In this document: positions 1 to 45,821 of the stretch, piece by piece
Layout of the letters: each line of letters starts with the position of its first letter
Position numbering within the stretch: the first letter of the stretch is position 1
DNA from: Rhodospirillales bacterium
Lineage (GTDB): Bacteria; Pseudomonadota; Alphaproteobacteria; BOG-932; Roseiterribacteraceae
Assembly (NCBI GenBank): GCA_028291345.1
Contig: JAQGIF010000089.1
Location: 1-45,821, forward strand
Length of the DNA stretch: 45,821 nucleotides
Direction: 5' to 3'
Position numbers and translations under genes: made by a program
The notes under the pieces: model-generated
The model's database searches: none
Seen by the model: the letters and a program-made list of their open reading frames with translations, nothing else
Told to the model about the DNA's origin: nothing

Positions 1-25
1 GCTTGGTCTGATCGACGTCAACCAT
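1..25 (-). CDS. Possible start of a gene running off the left edge
   Basis: On the minus strand an ATG at position 25 opens a frame (MVDVDQTK) that leaves the window. A GAGG motif sits seven bases upstream, a good ribosome-binding distance. It would be the next gene after the Wzi-like gene in the same direction. Only eight residues are visible, so no function can be given. Confidence 0.3.
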
Positions 26-84
26 GCCTGAGCCTCGCTACAAGGCCGACATCGCCGGTGGCTCCCTCATCGAGCCTTGCGGTA

Positions 85-1551
85 TTATAACGCAACGCGT
101 AGCGCCATTTCGAATGAGGCCGTGAAACCCCGCTCCGGCCTGGGCTGATCATCCTGCAGGCGTGCCTCCAGATCGAGCTTAAGCCCGTGGAAGGGCAGGG
201 TGACGCGCGCGACGCCCATGTTCAGGACCACGGGCACCCGACTGACGATGTTGGCGCCCGCGGATTGTGAGGTTCCGATACCCGCATGATGCAGGCTCAG
301 CTCATAAAAACGACCATCGTTGTCGCTCCAGCTTGCTTGCAGCGACAGCAATCGCGAATCGTTGTCGAGGCTGAAGCCTAAGGTGCGGCCACGATAGCGC
401 ATGCCGTCTATATATTTATAGTCGGTATAGGAAAATCCGTAGATGTGGTGACTAAAACTGAAGATATTTACGCTAGCGATACTATTCGTGTATTCGACAG
501 TGAGGCGCAAGGGATTTGCCCCAGTGGGTAGAAACGCAGTGACGCCAAACAGATGACTGGTGCCTGAATGGGTGAACGGCGAGCTGTCTTCGTTCATCAG
601 CTGCATATAAAATTGCGCTGGCACACCCGCGATATCGTGGCTGTATTTGACGTCGATCAGCCCTTCGTCATTGGTCGGGCTGGGATTGGTGCTGGTGTTT
701 GTGAGATGGAAATAATCAACCAACGGCGAGCAAGGATGGCCCTGACCGCAGGTTTCCTGGGTGCGGGCAAGGCCGATCTCCAGGCCCGGCGCGGGGTTAA
801 AGGTAATGCGTAGCGCATCATATAGGGTGTTCTTCTGAAGGCGCGGCCCGTCGAGCAGGCCAAGGAAAAATTCCATCTGCCATGGCCCCAGCCAGCTCAG
901 CACGGGCCATGTCGACGCGGAGGTCTCAAGCCGCTCGATGCCGATCTGCGGCATCGGCCGGGTATTGTTAGACAGTGACAGGGCGGAGATCCATCCCGGC
1001 CCCCACCAGTGCGTGAGCCAGCCGGCATAGACCAGCGCATCGCCGAGCTTCGCCGCGACGTAGCTGTTGTCCGGCATCAGCTTGGTGCCACCCCTGTCGA
1101 ATGACTGGGTGAAGCCACCGAGCGAAAGCCGCGCCGCTATATCGCTGGAGCTGTAGGACAGCGACGCCTGGGATTGACCGTCGCCGCGGCCAAGGCTGTC
1201 AAAGCCATAAACGACACTGGGATTGTTGGTGATGTCGAGCGTCGTGGAAGCGGAAAATCCGGGTTGATTCTCCGCATTGGCCAGTCCGAGCACGCGCGCC
1301 GCTGCCGCCTGCACGTACTCGGGTTGCCCGACAAGAGAGGCTTCCGTTAGGTCGTGGGCAATGGAGGTCCAGGGCAACGGCCACGGAGTTGTAACGCCAT
1401 CAATCAGCCCGGCCGACGCCAGAAGCTCGATTTCCGCGCGCAGTTGATTGTCGCCAACCTCAGCCCAGGGTGCGGACTGTGCACGCATGGTGATCCCCAA
1501 TAGAATGAACAGCGCGCATCCCAGTTGCTGTCCGACATATCCCGTACGCAT
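85..1551 (-). CDS. Wzi-like capsule assembly outer-membrane protein
   Basis: The 488-residue product has a short hydrophobic signal peptide ending near QSA. The rest is rich in alternating aromatic/polar beta-strands typical of an outer-membrane barrel, finishing in a hydrophobic strand (RVAL). The overall pattern, including an early helical region and the WWGPGW segment, matches the capsule assembly Wzi family, which helps hold capsular polysaccharide on the outer surface. I start it at the ATG at 1551 because GGAG lies four to five bases upstream; a TTG 15 bases earlier is the alternative. It follows the dehydrogenase fusion by 22 bases on the same strand, so the two are probably cotranscribed. 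Family assignment is from memory of the fold pattern; its ligand is inferred from the surrounding polysaccharide genes. Confidence 0.75.
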   Translation of the reverse strand: MRTGYVGQQLGCALFILLGITMRAQSAPWAEVGDNQLRAEIELLASAGLIDGVTTPWPLPWTSIAHDLTEASLVGQPEYVQAAAARVLGLANAENQPGFSASTTLDITNNPSVVYGFDSLGRGDGQSQASLSYSSSDIAARLSLGGFTQSFDRGGTKLMPDNSYVAAKLGDALVYAGWLTHWWGPGWISALSLSNNTRPMPQIGIERLETSASTWPVLSWLGPWQMEFFLGLLDGPRLQKNTLYDALRITFNPAPGLEIGLARTQETCGQGHPCSPLVDYFHLTNTSTNPSPTNDEGLIDVKYSHDIAGVPAQFYMQLMNEDSSPFTHSGTSHLFGVTAFLPTGANPLRLTVEYTNSIASVNIFSFSHHIYGFSYTDYKYIDGMRYRGRTLGFSLDNDSRLLSLQASWSDNDGRFYELSLHHAGIGTSQSAGANIVSRVPVVLNMGVARVTLPFHGLKLDLEARLQDDQPRPERGFTASFEMALRVAL

Positions 1552-1573
1552 CGTGCTCCGATCCAACTGATTG

Positions 1574-3682
1574 CTATGTCATGTTGCGCAAGAGTTCGGG
1601 TGCAATGGCATCGATCCGGCCGCCTGCAAGAAAATCGGCGACTTTGCGCACGACCTCCTCGACTGCTGCGGCGTGCATGTCGGACGATCCGCCAGCGATG
1701 TGTGAGGTCAAGAACACGTTCGGCAAGCGCCGTAGCGGATGTGAGGCCGGCAGCGGCTCCTGTTCATAAGTATCCAGGCAAGCGAAGATGTCCCCTTGCC
1801 GTAGGCGCGTCAGCAATGCCTCAGAGTCTATCAGGGCGCCGCGCGCGATATTGATGAGCACGGCACCCGGCCGGAGCCTGGCAAGCTCGGCAGTGCCCAG
1901 GGCATGCCGTGTGCGGTCGGTGAGACCGCGATGGAGGGAGACGATATCTGCCGCCAAGACCTCGTCCAGCGAGGCCCGGATGGCGCCTGCGCGCTGGATG
2001 TCGTCGTCGGCCGCATGCTCGGAATAGACGATGACGCCGACGGCGCAGGCGCAAAGACGCTGGGCAAACGCCCGCGCGTTCGCGCCCCAGCCAATGAGGC
2101 CCACAGTGGCGCCGCCGAGGTCGCGCGCCGCAGGAGGCAGCGCGCCGGTTGCTGGGTTCAGCAACCGTTTGGCGCCGATGATGAAGGGCGTGAGACCGAT
2201 ACGCTCTAGAGACGGACGCAGCCGCCTGCCAGTGGTGCGCAGGGCGCCGTGGATGCCGGATGGACGCGGCGTCACGCCCCAACCGCCGGAGCGCATGATC
2301 TCATGGGAAATAAAGGCGCGACGGCGGCCCAGAATGGCGAGCCCGAGCGCAAATTCGGCCACACTGCTGGCATAAGCCGCGCTGGCATTGATAAGCTTTA
2401 TTCCCCGCGCGAGCAGGATGTCCGGTTCATAGCGCGCGACGGAAAGACCGGCGATGCCGACGATCGTCAGCTGGGGCAGCTTGTTCAGCATCTCGGCTGT
2501 CAGGGGCGGAGCACCGCGGCCGAGCAGCGCCGCGACGACGTCGGTGCGCTTTGCGGCCGATGTCGCGATATCTGCATACGAAACCAAACGATAGTGCGGC
2601 AGCAAGCGCGCCAGCGCCGGCTGCAGCGTCATCGCTTCTGCCACCAGGATGGACCCGCCGCGCGGGGGCGGAGCCTCAACAGGTGTAGCAGGCGCAGGCG
2701 CGCGCTCGCGGGGCAACGCTACGCGTCCGACAAAGCCGCTTTCGATCAATTCGCACAGAAACAGCGACGGCGCGATGTTTGCCAGGCTGTGCGGCGGGTC
2801 CGAGCCATTCCTGACGGCTTCCAGAAAGGCCGTATGCTCGGCGACAAAGCTGTCATCGCCCGGGGGATAGGGGGTTCTGTTCTTCACGGCCGCGCCGCGC
2901 TCCACGACAAGGGCGGATTCTGTAACCGTGCAGGTCTCGCTGGGAGCATGAAGGACATACTCTTCGCGGCGGCTGCCTGCATTGTTGTTACAGAGGAAAA
3001 CGCCTTGGCTGCCGTTGTGCCAACGCATGATGGCGGAGAAGGTGCCCGATTGTCCCGGCACAGCGTCGCCAGCAAACGCAGTCATTTGCTCGGGCAACCC
3101 GCCCATCAGGAAGACAAGGGCGTCCAGCGCATGGATACCGTTCGCGCTCAGCCAGCTTCGCGCGCCGAACTGCGGCTTCTGACCCAGCATCGGCTTGTGG
3201 AACACGGCTTCGGCATAGCGCCAGCCGGCAAGGCCCGCCCTTGCACGCGCCGCCGCCAATGAGCGGTAGAAGCGCCGGTTGTGCCCGCCAACCGCGATCA
3301 GGCCCCGCTCCCCAGCGCAGCCGGCAAGGCGTTGCGCACAGGCAAAGGATGGCGCGACTGGCTTCTCCACGAACAGATGTTTGCCGTGCGACAGCGCCAA
3401 CATCCCATATTCGTAATTAAGCTGGGCGCTCGCAAAGATATAGACGACATCGATATCGCCGCGCGCAATCGCCCCGACGGCGTCGCCGCAGTCCTCCTTG
3501 AAGCCGAATTTCTTGCGAGCCGTTGCCGCGCGCGCGTGATCCAGGTCGCAGACGAGTGTCAGCTCCAGCGCGCCTGCTGCGCAAAGCTTGGCCAGGATCG
3601 GCAAATGCATGAAATCAGCCATCGGCCCGGCGCCGATGACCAGGGCGCGCGGCGGATACAGGGCGGATTTTGGCGATGGCAT
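1574..3682 (-). CDS. Fused Gfo/Idh/MocA oxidoreductase and D-2-hydroxyacid dehydrogenase
   Basis: This 702-residue protein joins two NAD(P)-dependent dehydrogenases. Residues about 10-325 are a Gfo/Idh/MocA domain: a nucleotide-binding start (VIGAGPMADF), the EKP motif at 106-108 and a conserved His184 in NGIHALD. Residues about 340-700 are a D-isomer-specific 2-hydroxyacid dehydrogenase with the catalytic Arg614 (IARGALI), Glu642 (EQEPLP) and His661 (TSHIAG) all present. Its Rossmann glycine motif reads GWGANA, with the last Gly replaced by Ala. The stretch 465-525 before that motif is longer than usual. A Pro/Ala-rich linker (about 326-342) separates the halves. It probably makes an unusual nucleotide sugar for the polysaccharide. 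The second half could recycle the cofactor by reducing a 2-oxoacid, as the WlbA-type sugar dehydrogenases do by themselves; that is inference. Confidence 0.85.
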   Translation of the reverse strand: MPSPKSALYPPRALVIGAGPMADFMHLPILAKLCAAGALELTLVCDLDHARAATARKKFGFKEDCGDAVGAIARGDIDVVYIFASAQLNYEYGMLALSHGKHLFVEKPVAPSFACAQRLAGCAGERGLIAVGGHNRRFYRSLAAARARAGLAGWRYAEAVFHKPMLGQKPQFGARSWLSANGIHALDALVFLMGGLPEQMTAFAGDAVPGQSGTFSAIMRWHNGSQGVFLCNNNAGSRREEYVLHAPSETCTVTESALVVERGAAVKNRTPYPPGDDSFVAEHTAFLEAVRNGSDPPHSLANIAPSLFLCELIESGFVGRVALPRERAPAPATPVEAPPPRGGSILVAEAMTLQPALARLLPHYRLVSYADIATSAAKRTDVVAALLGRGAPPLTAEMLNKLPQLTIVGIAGLSVARYEPDILLARGIKLINASAAYASSVAEFALGLAILGRRRAFISHEIMRSGGWGVTPRPSGIHGALRTTGRRLRPSLERIGLTPFIIGAKRLLNPATGALPPAARDLGGATVGLIGWGANARAFAQRLCACAVGVIVYSEHAADDDIQRAGAIRASLDEVLAADIVSLHRGLTDRTRHALGTAELARLRPGAVLINIARGALIDSEALLTRLRQGDIFACLDTYEQEPLPASHPLRRLPNVFLTSHIAGGSSDMHAAAVEEVVRKVADFLAGGRIDAIAPELLRNMT

Positions 3683-3819
3683 CTCGCCGAGTTAGACGGA
3701 AACGGCAGGCGGAAAATTCCCAAGTCCGGCGAATATTTAATTGCGGTGATCCTGCCCAGCTTGTGCAAGAATTCCGAGGCGCAACCGATTGGCTGCACTA
3801 TCGATGGGCAGAGTTGGCC
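3683..3819. promoter_or_regulatory. Divergent intergenic region, likely two promoters
   Basis: These 137 bases separate the minus-strand dehydrogenase fusion from the plus-strand ABC exporter and include a locally AT-rich patch (around 3730-3745). I could not pick convincing -35/-10 boxes, so the promoter call rests on the divergent layout. Confidence 0.4.
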
Positions 3820-5718
3820 ATGGATTACCGATTGCATCGGCGCGGCGGACCAGTCTGGCACGGCCCGGCCGCAGCCGGTCTCGCGAGATCGGCGCTGGAA
3901 TTCTTTCTCGACTTCTGTGCCTTCGCGCGCGGGGAGGGGATCAAGGTCGCCATCCTTGTCGCGCTTGGAGCGATTCTGGAGGGCGTGGGCCTTGTGCTTC
4001 TCGTACCCATGCTCAGCGTCGTGGTCGGGGGGCATGACGGGTGGGACCGGATAGTGGTGCGCGCCGCCCGGGCGTTCGGCCACTGGGCGATCGCGAGCCG
4101 TATTGAAGAACTCACACTGCTACTTGCGTGCTTTGCCGTTTTGGTCCTGCTCCGGGCTGTTGTGCTTTGGCATCGCGACGTGATGCTGGCGCGGCTGCGC
4201 ATCGGCTTTGTCGAACAACAGCGCACGCGGCTTGTCGCGCGGCTTGTCGGGGCGCCCTGGACACAGCTTTCCGGAATGCAACATTCGAGGATCAATCACC
4301 TGCTCAGCAGCGATATCGTTCTCACGGGAGCCTGTGCCCATTTCATGCTGCAGGGCATCGTCTCGTTTTGCATGCTCGCGATGCAATGGTTTCTCGCATT
4401 TCTGTTTTCGCCCCTTCTGGCGGCGGTCACCGGCATCCTGCTGATCGGCGCAGGCGTTGCGCTTATCCCGCATCTTACGAAGTCGCGGGCGTTGGGAAAG
4501 GACGTGGCGGAGGCGAACCTGCACCTGGCGACTAGCGGCTCGCAGTTTCTTGGGGGATTGAAGCTTGCGATGAGCCAGAATCTCCAATATCGCTTCGCTG
4601 AGGAGTTCAACGACACGCTCGGCAAGCTCATGCTACGCCAGGTGGCGTTCGTGCGGGAGCAGAGCAGGGCTCAACTGGCCTTCGCCACGATGTCGTCGCT
4701 TGCCGGAGCGGCCGCGATCTTTTTCGGAATTTGGCTCCTAGGCACGCCGCCGTCGGTGCTGATCGTTTTTGTGCTGGTGTTGGCCCGGATCAGCGCTCCC
4801 GCTGCACAGCTGCAGCAGGGCGTGCAGCAAGTTGCCAATTTTCTGCCTTCCTACGAGAAGATCAGGTCGTTGGAAGCCGAACTTCAATCGGAAGCTATCG
4901 CCGATATTCCCGCGTGCGACCTGCCTCGATCTGGGACGGTCCGGTTCTGTAATGTCTCCTTTTGCCACCCGGGTGGCCGCAAGGGTGTTTTTGATGTTGA
5001 TCTCGCGATCGAGCCGGGCAGCTTTATCGGCGTGATGGGGGCCTCGGGCGCCGGAAAAACAACATTCGCCGATCTACTTGTCGGCCTCATCGCGCCGCAC
5101 GGCGGGACAATTTCGGTGGGTGGCGAGGTTATGACGGACGAATTGCGCCGTCATTGGCGCTCGACCATAGCCTATTCGCCGCAAGAGGCCTTCCTCTTCC
5201 ACGATAGCATCAGAAACAATTTGCTTTGGGCCAATCCCGCGGCGCAGGAGGACGACATCCAGGCCGCCCTGCGGGTGGCGGGGGCAGATGCGTTCGTGTC
5301 GCGACTGGAACAGGGGCTGGATACGATTGTGGGCGAAAAAGGCATGCTTCTGGCGGGAGGCGAGCGTCAGCGTCTGACCCTTGCGCGGGCGTTGCTGCGC
5401 AAGCCGCCGTTGCTTGTGCTCGACGAAACCACCAACGCCATCGATATTCCAAGCGAACGCGCGGTGCTTGCGGAACTCGTTGTCCTCACATGGCGGCCGA
5501 GCGTCGTTCTCATCGCTCACAGGATGGAGAGCTTGGCACTGTGCGACCGAATCGTAGAATTTGCCGACGGTCGAATTGTTTCTGATCGCTCGCTGTCTCA
5601 GGGAGAACCCTTGAGAGCAAATCGCGACCAATCACCCGAGGCGGATCGCAATAGCGCGCAGCGGTTCACGCGATCGGCGGTGGGTCCCGGTGTGGCGGGA
5701 TCAGGTGCCGGCACATAG
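3820..5718 (+). CDS. ABC exporter, fused membrane and ATPase domains
   Basis: The 632-residue product is a half-transporter of the MsbA/PglK/type-1-secretion kind. An N-terminal membrane domain (about residues 30-300, several hydrophobic helices) precedes a nucleotide-binding domain with Walker A GASGAGKTT (about 407-415), signature LAGGERQR (about 511), Walker B LLVLDETTNAID (about 531) and the switch His in AHRM (about 566). The signature is LAGGE rather than LSGGQ, which is common. The frame is open 50 codons further upstream into the divergent gene; I choose the ATG at 3820 because it leaves a promoter gap. Its 3' end overlaps the convergent gene by 18 bases. Among polysaccharide genes it may flip a lipid-linked glycan or export a lipid; the substrate is unknown, and a separate Wzx flippase is also present. 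Confidence 0.85.
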   Translation: MDYRLHRRGGPVWHGPAAAGLARSALEFFLDFCAFARGEGIKVAILVALGAILEGVGLVLLVPMLSVVVGGHDGWDRIVVRAARAFGHWAIASRIEELTLLLACFAVLVLLRAVVLWHRDVMLARLRIGFVEQQRTRLVARLVGAPWTQLSGMQHSRINHLLSSDIVLTGACAHFMLQGIVSFCMLAMQWFLAFLFSPLLAAVTGILLIGAGVALIPHLTKSRALGKDVAEANLHLATSGSQFLGGLKLAMSQNLQYRFAEEFNDTLGKLMLRQVAFVREQSRAQLAFATMSSLAGAAAIFFGIWLLGTPPSVLIVFVLVLARISAPAAQLQQGVQQVANFLPSYEKIRSLEAELQSEAIADIPACDLPRSGTVRFCNVSFCHPGGRKGVFDVDLAIEPGSFIGVMGASGAGKTTFADLLVGLIAPHGGTISVGGEVMTDELRRHWRSTIAYSPQEAFLFHDSIRNNLLWANPAAQEDDIQAALRVAGADAFVSRLEQGLDTIVGEKGMLLAGGERQRLTLARALLRKPPLLVLDETTNAIDIPSERAVLAELVVLTWRPSVVLIAHRMESLALCDRIVEFADGRIVSDRSLSQGEPLRANRDQSPEADRNSAQRFTRSAVGPGVAGSGAGT

Positions 5719-7212
5719 GCGCGCATAATCGTTTGCCATGCCGCTTAGCCGGATCAATGTCGCGCTCACGTCCGGCTGACGGCGCGCGGGAGGCCGCGAC
5801 GGAATTCGGGGAAGCGCCGCAATCGCCGCCTGTATCTTGCTGATATCGTCGGCGATGCGTGCGTGGCCGGATTCAATCAGATAGCCGAATGAGCCGCGCG
5901 CATCGCTACTCAGGAAAATCGCCGGAATGCCTAAGGGCGTGGCTTCGGCCGCCACACCCGAGGAGATCGAGACTACAACGGTCATGTGCCGTAGCAGCGC
6001 AGGCAGGGGCAGAGACGATGCTTCCTCTATGCGGATATTCGGCCCGCGCAGCGAGAGGAGCTTGGCGTAGAGGATATCCTCTTGGGGCCGCGCAGCAGGG
6101 TGCCGCCGGATCCACCATCGCCAGTTCGGCGGCGCCGCGGCGATCTCGTCGGCAAGGGCGTTCAAGACACGGCCTTGCCCGCCGATGGTTTGGAGCGCGA
6201 CGAGAATCTCCCGCTCAAAGGCTTCGCCGCCGCCCACCTGTCGGAACTTGGCGTCCCAGTGCAGCGTTCGCGGGTCTGCGTCGTCGAGGAATGGGGCGAG
6301 CCGCGTATGTCCGCCATAGAGGCCTCGATGCCAGGGGCCGCCTGTCCACGATGCGATCTGCGCGGTGTCGGCCTCGTTCCAGTTCCAGAATATCGCGGGC
6401 AGCAGGCCATATCCGCGCTCCGGGATGGCACTCCAGCAATAGGCCTTGTGCCGGCCGCCTTGCGGGCAATGCTGCAGGTCTACGGAAAGAATACCCTGTC
6501 GCCGGCAGGCGAGCAGGAAAGCCGGCCCCAGCCCGGCATACCAGGTGACGGTGAAGGCGAGGCGCGGTTTTACGGTCCTGAGAATGCGCTCGAAGACGTG
6601 CGCGGTCGCCCGAACCGTTGCTGCACGCCGTGCAAGTTTCTCCGGCGATAGCGACGGTGCGCAAACGTCTTGCCGCTGAAGAAATTGCGCAAGCGCGGCG
6701 CAGTTGGGTAGCGATAAGGGCTCAAGAAAGAACGGCGCCAGCACATGTCCTGCTGCCTCGACACTATTCGCGGCGAAGGTCGGACGGCGCCAAGGCACGC
6801 GGCGCATGTCTCCCGCCTGCATGAGAAAGCTTCCGATGCCCTCTGCCTCCAGCGCGGCAATCAGCGGCTCACAATAACGATCTTCCCACGCATCGTCGAT
6901 CCGGTCGAGGGAAACGCCGTCTCCCAGAAAGATGGCTTTGGCGGGCCGCGGTCGCAGGAGGTGACGGCGCATATCATAGCGTTGTTTCCAAATGTTCGAG
7001 ACGGGCCGGTATATCTGTTCCAGCACGCGCAACGGCCGCGGCAGCCTGCCGGCGTTCGGATCGCCGATAGTCTGGCCGTACATGTCGAGGTAAAGATCCA
7101 TTCGTGCAAGCGGCCAAATATCCACGTCACCGCTCTTCCATTCGGACACGGGAAAGCGGCGCTCGATCTCCTCGACAAGTGCCAGGTACTGTTGGTGAAA
7201 CGAGGCGGACAT
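5701..7212 (-). CDS. Putative GT-B-fold glycosyltransferase (capsule type)
   Basis: This protein of about 503 residues shows two features of GT-B capsule enzymes. One is a central LQHCPQGG..H..Y segment, resembling the QHG motif of capsule and teichoic-acid type transferases. The other is a C-terminal SISSGVAAEATPLGIPAIFL stretch resembling their donor-binding loop. The N-terminus (EWKSGDVDIWPLARMDLY) looks like that of uncharacterised polysaccharide enzymes. I start it at the ATG at 7212, because longer versions run into the upstream gene that ends at 7226, and 13 bases of spacing fit an operon. Gene order suggests it works with the nucleotidyltransferase upstream. No signal peptide or membrane helix is seen, so it should be cytoplasmic or membrane-peripheral. 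Donor and acceptor are unknown. Confidence 0.55.
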   Translation of the reverse strand: MSASFHQQYLALVEEIERRFPVSEWKSGDVDIWPLARMDLYLDMYGQTIGDPNAGRLPRPLRVLEQIYRPVSNIWKQRYDMRRHLLRPRPAKAIFLGDGVSLDRIDDAWEDRYCEPLIAALEAEGIGSFLMQAGDMRRVPWRRPTFAANSVEAAGHVLAPFFLEPLSLPNCAALAQFLQRQDVCAPSLSPEKLARRAATVRATAHVFERILRTVKPRLAFTVTWYAGLGPAFLLACRRQGILSVDLQHCPQGGRHKAYCWSAIPERGYGLLPAIFWNWNEADTAQIASWTGGPWHRGLYGGHTRLAPFLDDADPRTLHWDAKFRQVGGGEAFEREILVALQTIGGQGRVLNALADEIAAAPPNWRWWIRRHPAARPQEDILYAKLLSLRGPNIRIEEASSLPLPALLRHMTVVVSISSGVAAEATPLGIPAIFLSSDARGSFGYLIESGHARIADDISKIQAAIAALPRIPSRPPARRQPDVSATLIRLSGMANDYARLCAGT

Positions 7213-7225
7213 CTGAAACACGCCC

Positions 7226-8128
7226 TCATTCGGAAGCGATTGCGTCCACGCGGTCCCGCCATGCCTTCTCGATCTTGAGGCGCATTTCGTCCCACATGCT
7301 GTGAGATTCGCGGGTCGAGCGCGTCCATGCGCCTTTGAGATGGTCGGTGTCATTGAAACGGTGAATCTTCCGGCTCGCCTCGAAATTCTCGATGGCTTGG
7401 CCGGCGGCGGAATCGAGAAGCCATTCGCCGCACCGCTTTAGGCCGGGGGAAAGTGGTTCGCAGGCGATGTCTCTGGACGGTGGACCGGCGGCATTGGGAA
7501 GCCATTCCTCGGTCCAAGCGTTGGCGCGACGCACGGCTTCGTATTCCACCAGACCGAACAGAGGAATCATCTGGCTCAGCTCCTGCGCATCATAGAGCGA
7601 TTTGCGCGGGAGCCGCAGCGCTGCGGCAGAGAGAAACGTGTTCGGGCAGAAGAGGCCCTTGCCCAGCTTGTCGTCAAGCCGCGCCAGCACCCGGCAAAGC
7701 GCACGGGTCCGCCACATGGTGCCTGCGTCTGTTATCAGCAGAAAATCGATGTCGCCGCCGGGAGCAAAATTACCGGCCGCGAGCGATCCGGTCATCGCCA
7801 CCATTCGCACGTTGGGAAGAGTGGCCAGGAAGCGTCCGAGCAACCGAGCGGTCTTCCACTGACGCTGCGAGAGGTCTTGGCGTACTCGTCGAACTTCAAA
7901 AAGAGCGCTTCGTCCGCGGAGCGCGAAATATTCGCCGTCGCATTCAAGATAGCGCTCAATCAGCATGCCGGAGGAGACCGCTTGGAGAATATCGGTTGGC
8001 CCACACCGCATACCATGCAGATAGCGGTGAGTTTCCAGGAGCGTAACCGGAAAATCGAATACATCGAAGTAAGCGATTGTCGAACAGATCGCACACTCCA
8101 GAGTATTCAACCGTGCGGTGGCGCGCAT
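7226..8128 (-). CDS. Nucleotidyltransferase-fold protein (pol-beta type)
   Basis: The product is about 300 residues long. It carries a pol-beta/MNT-type nucleotidyltransferase motif, TGSLAAGNFAPGGDIDFLLI: the GS signature followed by the metal-binding D-x-D pair. The N-terminal 90 residues look like a winged-helix region (AYFDVFDFPVTLLE...). The C-terminal third is helical and basic. I place the start at the ATG at 8128 (MRATARLNT). An ATG 69 bases upstream (8197) would eat into the divergent promoter region. It lies 13 bases upstream of the GT-B-like gene on the same strand, so it is probably cotranscribed with it. The role in polysaccharide assembly is unknown. Members of this fold transfer a nucleotide to small molecules, proteins or RNA. 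Confidence 0.6.
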   Translation of the reverse strand: MRATARLNTLECAICSTIAYFDVFDFPVTLLETHRYLHGMRCGPTDILQAVSSGMLIERYLECDGEYFALRGRSALFEVRRVRQDLSQRQWKTARLLGRFLATLPNVRMVAMTGSLAAGNFAPGGDIDFLLITDAGTMWRTRALCRVLARLDDKLGKGLFCPNTFLSAAALRLPRKSLYDAQELSQMIPLFGLVEYEAVRRANAWTEEWLPNAAGPPSRDIACEPLSPGLKRCGEWLLDSAAGQAIENFEASRKIHRFNDTDHLKGAWTRSTRESHSMWDEMRLKIEKAWRDRVDAIASE

Positions 8129-8255
8129 ACGCCCTCCTGCGGACTTGTCCCTAAAGACAGTATGTCCGACTTCTTTATTGAGAGAAGAGAAGTGCATTGC
8201 TTCGTATCGCGCCTCCGGCTACATTATCTACATTCCATTACTGAGGTGGCGGACC
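8129..8255. promoter_or_regulatory. Divergent intergenic region
   Basis: This 127-base gap lies between the minus-strand nucleotidyltransferase and the plus-strand radical SAM gene. The radical SAM start at 8256 has a clear GAGGTGG ribosome-binding site at about 8243-8249. Promoters for both directions are expected here from layout; no boxes are certain. Confidence 0.4.
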
Positions 8256-9665
8256 ATGAACATCAGGCAGAAAGTCGTCCTCTACAATCCCGCCGCGGTC
8301 TTTCACACCATGCCGCTCGGGTTGCTCGCCATCGGTTCGAATCTCGACCCTGCGCGGTTCGACGTCCGCATCATCGATGCGCGCATCGAACCCCACCCTT
8401 TGTTGGCGGTGGTGCGGGAAGCCGAAGACGCCATCTGCTTCGGCGTGACGATGCTGACCGGCCGTCCTTTGGGCGATGCCTTGGCCGTGCTGCGCGCGGT
8501 GAAGCGCGCTTATCCAGCGCTTCCAACGATCGCCGGCGGTTGGCATCCCTCGCTGTTTCCCGTCGAGACGCTGGAAGAAGCCAGCATCGACATAGTTGTA
8601 TCGGGGCAAGGCGAACGTTCTTTTGCCGAGCTGGTTGAGCGGCTGTCGCGAGGCGAGACAGTCGAGGGCGTGGCGGGCACGATCTATCGCGACGGCGATA
8701 GGATTGTGAAGAACAAGCCGCGCGCGCTTGAAAGTCTTGATGCCTTCACGCCTCCCAACTTCGATCTCATTCCGGTTGAGCGGTATTTCGCCTTCAAGAA
8801 ACGCCGGCAGCTTGATTATATCACCTCCATAGGATGCAATTTCCGTTGCGCTTTCTGCGCTGACCCGTTCGTCTACGGCCGCGATTGGAAAGCGGCTTCC
8901 GCAGTTCGGCTTGGCGAGCAGATCGAGACGCTGTGGCGACGCTATCGATTCACCGACCTTAATTTTCAGGACGAGACCTATTTCACCCATCGCGACCGTG
9001 TCGCCGAGATTTGTGAGGAGTTTCTGCGTCGGGGGCTCGAGTTCACCTGGGCGGGAACGTTGCGCGCGGATCAGGGCGTGCGTCTGCCGGACGATGTTTG
9101 GCGGCTCTGCGTGCAATCCGGCTTGCGACGTGTGCTCGTCGGCGTGGAAACCGGATCGCACAAGATGATGGAACGAATACGTAAGGATACCACCGTGGAT
9201 GCGGTGCTTGAAACCGCTGCCAAGTGCCGCGAACACGACATTGCCGTGATCTTCTCCTTCATCGTGGGCTTTCCGGACGAAACGGAAGAGGAAGTTGAGG
9301 CGACCCTTGGCCTCATCAAGACACTGCGTGCCATGAGCACCAAATTTGAAACGCCGCTGTTCTATTATAAGCCTTATCCGGGTTCGTCGCTGGCGACGAA
9401 AGTTGCCGAAGAGATGCCCGGGACTTTGGAGGAATGGGCTCAGTTCGACTACGTTGCGGGGGCGGCGGGTGGATGGGTCTCGTCTGCGCTGCGCCGCCGG
9501 ATCGAACGGTTTAAATTCTATAACCGCTATGCCACGGGACTGGAGCAGGGTTCGGGCCATCCTTTGCACCGCATGGCGCGCTGGCGCATCAGCAATGACT
9601 TCTATGCGGCACCGATCGAAAAGTTCGTGGTCCAGCATTTTCGGCATGAGCAGTCCCTATCGTAG
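8256..9665 (+). CDS. B12-binding-type radical SAM enzyme
   Basis: This 469-residue protein has the two-part build of cobalamin-binding radical SAM enzymes. Residues about 1-150 are a Rossmann-like B12-binding-type domain with the IAGGWHPSL strand/turn and VVSGQGERSF. The radical SAM domain has the cluster motif CNFRCAFC (Cys194, Cys198, Cys201), followed by ESGSHK-like VGVETGSHKM and IVGFPDETEEEV. The classical DxHxxG cobalamin-ligand motif is not seen, so B12 may bind base-off without a His ligand, or the domain may be vestigial. The family does methylations, ring formations and other radical reactions on unactivated carbons. It is separated from the other three similar genes by about 15 kb, sits alone between glycosyltransferases and converges with the GT4 gene (9-base overlap). 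The substrate is unknown, perhaps a sugar or lipid. Confidence 0.85.
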   Translation: MNIRQKVVLYNPAAVFHTMPLGLLAIGSNLDPARFDVRIIDARIEPHPLLAVVREAEDAICFGVTMLTGRPLGDALAVLRAVKRAYPALPTIAGGWHPSLFPVETLEEASIDIVVSGQGERSFAELVERLSRGETVEGVAGTIYRDGDRIVKNKPRALESLDAFTPPNFDLIPVERYFAFKKRRQLDYITSIGCNFRCAFCADPFVYGRDWKAASAVRLGEQIETLWRRYRFTDLNFQDETYFTHRDRVAEICEEFLRRGLEFTWAGTLRADQGVRLPDDVWRLCVQSGLRRVLVGVETGSHKMMERIRKDTTVDAVLETAAKCREHDIAVIFSFIVGFPDETEEEVEATLGLIKTLRAMSTKFETPLFYYKPYPGSSLATKVAEEMPGTLEEWAQFDYVAGAAGGWVSSALRRRIERFKFYNRYATGLEQGSGHPLHRMARWRISNDFYAAPIEKFVVQHFRHEQSLS

Positions 9666-10931
9666 AGCTTGTTCGGCGCTCGACAGCATTGCCTCCGCGG
9701 GAAGCAAGTGGGATGACTCCGCGCCAAAAAATATGGGGTGCATTGCTCTTTCCCACGCCCGTTCAAAATGGTCCGGCGAAAGGGCTCTCCGAACGAATGC
9801 ATTTCCGCTTCGTGCGGCTTGCACCCATGTTTCATAATAGGCGGACGGCTGGGTCAGGAATGGTGCCCATTCGTCTTCCGGCAATACCAGGGGGTAGTTT
9901 GTAATCCCAAGTCCTTCCAGGGCGGAATCGTTTCCGAGCACAGGGCATCCCCACGCCCACGCTTCCGCGACTTTGGTTTTGATGCCACCGGTTACCAGCG
10001 CCGGGACAAGGGAAATGCTGCCCGCCTGATAAACTTGCGAGAGGTCTTCGACGACTCCGTGCCAGTGCACGCCAGCGACATCCGCTGCCGGCCGGTTTTG
10101 CCGGCCATAAATGTGGAGCTGCGCCATGGGTCGTAGAGTGCGCCACGCTTTCAGCAGATAATCGATTGCGGTCCTGTTCTGCAGCTGATCGTCGCTACCG
10201 ATGAATATGAAGCGCAAAGACGGCGCGGAGCGCCAAGGCGCAGCCTGGACCGCGAACGCTGGGGAAATGGCATGCAGCAATTTTGTTGTGTTTACCTTCG
10301 TGCGTTGGTGGAGCATCTGCCGCTCGACGGTGGACAGCAGAATGGTGACACTGGAGGCTGCGACCACTTCATCTTCGGCGGCCGGCAGGGTCGCGGTTTC
10401 ATAGGCTGTTATCAGCCGGGCGAGCGGCCCTTCCGCGAGAAAACGGAGCCAGCGTGGGAGATGCGGTCCGACATGGCCGACGAGAAGCGGCAGCCGGTTG
10501 CGCGATAGATATGCGGTCCGGCGCGACATCAAGTCATCGAAATCCGTCACCACATGCAGATCGGGCAGGGCGCGTCTGAGCGAGCGCAGCAAGGACTGGC
10601 ATCGCACCGTATCGAGATAGACGGCATCGCAGCCGCACTGTCTGATTTGCTCAGTAAGACGAGCGCATTCGCGCGGTGAAGCATAGAGGAGGCATTGCAG
10701 TGGAACTGGCTGCCAGAGCGCCAGGCTCCGTAGCCAGCAAAGGAGAGTACCTGCCACATCCCATATTCCGCCCGCTTCCATCACAGAGCGCAGCCGCAGG
10801 ACGTCCACGGCATGATTGCGACGCAATGTCCGGATGATATGCGACAGGATTGGTGTGCGGCCATTGTGTTGCGTAAGATCGCGGGTCAACACGAAGGCAA
10901 TTCGAATAGGAGCTCCATAAGCAGGGTTCAT
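9657..10931 (-). CDS. Group 1 (GT4-like) glycosyltransferase
   Basis: The 424-residue product begins with a GT-B N-terminal Rossmann strand (IRIAFVLTRDLT) and an N-terminal acceptor domain containing VVTDFDDLMSRR. The C-terminal donor domain has RFIFIGSDDQLQN, HWHGVVEDL and the nucleotide-sugar signature GGIKTKVAEAWAWGCPVL, the position of the E-x7-E motif of group 1 transferases. The TDFDDLMS segment with its early ISPAFAV is typical of enzymes transferring to lipid-linked glycans. It is a single gene on the minus strand that overlaps the end of the radical SAM gene by nine bases. It likely adds one sugar of the repeat unit. The sugar cannot be told from sequence. Confidence 0.8.
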   Translation of the reverse strand: MNPAYGAPIRIAFVLTRDLTQHNGRTPILSHIIRTLRRNHAVDVLRLRSVMEAGGIWDVAGTLLCWLRSLALWQPVPLQCLLYASPRECARLTEQIRQCGCDAVYLDTVRCQSLLRSLRRALPDLHVVTDFDDLMSRRTAYLSRNRLPLLVGHVGPHLPRWLRFLAEGPLARLITAYETATLPAAEDEVVAASSVTILLSTVERQMLHQRTKVNTTKLLHAISPAFAVQAAPWRSAPSLRFIFIGSDDQLQNRTAIDYLLKAWRTLRPMAQLHIYGRQNRPAADVAGVHWHGVVEDLSQVYQAGSISLVPALVTGGIKTKVAEAWAWGCPVLGNDSALEGLGITNYPLVLPEDEWAPFLTQPSAYYETWVQAARSGNAFVRRALSPDHFERAWERAMHPIFFGAESSHLLPAEAMLSSAEQALR

Positions 10932-11172
10932 GCAACACCCGATGAAGAGTCGGGGCGCGCCGCCGTGAACGACCGCGCTCCATTAACTCGAACTGATCGA
11001 TCCTTGTCCCTGACGCGAAATGCATCGCGCTGCCGGCAGAGCTGAAGCGGTCTGCCTCAGGCGCCTACCGGATCACCCTAGACGCATCTTTTAGACGGTA
11101 GAGGGCGCCGCTATATTCCCTTCGGTCGCATTCGGGTGAGCGAAAGGTTGCTTGCCGCAGGCTGCGGCCGCC

Positions 11173-11570
11173 GGTTCATGGCGAAGCACAGAAGAGCGGA
11201 TCCAAAAGCCGGATCCGCGAAAACTGTCCCGTGCCAGCCCGCGGAAAATCCGGCGAATGAAGAAGAAAGCGGAGATAACAAAGCCGGTCAGCCCGGTCTC
11301 GGATAGAAGCCGAAGATTGAGGTTTTCGGCATTTCCTTTTTCCGGCGAATTCGCGTCGAGCCAACCGACACCCTCCTTGGCGGCCTGTGTGAAAAGCTGC
11401 GTCGCGACCGCCCACTCCGGCGCGTATTTGCCAAAATAACGATAATTGTTGCCGAGCGAGACTCCGAACGCAGTATAATCCGGCCACATCCCGGCCGGGC
11501 GAGGGCAAGGACGTTGGTCGCGCCCGTCGCTAAGTCCTGGGTGGTGGCACTAAGAGCTTCGTACAAGGAA
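11173..11570 (-). pseudogene. Decayed partial copy of the Wzy polymerase gene
   Basis: This stretch is a damaged duplicate of the 3' third of the intact Wzy-type gene at 14112-15590. Both copies carry FGVSLGNNYRYFGKYAPEWA, EGVGWLD.NSPEKGNA and RLLSETGL. At DNA level there are several identical runs of 20-30 bases, for example 11409-11438 matching 14457-14486. The relic has lost about 30 bases near 11490, which shifts the reading frame so that the upstream part (DLATGATNVLALA) lies in another frame, and about 70 bases near 11205, which removes the last membrane helix. It has no start region. The region from 10932 to 11172 and from 11571 to 11744 around it holds no gene that I can see. Confidence 0.85.
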
Positions 11571-11744
11571 TTTCACCCGCAGGCGGAATAATCGCAGCTA
11601 CTACCACGTCAAAAACACGGAAGGCGACCTCAAGGGAGTAGGACATGATAGAACTTGGTCCGGGGACCGCGTTCTAGCCACGTTGGTGAATTGGGAAACC
11701 CAAGCAGCCGATTTAGGGCACGCATGGGCCGATGAGGTGGACCA

Positions 11745-12692
11745 GTGAGACCCTTCCTCAACCACGTCCTTCGCGCCGTCGATCCGCCGCTCGCGCTTAT
11801 TGCCACCTTGCTCGGGCCGCTCCTCTATGTCGGCGCCCGCCTGCGCTGGTACACGCCGTTGACGCGCGCTGCCCTCAACCGGTTCGGCGTGGGCCTCATA
11901 CGGCATCATTATTCCGAGCCGATCGTCACCCGTGATGATCTGCACAAGCCGCTGCGGGAGAGACGCGACCTGCTTGGTATCGATTTGAGCATCGGAGACC
12001 AGATCGCGCTCGCGGCGCGGCTCGATTATGCCGAGGAATTGCTTGCGTTTCCGCTCGAAAAGCCCTCCGAGACGGAATTCGGCTTTCACAACGGCTATTA
12101 TGAGGCCGGCGATGCGGAAATGCTTTACGATTTCATGCGCTTCTTCAAGCCACGCCGCCTGCTCGAGGTGGGTTGTGGCCAATCGACCCTCATCGCGCGG
12201 CAGGCGATCGCCAAGAACAAAGCCGAGGACTCCGCTTATACCTGCGAGCATATCTGCATCGAGCCTTATGAGCGGCCCTGGCTCGAAAAGCTCGGCATCG
12301 AGATCGTGCGGCAGAAGGTGGAGTTGTGCCCCGTGGCGCTGTTTGAAAGCCTCGGAGAGAACGATATTCTTTTTATCGATTCCTCCCATGTGCTGCGGCC
12401 GCAAGGAGATGTGTCCCATCTCTATCTTTCGGTTCTGCCGCGGCTGAGTCCCGGCGTCATCATCCATGTGCATGACGTGTTCACGCCGCGCGACTATCTG
12501 GAGCAATGGGTGGAAGAGGGGCGGCTTTGGAACGAGCAATATGTTCTCGAGGCCTTTCTCAGCTGCAACGACCAATTCCGGGTTGTCATGGCACTCAACA
12601 TGATGGCGACCGACCATCGCGAGGCGCTCGCGCGCGCCTGTCCCGTGTTGATGCGGGAGCCGCAGCACGAGCCCGGTGCGTTCTGGTTTTGA
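11745..12692 (+). CDS. Class I SAM-dependent methyltransferase, membrane-anchored
   Basis: The 315-residue protein starts with a hydrophobic segment (about residues 15-32) that may anchor it to the membrane. A Rossmann methyltransferase follows, with the SAM loop LLEVGCGQST (about 138-147), CIEPYERPWL and ILFIDSSHVL, then IIHVHDVFTP. The paired acidic/His positions (DSSH, HVHD) are like those of metal-assisted Methyltransf_24 enzymes often found in glycan clusters. Translation probably begins at the GTG at 11745, preceded by GATGAGGTGG. It sits between the Wzy relic and the SPASM-like radical SAM gene, which faces it. An O-methylation of a sugar or lipid carrier is plausible but unproven. Confidence 0.8.
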   Translation: MRPFLNHVLRAVDPPLALIATLLGPLLYVGARLRWYTPLTRAALNRFGVGLIRHHYSEPIVTRDDLHKPLRERRDLLGIDLSIGDQIALAARLDYAEELLAFPLEKPSETEFGFHNGYYEAGDAEMLYDFMRFFKPRRLLEVGCGQSTLIARQAIAKNKAEDSAYTCEHICIEPYERPWLEKLGIEIVRQKVELCPVALFESLGENDILFIDSSHVLRPQGDVSHLYLSVLPRLSPGVIIHVHDVFTPRDYLEQWVEEGRLWNEQYVLEAFLSCNDQFRVVMALNMMATDHREALARACPVLMREPQHEPGAFWF

Positions 12693-12744
12693 CGGGTGCG
12701 TTAGGATTAGGAATTCGAAGATAGAACGAGAAGGCGTGCAGTCA

Positions 12745-13899
12745 TTAGAGTTCACGAGATCGACGCGCCGATAAATGACTTCTGCCTGCTTTCCTCCGAC
12801 CCCTTTCTTCTCCTGCACCGCCAAACCCGCCGCAGCATCGGCTGCAAGCAGGAAGCAGTCCGCCTGCCCGGTGTAAAGTGCCCCTCAGCGTCGCGAGATT
12901 TTCATGATTCCAGATGTCTTTCAGACGTATATTTCGAATATTGGCGATAGGAAACCGGTAGCACCGCCCATGAACGGGGATCGCCTCGCCGTCGGAATCG
13001 ATCATGAGAATGCGGTTGACGTCATTGCACCGTCGTCCGACGAAAATCTCCGGCTGCCGATAATAGACGGCAAGGTCGTCAAATTTTGTCAGGGAAGGGT
13101 GAATCGTTACGGGAAACGGATATTCCGACGCCGCGATCTCCATCAACTCGCTGGAAAGAAGCTCAAGGGCGATCTTCTCAGGATTTGACTCAAAAACGTT
13201 GGACGGCGTTGCGGGCAGAATTTCGTCATAAATTTTGTTGTGCGTTTCGGCCTGGGCGCCGGTGACGAAATTGTTGTGCAGTAAACCGACCCGCTTCAAC
13301 GGTAAGCGGCTCATATCACCCAGAAATTGTTTGAGAGTTCCAACATTCCATTCCGTGATTGTGCAGTAAACCGAAATTCTCGGGCCGTGGGACTTGGCTG
13401 AGATCGTTTCGATTCCCGCGACAGCCAGGGCGTAGCTTCCTGCGCGGCGGCGAATTCGGTCATGTGTTGCTTCTGGCCCATCCAGAGAAACGGAGAGTTC
13501 ACGGCAGCCACCCGATACCAGCTCATCGGCTCGGCGCGACAGCAGCAATCCATTTGTTGTGACCGTGGCGTAAAGTCCAAGCGCGTGACAGTATGCGAGT
13601 GCCTCGCCCAATGGCTGCCACGCTAAAGGTTCGGTAAACGCGAACGCCAGATGCGCGCTGGGGCAGAATCCCAAGACTTCGTCGGCGATGTGCCGGAAGA
13701 GATCCATCGGCATGGATTTTGTCTTGGCGCCCACCAGGTTGGCGCCAAAATTAGTCTCATTATTTCCCGTGCCCACGTCGCACATGACGCAATGCAGGTT
13801 GCAGAAGTTATTGACGCCGAGAACGATATTCTTCGGCCCGAAGGCGAGATGACCCGGCCAAAGCTGTTCATTTGCCCTGCGAAGGTAATTGGTTATCAC
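12745..13899 (-). CDS. Radical SAM protein with SPASM-like C-terminus
   Basis: The 384-residue product has the radical SAM cluster motif CNLHCVMC (Cys33, Cys37, Cys40), then TVTTNGLLL and LSVSLDGPEATHD. Its C-terminus is Cys-rich: GRRCND, HGRCYRF and PACSRCCGGFG, in the place of the SPASM auxiliary-cluster domain, together with the IRNIRLKDIWNHE element. Unlike the other radical SAM proteins in the window it has no B12-type domain. SPASM-like enzymes modify peptides or oxidise sugars and alcohols. In a glycan locus an oxidation or epimerisation of a sugar, or a modification of an amino-sugar intermediate, is conceivable. The basic tail after the last Cys pair (to the stop at 12745) looks unconserved. 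Confidence 0.8.
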   Translation of the reverse strand: MITNYLRRANEQLWPGHLAFGPKNIVLGVNNFCNLHCVMCDVGTGNNETNFGANLVGAKTKSMPMDLFRHIADEVLGFCPSAHLAFAFTEPLAWQPLGEALAYCHALGLYATVTTNGLLLSRRADELVSGGCRELSVSLDGPEATHDRIRRRAGSYALAVAGIETISAKSHGPRISVYCTITEWNVGTLKQFLGDMSRLPLKRVGLLHNNFVTGAQAETHNKIYDEILPATPSNVFESNPEKIALELLSSELMEIAASEYPFPVTIHPSLTKFDDLAVYYRQPEIFVGRRCNDVNRILMIDSDGEAIPVHGRCYRFPIANIRNIRLKDIWNHENLATLRGTLHRAGGLLPACSRCCGGFGGAGEERGRRKAGRSHLSARRSREL

Positions 13900-13926
13900 C
13901 CAGTCACCTCAGACCGATGCAGTCTA

Positions 13927-13940
13927 CCCGCGATCGCGGG
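13927..13940. promoter_or_regulatory. Perfect 14-base palindrome upstream of the SPASM-like gene
   Basis: CCCGCGATCGCGGG is a perfect dyad 28 bases upstream of the radical SAM start at 13899. It could be an operator or form a hairpin in the leader, but such GC palindromes also arise by chance in this genome. Confidence 0.3.
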
Positions 13941-13982
13941 CGGCGCCGAGATTGGGGCCGTATGGGTTTGACGTTGGCAGCG

Positions 13983-14066
13983 AACCGGTTATTCCCTGTC
14001 CAAGGCTATCGACGATAAGATTTTGGCGGCATTAAGACATAAGGTGACGAAGCGTAACCGGTTATT
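13983..14066. repeat. Two copies of AACCGGTTATT
   Basis: The 11-base string AACCGGTTATT, containing the palindrome AACCGGTT, occurs at 13983-13993 and again at 14056-14066, in the gap between the SPASM-like radical SAM gene and the Wzy gene. Spacing is 73 bases, about seven helical turns, so both sites lie on one DNA face. A regulator site is possible. Confidence 0.35.
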
Positions 14067-14111
14067 TCCGCGAGGCGGGTTGGGCGAACCGTGTTCTGGC
14101 GCGAACGGCGA

Positions 14112-15590
14112 TTACTGCTCCCGCGCAGCAGCCCCTTTCACCGGCGGTAAATGGTTCATGGCGAAGCACAGAACGAGCGGAATCCAGAGGCTGGCATCAA
14201 CGAATGTGTCCTGATTGAGAAGGCCGAACCCCAGTGCCACGGCGCTCGTCAATCGAAAGTAGGCATGATAGCTGTCGCGGGCCGGCCTGAGAAAGATCTG
14301 GCGGATGAAAAAGAGCCCGAAGATCGCGAAGCCGACGAGGCCGGTTTCCGACAGAAGCCGAAGAAAGAAATTCTTGGCATTTCCCTTTTCCGGCGAATTT
14401 GGGTCCAGCCAACCGACACCCTCCTTGGAGCCCTGTGTGAAAAGCTGCGTCGTGAACGCCCACTCCGGCGCGTATTTGCCAAAATACCGATAATTGTTGC
14501 CGAGCGAGACGCCGAACAAGGGATGGTCCAGCCACATGCGGGCTGCGGCCTCGGCCGCGGCAACACGCCCCGCCAGCGCTAGGACGTCGGTGACCCCCGT
14601 CGCCAGGTCCGCACTTCCTGCATTCAGATCAGCGGATTCGGTGAGATAGGAAAGAGGACCGACTACATAGGTCGCACCTGCACCCGCACCACTGCCCAAG
14701 CCACTCATGGCGACGAGGCCCCCGCAGCCCGCCATGAGTACAAAGAGGAAGGTTGCTGCGGCAACAATCCGGCCGCGCCAGGCCGCCATCAGGGCGCTTA
14801 TCAAGAGCATCGCGACGATGCACACTAGCCCAAAGCGCGATCCCGCGCATAAAAGTCCCACCACCGCAATAGCAAATCCCGCAACCAGACGGACCGTTTG
14901 TCCCTTGGTTGCAGTGGCTTCCACAAAGTCTTGCCGGGAAATGCTACGCGCGATGAGGGCTGGCATCAGCAAGATAATAATCTGGGTTGCCAGCCATGAC
15001 GGCTCAAATGTCATGCCTTGGGCGCGGCTCACCAGCCCGTCATAATGCACCGCGAACAAATCGGTAATCGCCTGCACGACTCGCAGCATCTCACCGTGTT
15101 CCACGATCGCCATGACCTGGATCACGGCGAAGGCGATAGAGAAGGTCATGCCGATGAATAGGTAGCGGATTGTACACCGGATATCCGCTACCGTTCTAAT
15201 CTGCAGACGCGCCACGACATAAAATGCGAGCCCCACTGCCCAGGTCAGCAGGGCACGAAGGAAGCTGCCGAGCGGCGTCTGCCCCTTGAAGGGGTCCGGC
15301 GATAGGGACGAGACCTCCGCCAGCCCGCACACCACGACATACACAGTGAACATTGATAGTACAACGAAGCCCTCACCGTCCAGCTTGGGCCGCTGTCGCA
15401 GGAATATCATCCGGAATGCTGCCAGGAGAAGCAGCAGGGCCGTAGGGACAATCGCCAGAGGACGAGCCAGTGTTCCCGAGCCGAACGGCAGGAGCGGCGT
15501 CGCCGATACGGGCACAAGAAGGAGCAGGCACAGCCAGAGTATCTTCTCGCAGTATGCAAGGCCATCGGTAGCTGTTCGGGGTGTGTTCAT
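14112..15590 (-). CDS. Wzy-type polymerase / O-antigen ligase family protein
   Basis: This 492-residue, very hydrophobic protein has about eleven to twelve predicted membrane helices and a large periplasmic loop around residues 330-420 (GVSLGNNYRYFGKYAPEW). It also has the CAGSRFGL element (about 250) seen in O-antigen ligase/polymerase (Wzy_C/WaaL-type) proteins. In a locus with Wzx and Wzz homologues, polymerisation of lipid-linked repeat units in the periplasm is the expected job. It starts with ATG at 15590, only three bases after the stop of the flippase gene at 15594, so the two are translationally coupled. A decayed copy of its 3' third lies at 11173-11570 in the same orientation. Ligase and polymerase cannot be told apart by sequence alone. 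Confidence 0.8.
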   Translation of the reverse strand: MNTPRTATDGLAYCEKILWLCLLLLVPVSATPLLPFGSGTLARPLAIVPTALLLLLAAFRMIFLRQRPKLDGEGFVVLSMFTVYVVVCGLAEVSSLSPDPFKGQTPLGSFLRALLTWAVGLAFYVVARLQIRTVADIRCTIRYLFIGMTFSIAFAVIQVMAIVEHGEMLRVVQAITDLFAVHYDGLVSRAQGMTFEPSWLATQIIILLMPALIARSISRQDFVEATATKGQTVRLVAGFAIAVVGLLCAGSRFGLVCIVAMLLISALMAAWRGRIVAAATFLFVLMAGCGGLVAMSGLGSGAGAGATYVVGPLSYLTESADLNAGSADLATGVTDVLALAGRVAAAEAAARMWLDHPLFGVSLGNNYRYFGKYAPEWAFTTQLFTQGSKEGVGWLDPNSPEKGNAKNFFLRLLSETGLVGFAIFGLFFIRQIFLRPARDSYHAYFRLTSAVALGFGLLNQDTFVDASLWIPLVLCFAMNHLPPVKGAAAREQ

Positions 15591-15593
15591 AGT

Positions 15594-16844
15594 TCAGGAT
15601 GCCGCTACGGCGCTTGCGGTCGTCATCGTCGATGCTCGCAAGCGCAACACGAAATGAAATCCGACGCTCGCGCGCAAGAGTCCCGCCAGGAGCGATGCAA
15701 CGCACGCCCCCGACACGCCGTAGTGCCAGGTTAGCCAACTGCCGAGCGTTAGTCCGAACATTGCAGGATAAAGCTGCATCTTGAACACCGCGCGGCTTGC
15801 CCGATATCCGCGCAGCACGGCGCCGAAAATGTAGGAGCCGAGATAGCTGGCATAGGCGGCGACCAGTATCCGCAGGGCGTCGGGATAAACGGCGTAAGGC
15901 GTGGCCTTGCCATAGAAGGTTCGCAATGCTTCTTCTGGAAAAGCCAGGATGAGGAGGAAAAACGGCGCGATTAATGTGCCGCAAAGGAAACTCCGGCGCC
16001 CGACCAGTTGCAGCAGATCCGAAAAGGTCAGCCTATCGCGCGTCCGCGCGACTTCTGGCACCAGGATATTTTCTATGCCAACGATGACGGGACTTGAGAT
16101 TGCCACGACGTTTGCCAGTGCCACCAGCACGGCTGCTCCGCCGGGATTCTGGTGCCACGCCAGCACCCACAGGAACCACTGCGTCGAAAGGGCCGCAAGC
16201 AGATTGGCACCCAGGACGGGTGCGCCCATATGCCAGTGCCTGGCGAGTTCCATACCGAGGTTTGCCCCCGCCGAACCGACGCTTTGCCAAATTTGCAGCG
16301 CTAGCGGAAGGATTGCTATGAGGGAGGTTGCCGCGATCAATAGGAAGACGCCCCCGATGGTGAGACGGGAGGCGAGGACCAGCGCCGCTACAAAAGTCCC
16401 GAAATACCGAACGAGATCGAGCGCGATAGCTGCTGGATATCGGGCGCGTGCGAGCATGCCGCGCCGGAATATTTCCTGCAGCTGCCAGGACAGAAGAGCA
16501 AAAAATGTAATCGGCAGAAGATCGAAATGGGCGACACTGAACATGCCCGCACCAAGCAATGGAAGGAAGGCCAATGCGCAGATCGGAGTCAGCATTGCCG
16601 CAACGCAGAGAAGATGACGGTGATGCAGAGGGTTCGCCGCCGCGCTCCGCACGGACAGGGGATAGGTGATGAGTGCCTGATGGAGCGTATTGAAGAACAG
16701 GATGAACGAAAGCGCGATGGAAAAGGCACCATAATCGGCTGCCGGCAAGGCGCGCGCCAGGGTCACGTTCAGCGCGAAATTTCCGAAGCTTACGATGCCC
16801 TGATCGGCAAATCCGCCGGCAAGACCTAGCTCCCACCTTTTCAC
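15594..16844 (-). CDS. Wzx-like polysaccharide flippase
   Basis: The 416-residue product is almost wholly membrane helices (about 12) and starts with the flippase-typical segment GFADQGIVSFGNFALNVTLAR, then DYGAFSIALSF. Such MOP-superfamily proteins move undecaprenyl-linked repeat units across the inner membrane. The start codon is a GTG at 16844. It is the first gene of the minus-strand pair with the Wzy gene and faces the divergent Wzz-type gene across 159 bases. This arrangement is standard for Wzx/Wzy-dependent capsule or EPS loci. Confidence 0.8.
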   Translation of the reverse strand: MKRWELGLAGGFADQGIVSFGNFALNVTLARALPAADYGAFSIALSFILFFNTLHQALITYPLSVRSAAANPLHHRHLLCVAAMLTPICALAFLPLLGAGMFSVAHFDLLPITFFALLSWQLQEIFRRGMLARARYPAAIALDLVRYFGTFVAALVLASRLTIGGVFLLIAATSLIAILPLALQIWQSVGSAGANLGMELARHWHMGAPVLGANLLAALSTQWFLWVLAWHQNPGGAAVLVALANVVAISSPVIVGIENILVPEVARTRDRLTFSDLLQLVGRRSFLCGTLIAPFFLLILAFPEEALRTFYGKATPYAVYPDALRILVAAYASYLGSYIFGAVLRGYRASRAVFKMQLYPAMFGLTLGSWLTWHYGVSGACVASLLAGLLRASVGFHFVLRLRASTMTTASAVAAS

Positions 16845-17003
16845 CTTGCACCCGATGCTGCGGTCGGCCCTCGACCATGATTTACAAGGCAGCTTGGTCC
16901 GATCGGGCAGCCTCTGAAAAGGATTTTATTTTTTTCCGCCGCGGGAATATCGCGCCGCCGAGAAGCGTCCTCCTTAAAGGCTGTTTGGAGATGGGCGGAA
17001 CGG
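16845..17003. promoter_or_regulatory. Divergent promoter region of the export genes
   Basis: These 159 bases separate the Wzx-Wzy pair (minus) from the Wzz-to-export operon (plus). It contains an A/T-rich tract (about 16918-16933) amid GC-rich DNA, likely part of one of the promoters. The two operons together make up the assembly machinery, so shared control is plausible. Confidence 0.4.
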
Positions 17004-17966
17004 GTGGGATTGGAATCTGCAAACGCGGCCTGGACGGTTAATACCGATTCGGATTGGCTTTCCATCTTCTTGAGGCGAATGCGGCGCGACTGGAAGCTCG
17101 CCGCCTCGGCGGTGTCGGTCAGCGTCGCTATTGCCAGCGTGCTCGCCTTTGCACTGCCCTCCTACTGGCGGGTGGAAATTACCGTGATGCCGGTAACCAA
17201 GAGCGGTTCCGGCCTCGGTGGTCTTGATCCTGGCTCGCTCTCCGGCCTATTCGGCGGGCTGGCGGGCGTGGGTGCCCTGCTCGGGCGCCCATCTTCGAAC
17301 CAGGATGAGGCACTGGCCGTGCTGGGGTCGCGTGAGCTGTTCGACACCTATGCCACCCAGCAGAATCTCCTTCCGATCCTGTTCAGCAGCAAGTGGGACA
17401 GCGCGAACGAGCGTTGGAATGTCTCCTCATCGAATGTCCCGACGCTGCGGCGGGCCTACAAGCTGTTCAACAGAAGTCTCCGAGATGTCGACCTGGATCG
17501 TCGCAGCGGGATTGTAACCATGAGCATCACGTGGAAGGATCGTGCGCTGGCGGTGAAATGGGCACGAGACCTTATCGCGCTCACGAATTCGCAGCTTCGC
17601 GAACGCGCGCTCGCGGAGGCCACTGTGAATATGCGCTATCTCGCCACGGCGATGAGCAACGCGCAAAGCGAAAATAGAACCAACGCGCTCAATTCCGCGC
17701 TCGCGAACGCTTATGAGCGTGCCCTTCAAAACTACATGTTTGCCGACAGCCAGCCCGAATTCGCGTTCCGTGTCATCGATCCGCCGACCATTCCCGACGC
17801 GCGGGAGCGCGTCTGGCCCCAGCGACCGTTGTTCATTGCACTCGGCTTCATTCTGGGCGTCATTCTCGCCATTCCTGCCATTCATCTGCGCGAATTCCAA
17901 AGAAGCCGAGCGGAAAGCCGCGTGAGGCCTTCTCCGACGTTCGGGCCGAACGTGTTCGAGCGATAA
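17004..17966 (+). CDS. Wzz-type polysaccharide co-polymerase
   Basis: The 320-residue protein has the build of a chain-length regulator: a first membrane helix at about 34-54 (AASAVSVSVAIASVLAFALP), a periplasmic domain with Gly/Leu-rich segment and helices, then the Pro-rich approach to the second helix (PPTIPDARERVWPQRP, about 260-275) and the helix itself (LFIALGFILGVILAIPAI). The C-terminus is short, so it lacks the cytoplasmic tyrosine kinase domain of Wzc-type proteins, and no separate kinase is present in the window. GTG at 17004 is the likely start. It leads the plus-strand operon continuing to 24,480 and would set polymer length with the Wzy protein. Confidence 0.8.
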   Translation: MGLESANAAWTVNTDSDWLSIFLRRMRRDWKLAASAVSVSVAIASVLAFALPSYWRVEITVMPVTKSGSGLGGLDPGSLSGLFGGLAGVGALLGRPSSNQDEALAVLGSRELFDTYATQQNLLPILFSSKWDSANERWNVSSSNVPTLRRAYKLFNRSLRDVDLDRRSGIVTMSITWKDRALAVKWARDLIALTNSQLRERALAEATVNMRYLATAMSNAQSENRTNALNSALANAYERALQNYMFADSQPEFAFRVIDPPTIPDARERVWPQRPLFIALGFILGVILAIPAIHLREFQRSRAESRVRPSPTFGPNVFER

Positions 17967-18023
17967 CATGCCTCTTGCCCAACCTTCCCCGATCCCAGCG
18001 CTCTTGAAAGGGGAGCAACTGGA

Positions 18024-19628
18024 ATGAGCGTCGGCATCATCACCTCGGCCGCCTTCATCAACCCTGAAATGGCGGCCGAATTCGGGCCCCTGCCGCCATC
18101 GTTTCTACCGGTGGGCAATACTAGGTTGTTCAAGTTCCAGGCGAAGCTGCTGCGCAGACTGGCTGATCACGTTGTTTTGAGCCTTCCGCAATCCTTTGTC
18201 CCTTCGGCGCAGGACAGACGGCTTCTGTCGGCGCTGGATATCGGCGTCGTTAGTATTCCGGATGGCCTGGCGTTGGCCGAGTCCGTGATGCTCGCGATCA
18301 TCCAGAGTATCACCGGCGACGAAGCGCTCTTTATATTGCACGGCGACACCTTGTTCCTGGGGTTATGCGACTTCCCCCCGGATGGACTTTCAGTGCATGC
18401 CGGAGACCATCCCTATCCCTGGGCGATAGCGCACGGGCGCGAACAGGTTCGCATCGCACCGGTGGATGAGGGCAGCCGCGAAGGCGCCTCGATCGTGAGC
18501 GGGCTGTTCAGCTTTTCGCGTGGTCTTGTCTTTCTGAAATGCCTGGCGGAGGCCAAGCCGGATTTTCCAGCGGCACTCAACGCCTATGCGCGGCAGTATC
18601 CCGAATTCCGCGCCGTCCAAGATTCCGGCCAGTGGCTCGACCTCGGCCACCTCAACACATATTACGACTCCCGCCGCGCGCTCACTACCGAACGCGCGTT
18701 CAATATGCTGTCGATCACCCGCGATGTGGTGTGCAAGACGAGCGCACAGAGCGACAAGATCGAGGCGGAGGCGTCATGGTTTGAATCTCTGCCGTCCGCA
18801 CTCAGGAGCTATATTCCCGCCTATCTCGGCCGCGTTGAGGCTGGATCGAACCATCCTGGCTACTACCTGGCTTATGAGTATCTTTGTCCTCTGAGCGATC
18901 TATATGTGTTCGGTGCGCTCGCGCCTGTGGTCTGGCGGCGCATCCTGACACGCTGCGGCGAAGCGCTTTCGCAGATGCGCGCCTGGAAGCCGGCAGCCAT
19001 CGAAGCAGGCTGGTTCGGTCATCTCTATGCGAACAAGGCGGCTGCGCGATTCCGGTGTTTCGCCGAGGAGGCAGGTGTCTCCCCCGATGACGGATGGGAG
19101 ATCAACGGGGAGCTATTTCCTTCGCCGCTGCAGCTGATCGAGGAAATGGCCGGACTTATCGGTCCGCCGGGCCAGGAGGATGTCGGCATCCTCCATGGCG
19201 ATTTCTGCCTCAGTAACATCCTGTTCGACTTCCGCAGCAGCAGCGTGAAGCTGGTCGATCCGCGCGGCTATGCCGAACCCGGCAAGCCCTGCATTTTCGG
19301 CGACACCCGCTACGATATCGGGAAACTGCACCATTCAATCGTAGGGCGGTACGATTTCATCGTCGCCGGATATTACGATCTGACGAAGATTGCCCCTCAC
19401 GCCCTTTCTTTCGATGTCTCCGGCGCGGGCGCGCAGGACGATATCGAACGTCATTTCCGCGATGTCATTTGTGACGGCGATCCCGACCGGGAGCGTATGG
19501 CCGCCGCGATATCGGTCCTGCTGTTCTTCTCCATGCTGCCGCTTCATGCTGAAGATCCGCAGCGGCAATGGGCGTTTCTGGCCAACGGATACCGCGTGTA
19601 CCAGCGGTATTTCGGTGAGGCCGCGTGA
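18024..19628 (+). CDS. Fused nucleotidyltransferase-like and APH-type kinase protein
   Basis: The 534-residue product joins two domains. Residues 1-230 resemble a sugar/choline nucleotidyltransferase: LPVGNTRLFKFQ, the LHGDTLF metal strand and the terminal WLDLGHLNTYYDSRR. The glycine-rich GxGTR loop at the N-terminus is missing (it reads TSAAFINPEMAAEFG). Residues about 290-534 are an aminoglycoside/choline-kinase-like domain with the catalytic loop LHGDFCLSNILFD and the metal-binding KLVDPRG. Related proteins are annotated in capsule loci of Campylobacter and others. LicA-type kinases and LicC-type cytidylyltransferases make CDP-activated small molecules in the same way. A good AAGGGGAG ribosome site precedes the ATG. 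The stop overlaps the next gene's start. Likely role: phosphorylate and activate a small group attached to the polysaccharide (inference). Confidence 0.75.
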   Translation: MSVGIITSAAFINPEMAAEFGPLPPSFLPVGNTRLFKFQAKLLRRLADHVVLSLPQSFVPSAQDRRLLSALDIGVVSIPDGLALAESVMLAIIQSITGDEALFILHGDTLFLGLCDFPPDGLSVHAGDHPYPWAIAHGREQVRIAPVDEGSREGASIVSGLFSFSRGLVFLKCLAEAKPDFPAALNAYARQYPEFRAVQDSGQWLDLGHLNTYYDSRRALTTERAFNMLSITRDVVCKTSAQSDKIEAEASWFESLPSALRSYIPAYLGRVEAGSNHPGYYLAYEYLCPLSDLYVFGALAPVVWRRILTRCGEALSQMRAWKPAAIEAGWFGHLYANKAAARFRCFAEEAGVSPDDGWEINGELFPSPLQLIEEMAGLIGPPGQEDVGILHGDFCLSNILFDFRSSSVKLVDPRGYAEPGKPCIFGDTRYDIGKLHHSIVGRYDFIVAGYYDLTKIAPHALSFDVSGAGAQDDIERHFRDVICDGDPDRERMAAAISVLLFFSMLPLHAEDPQRQWAFLANGYRVYQRYFGEAA

Positions 19629-20392
19629 TGTTCGTGATCCCCATGGCGGGCGAAAGCAGGCGCTTTCGTGACGCCGGTTATCTGCTGCCGAAATTCCGGC
19701 TAGCGGCGCATGGGGCGTCGCTGTTCGAACACGCAGTCAACAGCTTCTCCACCTACTTCCGGACCGATGAATTCCTTTTTGTCGTACGCGGCGCTGATAC
19801 TGCTCGCTTCGTGCAGAGATGGTGCGAAGAGCTGATGATCGAACGCGTGGCGGTCGTAACGCTGGACGGCATGACGGCTGGACAGGCGGAGACGGTTCTG
19901 CGCGGTCTGGACGACGCGGGCGTCGATGACTCCAAAGGTATCGCGGTTTTCAACATCGATACATTCCGGCCCGCCTATAGGAAGCCCCAGCATGTGGCGG
20001 ACCCGAACTGCACCGGCTATCTGGAGGTATTCCGGGGCAGCGGCACAGGCTGGTCGTTCGTGGCGCCGCATCCAGTGCATGGTGAAGAGGTCGCGGAGGT
20101 GGTCGAAAAGGATCGTATCTCCGACCTTTGCTGCACGGGTCTTTATTATTTCCGCCGCGCCGGGGATTTCCGCTGGGCGTATCACAATCCTGAACCGCCG
20201 CGGAGCGACGCCGAGCGCCGGGAGCGGTACGTGGCGCCGCTCTACAATGCGCTGATTTCGTCCGGCCGCCGGATCGGCCTGCAGCTCATCGATTCTGCCG
20301 ATGTCATCTTTTGCGGGACGCCACAAGAATACGCGCATGTTCTCGCCTCGGAAGAAACCGGGCGGCGGATACGAATGACCCGCAGGGAATAG
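19628..20392 (+). CDS. Nucleotidyltransferase (LicC/capsule type)
   Basis: This protein of about 254 residues begins MFVIPMAGESRRFRDAGY.LPK, a clear nucleotidyltransferase entry signature (MAG-S-RF-x3-GY-x2-PK). It also has the AVFNIDTF metal-binding strand and VVEKDRISDLCCTGLYYF, the turn typical of sugar- or choline-type nucleotidyltransferases. It starts at the ATG sharing bases with the preceding TGA stop (TGATG), so translation is coupled to the kinase fusion. A GTG one codon earlier is possible. Unlike the preceding protein's domain, this one keeps the Gly/Arg-rich loop and should be the active nucleotidyl-transferring partner. Product identity (sugar or small organic phosphate) is unknown. 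Confidence 0.8.
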   Translation: MFVIPMAGESRRFRDAGYLLPKFRLAAHGASLFEHAVNSFSTYFRTDEFLFVVRGADTARFVQRWCEELMIERVAVVTLDGMTAGQAETVLRGLDDAGVDDSKGIAVFNIDTFRPAYRKPQHVADPNCTGYLEVFRGSGTGWSFVAPHPVHGEEVAEVVEKDRISDLCCTGLYYFRRAGDFRWAYHNPEPPRSDAERRERYVAPLYNALISSGRRIGLQLIDSADVIFCGTPQEYAHVLASEETGRRIRMTRRE

Positions 20393-20396
20393 CAAC

Positions 20397-21347
20397 ATGC
20401 GAACGGGCAAGATCGCCATCCTCGTTCCAACCTTCAACGGGGGCGTGCTCCTGTGGGAGACCATCGCGTCCGTCGCCCGGGCAGGAGTGCCAGTCGCGAG
20501 CTACGAGATCGTCGTTTCGGACAATGCGTCGACCGATGACAGTATCGCGCGTTTGCCCGCCGTGGACGGCCAGGGCGGACCGATCACGGTTTATCGCAAT
20601 CCCGCCAATTTTGGCCGCGTCGCCAATTGGAACTGCGCAATCGCGCATGCAGAGGAGATGGGTTTCTCCTACGCGATGTTCCTGATGGTGGGAGACGTCC
20701 TCAAACAGGCCAGCATAGTCGAATTGAGGGAGCGGATGGAACGCCAGAACGCGGCGCTTGGCGTTGCCTGCTACGAAATCGCTGATGAGAGGCTTCGACC
20801 GCTCCGCGTCGCCCGCAGAATTCGCTGGTCCGGCGATCCCGAAATCGGCATCGACGCCGAGCGGTTCCTCGCCCAGTCGCTGGCGACAGGAGCGATGCTG
20901 TACGGTCCCCTCGGCGCAAACCTTTACCGTATCGACGGTGCGGCGCGCCTGCGCTTCGATCCGGACGACGAAAGCCATACTGACCAGCTGGCAACGGCTC
21001 TGTTCGCGCAAAACGCGCGTGGCCCCGTCGTGTATCTCGACAAGCCGGTATCCTGCTGGCGCCGCCGCGCGGGTCGCTTCCATAGCTCGCTGACGGCTGC
21101 GCAGAGATTGGCAGGCGATCTACGCGTGATGGAATCCGCCTGCCGTTCCGCGCATGTCGCGCCCGACTACGCAAAGATCCGCGCAAGCCTGATGCTGCGC
21201 GCCGCCTATTTCACGCGCGGCAATCTCCACGCCGCTTGGACGTGTTCACGGGCTTTGACGGAAGGCGCCCGGCCATCCTGGGCTTGGTTGGCGAAATTGC
21301 TGTGCCGACAACTGCACTACAAGACGCCTTGGCTGGTCAAGGCTTGA
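20397..21347 (+). CDS. GT2 family glycosyltransferase
   Basis: The 316-residue product opens with the GT-A signature IAILVPTFNGG..LWETIASV, followed by IVVSDNASTDDS and NFGRVANWNCAI. It continues with YAMFLMVGD, where the family's DDD/EDD acidic motif reads GD. The later segment ESHTDQLATA fits the catalytic-base region. An AGGGA ribosome site lies eight bases before the ATG and only four bases separate it from the preceding stop. It probably adds the residue or group activated by the two upstream genes. Cytoplasmic, inverting type. The replacement of the usual DxD makes metal-binding geometry unusual, so donor type is unclear. Confidence 0.8.
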   Translation: MRTGKIAILVPTFNGGVLLWETIASVARAGVPVASYEIVVSDNASTDDSIARLPAVDGQGGPITVYRNPANFGRVANWNCAIAHAEEMGFSYAMFLMVGDVLKQASIVELRERMERQNAALGVACYEIADERLRPLRVARRIRWSGDPEIGIDAERFLAQSLATGAMLYGPLGANLYRIDGAARLRFDPDDESHTDQLATALFAQNARGPVVYLDKPVSCWRRRAGRFHSSLTAAQRLAGDLRVMESACRSAHVAPDYAKIRASLMLRAAYFTRGNLHAAWTCSRALTEGARPSWAWLAKLLCRQLHYKTPWLVKA

Positions 21348-21372
21348 TGCAAAGATGAAGACAGGATTGGCA

Positions 21373-24300
21373 ATGAATTTGGGCAAGGATCTGCTGCTTA
21401 AACAACGCACCGGCCGACCGCTCGTGTTTCGGCGCCGCAGCACATCGCGCACCCTGCTTTTCCTGACGTTGCTGATGCTGCAGGGATGGTGCGTGCTGGC
21501 TCCGGCTCCCGTTGCGGCGCAGAATCTTTCGCAAATCCTGGGTAACGGCAGCAGCGGAAGCGGAAGCAGCGACGTTACCGGCGAAATATTCCGCGCGCTT
21601 CAGCAGCGTCTCACAGGCCAATCGACCGTGCCCTCCTTGCAGCCCGATATTCAAATTCAGAATCCACCCACATATCCACCGCAGTCCACCGTACCCGGCG
21701 CTTTGGGCAATTCGCAGCGTTCGCAACAAAACTTCGGTCCGATGTCGCCGATCGAACGGCTGATGAGCCAGCGCGCCGGGCAACCGATCCGGCAATTCGG
21801 TTATGAAATCTTCGGACGCGGTGCTCCTGTCATCGTGCGGCAGAGCGGAGCGCTGCAGGATAATTATGTGCTGGGTGAGGGTGACGAGATCGTACTCACG
21901 CTACGCGGGCAGCAGAATAGCAGCTTTCGTACCCGTGTGGACCGCGACGGCCGGGTTGTGTTTCCGGCTTTGCCGCCAATCTCCGGGTCTGGGCGGCCAT
22001 TTGGCGCTTTTCGCACCGATCTCGAAGCGGCGGCGCGGCACGCAATCACTGGAACGGAAGTGCTCGTATCCGTCGGCGCAGTGCGCCAGATTTCGGTGCG
22101 CGTGGTGGGCGAGGTCAATTCGCCGGGGCTGTTCAGCCTTTCAGGGATATCCACGGCGATGGATGCACTCAGCCTTGCAGGCGGCGTCAAGAACACCGGA
22201 TCGCTACGCGATATTCAGATTGTGCGCGGTGGCAATACCATCCGCCTCGATCTTTATACCCTGCTCACGGGCCAGGCAAATGGAGCCGACGTCACGCTCA
22301 CGGAAGGGGACCGTATCGTCGTGCCGCTGCAGAGAAGCGCGGTCGCGGTGGCCGGACAGGTGAAACGGCCTGCGATCTATGAGTTGCCGCCGGGGCAGAA
22401 CGCAGCTCTGATTTCCGATGTGTTGGGACTGGCCGGCGGCCCGGAAGTGCGCGGCAGCTACCGCTTCTCGATCCTGCGTACGCGTGGCGACGGGAAGCGG
22501 GAAATGGTCCGGGTCGGCACCGGTTCGAATGTCGCGGTTTACGACAGCGATATTGTCTTTGTCGCCGCGACCGCCGACGTCTCGTTGGCCAGGGTAGAGC
22601 TGATGGGCGCCACGGCTCTCAACGGATATTACCCGCTCAATACCGCCCACAGCCTGAGCAGGCTGCTGAACTCCCTCGACATGTTCTCGCCAACGGCTGG
22701 CAAGCCGTTGCCGTATCTTTTGCTCGACGCGATCATTCGGCTCGACCCTTCGACCATGCAACGGAAGGTCATTCCGTTCTCGCCTGTCGATGTTCTTGAG
22801 GGCAAGGCAGATCTGAAACTACAGTCCAACGATCTTGTGTACATCATGAACGTCGCCGAAATGCGCTACATCGCGCACCGGGCCGCCACTGCGCAGCGGA
22901 TCCAGTCCCGACGTATCGTAAGCGACCACCCTGACACCGGCGCGCAAAATCCGCCAGCCATGGAAAGTGCCCTCGCATCGGCTGTTGCCGGAAGGGGACA
23001 ACCATCGCCGGCCAACAATCCTTCGTCGACGATCGATGTGCGGGCGGCCGAACTGGCCGCGTTGCAGGGTCGCCAGGGCGTGCCACAGCTCACGACGCCG
23101 TCCGGGATACAAGGCATGGCGGGCCGGCAGGCACTTACAGGCAATTTGGGCGGACTCGGCTCATCTCCCAACCAATCTTTTGGGGCATTCGCCCAGGACC
23201 AGGCGACTGCAGAGACGCAGGGTCAGGGCCCGCCGGAATCGGAAGCGGAGCGTCTCAATCCGGGCATTCTGGTCCCCGCTGAGTACGGCATCCCGAACCA
23301 GGCGCTGGACCGTGTCGATGAGCGCGACCTGCGTGACACCGCTCGCACTCCGGCGGGGCAGGCGATGGTGCCGGGCGCATCCTTCAGCAACCGCGAGCCA
23401 TTGCGCCTTTTCGTCGGCTTGGATGATGATACAAGGCACCTTCTCGTCAGCACGCTGGGCAATTACTATGTGACAGCGGTCGGCGAGCTGAATAATCCGG
23501 GCGATTTCCTGGCCATGCCTCAGACGAGTTTGGCCAACGTCGTCCAGGCGGCGGGGGGGCTGACCCCAAAGGTCGATCTTCATGCTTTTGAGATCACTTC
23601 GGCAGTGACCGACAATGCGTCCGGCGTTTCGCATACGGTTCGTAGGAACTACGATCTGCCGGTCAGCCTGTTCTCTCAGGTGTCACTCAACCTGTACGAT
23701 CGTATTCGTTTCAACTCGGTGTTTTCGGATCGCGATTCCGGTGATGTTTCGGTGGTTGGCGAAATCAAATATCCCGGCGGCTATGAGATCCTGCGCGGCG
23801 AGCACCTGTCGTCGGTATTGGCGCGGGCTGGCGGCTTCACCGACGCGGCCTATCCGTCGGGTGCCATCTTCCTTCGCCGGTCAGTGGCCGAGGAGCAGCG
23901 CGGCGTGGCGCAACGGGAGGCGGACGCGCTGGAACGACAGGTCGTCGGCATTGTAGGAACGGTCTCAAACAAGGCGCGAGTCACCGACGCCGAAATCGCA
24001 TATATCGGGCAGATGATCGAGCGGTTGCGCCAAGGAGGCGATCCAGGCGGTCGCGTGGCGGTGGAGATCGACCCACGGGAGATCGCCGCTCACCCTGAAC
24101 TCGATGTGGTGATGGAACCGGGGGACCAGCTTTTCATTCCTCGCAGGCCGAGCTCCGTAGTGATCGCGGGGGAGGTGATGTCTCCCGGCGGGATTCAATT
24201 CCGAGCCGACCGATCGGTATCAACTTATGTGGCGCTGGCCGGCGGGTTGACCGAAATCGCCGACGAAGATCACATGTTCGTGATCCAGCCGGACGGATCT

Positions 24301-24480
24301 GCCGTTCGGGTCAACGGCGATTCCTGGTTGTCCGAGCCGCCCGAGCTGGCGCCGGGCTCCGTCATCGTGGTGCCTCGCAAGCTGCGTCACTTTACCTGGG
24401 ATTCGCTGCTGGAGGATGTGATCCAGGTCACGAGCCAGGCCGCCATCACGGCGGCCTCACTTTCGGTGATCTCGCGGTAG
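21373..24480 (+). CDS. Large multi-SLBB polysaccharide export protein (Wza-like, 1035 aa)
   Basis: The product is far longer than a Wza (about 380 residues). After a signal peptide ending near APVAA comes a low-complexity Gln/Ser/Pro-rich stretch, a polysaccharide export domain (about residues 155-235: NYVLGEGDEIVLTLRG, VDRDGRVVFPALPP) and at least six SLBB-type repeats. Recognisable cores are VVGEVNSPG, VAGQVKRPA, VELMGATALNG, AVGELNNPG, VVGEIKYPG and IAGEVMSPG. Another Pro/Gln-rich linker lies around 530-640. No lipobox is seen at the signal-peptide end, so it is probably not a lipoprotein. I choose the ATG at 21373 for its AGGA at proper spacing; an in-frame ATG at 21355 lacks one. It should form the outer-membrane or periplasmic export channel and closes the operon. 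Confidence 0.8.
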   Translation: MNLGKDLLLKQRTGRPLVFRRRSTSRTLLFLTLLMLQGWCVLAPAPVAAQNLSQILGNGSSGSGSSDVTGEIFRALQQRLTGQSTVPSLQPDIQIQNPPTYPPQSTVPGALGNSQRSQQNFGPMSPIERLMSQRAGQPIRQFGYEIFGRGAPVIVRQSGALQDNYVLGEGDEIVLTLRGQQNSSFRTRVDRDGRVVFPALPPISGSGRPFGAFRTDLEAAARHAITGTEVLVSVGAVRQISVRVVGEVNSPGLFSLSGISTAMDALSLAGGVKNTGSLRDIQIVRGGNTIRLDLYTLLTGQANGADVTLTEGDRIVVPLQRSAVAVAGQVKRPAIYELPPGQNAALISDVLGLAGGPEVRGSYRFSILRTRGDGKREMVRVGTGSNVAVYDSDIVFVAATADVSLARVELMGATALNGYYPLNTAHSLSRLLNSLDMFSPTAGKPLPYLLLDAIIRLDPSTMQRKVIPFSPVDVLEGKADLKLQSNDLVYIMNVAEMRYIAHRAATAQRIQSRRIVSDHPDTGAQNPPAMESALASAVAGRGQPSPANNPSSTIDVRAAELAALQGRQGVPQLTTPSGIQGMAGRQALTGNLGGLGSSPNQSFGAFAQDQATAETQGQGPPESEAERLNPGILVPAEYGIPNQALDRVDERDLRDTARTPAGQAMVPGASFSNREPLRLFVGLDDDTRHLLVSTLGNYYVTAVGELNNPGDFLAMPQTSLANVVQAAGGLTPKVDLHAFEITSAVTDNASGVSHTVRRNYDLPVSLFSQVSLNLYDRIRFNSVFSDRDSGDVSVVGEIKYPGGYEILRGEHLSSVLARAGGFTDAAYPSGAIFLRRSVAEEQRGVAQREADALERQVVGIVGTVSNKARVTDAEIAYIGQMIERLRQGGDPGGRVAVEIDPREIAAHPELDVVMEPGDQLFIPRRPSSVVIAGEVMSPGGIQFRADRSVSTYVALAGGLTEIADEDHMFVIQPDGSAVRVNGDSWLSEPPELAPGSVIVVPRKLRHFTWDSLLEDVIQVTSQAAITAASLSVISR

Positions 24481-24587
24481 GCCCAGGGAATAAAGCTCCC
24501 CCTGATTCCGTCATCTAGCATGTGATGGGTAGGGGCCTGGCTGCAATCTGAGACAGGGTAACAACTTCTTCTCGCCAGAGGGCTGAG

Positions 24588-26078
24588 ATGGCTCGTATAG
24601 TTGTCGGCAGCGTCTATTTCCTCCGCTTGGACCCGGTGCGCTGGGCCGAGCGGCAACCCTTTCCGCCCATCGGCACCCTCTATGCCGCCGGAACGCTACG
24701 CGCCGCTGCCCATGAAGTCCATTTCTTCGACGCAATGATCGCCGGAGCAGTTGGGGAATGGGACGCGATTCTGATGCGCGTCCGCCCGGACATCGCGGTG
24801 CTGTTCGACGACAATTTCAATTATCTGTCGAAGATGTGCCTATCCGCGATGCGTGAGGCCGCGCTCGCGATGGTCGCTCGTGCGCGGAACGTCGGCGCAA
24901 AGGTCGCCATCTGCAGCGCAGATGCCTCGGACCACCCGGACCTTTACCTTAAAGCCGGCGCTGCTGCCGTCATCGTCGGCGAGGGGGAGGCGACCTTGCG
25001 CGAATTGGCTGGGCGGTGGGCCGCAGGCGACTCCGATCTCTCGTCCATCAAAGGCATCGCCTGGTGCAATGCGGAGACAGGCGTCGCGCGCACGCCGCGC
25101 CGCGAGTCGCTGCGCGATCTCGATTCGCTGCCGCCGCCGACCTGGGATCTGGTGGACATGGACGCTTATCGCGGGATATGGCGCGGTCATCATGGTTTCT
25201 TCGCGCTCAATCTCGTCACGTCGCGTGGCTGCCCCTATCTGTGCAACTGGTGCGCCAAGCCTATCTGGGGCCAGAGCTACGCGGTACGTAGCCCCGCCGC
25301 CGTAGCCGCCGAGCTCGCCCAGCTCGTTGCCATCGCGGCGCCGGACTATGTCTGGTTTATGGACGACATCATGGGCCTGAAACCCAGATGGTGGCGCGCT
25401 TTTGCCGATGCGCTCGATGCATTGGGTGTCAAAGTGCCGTTCAAATGCCTCAGCCGCGCCGACCTTGTGCTGCGCGAAGGCGCTGTGGCGGACCTCAAAC
25501 GCGCGGGCTGCGATATCGTCTGGCTGGGCGCCGAATCGGGAAGCCAGAAGATTCTCGACGCCATGGACAAGGGTCTCACCACCGGTGAGATCGCCGAAGC
25601 CACCGCACGGCTGAAATGGGCAGGCATCCGGGTCGGCCATTTCCTGCAGTTCGGCTATCCGGGCGAGAGTATAAAGGATATTGTGCGGACCCTTGCGATG
25701 CTGCGGGCGACGAAGCCGGACGAGCTGGGCATCTCGGTCTCCTATCCGCTTCCGGGAACGCTCTTTTACGAGCGGGTACAAAGCCAGTTGCGCGACAAGC
25801 GCAACTGGACCGTATCCTCCGACATGGCGATGCTCTATCGCGGGCCTTTCACCACTTCGTTCTACCGCCATTTGCACGTCTATGTGCATCGGGATTTCCG
25901 GCTGCGCCGCGCGTTAAGCCAGTTGCGCAGTGTTCTCGTCGGCCAGGCGACGCTTGGGCGGGCGCATCTGCGCGCGTTCGCTTTTGTGCTCTACTGCGGG
26001 CTGGCGATTCCCTTTTCCTGGATGCAGCTGCAGCTGCTGCGCCTCATGCCGCATCCAAGTAACAGGACCGCGCCGTGA
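24588..26078 (+). CDS. B12-binding-type radical SAM enzyme 1 of the operon
   Basis: This 496-residue protein combines an N-terminal cobalamin-type Rossmann domain (about 1-140: FPPIGTLYAAGTLR, AVIVGEGEATLREL) with a radical SAM domain bearing CPYLCNWC (Cys215, Cys219, Cys222). Further motifs are WFMDDIMGL, WLGAESGSQKILDAMDKG and FLQFGYPGESIKD. The DxHxxG motif is not seen. The C-terminus carries a hydrophobic region (LYCGLAIPFSWMQLQLL), a possible membrane contact. ATG with GAGGGCTGAG upstream is a clear start, after a 107-base gap that holds no gene. It heads a run in which the next four genes overlap or nearly touch. Family members methylate or otherwise modify unactivated carbons; substrate unknown. 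Confidence 0.85.
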   Translation: MARIVVGSVYFLRLDPVRWAERQPFPPIGTLYAAGTLRAAAHEVHFFDAMIAGAVGEWDAILMRVRPDIAVLFDDNFNYLSKMCLSAMREAALAMVARARNVGAKVAICSADASDHPDLYLKAGAAAVIVGEGEATLRELAGRWAAGDSDLSSIKGIAWCNAETGVARTPRRESLRDLDSLPPPTWDLVDMDAYRGIWRGHHGFFALNLVTSRGCPYLCNWCAKPIWGQSYAVRSPAAVAAELAQLVAIAAPDYVWFMDDIMGLKPRWWRAFADALDALGVKVPFKCLSRADLVLREGAVADLKRAGCDIVWLGAESGSQKILDAMDKGLTTGEIAEATARLKWAGIRVGHFLQFGYPGESIKDIVRTLAMLRATKPDELGISVSYPLPGTLFYERVQSQLRDKRNWTVSSDMAMLYRGPFTTSFYRHLHVYVHRDFRLRRALSQLRSVLVGQATLGRAHLRAFAFVLYCGLAIPFSWMQLQLLRLMPHPSNRTAP

Positions 26079-27475
26079 GCAACATACTCTTAACCCACGG
26101 CTATTTCCTCAACGAAGATCCGGCGGAACGGAAGGTGATGAAGCCTTATCCGCCGCTCGGCCTGCTCTACATCTCTTCGCATCTAAAGAAATGTGGATTT
26201 TCGGTCGACATTCTGGACACTACCTTTCTGGACGTGACATCAGCCCTGGCCCTGCTGGCCGAAAAGCGGCCACGGATCGTCGGGATCTACGCTAATCTGA
26301 TGACGCGGGGCAATGCGCTCACTGTGGCCGCCGCATGCAAGGCCGTCGGCGCGTTCGTGATTCTGGGTGGGCCCGAGCCGGCCAATTATGTCGACGAGTA
26401 TCTCAGCCGCGGCGCGGACATTATCGTGTCCGGCGAGGGTGAACTGACGCTCGCCGAGTTGATCCCGCATCTGACGCACCACGGACTTACCGGACTTGAA
26501 GCGATAGCGGGAATCGCCTTTCGCGACGGCGACGGCGAGGTGCGCAGGACCACGCCGCGCGCCCAGATCGTCGATCTCGACGCCCAGCCTTTTCCGGATC
26601 GCGCTGCTATCGATTTGGAACGCTATCTTTCGACATGGCAGCGGCATCACGGCATACGTTCGGTGTCGCTGATCGTGGCGCGAGGCTGCCCCTACACCTG
26701 CAATTGGTGCAGCCATTCGGTATTCGGCCACAGCCATCGCCGCCGGTCACCGGAGAATGTCGCCGATGAGATCGCCCTTATTCGGGAGACCTATGCGCCG
26801 GACCAGCTCTGGTTCGCCGATGACGTCTTCACCATCAATCAGAAATGGCTGGAGCGTTTCGCGGCCGAAATGAAGCGCCGCGGCTTGCGCTATCCGTTCG
26901 AGACCATTACGCGCGAGGACCGCCTGAACGAACGGGTCGCCGAACTTCTAGCCGAACTTGGTTGCTATCGCATCTGGATCGGCGCGGAGAGCGGCTCGCA
27001 ACGCGTCTTGGACGCCATGGAGCGGCGTACCAATGCGGCACGGACGCGCGAGATGATCGCACTGGTCAAACGCAAAGGCATCCGGGCCGGAACCTTCATC
27101 ATGCTGGGATATGACGGCGAAACATGGGACGATATCGACGAGACCGCGCGCCATTTGCGCCTCGCCGCGCCCGACGATGTGCTGACGACCATCAGCTATC
27201 CCATCAAGGGGACGCCATACTATGACCGGGTTTCGGACCGTATTGCCGGCAGCGATGCTTGGCACGAAAGCTCGGACAGGGCGCTGACCGTCAAGGGACG
27301 CAAATCGCGCCGCTTCTACCGCCATGCCCAGCACTGGTTGGCGGCCGAAAGCCATGTCGGGCGGTTAGCCGCCGACGATGGCGCCGGCTTGATGCGCCAC
27401 GCCAAGGCCAGAGCCATGTCCGCCATAAGCCGCATCGGCATGTATGCGACGCGCCATGAGGTGGAACATGGCTGA
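26075..27475 (+). CDS. B12-binding-type radical SAM enzyme 2 of the operon
   Basis: The 466-residue product is similar in build to the preceding enzyme: LLTHGYFLNEDPAERK and YPPLGLLYISSHLKK at the start of the B12-type domain, IIVSGEGELTLAEL, and the cluster motif CPYTCNWC (Cys205, Cys209, Cys212). These are followed by LWFADDVFTINQ, IGAESGSQRVLDAMERR and FIMLGYDGETWDD. The two genes are probably old duplicates. The start is GTG at 26075, overlapping the previous TGA stop (GTGA), so translation is coupled. No DxHxxG motif is seen. The pair of related enzymes in one operon suggests two successive radical steps, or one step on two positions of the same substrate. Confidence 0.85.
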   Translation: MSNILLTHGYFLNEDPAERKVMKPYPPLGLLYISSHLKKCGFSVDILDTTFLDVTSALALLAEKRPRIVGIYANLMTRGNALTVAAACKAVGAFVILGGPEPANYVDEYLSRGADIIVSGEGELTLAELIPHLTHHGLTGLEAIAGIAFRDGDGEVRRTTPRAQIVDLDAQPFPDRAAIDLERYLSTWQRHHGIRSVSLIVARGCPYTCNWCSHSVFGHSHRRRSPENVADEIALIRETYAPDQLWFADDVFTINQKWLERFAAEMKRRGLRYPFETITREDRLNERVAELLAELGCYRIWIGAESGSQRVLDAMERRTNAARTREMIALVKRKGIRAGTFIMLGYDGETWDDIDETARHLRLAAPDDVLTTISYPIKGTPYYDRVSDRIAGSDAWHESSDRALTVKGRKSRRFYRHAQHWLAAESHVGRLAADDGAGLMRHAKARAMSAISRIGMYATRHEVEHG

Positions 27476-28286
27476 ACCCGGCATGATTCCGCTCCATCCC
27501 GACGCGTTTGACAATTTCGCGTCTGATTATGACGCGGAATTCGCGCATCGCGCGCCGGGCCGTTGGTTGCGCGAGGCGGTATGGCGGCTGCTGGCACCCT
27601 ATGTCAGGCCGGGGACGCGTGCGGTCGACTTAGGCTGCGGCACCGGCGAAGACGCGGTGTGGTTGGCGCGTGCAGGTTGCGAGGTGACTGCGGTGGACAG
27701 CTCGCCCGCCATGCTGCAAGCCACCCTGCGCAAGGCGACGCAATGCGGTGTCAGTGACCAAGTCGCTGTGCGACCTTTCGATCTCAACGCACCGGACGAC
27801 ATCGGGGGATCATTCGATTTCGTGCTGTCCAATTTTGGCGCGCTCAACTGCGCGACCGATCTAAAGCGGCTAGGCACGATGTTGCACTCGGCAGTGGCGC
27901 CAGGCGGCATCGTCGCTGCCGTTATGATGGGTCGCTTCTGTGCCTGGGAAACGCTCTGGTATGGCATGCGTTTGAAGCCCGCAGCCGTGCGTCGCTGGCG
28001 CGGACGCGCGGCGGCGGATATCGGCGGCAAGATCGTTCCCGTGCAATATTGGAGTGCAAGGGATTTAGCCGAATCTCTGGGCACAGCCTTTCGTACGCTG
28101 TCTATCCATCCGGTCGGCCTCTTCTTGCCACCTTCAGACCTGTTTGCGCTGATCGAGCGCCGGCCGCGCCTGTTCGCGCACCTGACGTGGTGGGAAGCGC
28201 GGGTCTCGTCCTACGCTCCGCTCGCCCACATGGCGGACCATCATCTCACCATCCTGCAGCGTGCCCAAGAGGATGCCCGGCCATGA
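27468..28286 (+). CDS. Class I SAM-dependent methyltransferase
   Basis: The 272-residue protein has a small-molecule methyltransferase core: FDNFASDYDAEF (the start typical of Methyltransf_11/25 enzymes), SAM loop VDLGCGTGEDA (about residues 51-61), VTAVDSSPAML, and FDFVLSNFGALNC at motif IV. The ATG at 27468 lies within the end of the preceding gene (8-base overlap) and is preceded by GAGGTGG, so it is the likely start. It ends overlapping the next radical SAM start (ATGA). Location inside the radical SAM operon points to a conventional O- or N-methylation of the same intermediate. Confidence 0.8.
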   Translation: MAEPGMIPLHPDAFDNFASDYDAEFAHRAPGRWLREAVWRLLAPYVRPGTRAVDLGCGTGEDAVWLARAGCEVTAVDSSPAMLQATLRKATQCGVSDQVAVRPFDLNAPDDIGGSFDFVLSNFGALNCATDLKRLGTMLHSAVAPGGIVAAVMMGRFCAWETLWYGMRLKPAAVRRWRGRAAADIGGKIVPVQYWSARDLAESLGTAFRTLSIHPVGLFLPPSDLFALIERRPRLFAHLTWWEARVSSYAPLAHMADHHLTILQRAQEDARP

Positions 28287-29755
28287 TCTTGTTCTATAAT
28301 CCTGTAAGTTCGGCCTCTAAGAAGCCGGTCCTGCCCATGTCGCTGCTGGCGGTCGGTGCGATGCTGGAAGGCAAGGAAGAGTATCGCATCATCGACGGCA
28401 ATCTTGTGGAGGACGGGCTCGCAGCCTTGCGTGGCGCGATTCATGCCACACACGCCGACATTCTCTGCATGACGGTGATGCCGGGCCCACAGCTTTCCGA
28501 TGCCGTGCCGATCTGCAAAGCTTTGAAGGGCGAGTTCCCAGGTCTGGTTATCGTCTGGGGCGGCTATTTCCCTACCCTGCACGGCCCAGTCGTGATGAAG
28601 GAGCGCTATGTCGATTTCGTGTTTCGCGGTCATAGCGAACTTGCTTTCGGCGACTTCGTGCAAAAGATACGGCGTGGCGAGGAGGTGAGCGCCATCGTGG
28701 GGTTGGCCTGGCGCGGCTCCGATGGACTGGCGCATCTCAACCCCAAGCCGCCGGTGCCGGACATCAACGCCTTGCCGGATTTTTCTTATGAGCGCATCGA
28801 CATGGAGCGATATGTGCGCGCCTCCTTCCTGGGCACGCGCACCATCGCCCATCACACCAGCTATGGCTGCCCATTCAAATGCAGTTTCTGTGCGGTCGTT
28901 AATATGGTGAATGGCCGGTATTCGGCACAGACCGCGGAGCGTACTGCGGCGGTGGTGGAGAAGCTGGTCCGGAAATACCGCGCCACGGCAGTCGAGTTTT
29001 ATGACAGCAACTTCTTCGTCCAGGAAAGCCGCTGCGCCGAGTTCGCCGAGCGCATCACGCCGCTCGATATCGGCTGGTGGGGATTCGGACGTGCAGACAC
29101 GATGCTCAAATTCAGCGACGCCACCTGGACGACGATGCGCAGAAGCGGTCTCAAGATGGTTTTCATGGGCGCGGAGTCCGGCGACGCCGAAACGCTGCGC
29201 CGGATGAACAAGGGCGGCAAACAGGACGGCAACGTCATCCTCGCTGTCGCCGAGAAGATGCGCAAATTCGATGTCGTGCCGGAGATGTCCTTCATCATCG
29301 GCAACCCGCCCAATCCGGAAGCCGACGCCGAGAACACCATCCAGTTCATCCGCACCCTCAAGAAGGTCAATCCGGCCGTCGAGATCGTGTTCTACATCTA
29401 CAGTCCCGTGCCGGTGGAAGGGGGCATGCTGCAGGAGGCGGAGGCCACGGGGTTCGAATATCCGAAGGATATCGAGACCTGGACCCAGGCTCGCTGGGAG
29501 AAATTCGCGCAGCATATGTCGTCGGACCTGCCCTGGATGAACGACCGGATCCGTCGGAAGATCGGCAATTTCCAGCGGGTGCTGCACGCGGCTTATCCCA
29601 CCGTCACCGACACAAGGCTGACACGCGCCGGCCGCTTGGCGCTCCGGAGCGTCGCTGCTTGGCGCTATGCTACGCAATTCTACGATTTTCCACTGGAGCT
29701 GAGGTTGCTGAATAAGCTGTTTCCCTACCAGCGGCCGGAAATCCAGGGATTTTGA
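28283..29755 (+). CDS. B12-binding-type radical SAM enzyme 3 of the operon
   Basis: The 490-residue product starts with MILFYNPVSSASKKPVLPMS at an ATGA overlap with the methyltransferase stop. It has the B12-type domain end VIVWGGYFPTLHG and FVFRGHSELAFGDF, then CPFKCSFC (Cys196, Cys200, Cys203). Further motifs are FYDSNFFVQE, FMGAESGDAETLRRMNKGG and SFIIGNPPNPEADAE. It is less like radical SAM proteins 1 and 2 than they are like each other, and closer to BchE-type or hopanoid-modifying sequences in its KPxxPxSLLAVGAML opening. The classical cobalamin ligand motif is not seen. A frame open further upstream within the methyltransferase is an artefact. Substrate unknown. Confidence 0.85.
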   Translation: MILFYNPVSSASKKPVLPMSLLAVGAMLEGKEEYRIIDGNLVEDGLAALRGAIHATHADILCMTVMPGPQLSDAVPICKALKGEFPGLVIVWGGYFPTLHGPVVMKERYVDFVFRGHSELAFGDFVQKIRRGEEVSAIVGLAWRGSDGLAHLNPKPPVPDINALPDFSYERIDMERYVRASFLGTRTIAHHTSYGCPFKCSFCAVVNMVNGRYSAQTAERTAAVVEKLVRKYRATAVEFYDSNFFVQESRCAEFAERITPLDIGWWGFGRADTMLKFSDATWTTMRRSGLKMVFMGAESGDAETLRRMNKGGKQDGNVILAVAEKMRKFDVVPEMSFIIGNPPNPEADAENTIQFIRTLKKVNPAVEIVFYIYSPVPVEGGMLQEAEATGFEYPKDIETWTQARWEKFAQHMSSDLPWMNDRIRRKIGNFQRVLHAAYPTVTDTRLTRAGRLALRSVAAWRYATQFYDFPLELRLLNKLFPYQRPEIQGF

Positions 29756-29818
29756 CCGTGAGTGCCCCTGCTCGGTGGCGCGCCCGTTTACGCGTGGATG
29801 TTTTTGCGCCTTAAAGCT

Positions 29819-30610
29819 ATGAGCGAGATGATGATAGAGTCGGCCTTGCCACCGCCGCCGGTTTCAAGGGCCGTCAAATGGCTCTGTACACCCTGGATGG
29901 CCGTGAAGCGCGCTACTCTGCGTCGCAGGCTCGGCAAGGCCGTCTTCGAGCGCGTGCTGCGGCGCCACTTCATCATATGGCCTGGGGTCTTCAACCCGGT
30001 GGTGTTTCGGACCGGGCGTTTTCTGGCCGAATTCGTCGCGCGCACCCCGTTGCTGGAGTCGGGAGCCGAGCCGAAAACCGCGCTCGACATGGGAACAGGA
30101 TGCGGCGTGCTGGCGATCTTTGCGGCGCTGCGCGGCTATCGCGTCACTGCCGTCGATCTTGTGCCGGAAGCGGTCTCCTGCGCCAGAGCCAACGCAATCC
30201 TCAATCGGGTCGACGTGGAGCTGCTTCAGGGCGACCTGTTTGCCCCCGTCGCGGGACGCACATTCGATGCCGTGTTTGCTTCCCTGCCGAAATTCCGCGG
30301 GACACCCAACACCGTGTTTGAGCAGTCCTGGCGCGGCGTGTTCGACCAGTCCTGGCGCAGCCTTGATGTGATCGACCGATTTGCCGAGGGCCTGCCGGCG
30401 GTCTTGAAACCAGGAGGCATCGCTCTCTTCGTGCTGACCAGCCACGGCGATTGCGAGGGCATGCTGAGCGGTCTGGCAAGAGCCGGTCTGTCCGTCGAGC
30501 GGCTATTGTGGCGCCATTTCGGCGTCGAGACGATGGCAATTTATGCGGCCCGCTTGCCTGTTGTTCAGACGCCAGCGAATCTGGCGATGAGCGCGGCCGG
30601 ATCGAGCTGA
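29819..30610 (+). CDS. HemK-like methyltransferase lacking the NPPY motif
   Basis: This protein of about 263 residues has a Rossmann core (LDMGTGCGVLAIFAALRGYRVTAVDL at about residues 83-105, the SAM loop being MGTGCGVLA). It resembles PrmC/HemK-like and rRNA/DNA N-methyltransferases up to motif IV, where NPPY is replaced by SLPK. It is therefore unlikely to be an N-methyltransferase of that kind. An eight-residue tandem duplication (VFEQSWRG/VFDQSWRS) directly follows this motif. The start is uncertain: ATG 29819 is chosen; GTG 29762 in frame is the alternative. An 18-codon leader frame (GTG 29758 to TAA 29814) with good AGGGA may couple translation. Last gene of the radical SAM operon; overlaps the convergent amidohydrolase by 46 bases. 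Confidence 0.65.
   Translation: MSEMMIESALPPPPVSRAVKWLCTPWMAVKRATLRRRLGKAVFERVLRRHFIIWPGVFNPVVFRTGRFLAEFVARTPLLESGAEPKTALDMGTGCGVLAIFAALRGYRVTAVDLVPEAVSCARANAILNRVDVELLQGDLFAPVAGRTFDAVFASLPKFRGTPNTVFEQSWRGVFDQSWRSLDVIDRFAEGLPAVLKPGGIALFVLTSHGDCEGMLSGLARAGLSVERLLWRHFGVETMAIYAARLPVVQTPANLAMSAAGSS
30314..30361 (+). repeat. 24-base tandem duplication within the HemK-like gene
   Basis: Two adjacent 24-base units (30314-30337 and 30338-30361) differ at three positions and keep the frame, encoding VFEQSWRG and VFDQSWRS. It looks like a recent duplication that has begun to diverge. Confidence 0.85.
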
Positions 30611-31635
30611 GGCTCGATCGCCCGCATAATCATCTCGAGCGGCATCCGCACATATTTGCGGCTGGCGCCCCAGGCCAACGGGAAGAAATCCGCTGAAAGG
30701 GGGACGGCCGCCGCCAGGGCCGTATCTATCAGGATTGGCTGCCCGGCCCGGACCACCAGCAGGATGTCGTCAGGCGTAAGTGAAAAGAAGGCGTCCCATT
30801 TTGCGGATTCGCGCCGGCGGGCGATGACGAAGTCGTCTCGCCGCCGCAGACGCCAGAAGCGTGCTGGACGCGCCGTCAGGGCGGCGAAGATGTCCTCGTC
30901 CGTCACCACGTCGCGGACCTGACGCAGATGATCCCAAAGCGTGCCTGGAGCGGAAAGCGTTGAGTCGGTGCCGAACAGGACCGCGGTATGCCGCGTTGCC
31001 GATGCGACATCCGCGGTCTGCCCGAACAAGAACAGATTCGAGACGGGACACCAGATCAGCGCGCTCAGACGCGAAAAATCGCCGCTTTCCAGGCTGACGC
31101 CGTGGACACCCGCGACAGGGCGGTGGAACAGATTTCGCTCAAGGAAAAGCAGCGCCCGCCGTCGGCTCTCCGCCGTTGTCCCCTCGGCGAGATGAAGCAC
31201 GACCGGTCTCAACCCGGTCAGCCATTTGACAGGATGCTCGAGCTCGGGCGAGTGCAAGTCCTTGTAAGGTGACAGCACCGCGATCGCGTGGTTGCCGGGA
31301 ATTGCTGTACCGCCATGATCGGCGACCGCCGTCACGCCCCACAGCAGGTTTTTGAGCAGGCCCAATTGCGCCCGCATCCGGCGGTCAATGGCCTCGATCC
31401 TTTCGACCATGTCGCGCGCGGCCTGGACGTCGTAACTCCATTCCAGGAAATCGCGATATGGCGGCGTCCCGGTGGGCGCGTAACAGTTGAATTCGAGATG
31501 ATCGTGAGAATTGATGAGGCCGGGAAATGCGATCGTCTCGTCCAGACGAGACCCGTGGGCCTGCGCTATGTCGGCTAGACAGGGCGGAGGAGGGGCGGGA
31601 CCGATCCATTCCAGTCTGTTCGGAAACTGCGCCAT
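30565..31635 (-). CDS. Amidohydrolase family protein (ATZ/TRZ-like)
   Basis: The 356-residue product has the metal-dependent amidohydrolase features in order. These are FPGLINSHDHLEFN (HxH metal pair, here HDH, about residue 43), VLHLAEGT (third His region), GVHGVSL and CPVSNLFLFGQ, and VLFGTDSTLSA with the metal Asp. The CPxSNxxL segment is typical of the ATZ/TRZ/deaminase branch, which hydrolyses amino groups from rings or chlorinated compounds. I start it at the ATG at 31635, just after the YdcF-like stop. It lies on the opposite strand to the radical SAM operon and overlaps its last gene, so it belongs to a different transcript, with the YdcF and transglycosylase genes. Substrate unknown. 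Confidence 0.75.
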   Translation of the reverse strand: MAQFPNRLEWIGPAPPPPCLADIAQAHGSRLDETIAFPGLINSHDHLEFNCYAPTGTPPYRDFLEWSYDVQAARDMVERIEAIDRRMRAQLGLLKNLLWGVTAVADHGGTAIPGNHAIAVLSPYKDLHSPELEHPVKWLTGLRPVVLHLAEGTTAESRRRALLFLERNLFHRPVAGVHGVSLESGDFSRLSALIWCPVSNLFLFGQTADVASATRHTAVLFGTDSTLSAPGTLWDHLRQVRDVVTDEDIFAALTARPARFWRLRRRDDFVIARRRESAKWDAFFSLTPDDILLVVRAGQPILIDTALAAAVPLSADFFPLAWGASRKYVRMPLEMIMRAIEPQLDPAALIARFAGV

Positions 31636-31640
31636 GGAAT

Positions 31641-32411
31641 TCAAAGCGCCTTGTGGTCCAGGTGATAGATCATGAGGCCAAACCATTCATGAACGGCCAA
31701 ATCGAGGTGGGCGAGATTGGTGCTCAGCGACAGATGGGTTTCGGGGCCTTTCCCGACGGTCAGGTAGTCGGACGGCCAGGGGATCAGATCCCAGTCCAGA
31801 CGTTTGGCGACCGCCATGGCGCGGGGCACGTGATAGGCGGACGCCACCAGAAGCCAGATCTCATGGGGGTCCGGATTGACCAGCTTCTTGGAGAATAGGA
31901 TATTTTCCCACGTATTTCGGGATTTTGCCTCGTAGACAGTACGGTCCGGCGATAGCCCCATTTGCTGGAAGAGCTGCTCCGCCACCTGCGCTTCCGGCAC
32001 GGTGCCGCTCTCCAACTCGCCCGATCCGCCGCTGAAGACCACGCGTGCCTGGGGATATTTCTGTGCCAGTGTCCAGGCAGCGATAAAGCCGGCGCCGTTC
32101 TGCCCAACGCTGGGCACACCACGGGCGTTGAGGATCTCGCCGTTTAGGCCCTCGCCCAGTATTAGAACACCGTCGACGTGCTCCGGCCAAGGAGGTCGCG
32201 GATATTGGTCCTCGATTGCCCGTAGCGCCCAGTTGCCGATCGGGAGGGTCAGAAGCGCGAGCAGGATACCGGCGCAGACCGCCGTCAGGACGGCGCCGGA
32301 TCGCCTGCGCTTAATGGAGAGCACTGCCGCGGCGACCAACGCCCAGACCAGCAGATGGCTGGGCTCGACCACATACCAGCCCAGCTTGGAGAAGGTGAAG
32401 AATCCCAGCAC
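31641..32411 (-). CDS. YdcF/ElyC-like DUF218 family protein
   Basis: The 256-residue product has two N-terminal membrane helices (about 10-32 and 40-62). A DUF218 domain follows: GVLILGEGLN, RVVFSGGSGE, the signature ESRSRNTWEN-like AKSRNTWENILFS and VASAYHVPRAMAVAK. Proteins of this family (YdcF, ElyC, SanA) act at the envelope; ElyC affects peptidoglycan and enterobacterial common antigen assembly. GTG at 32411 is the start, with AAGGA just upstream. The gene lies 24 bases after the lytic transglycosylase and 5 bases before the amidohydrolase, so one operon is likely. Envelope or polysaccharide-carrier function fits the neighbourhood, but its chemistry is not known. Confidence 0.8.
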   Translation of the reverse strand: MLGFFTFSKLGWYVVEPSHLLVWALVAAAVLSIKRRRSGAVLTAVCAGILLALLTLPIGNWALRAIEDQYPRPPWPEHVDGVLILGEGLNGEILNARGVPSVGQNGAGFIAAWTLAQKYPQARVVFSGGSGELESGTVPEAQVAEQLFQQMGLSPDRTVYEAKSRNTWENILFSKKLVNPDPHEIWLLVASAYHVPRAMAVAKRLDWDLIPWPSDYLTVGKGPETHLSLSTNLAHLDLAVHEWFGLMIYHLDHKAL

Positions 32412-32435
32412 GATATCCTTATGTCGCGCTTATGG

Positions 32436-33242
32436 TTACCACGCCCGGCGCAAACCGAGGAAGAACATGTCTTCTGTCTTCGGCGCAGGAATCGGCCGAT
32501 CCCCAACAGGCCGATCGCTCGGAGAGAAGGGCGATTGCTGCGCTGATGACGATGGATTGTCGGTGGATTGGTTTGCCGGCCGCATCAGAGGCGGTGATGC
32601 CTGGGTCGGGTGTCGCATGATGGAGGCGGCAACGGTCGCGCGTTGGCCAGTGCTGTTGTCGAGGATCGTTATAAGGCGGATGAGGTAGTCCCGCGTCTCC
32701 GCGGGTATCGCCCGACCGGTGGTGAGATAATCTTCCCAGCGTGCGGGACCGGCATTGTAGGCTGCGAGAAAACCGATTGTACCGTACCGGTCATACAGCT
32801 CTCGCAAATAGGCCACACCGGCCATTATATTGTCGTGCGCGTCGTAGGGATCGGTGCCGAGACCGTAACGTGCACGCTGTCCAGCCCATGTTTCGGGCAT
32901 AACCTGCATCAGTCCCATGGCGCCTTTAGGAGAGACGGCATGCGGTTCGCCGAAGCTCTCGACGCACATCACCGCGCGAATCCATTCTGCCGGAATGCCG
33001 AAGCGCCGCGACGCCTCGGCAACGAAGGTGGCAAAAGGAGCAGCAATCGTATCGGCGAGCATCGGTCGTCCAGCAACAGGCTCAGCACGCGCGATTGTGC
33101 AAACGATCGTCGCCGCACATAGGAGGCAAATGCCAAACGCTGCGCGACGGCAGCTTGGAAAACCGCGGGTCTCGTCTCGGCCGACCTTGATCTGGCTGTA
33201 TGAACCGGTAAGCTCTCCACCGGAGATGATCGCCGTCGTCAA
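32436..33242 (-). CDS. Lytic transglycosylase (SLT domain)
   Basis: The 268-residue protein has a signal peptide ending near IARA and an SLT goose-type lysozyme domain at about residues 75-195. It has the catalytic Glu in CVESFGEP, the SPKGAMGLMQVMPETW hallmark and the AYNAGP segment. It cleaves peptidoglycan glycan strands, making a 1,6-anhydro product, in the periplasm. The C-terminal 60 residues are Pro/Ser/Gln-rich and poorly conserved. The only open start is TTG or GTG; TTG at 33242 is used here. Such enzymes often open the wall for large envelope machines. Here export of polysaccharide or assembly of the electron conduit next door may need it (inference). Confidence 0.85.
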   Translation of the reverse strand: MTTAIISGGELTGSYSQIKVGRDETRGFPSCRRAAFGICLLCAATIVCTIARAEPVAGRPMLADTIAAPFATFVAEASRRFGIPAEWIRAVMCVESFGEPHAVSPKGAMGLMQVMPETWAGQRARYGLGTDPYDAHDNIMAGVAYLRELYDRYGTIGFLAAYNAGPARWEDYLTTGRAIPAETRDYLIRLITILDNSTGQRATVAASIMRHPTQASPPLMRPANQSTDNPSSSAQQSPFSPSDRPVGDRPIPAPKTEDMFFLGLRRAW

Positions 33243-33304
33243 TTTCCACCAACTCCGTGACCGGATTTGATGGGTTTTTTTTGCGTCAGTGCCAGGCGGA
33301 CAAA

Positions 33305-33976
33305 ATGATATCCATGGGTGTGTCCCCTTTTTTTCGGACGCTGCGGGGTCTCGGCCGCTGGCGCGGATCGCCGAATCGCTTCCAGCCCTTCAATCACACC
33401 TTGCCGGACCGTTATCCGTGGCTCTTCTCCTTTGCGCGGGAGACCCTGAGCGACGGTCCGGAGCGCAGTCTTTTGTCGTTCGGCTGTTCGACCGGAGACG
33501 AGGTGTTCACACTCCGGCGTTACTTTCCGGCCGCTGCGATCAAGGGTATCGATATTGATCCGCGCAACATCGCGGAATGCCGGCGCCAAGCACGGCGCTT
33601 CGGTCGCACAGATTTCGAATTCACAGCAGGTGATTCGACGAAGATGGAGGCGGCGCAATCTTATGATGCGATTTTTTGCCTGGCGGTGCTCTGCAACGGC
33701 AATCTGACGACATCGGGCGCAGAACGCTGCGATCCCGTGCTGCGCTTCGCGACATTCGAGCGCGTGGTCAAGGATTTCGTGCGCTGCCTGAAACCCGGCG
33801 GCCTGTTGTGCCTGGTGACGACGAATTTCCGTTTTTGCGACACCGACGCCGCGGCGGAGTTCGACGTCGCGCTGAATATCGACCCCAGTCTGCTTGCACC
33901 GGATGTTCTGTTCGACCGCAGCAACCGGCTTATGAAAAACGTGCGATACACTGAAGTCGCTTTTCGCAAGCATTGA
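33305..33976 (+). CDS. Class I SAM-dependent methyltransferase (CheR-like core)
   Basis: The product, about 223 residues, has LLSFGCSTGDEVFTL (SAM loop), IKGIDIDPRNIAECRR, FEFTAGDST and FDRCLKPGGLLCLVT-like KDFVRCLKPGGLLCLV. The GCSTGDE loop resembles the start of CheR-type enzymes, but the protein lacks other CheR features. ATG at 33305 (MISMG) is chosen; a GTG at 33257 would leave only 14 bases to the divergent transglycosylase. It converges with the PioB-like gene, ending 28 bases away. Substrate unknown. Confidence 0.7.
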   Translation: MISMGVSPFFRTLRGLGRWRGSPNRFQPFNHTLPDRYPWLFSFARETLSDGPERSLLSFGCSTGDEVFTLRRYFPAAAIKGIDIDPRNIAECRRQARRFGRTDFEFTAGDSTKMEAAQSYDAIFCLAVLCNGNLTTSGAERCDPVLRFATFERVVKDFVRCLKPGGLLCLVTTNFRFCDTDAAAEFDVALNIDPSLLAPDVLFDRSNRLMKNVRYTEVAFRKH

Positions 33977-34004
33977 ATCGTTCCTGCCAGCGCGCTGCAA
34001 GCTG

Positions 34005-36539
34005 TCAAAAGACATATTGCGCTAAGAGCCCTATCGAATGGGCCGTGAAGTTCTCAGGTATCACGCCGAGATAGTAGTTGTTATTGATGACCCCGCTCGT
34101 AAGGCCTTGATAATGAAAGTCGGCGATGTTCTCGTAATTGAACCGGTAAAACAGCCGGTAGGATAGTCTGGGCGTATATTGCCAGCGCAGATTCGTCTCG
34201 AATACGTGGGAATTGAATGTTATGTCGGGAAACGCGTTGCCGGCCTGGGCCGCCGTCAAAAGATTGAAAAATGCGCCTGTGCTTGCGTAGCTATAGTTGA
34301 GGGCAGTCTGCCCGCGCGTAAAAGTGTAATCGGCGCTAAGCGAGAACCTACCCCAGCTGTGCTGGGCATTCAGGCCGAACGTGTAATTTTTCGAGCCCAC
34401 CGTCTCATACCAGCCATTGGCCAGCGGATAGGCCGGACTGCCGGCGGCGCCGCTGGTGCCGATCCCGGTGGGATTGATGTTCGCGACGCTGCGATCCTGA
34501 TCCTGGAAGGTAAAAAAGCCGGTGATCGTCGTGGTCGGCGACATCTGGTAATTGAGCGAGACATTCGTGTTCCATGCGGTCGTCGATTTGAGACCGTATG
34601 CTGCGTCGTAGTCATCGATCTTGACGTCGCCGCTTAGCTGGAGGTCGATTTTGGGGGAAATGACGAAGTTGCTCTGACCGTGGACGGTATGCTCGGTGCG
34701 GTTGGCGACGTCGAACTTGCGCAAATCGGCCAGCGCGAAGGGCGGATCGCCCGTCGGTGTCGCAGGCGCATAGTTTGGGAGAAATGACGAGTAGTAAGGG
34801 GTATAGGGGTTGGAGTTGTAATCGCTGCCGATGCGCCGAGCAAACTCGTAGGACAGGCGCACGGTTCCCCAGGAATAGCCCGTCGTATCGAACTGCAGGC
34901 GCACGATATTGTCGTTGGCATTCGGCACTTCCCGCACGCTGTGTTCGATGATGTTGTTGGCATATGACAGGTTCAGCTTCATGTGATTGTTGATGCGATA
35001 CGCCGCGCTCGCGCTCAGCTTCAGGTTGTCGTTGGCGAAGGGCATGTTCCTGATCTGCACCAGGCTTCCGGGGACGCCCGGTTCGTACACGCCGCTTAGT
35101 CGCGGAATGAAAGGCGCCAGCCCGCCATCGATCGCGATATAGCCGTATTGGCCGGTCTGCGGATTGAACGCGACATAATTCGTCAGATTGTCTTCGTTGC
35201 GTTCTCGCAATTCGAAGGTGAGGTTGAGGTCTGGGGAAACGGTGTAGTGAAATTGCGCAAAGGCGTTGAAGATGTTGATGGCTGCGTTGGCGCGCGGCTG
35301 GCTCAGTGCCGCCGCGCTGTTCCACTGGTTGAGGTTGATGGCTGTGGCAACACCGCGGATCGTTCCGTTGCCCACCGTCGGCGGCAGCAGGTCGTCATCC
35401 TGCCGCATCAAGCTATAGGAAAGGCTGGCCGTGAAGCGGGCTTCCGGTGACAGCTGCGCCGCCAGGTCGCCCTTCAGCGTGTGATATTCATTGTCGGGCG
35501 GAAGGCTGAGCCGCCCTGCCGTCGGAATGTAGGCACCTGGTGTGGTGTTGGAGGTCAGGCCCGGATTCTGCCACGTCAGGGCCTCATTGCCGTTGCGGAA
35601 GATGGAACCGGAATAGGTCAGATTGGCTTGGATATTCTCTTTCTTGTAGCGCACCGCCGCGGTGATATCGAAGGTCTGATAGTGGATTGGCTGGATAAGT
35701 TGCGTTGCGCCGTTCTGAAAGGGATAGCCGAAAGTCGCGCTGATGGGCTGCGTTCCGTCGCGCCATTCGTCAGATAACTTCAGAAGCATCTCGAGTTCTT
35801 TGTCGGGCGTATAGGTGAACGAGATGCCGGCCTTTTCGCGCGTCACGCGAAGCTCGCTTGGGGGCACGATGGCGACCACCGCCGAGACTTGCGCGGCACT
35901 GGAAGCGCCCGGTGTCAGGCCGTTGCGCAGAGTCAAACTCCCCGTGCCAACACCGTCCCAGATCGACTTGGCGGTGGTCGAGTAGAGGTGAGTGACTGAA
36001 TCGAAGAAGCCTGTGAAATTGAAGACGCCATAGCGGCCGATCGTGGCCTGGTAATATTGATCCGCTCGTCCGAGATTCTCGCCCAGCGCCGACACGTAGA
36101 GGCCGGTGTTTCGATTCTCAGCCAGGAATCCCAGATTGGTGGCCAGAGGCGCGGTTCCCCATTCACCATACTCGTTCAGTGCTGCGGAACGCGTGTTTGC
36201 CCCAAACGTGCCCAACGCCCCGGCCTCAAGCCAGCCAATGCTCCACCAATCCGGATTGAGCTTGCTCTGCGTCATATCCGGTGTCTGGAAAGGTATCGGA
36301 TAGAGCAGGCCTGTGGGCGTGCGGGTGACGTCGATGAGCGTCGACAGGCCGTCCGGGTCGCGCGGCCGGTCGAACAACTGGCCGCCGGGATTCAGCACAT
36401 TGCCGGGACCGCCGTAGCCGGGGACAGCACTATCGGCGAAGGCAGGGGCAGTCATGGACTCCAGAATGGCCGCGGCACACAGCCACCAGACGGTCTTGGC
36501 GTTTTTCCTCCCGGCCTGGATTGACCACCCGCACCTCAT
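34005..36539 (-). CDS. MtrB/PioB family outer-membrane beta-barrel
   Basis: The 844-residue product has a signal peptide (cleavage near PAFA), then a long run of amphipathic beta-strands ending in the outer-membrane C-terminal signature LLAQYVF. This is the layout of MtrB/PioB porins, which embed a decaheme cytochrome in the outer membrane so that electrons can cross it. The CxxC motif near the N-terminus of Shewanella MtrB is absent, as in PioB. Its start ATG overlaps the TGA of the decaheme gene (ATGA), so the two are translated together. Partners: the decaheme cytochrome and monoheme cytochrome c directly upstream. No surface MtrC-like cytochrome is in the window. Confidence 0.9.
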   Translation of the reverse strand: MRCGWSIQAGRKNAKTVWWLCAAAILESMTAPAFADSAVPGYGGPGNVLNPGGQLFDRPRDPDGLSTLIDVTRTPTGLLYPIPFQTPDMTQSKLNPDWWSIGWLEAGALGTFGANTRSAALNEYGEWGTAPLATNLGFLAENRNTGLYVSALGENLGRADQYYQATIGRYGVFNFTGFFDSVTHLYSTTAKSIWDGVGTGSLTLRNGLTPGASSAAQVSAVVAIVPPSELRVTREKAGISFTYTPDKELEMLLKLSDEWRDGTQPISATFGYPFQNGATQLIQPIHYQTFDITAAVRYKKENIQANLTYSGSIFRNGNEALTWQNPGLTSNTTPGAYIPTAGRLSLPPDNEYHTLKGDLAAQLSPEARFTASLSYSLMRQDDDLLPPTVGNGTIRGVATAINLNQWNSAAALSQPRANAAINIFNAFAQFHYTVSPDLNLTFELRERNEDNLTNYVAFNPQTGQYGYIAIDGGLAPFIPRLSGVYEPGVPGSLVQIRNMPFANDNLKLSASAAYRINNHMKLNLSYANNIIEHSVREVPNANDNIVRLQFDTTGYSWGTVRLSYEFARRIGSDYNSNPYTPYYSSFLPNYAPATPTGDPPFALADLRKFDVANRTEHTVHGQSNFVISPKIDLQLSGDVKIDDYDAAYGLKSTTAWNTNVSLNYQMSPTTTITGFFTFQDQDRSVANINPTGIGTSGAAGSPAYPLANGWYETVGSKNYTFGLNAQHSWGRFSLSADYTFTRGQTALNYSYASTGAFFNLLTAAQAGNAFPDITFNSHVFETNLRWQYTPRLSYRLFYRFNYENIADFHYQGLTSGVINNNYYLGVIPENFTAHSIGLLAQYVF

Positions 36540-37879
36540 CGTTCGAACCGCGGGCCCGATGGATCATTCGATCCATGAATGTTCACGTGGCAGGTTGAGC
36601 AGCTGGTGGAGATCAGCCGAGGGTCGGGCATTGCGCCCCTAGGCAGATTGCCCGCCGTCAGAAGCTGTGCCGGATGACCGGCCTGCGAATGGCATTGCTG
36701 GCAGAGAACTGGGCGGGGTGTCGTCAGGAGATTTTCGAAATTCGAGCCGTGCGGCGAATGACAGTTGAGGCAGTTCTCGCGCACCGGCGCGTGTTCGAAG
36801 AGGAATGGCCCGCGCTTGTCGGCATGGCAGGTATAGCAGAGCTCATTGACGCTGTCGGCCTTGAGCAGCGGTGGGGTCGTCGAGCCATGGGGATTGTGAC
36901 AATCGACACAGGTGATCTTGCCTTCGGGTAGCGGCATATGAGACCGCTTTAAGAATTCCGCATGCTGCACCTTGTGACATTGGAAGCATGTCTCGTTGAT
37001 CGACTCGCGCGCGGTCAGTCCGCGCGAGCCGAAGTTCGTCATTGGATTATGGCAGTCGCTGCAGGCTAGATTGTTGGATTCATGGATTGAGTCATGCCAG
37101 AAAATGCGCTGGCCGCCTTTGTGGCAGGAAAGACACTGCGCATTCTGCTGCGGCACCGGGGTCTTGCTTTTGCTCGAGAAACTGATGATCGTCGTCTGGT
37201 CGGCCGGGTTCTGGATGTGGTCGGAACCAGGGCCGTGGCATGCCTCACAGTTCTGCCCCTCAGCGCCAGAGCGGGGGTGCAGATTGAAGATTTTGGCGTG
37301 GATTGTATGCGCCCAGTTTGTGGCTTCCTGCTGATGACAGGTTTCACAATTCTTTTGCCCCACGTAGAACCGCTTGTCGGTGTTCGACTTTTTGGTGGTA
37401 TCGTCTTTTGGCCCGTTCGCCACAGGGGCGACGACCGGTGTGGCCTGCGCCATCTCGATCCGGTTGGACGGCTTCCAGGAGGCCGGCTCGGCGTGGACTT
37501 CTCCGGATGTCAGATATTGTGCAATCAGCATCAGACGCTGGCCATGCGAGGACATACGCACAGCATCGCCGTGTGTGCCGACGCCCGCTTCGCCGTCGCC
37601 CGTCCTGGGGCCACGATGAAGATCTACGATCTCGGCCTCGATCTTCTTCATCGTGGCGGCGTCTACCTTGCCGCCATGGATCCGCTCCATCTGCTCGCGG
37701 AGGGCAGCGAGGTGGGCTTCACGCGTAGGCTCCAGAGCCGCCGCCCTGTCTTTCGTGCATGCGAGGAGGCAGAAGGAATGGCTGCCTCTGGCCGTGCCGA
37801 GCAGGCCCAGTGCGGCAAACACGATAAGCGCGCCGGCAATCTTGATTGCGCGGCGCGCCGCGGTCGAAGACCGCATCAT
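36536..37879 (-). CDS. Decaheme c-type cytochrome (DmsE/MtrA/PioA family)
   Basis: The 447-residue product has a signal peptide (hydrophobic core about 12-30) and ten CxxCH haem motifs at residues 178, 211, 249, 273, 298, 324, 348, 370, 393 and 427. This is the count and spacing of MtrA/PioA/DmsE cytochromes, which form a haem wire inside the MtrB/PioB barrel. Before the first haem lies a haem-free extension of about 145 residues, mostly helical and charged. MtrA lacks such an extension, and R. palustris PioA has a comparably long one. Direction of electron flow (Fe(II) oxidation inward, or respiration outward) cannot be read from the sequence. No PioC-type HiPIP gene follows. Confidence 0.9.
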   Translation of the reverse strand: MMRSSTAARRAIKIAGALIVFAALGLLGTARGSHSFCLLACTKDRAAALEPTREAHLAALREQMERIHGGKVDAATMKKIEAEIVDLHRGPRTGDGEAGVGTHGDAVRMSSHGQRLMLIAQYLTSGEVHAEPASWKPSNRIEMAQATPVVAPVANGPKDDTTKKSNTDKRFYVGQKNCETCHQQEATNWAHTIHAKIFNLHPRSGAEGQNCEACHGPGSDHIQNPADQTTIISFSSKSKTPVPQQNAQCLSCHKGGQRIFWHDSIHESNNLACSDCHNPMTNFGSRGLTARESINETCFQCHKVQHAEFLKRSHMPLPEGKITCVDCHNPHGSTTPPLLKADSVNELCYTCHADKRGPFLFEHAPVRENCLNCHSPHGSNFENLLTTPRPVLCQQCHSQAGHPAQLLTAGNLPRGAMPDPRLISTSCSTCHVNIHGSNDPSGPRFER

Positions 37880-37964
37880 GCGCCATCCCTCGGCGGCTTA
37901 GCCCCGGCAATATGGCGCAAGCGAAATCGCGTCTGCGGTGATCGAGGTGGTGGTCGGGGCAAAG

Positions 37965-38396
37965 TCAGTGTCCGCCGGCCAGTGACTTGAGATACGCCAC
38001 GACATCTTGGCGCTGTTGCACGTCGCTCAAGGAGAACGGCATCTTGTTGCGTACGCCGGGATCCTTGTCGAAATCCTCCAGGAATTTGTGCGGGTTCTGC
38101 AGATAGGCAACGATGTTTTCCTCCGTCCATTTCAGGCTTTTTGCTGCGGCCTCCTGTATGGCGGGGGAATAGTTGTAGTCGGCGATACTGCCGGCTGGCC
38201 GGCCGACGACGCCGTAAAGACTTGGGCCGACCAGATTCACGCCCTTTTGCGGCGAATGGCAGGCGGAACATTGCTTGAAAATCGTGGCGCCATTCGAGGG
38301 ATCGCCTGCGGCCATCGCAGCGGTAAGCCCGGCTGAAAGCACGGCCGATGCTACCGTGAACACCACAACTGCTGACAGTCTCGCCGGCCTGGACAT
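37965..38396 (-). CDS. Class I monoheme cytochrome c
   Basis: The 143-residue protein has a signal peptide (cleavage near AAMA) and one haem motif CSACH (43-47). The Met ligand is in RNKMPF (Met119), and the fold is a cytochrome c2-like with a GPSLYGVVGRPAG segment. GAGGGAGGG precedes the ATG. It is the first gene of the minus-strand operon, 85 bases before the decaheme gene, and is the likely periplasmic carrier between the conduit and the inner-membrane respiratory or photosynthetic chain. It takes the place that PioC (HiPIP) fills in pioABC operons; that comparison is from established knowledge of those operons, the function is inferred. Confidence 0.85.
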   Translation of the reverse strand: MSRPARLSAVVVFTVASAVLSAGLTAAMAAGDPSNGATIFKQCSACHSPQKGVNLVGPSLYGVVGRPAGSIADYNYSPAIQEAAAKSLKWTEENIVAYLQNPHKFLEDFDKDPGVRNKMPFSLSDVQQRQDVVAYLKSLAGGH

Positions 38397-38470
38397 CTGC
38401 GGCCCTCCCTCGGTACTCTCATTTTAGACGAGTAACGCCGCCGGGATATTCCCCCGGGCCCGGAAAATTA

Positions 38471-38494
38471 GTTCACTGAACCAAACAAGGTTCA
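38471..38494. promoter_or_regulatory. Dyad-symmetric candidate operator upstream of the electron-conduit operon
   Basis: Within the 282-base divergent gap, GTTCACTGAAC (38471-38481) is a perfect five-base dyad. Overlapping it, TGAACC-N6-GGTTCA (38477-38494) is a perfect six-base inverted repeat. Three half-sites GTTCA/TGAAC/GTTCA lie within 24 bases, about 75-100 bases upstream of the cytochrome c start. No other convincing FixK/FNR-type TTGAT-N4-ATCAA site was seen in the gap. Confidence 0.5.
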
Positions 38495-38678
38495 CAAAAT
38501 CGGTTTTCTGTGAGATGGAGTGCGGAGGCGGTGAGCTTTTTGTTTGCCGCTGAATCGATCGCCAACGTTTCGGCTCATGGCGGGCCACGCATCTCATGAA
38601 GCCTGCCATCGCCGCGGCGGCCGCGGCTCCGGGATCTCTTACGGATGCGCGAAAGCTGACATAGTTCTTGGGCGGAAA

Positions 38679-39911
38679 ATGCGGGAGCTAGAGCTGCACA
38701 TTCCGGCTGTCGAGCCGGTCGCGTTCTCGGCGACGCATCGCCCGCACCACACGGCGCTGGATAGTTTGCGCGGCCTGGCGGCGCTGTCGATGGCTTTCTT
38801 CCATATGAACTGGACGAGCCCGCTCTATGGCTTGGCTTATGTCCGCAACAGTTACCTGATGGTGGATGTGTTCTTCGTCCTATCGGGGTTCGTGATCTTC
38901 TACGCCTATCAAGGAAAGATCGGGAGCCTCAAGGAGGCGCGTCGCTTCCTGTGGCTTCGCTTCTGGCGCGTTTATCCCGTCCATTTCTTGTTTCTGATCG
39001 TCTTCGGGCTCATCGAAGTCGCGAAATTTTTCGCGCAGCTCCATTATGGTCTTGTCGCGAATCATCCCGCGCTGGAGGACAACAATCTGCGAAGCTTTTT
39101 GGCGAACCTGTTTTTAGTTCAGGGGCTGAACCCGACGCGCGCGCTAAGCTTCAACGGCCCTTCCTGGACTATCAGCGTCGAGTTTGCCGCCTATATTCTC
39201 TTCGCGGGACTCTTTCTCGTGGTTCGTTCGCCCGCGGCGATCGTGAAAGTTTCGCTGGCAATAAGCGTAGCAGCTATCGCATTGCTCGCCTGGCTCGGCA
39301 AAGGCCAGGTTGCTTTCACCAATATTTTTGGAATCGTCCCGTGCACCGCCGGCTTCTTTCTGGGTGTCGTGGTTTGCGCGCTAGCCGCATATCTACGGAA
39401 TTCCGTTCACGTCGCAGCGCATACCGGACTCGTGACCGGCATGGCTGCCGCGACAATCGGCTTGTTCATGGCGTTCCTGGCGATACGCCACACGGGCTAT
39501 ATGCCCATTGCCGTTTTCCCACTTTCCGCCGGGATGATTTTTCTTGTGGCGCTGGCGCCGGCCGCCGGGGTGCTCCGGTTTCTCCATCTCGGGCCGCTTC
39601 GCTGGCTTGGCGCCATTTCCTATTCTGTTTATATGGCGCAGGAGGCTGCGATATGGCTGGTGAAGGCTCTGTTGCGTTTCGCCACCCATGCCCGGGATAT
39701 TCCGGTGCCGGGCCATCAGCCTGTTCTTGCCGTTATATCTCCCATTGGCACGGTCGCAGCCGCCTTCACGGTCCTCCTTGTGCTAGGAATCGCGCAGCTA
39801 ACGTACAATCTTGTCGAAATGCCGTGGCGCGATTGGTCTCGCTCTTATGCGCTGCGGGATAGCCTCTATCGGCAAATCTCTGATGCAGGCAAACGCGAGC
39901 CGACCGAGTAG
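38679..39911 (+). CDS. Acyltransferase family 3 membrane protein
   Basis: The 410-residue product has about ten membrane helices and the acyltransferase-3 opening HTALDSLRGLAALSMAFFH (the conserved LDxLRGLAAL and His). It continues with YLMVDVFFVLSGFV and FLWLRFWRVYPVHF (the R-x10-R region) and LSFNGPSWTISVEF. These enzymes move acetyl or other acyl groups from cytoplasmic CoA-linked donors to sugars on the periplasmic side of the inner membrane. It is probably an O-acetyltransferase of the polysaccharide. ATG at 38679 is used; an upstream extension to 38544 is poorly conserved-looking. Confidence 0.85.
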   Translation: MRELELHIPAVEPVAFSATHRPHHTALDSLRGLAALSMAFFHMNWTSPLYGLAYVRNSYLMVDVFFVLSGFVIFYAYQGKIGSLKEARRFLWLRFWRVYPVHFLFLIVFGLIEVAKFFAQLHYGLVANHPALEDNNLRSFLANLFLVQGLNPTRALSFNGPSWTISVEFAAYILFAGLFLVVRSPAAIVKVSLAISVAAIALLAWLGKGQVAFTNIFGIVPCTAGFFLGVVVCALAAYLRNSVHVAAHTGLVTGMAAATIGLFMAFLAIRHTGYMPIAVFPLSAGMIFLVALAPAAGVLRFLHLGPLRWLGAISYSVYMAQEAAIWLVKALLRFATHARDIPVPGHQPVLAVISPIGTVAAAFTVLLVLGIAQLTYNLVEMPWRDWSRSYALRDSLYRQISDAGKREPTE

Positions 39912-39944
39912 TGACAGCCCCGACCCCGCCGAAGCCTCACCGAC

Positions 39945-40146
39945 CTATACAGCAGATAGGAAGTCGCTGTAGCTTAATGAGGAATCCTGTGGTGGGTTCA
40001 CAATCGCCTTGTCGGCGCGGTACGCAGCGACGCGCTCTCCAAGTACAGAATCCGCTTGGATCACGGCCTCCACCCTCCGGAATCGGTGGGCATCGAACTC
40101 GCCATCATGAAGGCGTGCAGATCGATTTCCGTGAGTTCGGGCGGAT
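39945..40146 (-). pseudogene. Frameshifted remnant of an anti-sigma factor
   Basis: Directly after (and overlapping by 42 bases) the ECF sigma gene, on the same strand, three-frame reading recovers DPPELTEIDLHAF, then, after a one-base shift at 40107-40108, DGEFDAHRFRRVEAVIQADS. It then continues through VLGERVAAYRADKA to a stop at 39945. DLHAFxDGE.D is the typical N-terminus of anti-sigma factors that partner ECF sigma factors. Only about 65 residues survive, far fewer than a full anti-sigma factor (about 200), and no membrane helix follows. Confidence 0.75.
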
Positions 40147-40686
40147 CTCTCGCGGCTTTTCTTTCGATCCCAGAGGCAAAGCGATGACGTCCGCAGCCTC
40201 GCCTTGCCTTGCGCTGCGGAGCCGTTCGCGGGCTCTTGCCAGCCGCGACATCACGGTGCCGATTGGGATGTCGAGCGCATCGGCTATTTCGCGATAGTTC
40301 AGTTCTTCCACACTCACCAACAGCAATATTTCTTGATGCTCCACGCTCAATATCCGGAGGACTTTGACGAAATCCCGAATTGTGCCGTTATCCGCAGGCG
40401 GCGTGATCAACTCCTGAAGGTCCGTCTGTTCCGATATGACCTGCTCCTCGCCTCTGCTGCGTCGGCGGCGGATCTCGTCAGTATAGAGATTACGCAAGAT
40501 GCGGCTCAACCAACTCGACATATGAGGCAAATCTCGCAATTGGGCCGACTGTCGCAGTGCGCGTTCGATGCAGTCTTGTACTAGGTCGTCCGCCAGCGTG
40601 GCATTCCCGACCAGGGCAACCGCATATCGCCGCAAAGCGGGAAGCTGTGCGACAAGCGTATCTGTGAACTGCTGAGGACATGTCAC
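40105..40686 (-). CDS. ECF sigma factor
   Basis: This 193-residue protein contains region 2 (residues about 13-80: ALVGNATLADDLVQDCIERAL, WLSRILRNLYTDEIRRRR) and region 4 (about 110-165: ILSVEHQEILLLVSVEELNYREIADALDIPIGTVMSRLARARERLR). Both match alphaproteobacterial ECF sigma factors. The end (PREIRPNSRKSICTPS) overlaps the start of the anti-sigma relic. With the anti-sigma gene broken, the factor may be constitutively free, or it may itself be drifting. Its targets are unknown. It is followed by 218 bases upstream (40687-40909 on the + coordinates) with no visible gene. Confidence 0.85.
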   Translation of the reverse strand: MTCPQQFTDTLVAQLPALRRYAVALVGNATLADDLVQDCIERALRQSAQLRDLPHMSSWLSRILRNLYTDEIRRRRSRGEEQVISEQTDLQELITPPADNGTIRDFVKVLRILSVEHQEILLLVSVEELNYREIADALDIPIGTVMSRLARARERLRSARQGEAADVIALPLGSKEKPREIRPNSRKSICTPS

Positions 40687-40909
40687 TGCAGAGATGTTTC
40701 CGAAACCGCATCAGCGAACCGCTCTCGACGAGCGCCATCCTTTGCCATCAGTCATCGCATGCGCTCAATACTACGTCCCGCTCTATTGAGGATTAATCCG
40801 GAGGCATGCATGTGGCTCTTAGCAAAGCCTAGCGCAGCCGGAGCCTCGCCCTCATTGTGCAAAGGCACACGACCGGGATTGGGGAGAGGCCGGCGCCACG
40901 ATCAGCGCA

Positions 40910-41809
40910 TCAGCAGGCTTTCCTACGGCGCAGCACTTCGAGCGGCGTCTTGGCGAGGATGAACAGATCGAGCGCGAGGCAGGCGTGATCGACATACCAT
41001 ATGTCGAAGTCGATGCGCCTCTGCATGTCGGAAAGCTTTGGTGTGGCGCCCCGCGCGCCATTCACTTGCGCCCAGCCCGTGATACCTGGCTTCACGCGCT
41101 GGCGACCAACATACTGGGCGATGTGCCCGGCATAGTACTCGTCATGGACGACCGCGTGGGGTCGAGGCCCCACCAGTGACATTTCGCCGGAAAGCACATT
41201 GAAGAGTTGCGGAAGTTCGTCCAGGCTCAACCCACGAAGCGCGTGCCCGATACGTGTGACGCGCGTGTCATGATCTGTGGCCTGCACAACAGTCGCGCCG
41301 TCCTCAAGAACGCGCATTGTACGAAATTTGATTATCGGAAACGGCCTGCCGTTCAAGCCGATGCGCTGCTGCCGAAATACCACCGGACCTTTGAAATCCA
41401 GCGAGACGAGGAGAGCGATAAGGGCGAACAGCGGAAGGCAGGCTAGAATCGCTCCAAGACTCAAGCCGACATCGATGATGCGCTTGATGTCCGGTAGCTG
41501 GCGCCGCGATGGAGCGGCAAGACGTATATCCTCGAAACCGTCGCTAGATCGCCCTCGCTCGCCGCCGGCGGCCGGGCCGGGCCCAGCGATCGCGCAGCCC
41601 GTCCGAGCCCGATTCGTGTGGCGGATTACGCGGTCCCGGAGCGCTCGAGGATCCATCCCCGCGAGTCGCGCCGGCAGCTCCCGACTTATCCCGTCGAGCA
41701 CATTCGAAATAGTCAGCATCCGCCGAGCCACACGCGGGTTCTTCTCTCGCTTAACATGGCCGCGAAGCTCGGAAACACGGATATACTTCCGGATCCCCAA
41801 TGCAGGCAT
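40910..41809 (-). CDS. Polyprenyl-phosphate sugar transferase with IS630-derived N-terminus
   Basis: The 299-residue open frame has a bacterial sugar transferase domain at about 106-295: DIKRIIDVGLSLGA membrane segment, GPVVFRQQRIG, FPIIKFRTMR, LSLDELPQLFNVLSGEMSLVGPRP, and WAQVNGARG. This is the WcaJ/PglC type that starts repeat-unit synthesis by putting sugar-phosphate on undecaprenyl phosphate. The first 75 residues do not belong: they read as an IS630-family transposase N-terminus (see the mobile element). No ATG or GTG is visible near the domain start, so if it is made at all, it likely uses the transposase start (ATG 41809) as a hybrid. It is the only initiator glycosyltransferase in the window. 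Confidence 0.75.
   Translation of the reverse strand: MPALGIRKYIRVSELRGHVKREKNPRVARRMLTISNVLDGISRELPARLAGMDPRALRDRVIRHTNRARTGCAIAGPGPAAGGERGRSSDGFEDIRLAAPSRRQLPDIKRIIDVGLSLGAILACLPLFALIALLVSLDFKGPVVFRQQRIGLNGRPFPIIKFRTMRVLEDGATVVQATDHDTRVTRIGHALRGLSLDELPQLFNVLSGEMSLVGPRPHAVVHDEYYAGHIAQYVGRQRVKPGITGWAQVNGARGATPKLSDMQRRIDFDIWYVDHACLALDLFILAKTPLEVLRRRKAC
41535..41809 (-). mobile_element. IS630-family transposase remnant fused to the sugar transferase gene
   Basis: The frame from 41809 reads RVSELRGHVKREKNPRVARRML and VLDGISRE.PARLAGMDPRALRDRV, a hallmark of IS630-type transposase helix-turn-helix starts. Further down the same family's continuation appears in two other frames: GSDGLRDRWA and GRPPA.SEGDLATV-like RPPAASEGDLATV (to about 41535). 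Two frameshifts therefore separate the pieces. After 41535 the similarity stops and the sugar transferase begins. No catalytic DDE residues remain. Confidence 0.8.
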
Positions 41810-42143
41810 GATTCGCTCCCTCTAGGGCCGCGCTACCGGAAGTCGTGCGACCCGCTCTAATGCCAAGGGATTTGCGTCCTCATGGACGTCCTCTTTTCAT
41901 GACGAACGGGCGCGACGAATAATCCCGAAAAGAAAAAATATTCCTGCTGCCGCGTGATTACCCTCGGGGCGACCGTTACCTCTCTCCGACGAGGCGAGCG
42001 GATACGCCGATTGTGTCGCCATTCTCCGCTATTGAGTTTTGCCTCTCACGGTACCTCGCGTGCTTTTGTCGGAATGACGACTACGCTAGAGAATGTCGTC
42101 TATCCGTAGCACTAAGGAGAAACTAAACTCCAATGCATTGATA

Positions 42144-42176
42144 TAAAACGTTAGTTTCATTCAAGGATGCGTTTTA
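42144..42176. repeat. Inverted repeat TAAAACG...CGTTTTA
   Basis: Seven-base arms TAAAACG (42144-42150) and CGTTTTA (42170-42176) face each other across 19 bases in the AT-rich island. A regulator site or weak hairpin is possible. Confidence 0.4.
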
Positions 42177-42267
42177 GTCGTCAAAGGATTCGTCATGTGA
42201 CAACTGTGTTTTTCATTTGATTTTCCTAAAAAATGCCAAGTCTGGCAGGACTCCCTGTTCGTGTTGC

Positions 42268-42296
42268 CACGTCAAGGAATATATCACGTCAAGGAA
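42268..42296. repeat. Direct repeat CACGTCAAGGAA
   Basis: The 12-base sequence CACGTCAAGGAA occurs twice, at 42268-42279 and 42285-42296, 17 bases start to start, both followed by AT-rich ATAT-like sequence. It may be a small duplication or paired protein site. Confidence 0.6.
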
Positions 42297-42439
42297 CTAT
42301 ATCATGAAACAATGACACGACTTCTTGGCATATATAAAAAAAGGAATAGGGCAAATACCACAATTTAAGAATTATAGTTCGAGTTGATTCTATCATAATG
42401 TTTAGGAAATACTCTTTAGGTTTTTTAAAAATTGTGCCA

Positions 42440-42481
42440 GTTTATAGACGGATTCTTGTAGTTTACAGACAAATTCTTATT
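42440..42481. repeat. Tandem imperfect 21-base repeat
   Basis: Two adjacent units, 42440-42460 and 42461-42481, share 16 of 21 positions around GTTTA-AGAC--ATTCTT. The 21-base unit equals two helical turns, so both copies present the same face, as in tandem activator sites. They lie about 100 bases upstream of the phosphopantetheinyl transferase start. Confidence 0.55.
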
Positions 42482-42582
42482 GTCTTTGGAAAGACCATAA
42501 ACTATGTCAATACTTGTTGAGACAAATTAGCGTCTTGAAAGCCCAGATCCGCGCCAGCATCGATAGTGGGGAAGTGGTCGTC

Positions 42583-43271
42583 ATGATCACGTCTCTACCC
42601 ACGTTTGAAATCGATATGACAATACTCCTCGAAGAGCTCGATCCCGATCAACGGGTCCGCGCCGACCGTTTCCGCTTCCGGGGCGATCGAGACGTCTATA
42701 TTTTGGCGCATGCGCTGTTGTCAGCTGCCGTCGTCGCAGCAATTCGCGTCAATCGAAGCGCTTGGCGTTTCAACGAGCAGGATAGCGGCAAGCCGCGGCT
42801 GGAAATCGTCGACGGGAAGCTGCTCTATGGCATATTTCGCACACGCGCGGCTGGGCTGCGGTAGCGCTTACCTCGGTGGCCGAAGTCGGAGTCGACATCG
42901 AGGCCGAACGCCCAGTTCCTGATATGCGGGAGCTGGCGGCGGTGGCGTTTACCCCCGGCGAGCGCATGGCGCTGGCTGCCACAACCGATCCGATTGGGTT
43001 GTTCTTCCAACTCTGGACCCGCAAGGAGGCCCTGATCAAAGCATTGGGCGCCGGTCTCGGGGCGCCTCTGACCGAGATCGACGTCACCGATTCAAAAGCG
43101 CCGAGGCTTCCAGCGGGCCTCTTCCAATCCCTTTCAATCATGGACTTCGCGATATGCGGCGGCCCACCAGCGGCAGTTTGCCTGCTGCGCGAGGCGATCC
43201 GCCCGCGGCTGATCTCAGCCAGCTGGGAGGCAGGTCGCGGATGGCGGCCCAGCACGAACCGGCGCATGTAG
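42583..43271 (+). pseudogene. 4'-phosphopantetheinyl transferase (Sfp type), frameshifted
   Basis: The first frame (from ATG 42583, or a TTG at 42514) carries ELDPDQRVRADRFRF and the GKPRLE region of Sfp-type enzymes and ends at a stop at 42864. The conserved core then continues in the next frame: ISHTRGWAAVAL, VGVDIEAERP with the metal-binding D and E, and WTRKEALIKALG. One missing base near 42832 explains the shift; inserting an A would read YGNISHTRG. Such enzymes load carrier proteins with the 4'-phosphopantetheine arm in lipid, polyketide or peptide synthesis. Both parts are otherwise well kept, so a recent mutation or a sequencing error are equally possible. The last 15 residues read into another element. 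Confidence 0.75.
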
Positions 43272-43296
43272 AGATTCGCCAGCAATGGTGATGCCA
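43236..43296 (-). mobile_element. Shard of a group II intron reverse transcriptase
   Basis: On the minus strand a 17-residue segment SPLLANLYMRRFVLG.H matches the strongly conserved reverse-transcriptase block just before the YADD site in group II intron proteins. Nothing else of the enzyme is visible. The shard overlaps the 3' end of the phosphopantetheinyl transferase frame (WEAGRGWRPSTNRRM), so the latter's true C-terminus has probably been replaced by it. The rest of the gap up to 43495 (43297-43495) shows no gene. Confidence 0.5.
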
Positions 43297-43495
43297 AGCT
43301 TCTGGCTGAGCGAACAGGCGTCGTTAGCCACTCCGAGCTGGGCGCCGAGCCAGGTGTTCCGAGCCACCGAAACAGATTCACAAATAATCCGAATAAGCTT
43401 TGGGAAATAGCTTGCCGGAGTACCTCATTTTTGTCAGAACGGCCGTTATTAGATAACAGACGCAGCGCCGATACGCGGGCGAGTGTGAGGGATCG

Positions 43496-45821
43496 ATGCT
43501 TTGCTTGGCCGCCGCTGTTTACATTGAGCATCGGTCTCGTCTCCGCGGACGTGCAGCGCTGCTGCTCGGAGCGTCTTTTATCCCGGCTTTATTGGCGTTT
43601 GCAGTACCGCAAGCCTATGCCAATCCAGCCGGCGGAAACGTAGTCGCGGGACAAGCGCTTATCGGAGGCGCCGGTCGTACTCTGACCGTTGACCAGACAT
43701 CCAGCCGCGCCATCATCAACTGGCAAAGCTTCTCGATCGGCGCCGGTCAGACCACCCGGTTTAACCTGCCTTCCGCGAACGCCGCCATCCTCAACCGTGT
43801 CACTGGAACACAGCTCTCCAGCCTGCTCGGCAACCTCTACTCGAATGGCCAAGTTTATCTGCTGAATCCCAACGGTATCGTCGTGGGACCGAACGGCCGT
43901 GTGGAAACCAAAGGCTTCATCGCCTCAACGTTGGATACCCAGAACAAACAATTCATGGCCGGCGGTCAGCAGACGCTGAAGGGCGATTCCACCGCCGGCG
44001 TCACTGTGCTGGGCACGGTGAAGGTGAATGGCGGCGATGTCCTCCTTGTCGCGGCCCAGGTCAACAACCAGGGCAAAATCATCGCGCCGGACGGAAAGGC
44101 AATCCTCGCAGCCGGTTCCGAGGTGCTTTACGTCCCGGGCGCTGGCGCCAACATCGTGATCGCCGCGCCTGCACCCGCTACCGGGGCGGCCGCGGCTGTG
44201 AATAATGACGGCGTGATCAAGGCTGCGTCGGTCCAACTCGCGGCGGCTGGCTCGGCCTATGCGCTGGCGATCAACAATGGAGGGCAGATCTCGGCGACCG
44301 GCGTGAGGAACGTCGGCGGGCACATCGTGCTGGAGGGCGGCGAAGGCGACGTCGTCAATACCGGCGCATTGACCGCTTCGGCCGGCGATGTCGGCGGCTC
44401 AGTGACGATTCAGGGCGGTCGGGTCGCGCTGACCGGAAACGCCATCGTCGACGTGACGGGCGCGTCCGGCGGCGGCAAGGTGTCGATCGCGGCTAGCGAT
44501 CCGATCTCCGTTACGCCTGGGACCAAGATTGCCGCCAATGCCACGGTCAAGGGCGACGGCGGGGCGATCAAGGTCAAATCCGACAAGGCGACAGACTTCG
44601 CCGGTACTGCGAGCGTCGCCGGTGGTCCTCAGGGCGGCGATGGCGGGCAGGCCGAAATCTCCGGCGCCTCACTGAGTTTCTCCGGTATTGTCGACCGTTC
44701 GGCACCACTGGGTAAGGCCGGCAGCCTGCTGTTCGATCCCACCGATATCACCATTGTTTCCGGCAACGCCGCGGCGCCGCCCAGCATCGCCGGCGGCTTG
44801 TGGGCCTTCGCCCAGGATACCGTCTCGGGTCAGACGATCTCGGTCGGCGCGATCGAGACATTGCTGAACGGCGGCAATCTCGAGTTGCAGGCGTCGAACA
44901 GCCTGACGGTGGCGGCGCCGGTTGGCGGCGCTTTGTCCACCATCGATTCCGCTACCACGAACACACTGACATTGACCGCGCCCACCATCGCGGTGAATGC
45001 GTCGATCTCGCTGTCGAACGGGGCGCTGGTCTTCAACTGGTCGGACGCCGCCGCCACTGCCTTCAGTACGTCGGCGAATACGGTCGCCTCCGCCTTATCC
45101 GCCACCATCACGGCACAGACGCTGCGGGTCGCGGGGAATTACTCCACAGTCAGCTTGGGCGGGCCAGTGACGACGTCGTCACTGCAGTTCACGCGGCCGG
45201 ACTTCTCCACCGGAATCACCATCAACAACGCGGCCAATGCCATCACTGCCGCCAGCTTCGATCCGACCGGCAACAATCATGCGAACAGCTTCGATGTGGA
45301 GAGTGCATCGGCCTTGACCGTCTCCGGCAGTATCGTCGGTGGTACAACTGCCACCCTGGTGGCCGGAGGCGATCTGACGCTGCAATCGGGATTTGCGCTG
45401 AACGGCGTGCAGAAGGTGGTCCTCGCCTCCACCGGTGGCGTAATCAACAATCTGGCCGGATCGGGCGCCGCGTCGGTTCTCAATGGCCGGATATTGCTCT
45501 ACAGCGCGACCAATGGCATGGGCGCTTCGGGAGTCACCTTCAATGATGGCGGGATCGGCAGCGGCGCGCCCGTTTTCCAGACCTTCTCGGGCGTCTCCTT
45601 TCCGAACGACCCCAACACCTCGAACTCCGTGGTGGAATATTTTGTCGCGACGTCGGCGCAGCCGGTCCTGACAATCACTGCCGACTCATTCACGCGGACC
45701 TATAATCGGCCCGACCCGGCCTTTACCGCCAGCTATTCCGGCGGATCGGGAGGCGGTGCAAGCGAACTCACCACCATGCCGACGTTCCGCATCGTCCAAG
45801 GCAGCGACGTGAATGCCGGGA
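43496..45821 (+). CDS. Two-partner secretion exoprotein (FHA/haemagglutinin type), cut by the window end
   Basis: The 775 residues seen begin with an ATG (GAGG five bases upstream), a long signal peptide ending at Ala42 (PQAYA), and a TPS/haemagglutination domain (about 43-160). That domain contains VVAGQALIGG, RAIINWQSFSIG, and the conserved NPNGI motif (about 124). The remainder is a Gly/Ala/Thr/Val-rich repetitive beta-helix, with the FHA-typical LLFDPTDITIV at about 411. An MBG-like segment, RTYNRPDPAFTASYSGG, lies near the visible end. Such proteins are exported by a TpsB partner and work as adhesins, haemagglutinins or toxins; no TpsB gene is seen in the window. It has no stop before the right edge. 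Confidence 0.85.
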   Translation, partial: MLCLAAAVYIEHRSRLRGRAALLLGASFIPALLAFAVPQAYANPAGGNVVAGQALIGGAGRTLTVDQTSSRAIINWQSFSIGAGQTTRFNLPSANAAILNRVTGTQLSSLLGNLYSNGQVYLLNPNGIVVGPNGRVETKGFIASTLDTQNKQFMAGGQQTLKGDSTAGVTVLGTVKVNGGDVLLVAAQVNNQGKIIAPDGKAILAAGSEVLYVPGAGANIVIAAPAPATGAAAAVNNDGVIKAASVQLAAAGSAYALAINNGGQISATGVRNVGGHIVLEGGEGDVVNTGALTASAGDVGGSVTIQGGRVALTGNAIVDVTGASGGGKVSIAASDPISVTPGTKIAANATVKGDGGAIKVKSDKATDFAGTASVAGGPQGGDGGQAEISGASLSFSGIVDRSAPLGKAGSLLFDPTDITIVSGNAAAPPSIAGGLWAFAQDTVSGQTISVGAIETLLNGGNLELQASNSLTVAAPVGGALSTIDSATTNTLTLTAPTIAVNASISLSNGALVFNWSDAAATAFSTSANTVASALSATITAQTLRVAGNYSTVSLGGPVTTSSLQFTRPDFSTGITINNAANAITAASFDPTGNNHANSFDVESASALTVSGSIVGGTTATLVAGGDLTLQSGFALNGVQKVVLASTGGVINNLAGSGAASVLNGRILLYSATNGMGASGVTFNDGGIGSGAPVFQTFSGVSFPNDPNTSNSVVEYFVATSAQPVLTITADSFTRTYNRPDPAFTASYSGGSGGGASELTTMPTFRIVQGSDVNAG

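Follow-up and report, generated by a model that had tools for sequence, protein, structure and literature searches.

The described enzymes nearest in fold to B1, the protein at the centre of this work, are OxsB of oxetanocin A biosynthesis (PDB 5ul4) and AprD4 of apramycin biosynthesis (PDB 6fd2). Going by the PDB titles, their substrates are a nucleotide and an aminoglycoside precursor, respectively. OxsB, TokK and TsrM bind cobalamin without a histidine ligand (PMC13331322, PMC8992657). HpnJ, which belongs to the same superfamily as B1 and three further proteins (B2–B4) and functions in bacteriohopanetetrol cyclitol ether formation, works on a glycosylated lipid (PMC12583986). Here we compare with these systems a gene set found in the window, a 45,821-nucleotide stretch of DNA of a Rhodospirillales bacterium.

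The ORF coordinates confirm the operon of five same-strand genes that had been predicted at 24588–30610, overlaps included. B1 (24588–26078, plus strand, 496 aa) overlaps B2 (26075–27475, plus, 466 aa, GTG start) by GTGA; B2 overlaps the class I methyltransferase MT1 (27468–28286, plus, 272 aa) by 8 bases; MT1 overlaps B3 (28283–29755, plus, 490 aa) by ATGA; and the HemK-like class I methyltransferase MT2 (29762–30610, plus) begins with a GTG codon 6 bases past the end of B3. The MT2 start is uncertain, as a later start near 29897 is also compatible with the coding signal and the orthologue length. All five reading frames are intact. Between the window and Nitrospirillum, third codon positions differ about 3–5 times as much as second positions in B1, B2, B3 and MT2, and about 2.6 times as much in MT1. 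This third-position excess, together with the recurrence of the same order in relatives, argues that the arrangement is more than chance. We found no terminator or RNA structure above chance between B1 and the SLBB gene ahead of it.

B1, B2 and B3 are B12-binding-type radical SAM proteins, as the original prediction had it, and the window has a fourth, B4 (8178–9665, plus). All four carry the CxxxCxxC cluster motif and a radical SAM domain; in B1, B2 and B3 the motif occurs exactly once and the Pfam Radical_SAM match is far above cut-off. The B12-binding-type Rossmann domain exceeds its Pfam cut-off (32.1 bits) in B2 (54.8), B3 (37.5) and B4, and falls 1.1 bits under it in B1 (31.0), whose fold model nevertheless matches cobalamin radical SAM enzymes over nearly the full length. 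We thus assign all four proteins, from sequence and model, to the class with an N-terminal B12-binding-type domain, and cobalamin binding itself is predicted. The DxHxxG motif is absent from B1, B2 and B3, as first observed; such an absence is usual for the class and tells nothing either way, since the histidine ligand is also missing from OxsB, TokK and TsrM. A conserved loop at B1 residues 74–83 was considered for the lower-axial residue; model confidence is low there. B1 and B2 are indeed related (36% identical) and form sister families, as do B3 and B4. The four proteins represent four orthologous families, each found across several phyla. Gene families in the compared loci were built on genes from a codon-usage gene caller.

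The conserved unit is larger than the five genes, and the original prediction overlooked three of its members, B4, NTPtr2 and an amidohydrolase, which flank the same polysaccharide locus. NTPtr2 (7226–8128, minus) is the core partner of B1 and consists of a winged helix and a Pol-beta-type nucleotidyltransferase domain. It has the nucleotidyltransferase fold and the DxD carboxylates, D126 and D128 being invariant among 36 sequences; its Pfam NTP_transf_2 match is barely above cut-off, and its nearest fold, that of the aminoglycoside nucleotidyltransferases, is a weak but consistent match (Z 7.6). The amidohydrolase, AmHyd (30565–31635, minus), is metal-dependent. In 54 of 63 distant loci the gene directly upstream of B1 encodes NTPtr2 or an amidohydrolase, the commonest spacing being −4. 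In 17 Chloroflexota-type loci it is an amidohydrolase homologue that immediately precedes B1, and where amidohydrolases take this place NTPtr2 is found elsewhere in 13 of 14 genomes. One genome (L094) has NTPtr2 and B1 as a single open frame, which shares a run of genes with MT1, B2, a PMT-type protein, a GT4, a flippase-like protein and MT2. NTPtr2 and B1 are the most constant part of the unit.

The cassette recurs in at least six phyla, being found in Chloroflexota, Acidobacteriota, KSB1, Bacteroidota and Myxococcales besides Alphaproteobacteria. Nitrospirillum and other Alphaproteobacteria have the identical gene order, and other phyla have overlapping operons; cultured carriers are Nitrospirillum viridazoti CBAmc and N. 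amazonense strains. The distribution is patchy: among 385 alphaproteobacterial genomes only three contain B1, and the same three contain B3. Pairwise distances correlate among B1, B2 and B3 (r 0.89–0.95), and those of MT1 correlate with B2 and B3 at 0.91–0.94 and with B1 at 0.55. B4 lies outside the L016 locus; its comparison with that locus picked the paralogue B3 and is disregarded. The expectation that the five genes are conserved together holds for orthology across phyla and for order in Alphaproteobacteria; it fails in some cassette genomes, B2 orthologues being absent from 13 and B3 orthologues from 10 of 24 whole genomes (mostly picked for a non-adjacent B2). Some Chloroflexota hold only NTPtr2, B1 and MT1 of the cassette. 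The five genes are therefore not an indivisible set, and B2, B3 and MT2 are not all essential to one product.

In the window the cassette genes surround a glycan locus. A SPASM radical SAM protein (12745–13899, minus), with a homologue in the cassette of another genome (G164), is a possible part of the cassette. It is followed by a Wzy/O-antigen-ligase-like protein (14112–15590, minus), a flippase-like membrane protein recognized by predicted membrane segments only (15594–16844, minus), a GNVR/Wzz-like protein (17004–17966, plus), genes for nucleotidyltransferase-like/APH, NTP_transf_3-like and glycosyltransferase 2 proteins (18024–21347, plus), and an SLBB/Poly_export (OPX) protein (21355–24480, plus) that ends 107 bases ahead of B1. 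A Wzx/Wzy-type polysaccharide locus would unite a polymerase or ligase, an OPX, a PCP, an initiating transferase and a flippase; here Wzy_C, SLBB/Poly_export, Bac_transf and Wzi exceed their Pfam cut-offs, and GNVR is under its own. The gene-neighbourhood check that had been proposed finds polysaccharide genes beside the set both in the window and in loci L009–L016, with synteny in Nitrospirillum, Azospirillum sp. B4 and two further alphaproteobacterial MAGs. Flippases, glycosyltransferases and O-antigen-ligase-like proteins are frequent neighbours. Of 31 long distant loci, 24 have flippase, glycosyltransferase or ligase genes near the cassette, a raw count uncorrected for the background of random loci; the other 7 lack every glycan family searched for. 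Position in a capsule region is no proof of a shared product.

We tentatively favour, at somewhat less than even confidence, the reading that the five genes belong to a cassette for making, or modifying, an unusual unit that goes into a lipid-linked glycan of the cell surface. What we observe directly is the genes themselves, their orthology, the way they stay adjacent and diverge in step, and how often glycan genes are nearby; the substrate and the reaction we infer. The dispersed cassette would comprise NTPtr2, B1, B2, B3, B4, MT1, MT2 and AmHyd, the five genes forming its right half. NTPtr2 may transfer a nucleotide onto a precursor that bears a hydroxyl group. With a [4Fe-4S] cluster, SAM and probably also cobalamin, B1 (optionally together with B2–B4) would carry out demanding reactions at unactivated carbon atoms; fold and family suggest that a sugar or cyclitol is C-methylated or has its skeleton rearranged. 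MT1 and MT2 would contribute ordinary methylations, and AmHyd might conceivably deaminate an adenosine-type by-product or intermediate. Judging from the neighbours, glycosyltransferases, a flippase and a polymerase or ligase would finish and export the product, with assembly and export through the surrounding locus, which is putatively of Wzx/Wzy/OPX type. On the best reading the product would be a sugar or cyclitol, C-methylated or rearranged, that serves as a unit of such a lipid-linked glycan.

The same genes could instead make a diffusible small molecule in its own right (an aminocyclitol or nucleoside type, for instance), with the glycan genes no more than neighbours. The likeness of NTPtr2 to aminoglycoside nucleotidyltransferases and of B1 to AprD4 and OxsB, the ABC exporters close to some cassettes and the patchy distribution are consistent with this; however, none of the recurring families that we looked at is an assembly enzyme of a familiar small-molecule class such as PKS, NRPS or cyclitol synthase, and exporters recur less often than glycan genes. 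We consider this reading unlikely. Slightly less probable is modification of a membrane lipid (hopanoid-like, polyprenyl or a fatty chain) to which the glycosyltransferases add a head group, comparable to HpnI, HpnK and HpnJ in bacteriohopanetetrol cyclitol ether. HpnJ, HpnR and the ladderane-lipid model are among the nearest NCBIfam models of B1–B4, some Chloroflexota loci contain a nucleoside-phosphorylase-family protein weakly similar to HpnG, and the C-terminus of B1 consists of two long helices. Against this, the recurring neighbour families that we looked at include no cyclase and no prenyl or acyl enzyme, B1–B4 are far under all equivalog cut-offs, and the genome's own HpnJ (829 bits) lies on a different contig, C16.

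These scores also make it most improbable that the cassette corresponds to an established pathway with a different name, even though BchE, HpnJ, HpnR, BzaD, ladderane and PhpK are among the best-scoring models: scores are about 40–170 bits against cut-offs of 360–650. BchE (Mg-protoporphyrin IX monomethyl ester cyclase), the best NCBIfam model for all four, gives 119.7 (B1), 169.8 (B2), 105.6 (B3) and 134.6 bits (B4) against 481.35 (TIGR02026); HpnJ gives 99.5–115.1 against 577.6 (TIGR03471), the ladderane/lipid B12 radical SAM model 58–109 against 360 (TIGR04072), and the HpnR C-3 methylase 60.6–101.1 against 650 (TIGR04367). We thus rejected the hopanoid, bacteriochlorophyll, ladderane and other named models, and the original view that no named pathway fits the gene set stands. 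B1–B4 also form their own clades (support 99–100), in a tree that contains no reference members of the named families. We found no relevant paper on the gene set in the open-access literature, which is not proof of absence. Modification of a ribosomal peptide or protein is very unlikely. Some cassettes contain SPASM radical SAM proteins, and one locus (L062) encodes a 69-aa Os17/NHLP-like peptide about 400 bases past B3; this peptide scores 37.1 bits against a model cut-off of 40, and phmmer found no relatives in the other loci compared, including the window. As the peptide is near no other cassette, the RiPP reading drawn from it was rejected.

Returning to the surface-glycan reading, it is possible, with more doubt than for the cassette's general role, that these genes form an undescribed pathway present in six or more phyla: an OxsB/AprD4-fold radical SAM enzyme, paired with its own nucleotidyltransferase and with as many as three other radical SAM lineages, would yield a carbon-skeleton-altered or C-methylated surface-glycan monomer. 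If so, surface-glycan biosynthesis would draw on radical, probably B12-dependent carbon chemistry in bacteria that are common in soil and wastewater, Anaerolineae among them.

A similar fold is no proof of function for B1 or NTPtr2, and the comparison with known enzymes shows both likeness and distance. Residues 1–487 of the B1 model align with OxsB (Z 28.8, rmsd 4.7, 438 residues); both combine a cobalamin domain with a radical SAM barrel and lack the histidine ligand, but identity is 17% and OxsB is longer. AprD4 is the best PDB sequence match of B1 and aligns over 415 residues (Z 26.1, rmsd 3.7), yet the two are only 20% identical, and with the AprD4 equivalog model, whose cut-off is 500, B1 reaches 74 bits. 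NTPtr2 shares with ANT(4'') and MNT proteins the catalytic-domain fold and the conserved DxD carboxylates; unlike them, at 13–15% identity, it has an extra N-terminal winged helix and a strong genomic link to B1.

Five open, intact genes run along one strand of the window: B1 (24588–26078), B2 (26075–27475), MT1 (27468–28286), B3 (28283–29755) and MT2 (29762–30610), joined in turn by a GTGA overlap, an 8-base overlap, an ATGA overlap and a 6-base gap. By Pfam, MT1 and MT2 belong to the class I methyltransferases, and the B12-type radical SAM proteins B1, B2 and B3 each contain a Radical_SAM domain; the B12-binding domain passes its cut-off in B2 and B3 and misses it by 1.1 bits in B1. As originally predicted, the B1–B3 sequences contain no DxHxxG motif, yet this is uninformative on cobalamin use because, according to reviews, cobalamin is bound without a His ligand in many enzymes of this class; instead OxsB has Asn/water, TsrM Arg and TokK Trp (PMC13331322, PMC8992657).

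The original prediction of a five-gene operon beside a capsule locus was partly right: the gene run is real and conserved in relatives, but the conserved set is larger. We found a radical SAM biosynthetic cassette, set among surface-glycan genes, that also includes the amidohydrolase AmHyd downstream of MT2 (30565–31635, − strand), a fourth B12-type radical SAM protein, B4 (8178–9665), and the adjoining divergent nucleotidyltransferase NTPtr2 (7226–8128). Wzy-like, flippase-like, GNVR, glycosyltransferase and SLBB export genes separate its two halves. Gaps between genes are short along the + strand run 17004–30610, and the 107 bases preceding B1 showed no terminator-like site; a single transcript across the run is therefore possible from the sequence.

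Immediately past the locus lie MtrB/PioB-type outer-membrane barrel and multihaem cytochrome genes (34005–37879); MtrB is syntenic in seven further alphaproteobacterial loci (L009–L013, L015, L016), and the cytochrome gene is also present in L013 and L016/L093. The window further encodes a GFO/IDH/MocA oxidoreductase fused to a 2-hydroxyacid dehydrogenase (1574–3682); L037 and L062 each have a stand-alone gene of the latter type upstream of their cassettes. Two adjacent + strand frames (42535–42864, with a weak HetI match, and 42876–43271) jointly resemble one phosphopantetheinyl transferase, apparently split.

A contig scan with B1 gave 364 relatives, the best 80 of which were used for loci. 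Among these 80, B1 identity is 76–78% in Nitrospirillum and Azospirillum sp. B4, 75% and 66% in two alphaproteobacterial MAGs, and 47–57% in Chloroflexota, Acidobacteriota, KSB1, Bacteroidota, Myxococcales and one Rhodobacteraceae MAG. Alphaproteobacterial loci show synteny across both B1–B2–MT1–B3–(SPASM)–MT2 and the polysaccharide genes. Synteny with genome G321 extends from the gene left of NTPtr2 through the multihaem cytochrome gene. Other phyla carry a compact cassette, for example NTPtr2–B1–B4–B2–MT1–MT2–B3 (L018, L030). The additional SPASM radical SAM gene between B3 and MT2 occurs in L009–L015 (Nitrospirillum, Azospirillum sp. B4, L015), has relatives in L030 and L079, and is missing at that spot in the window and L016. 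MT2 carries an N-terminal second methyltransferase domain in L017, L018, L037 and L062, beginning zinc-ribbon-like in L062; L040 has both methyltransferases as separate genes. L062 also encodes a 69-aa Os17/NHLP-like, RiPP-precursor-like peptide (17790–17999) about 400 bases past B3, with no relatives among the other cassette loci compared.

B2, B3, B4 and MT2 are less constant than NTPtr2 and B1. Across the 63 loci with enough sequence outside the close alphaproteobacterial group, the gene immediately upstream of B1 on the same strand was NTPtr2 37 times and an amidohydrolase 17 times, most commonly with a 4-base overlap. NTPtr2 is present elsewhere in 13 of 14 genomes with the amidohydrolase directly upstream of B1, and is single copy in all seven cassette genomes first tested. 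In L094 (genome G164), NTPtr2 and B1 form one 878-aa open frame. Among 24 genomes, mostly picked for non-adjacent B2, orthologues of B2 (52–57% identity) occur in 11 and of B3 in 14. In L096 (9383–13475), from a more distant proteobacterium, B1 is flanked by an HPr-kinase-like protein and by another kind of nucleotidyltransferase (PF14907). L094 also holds a homologue of the window's SPASM protein (12745–13899) in two frames (6902–7997), possibly a frameshift. By inspection, the G164 cassette (L094 4817–6879 and L095) has CRISPR-array-like repeats and a tyrosine-recombinase-like frame on one flank and cas-like genes on the opposite flank.

In a tree of 86 proteins, built by a quick method and with long outgroup branches, B1, B2, B3 and B4 each split off with support of 99–100; each group spans several phyla, with B1+B2 and B3+B4 as sisters. 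Distance matrices correlate at 0.89 (B1–B2), 0.95 (B1–B3), 0.94 (B2–B3), 0.91 (B2–MT1) and 0.94 (B3–MT1), values matched by none of 500 permutations and to which common species history contributes; correlations are lower for B1–MT1 (0.55) and NTPtr2 pairs (0.33–0.68). The cassette genes are constrained at the protein level. B1 (E below 1e-90) and B3 occur in the same three of 385 alphaproteobacterial genomes (G000, G164, G321), and none occur in the other same-genus genome of good completeness (95%). Such a patchy spread is consistent with horizontal transfer or with repeated loss.

Of the distant loci, 31 extend 8 kb or more on both sides, and 24 of these contain one or more members of the flippase, glycosyltransferase, PMT-type or O-antigen-ligase-like families; as a raw count, this makes the glycan link an association only. 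L094 reads B3, heptosyltransferase-like (by inspection), NTPtr2–B1, MT1, B2, PMT-type protein, GT4, flippase-like, MT2, SPASM.

HpnJ, BchE, HpnR, ladderane and other equivalog identities were rejected for the cassette proteins, with scores far below cut-offs; HpnJ of the window's own genome sits on another contig, C16. The open-access literature searched is also silent on this gene set. We propose that NTPtr2 would nucleotidylate a hydroxylated precursor and that B1 and its partners, by analogy with known outcomes for structural relatives, could perform radical C-methylation or skeletal rearrangement. MT1 and MT2 would add ordinary methyl groups, and neighbouring glycan genes would build and export the product. 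AmHyd might remove SAH or 5'-deoxyadenosine, which radical SAM enzymes release as a by-product described as toxic (PMC6079011), or process an intermediate; its metal-site-like pattern (HDH, H, HLAEG, H, D) is kept in alphaproteobacterial, Chloroflexota-type and L096 members. In its model (pLDDT 91.6), NTPtr2 combines a winged helix with a Pol-beta nucleotidyltransferase domain whose DxD carboxylates are invariant in 36 sequences, and its nearest fold is ANT(4'') (Z 7.6). Almost the whole of the B1 model (pLDDT 86.0) matches OxsB, the closest at Z 28.8, as well as AprD4 (Z 26.1), MgmA, CysS and TsrM.
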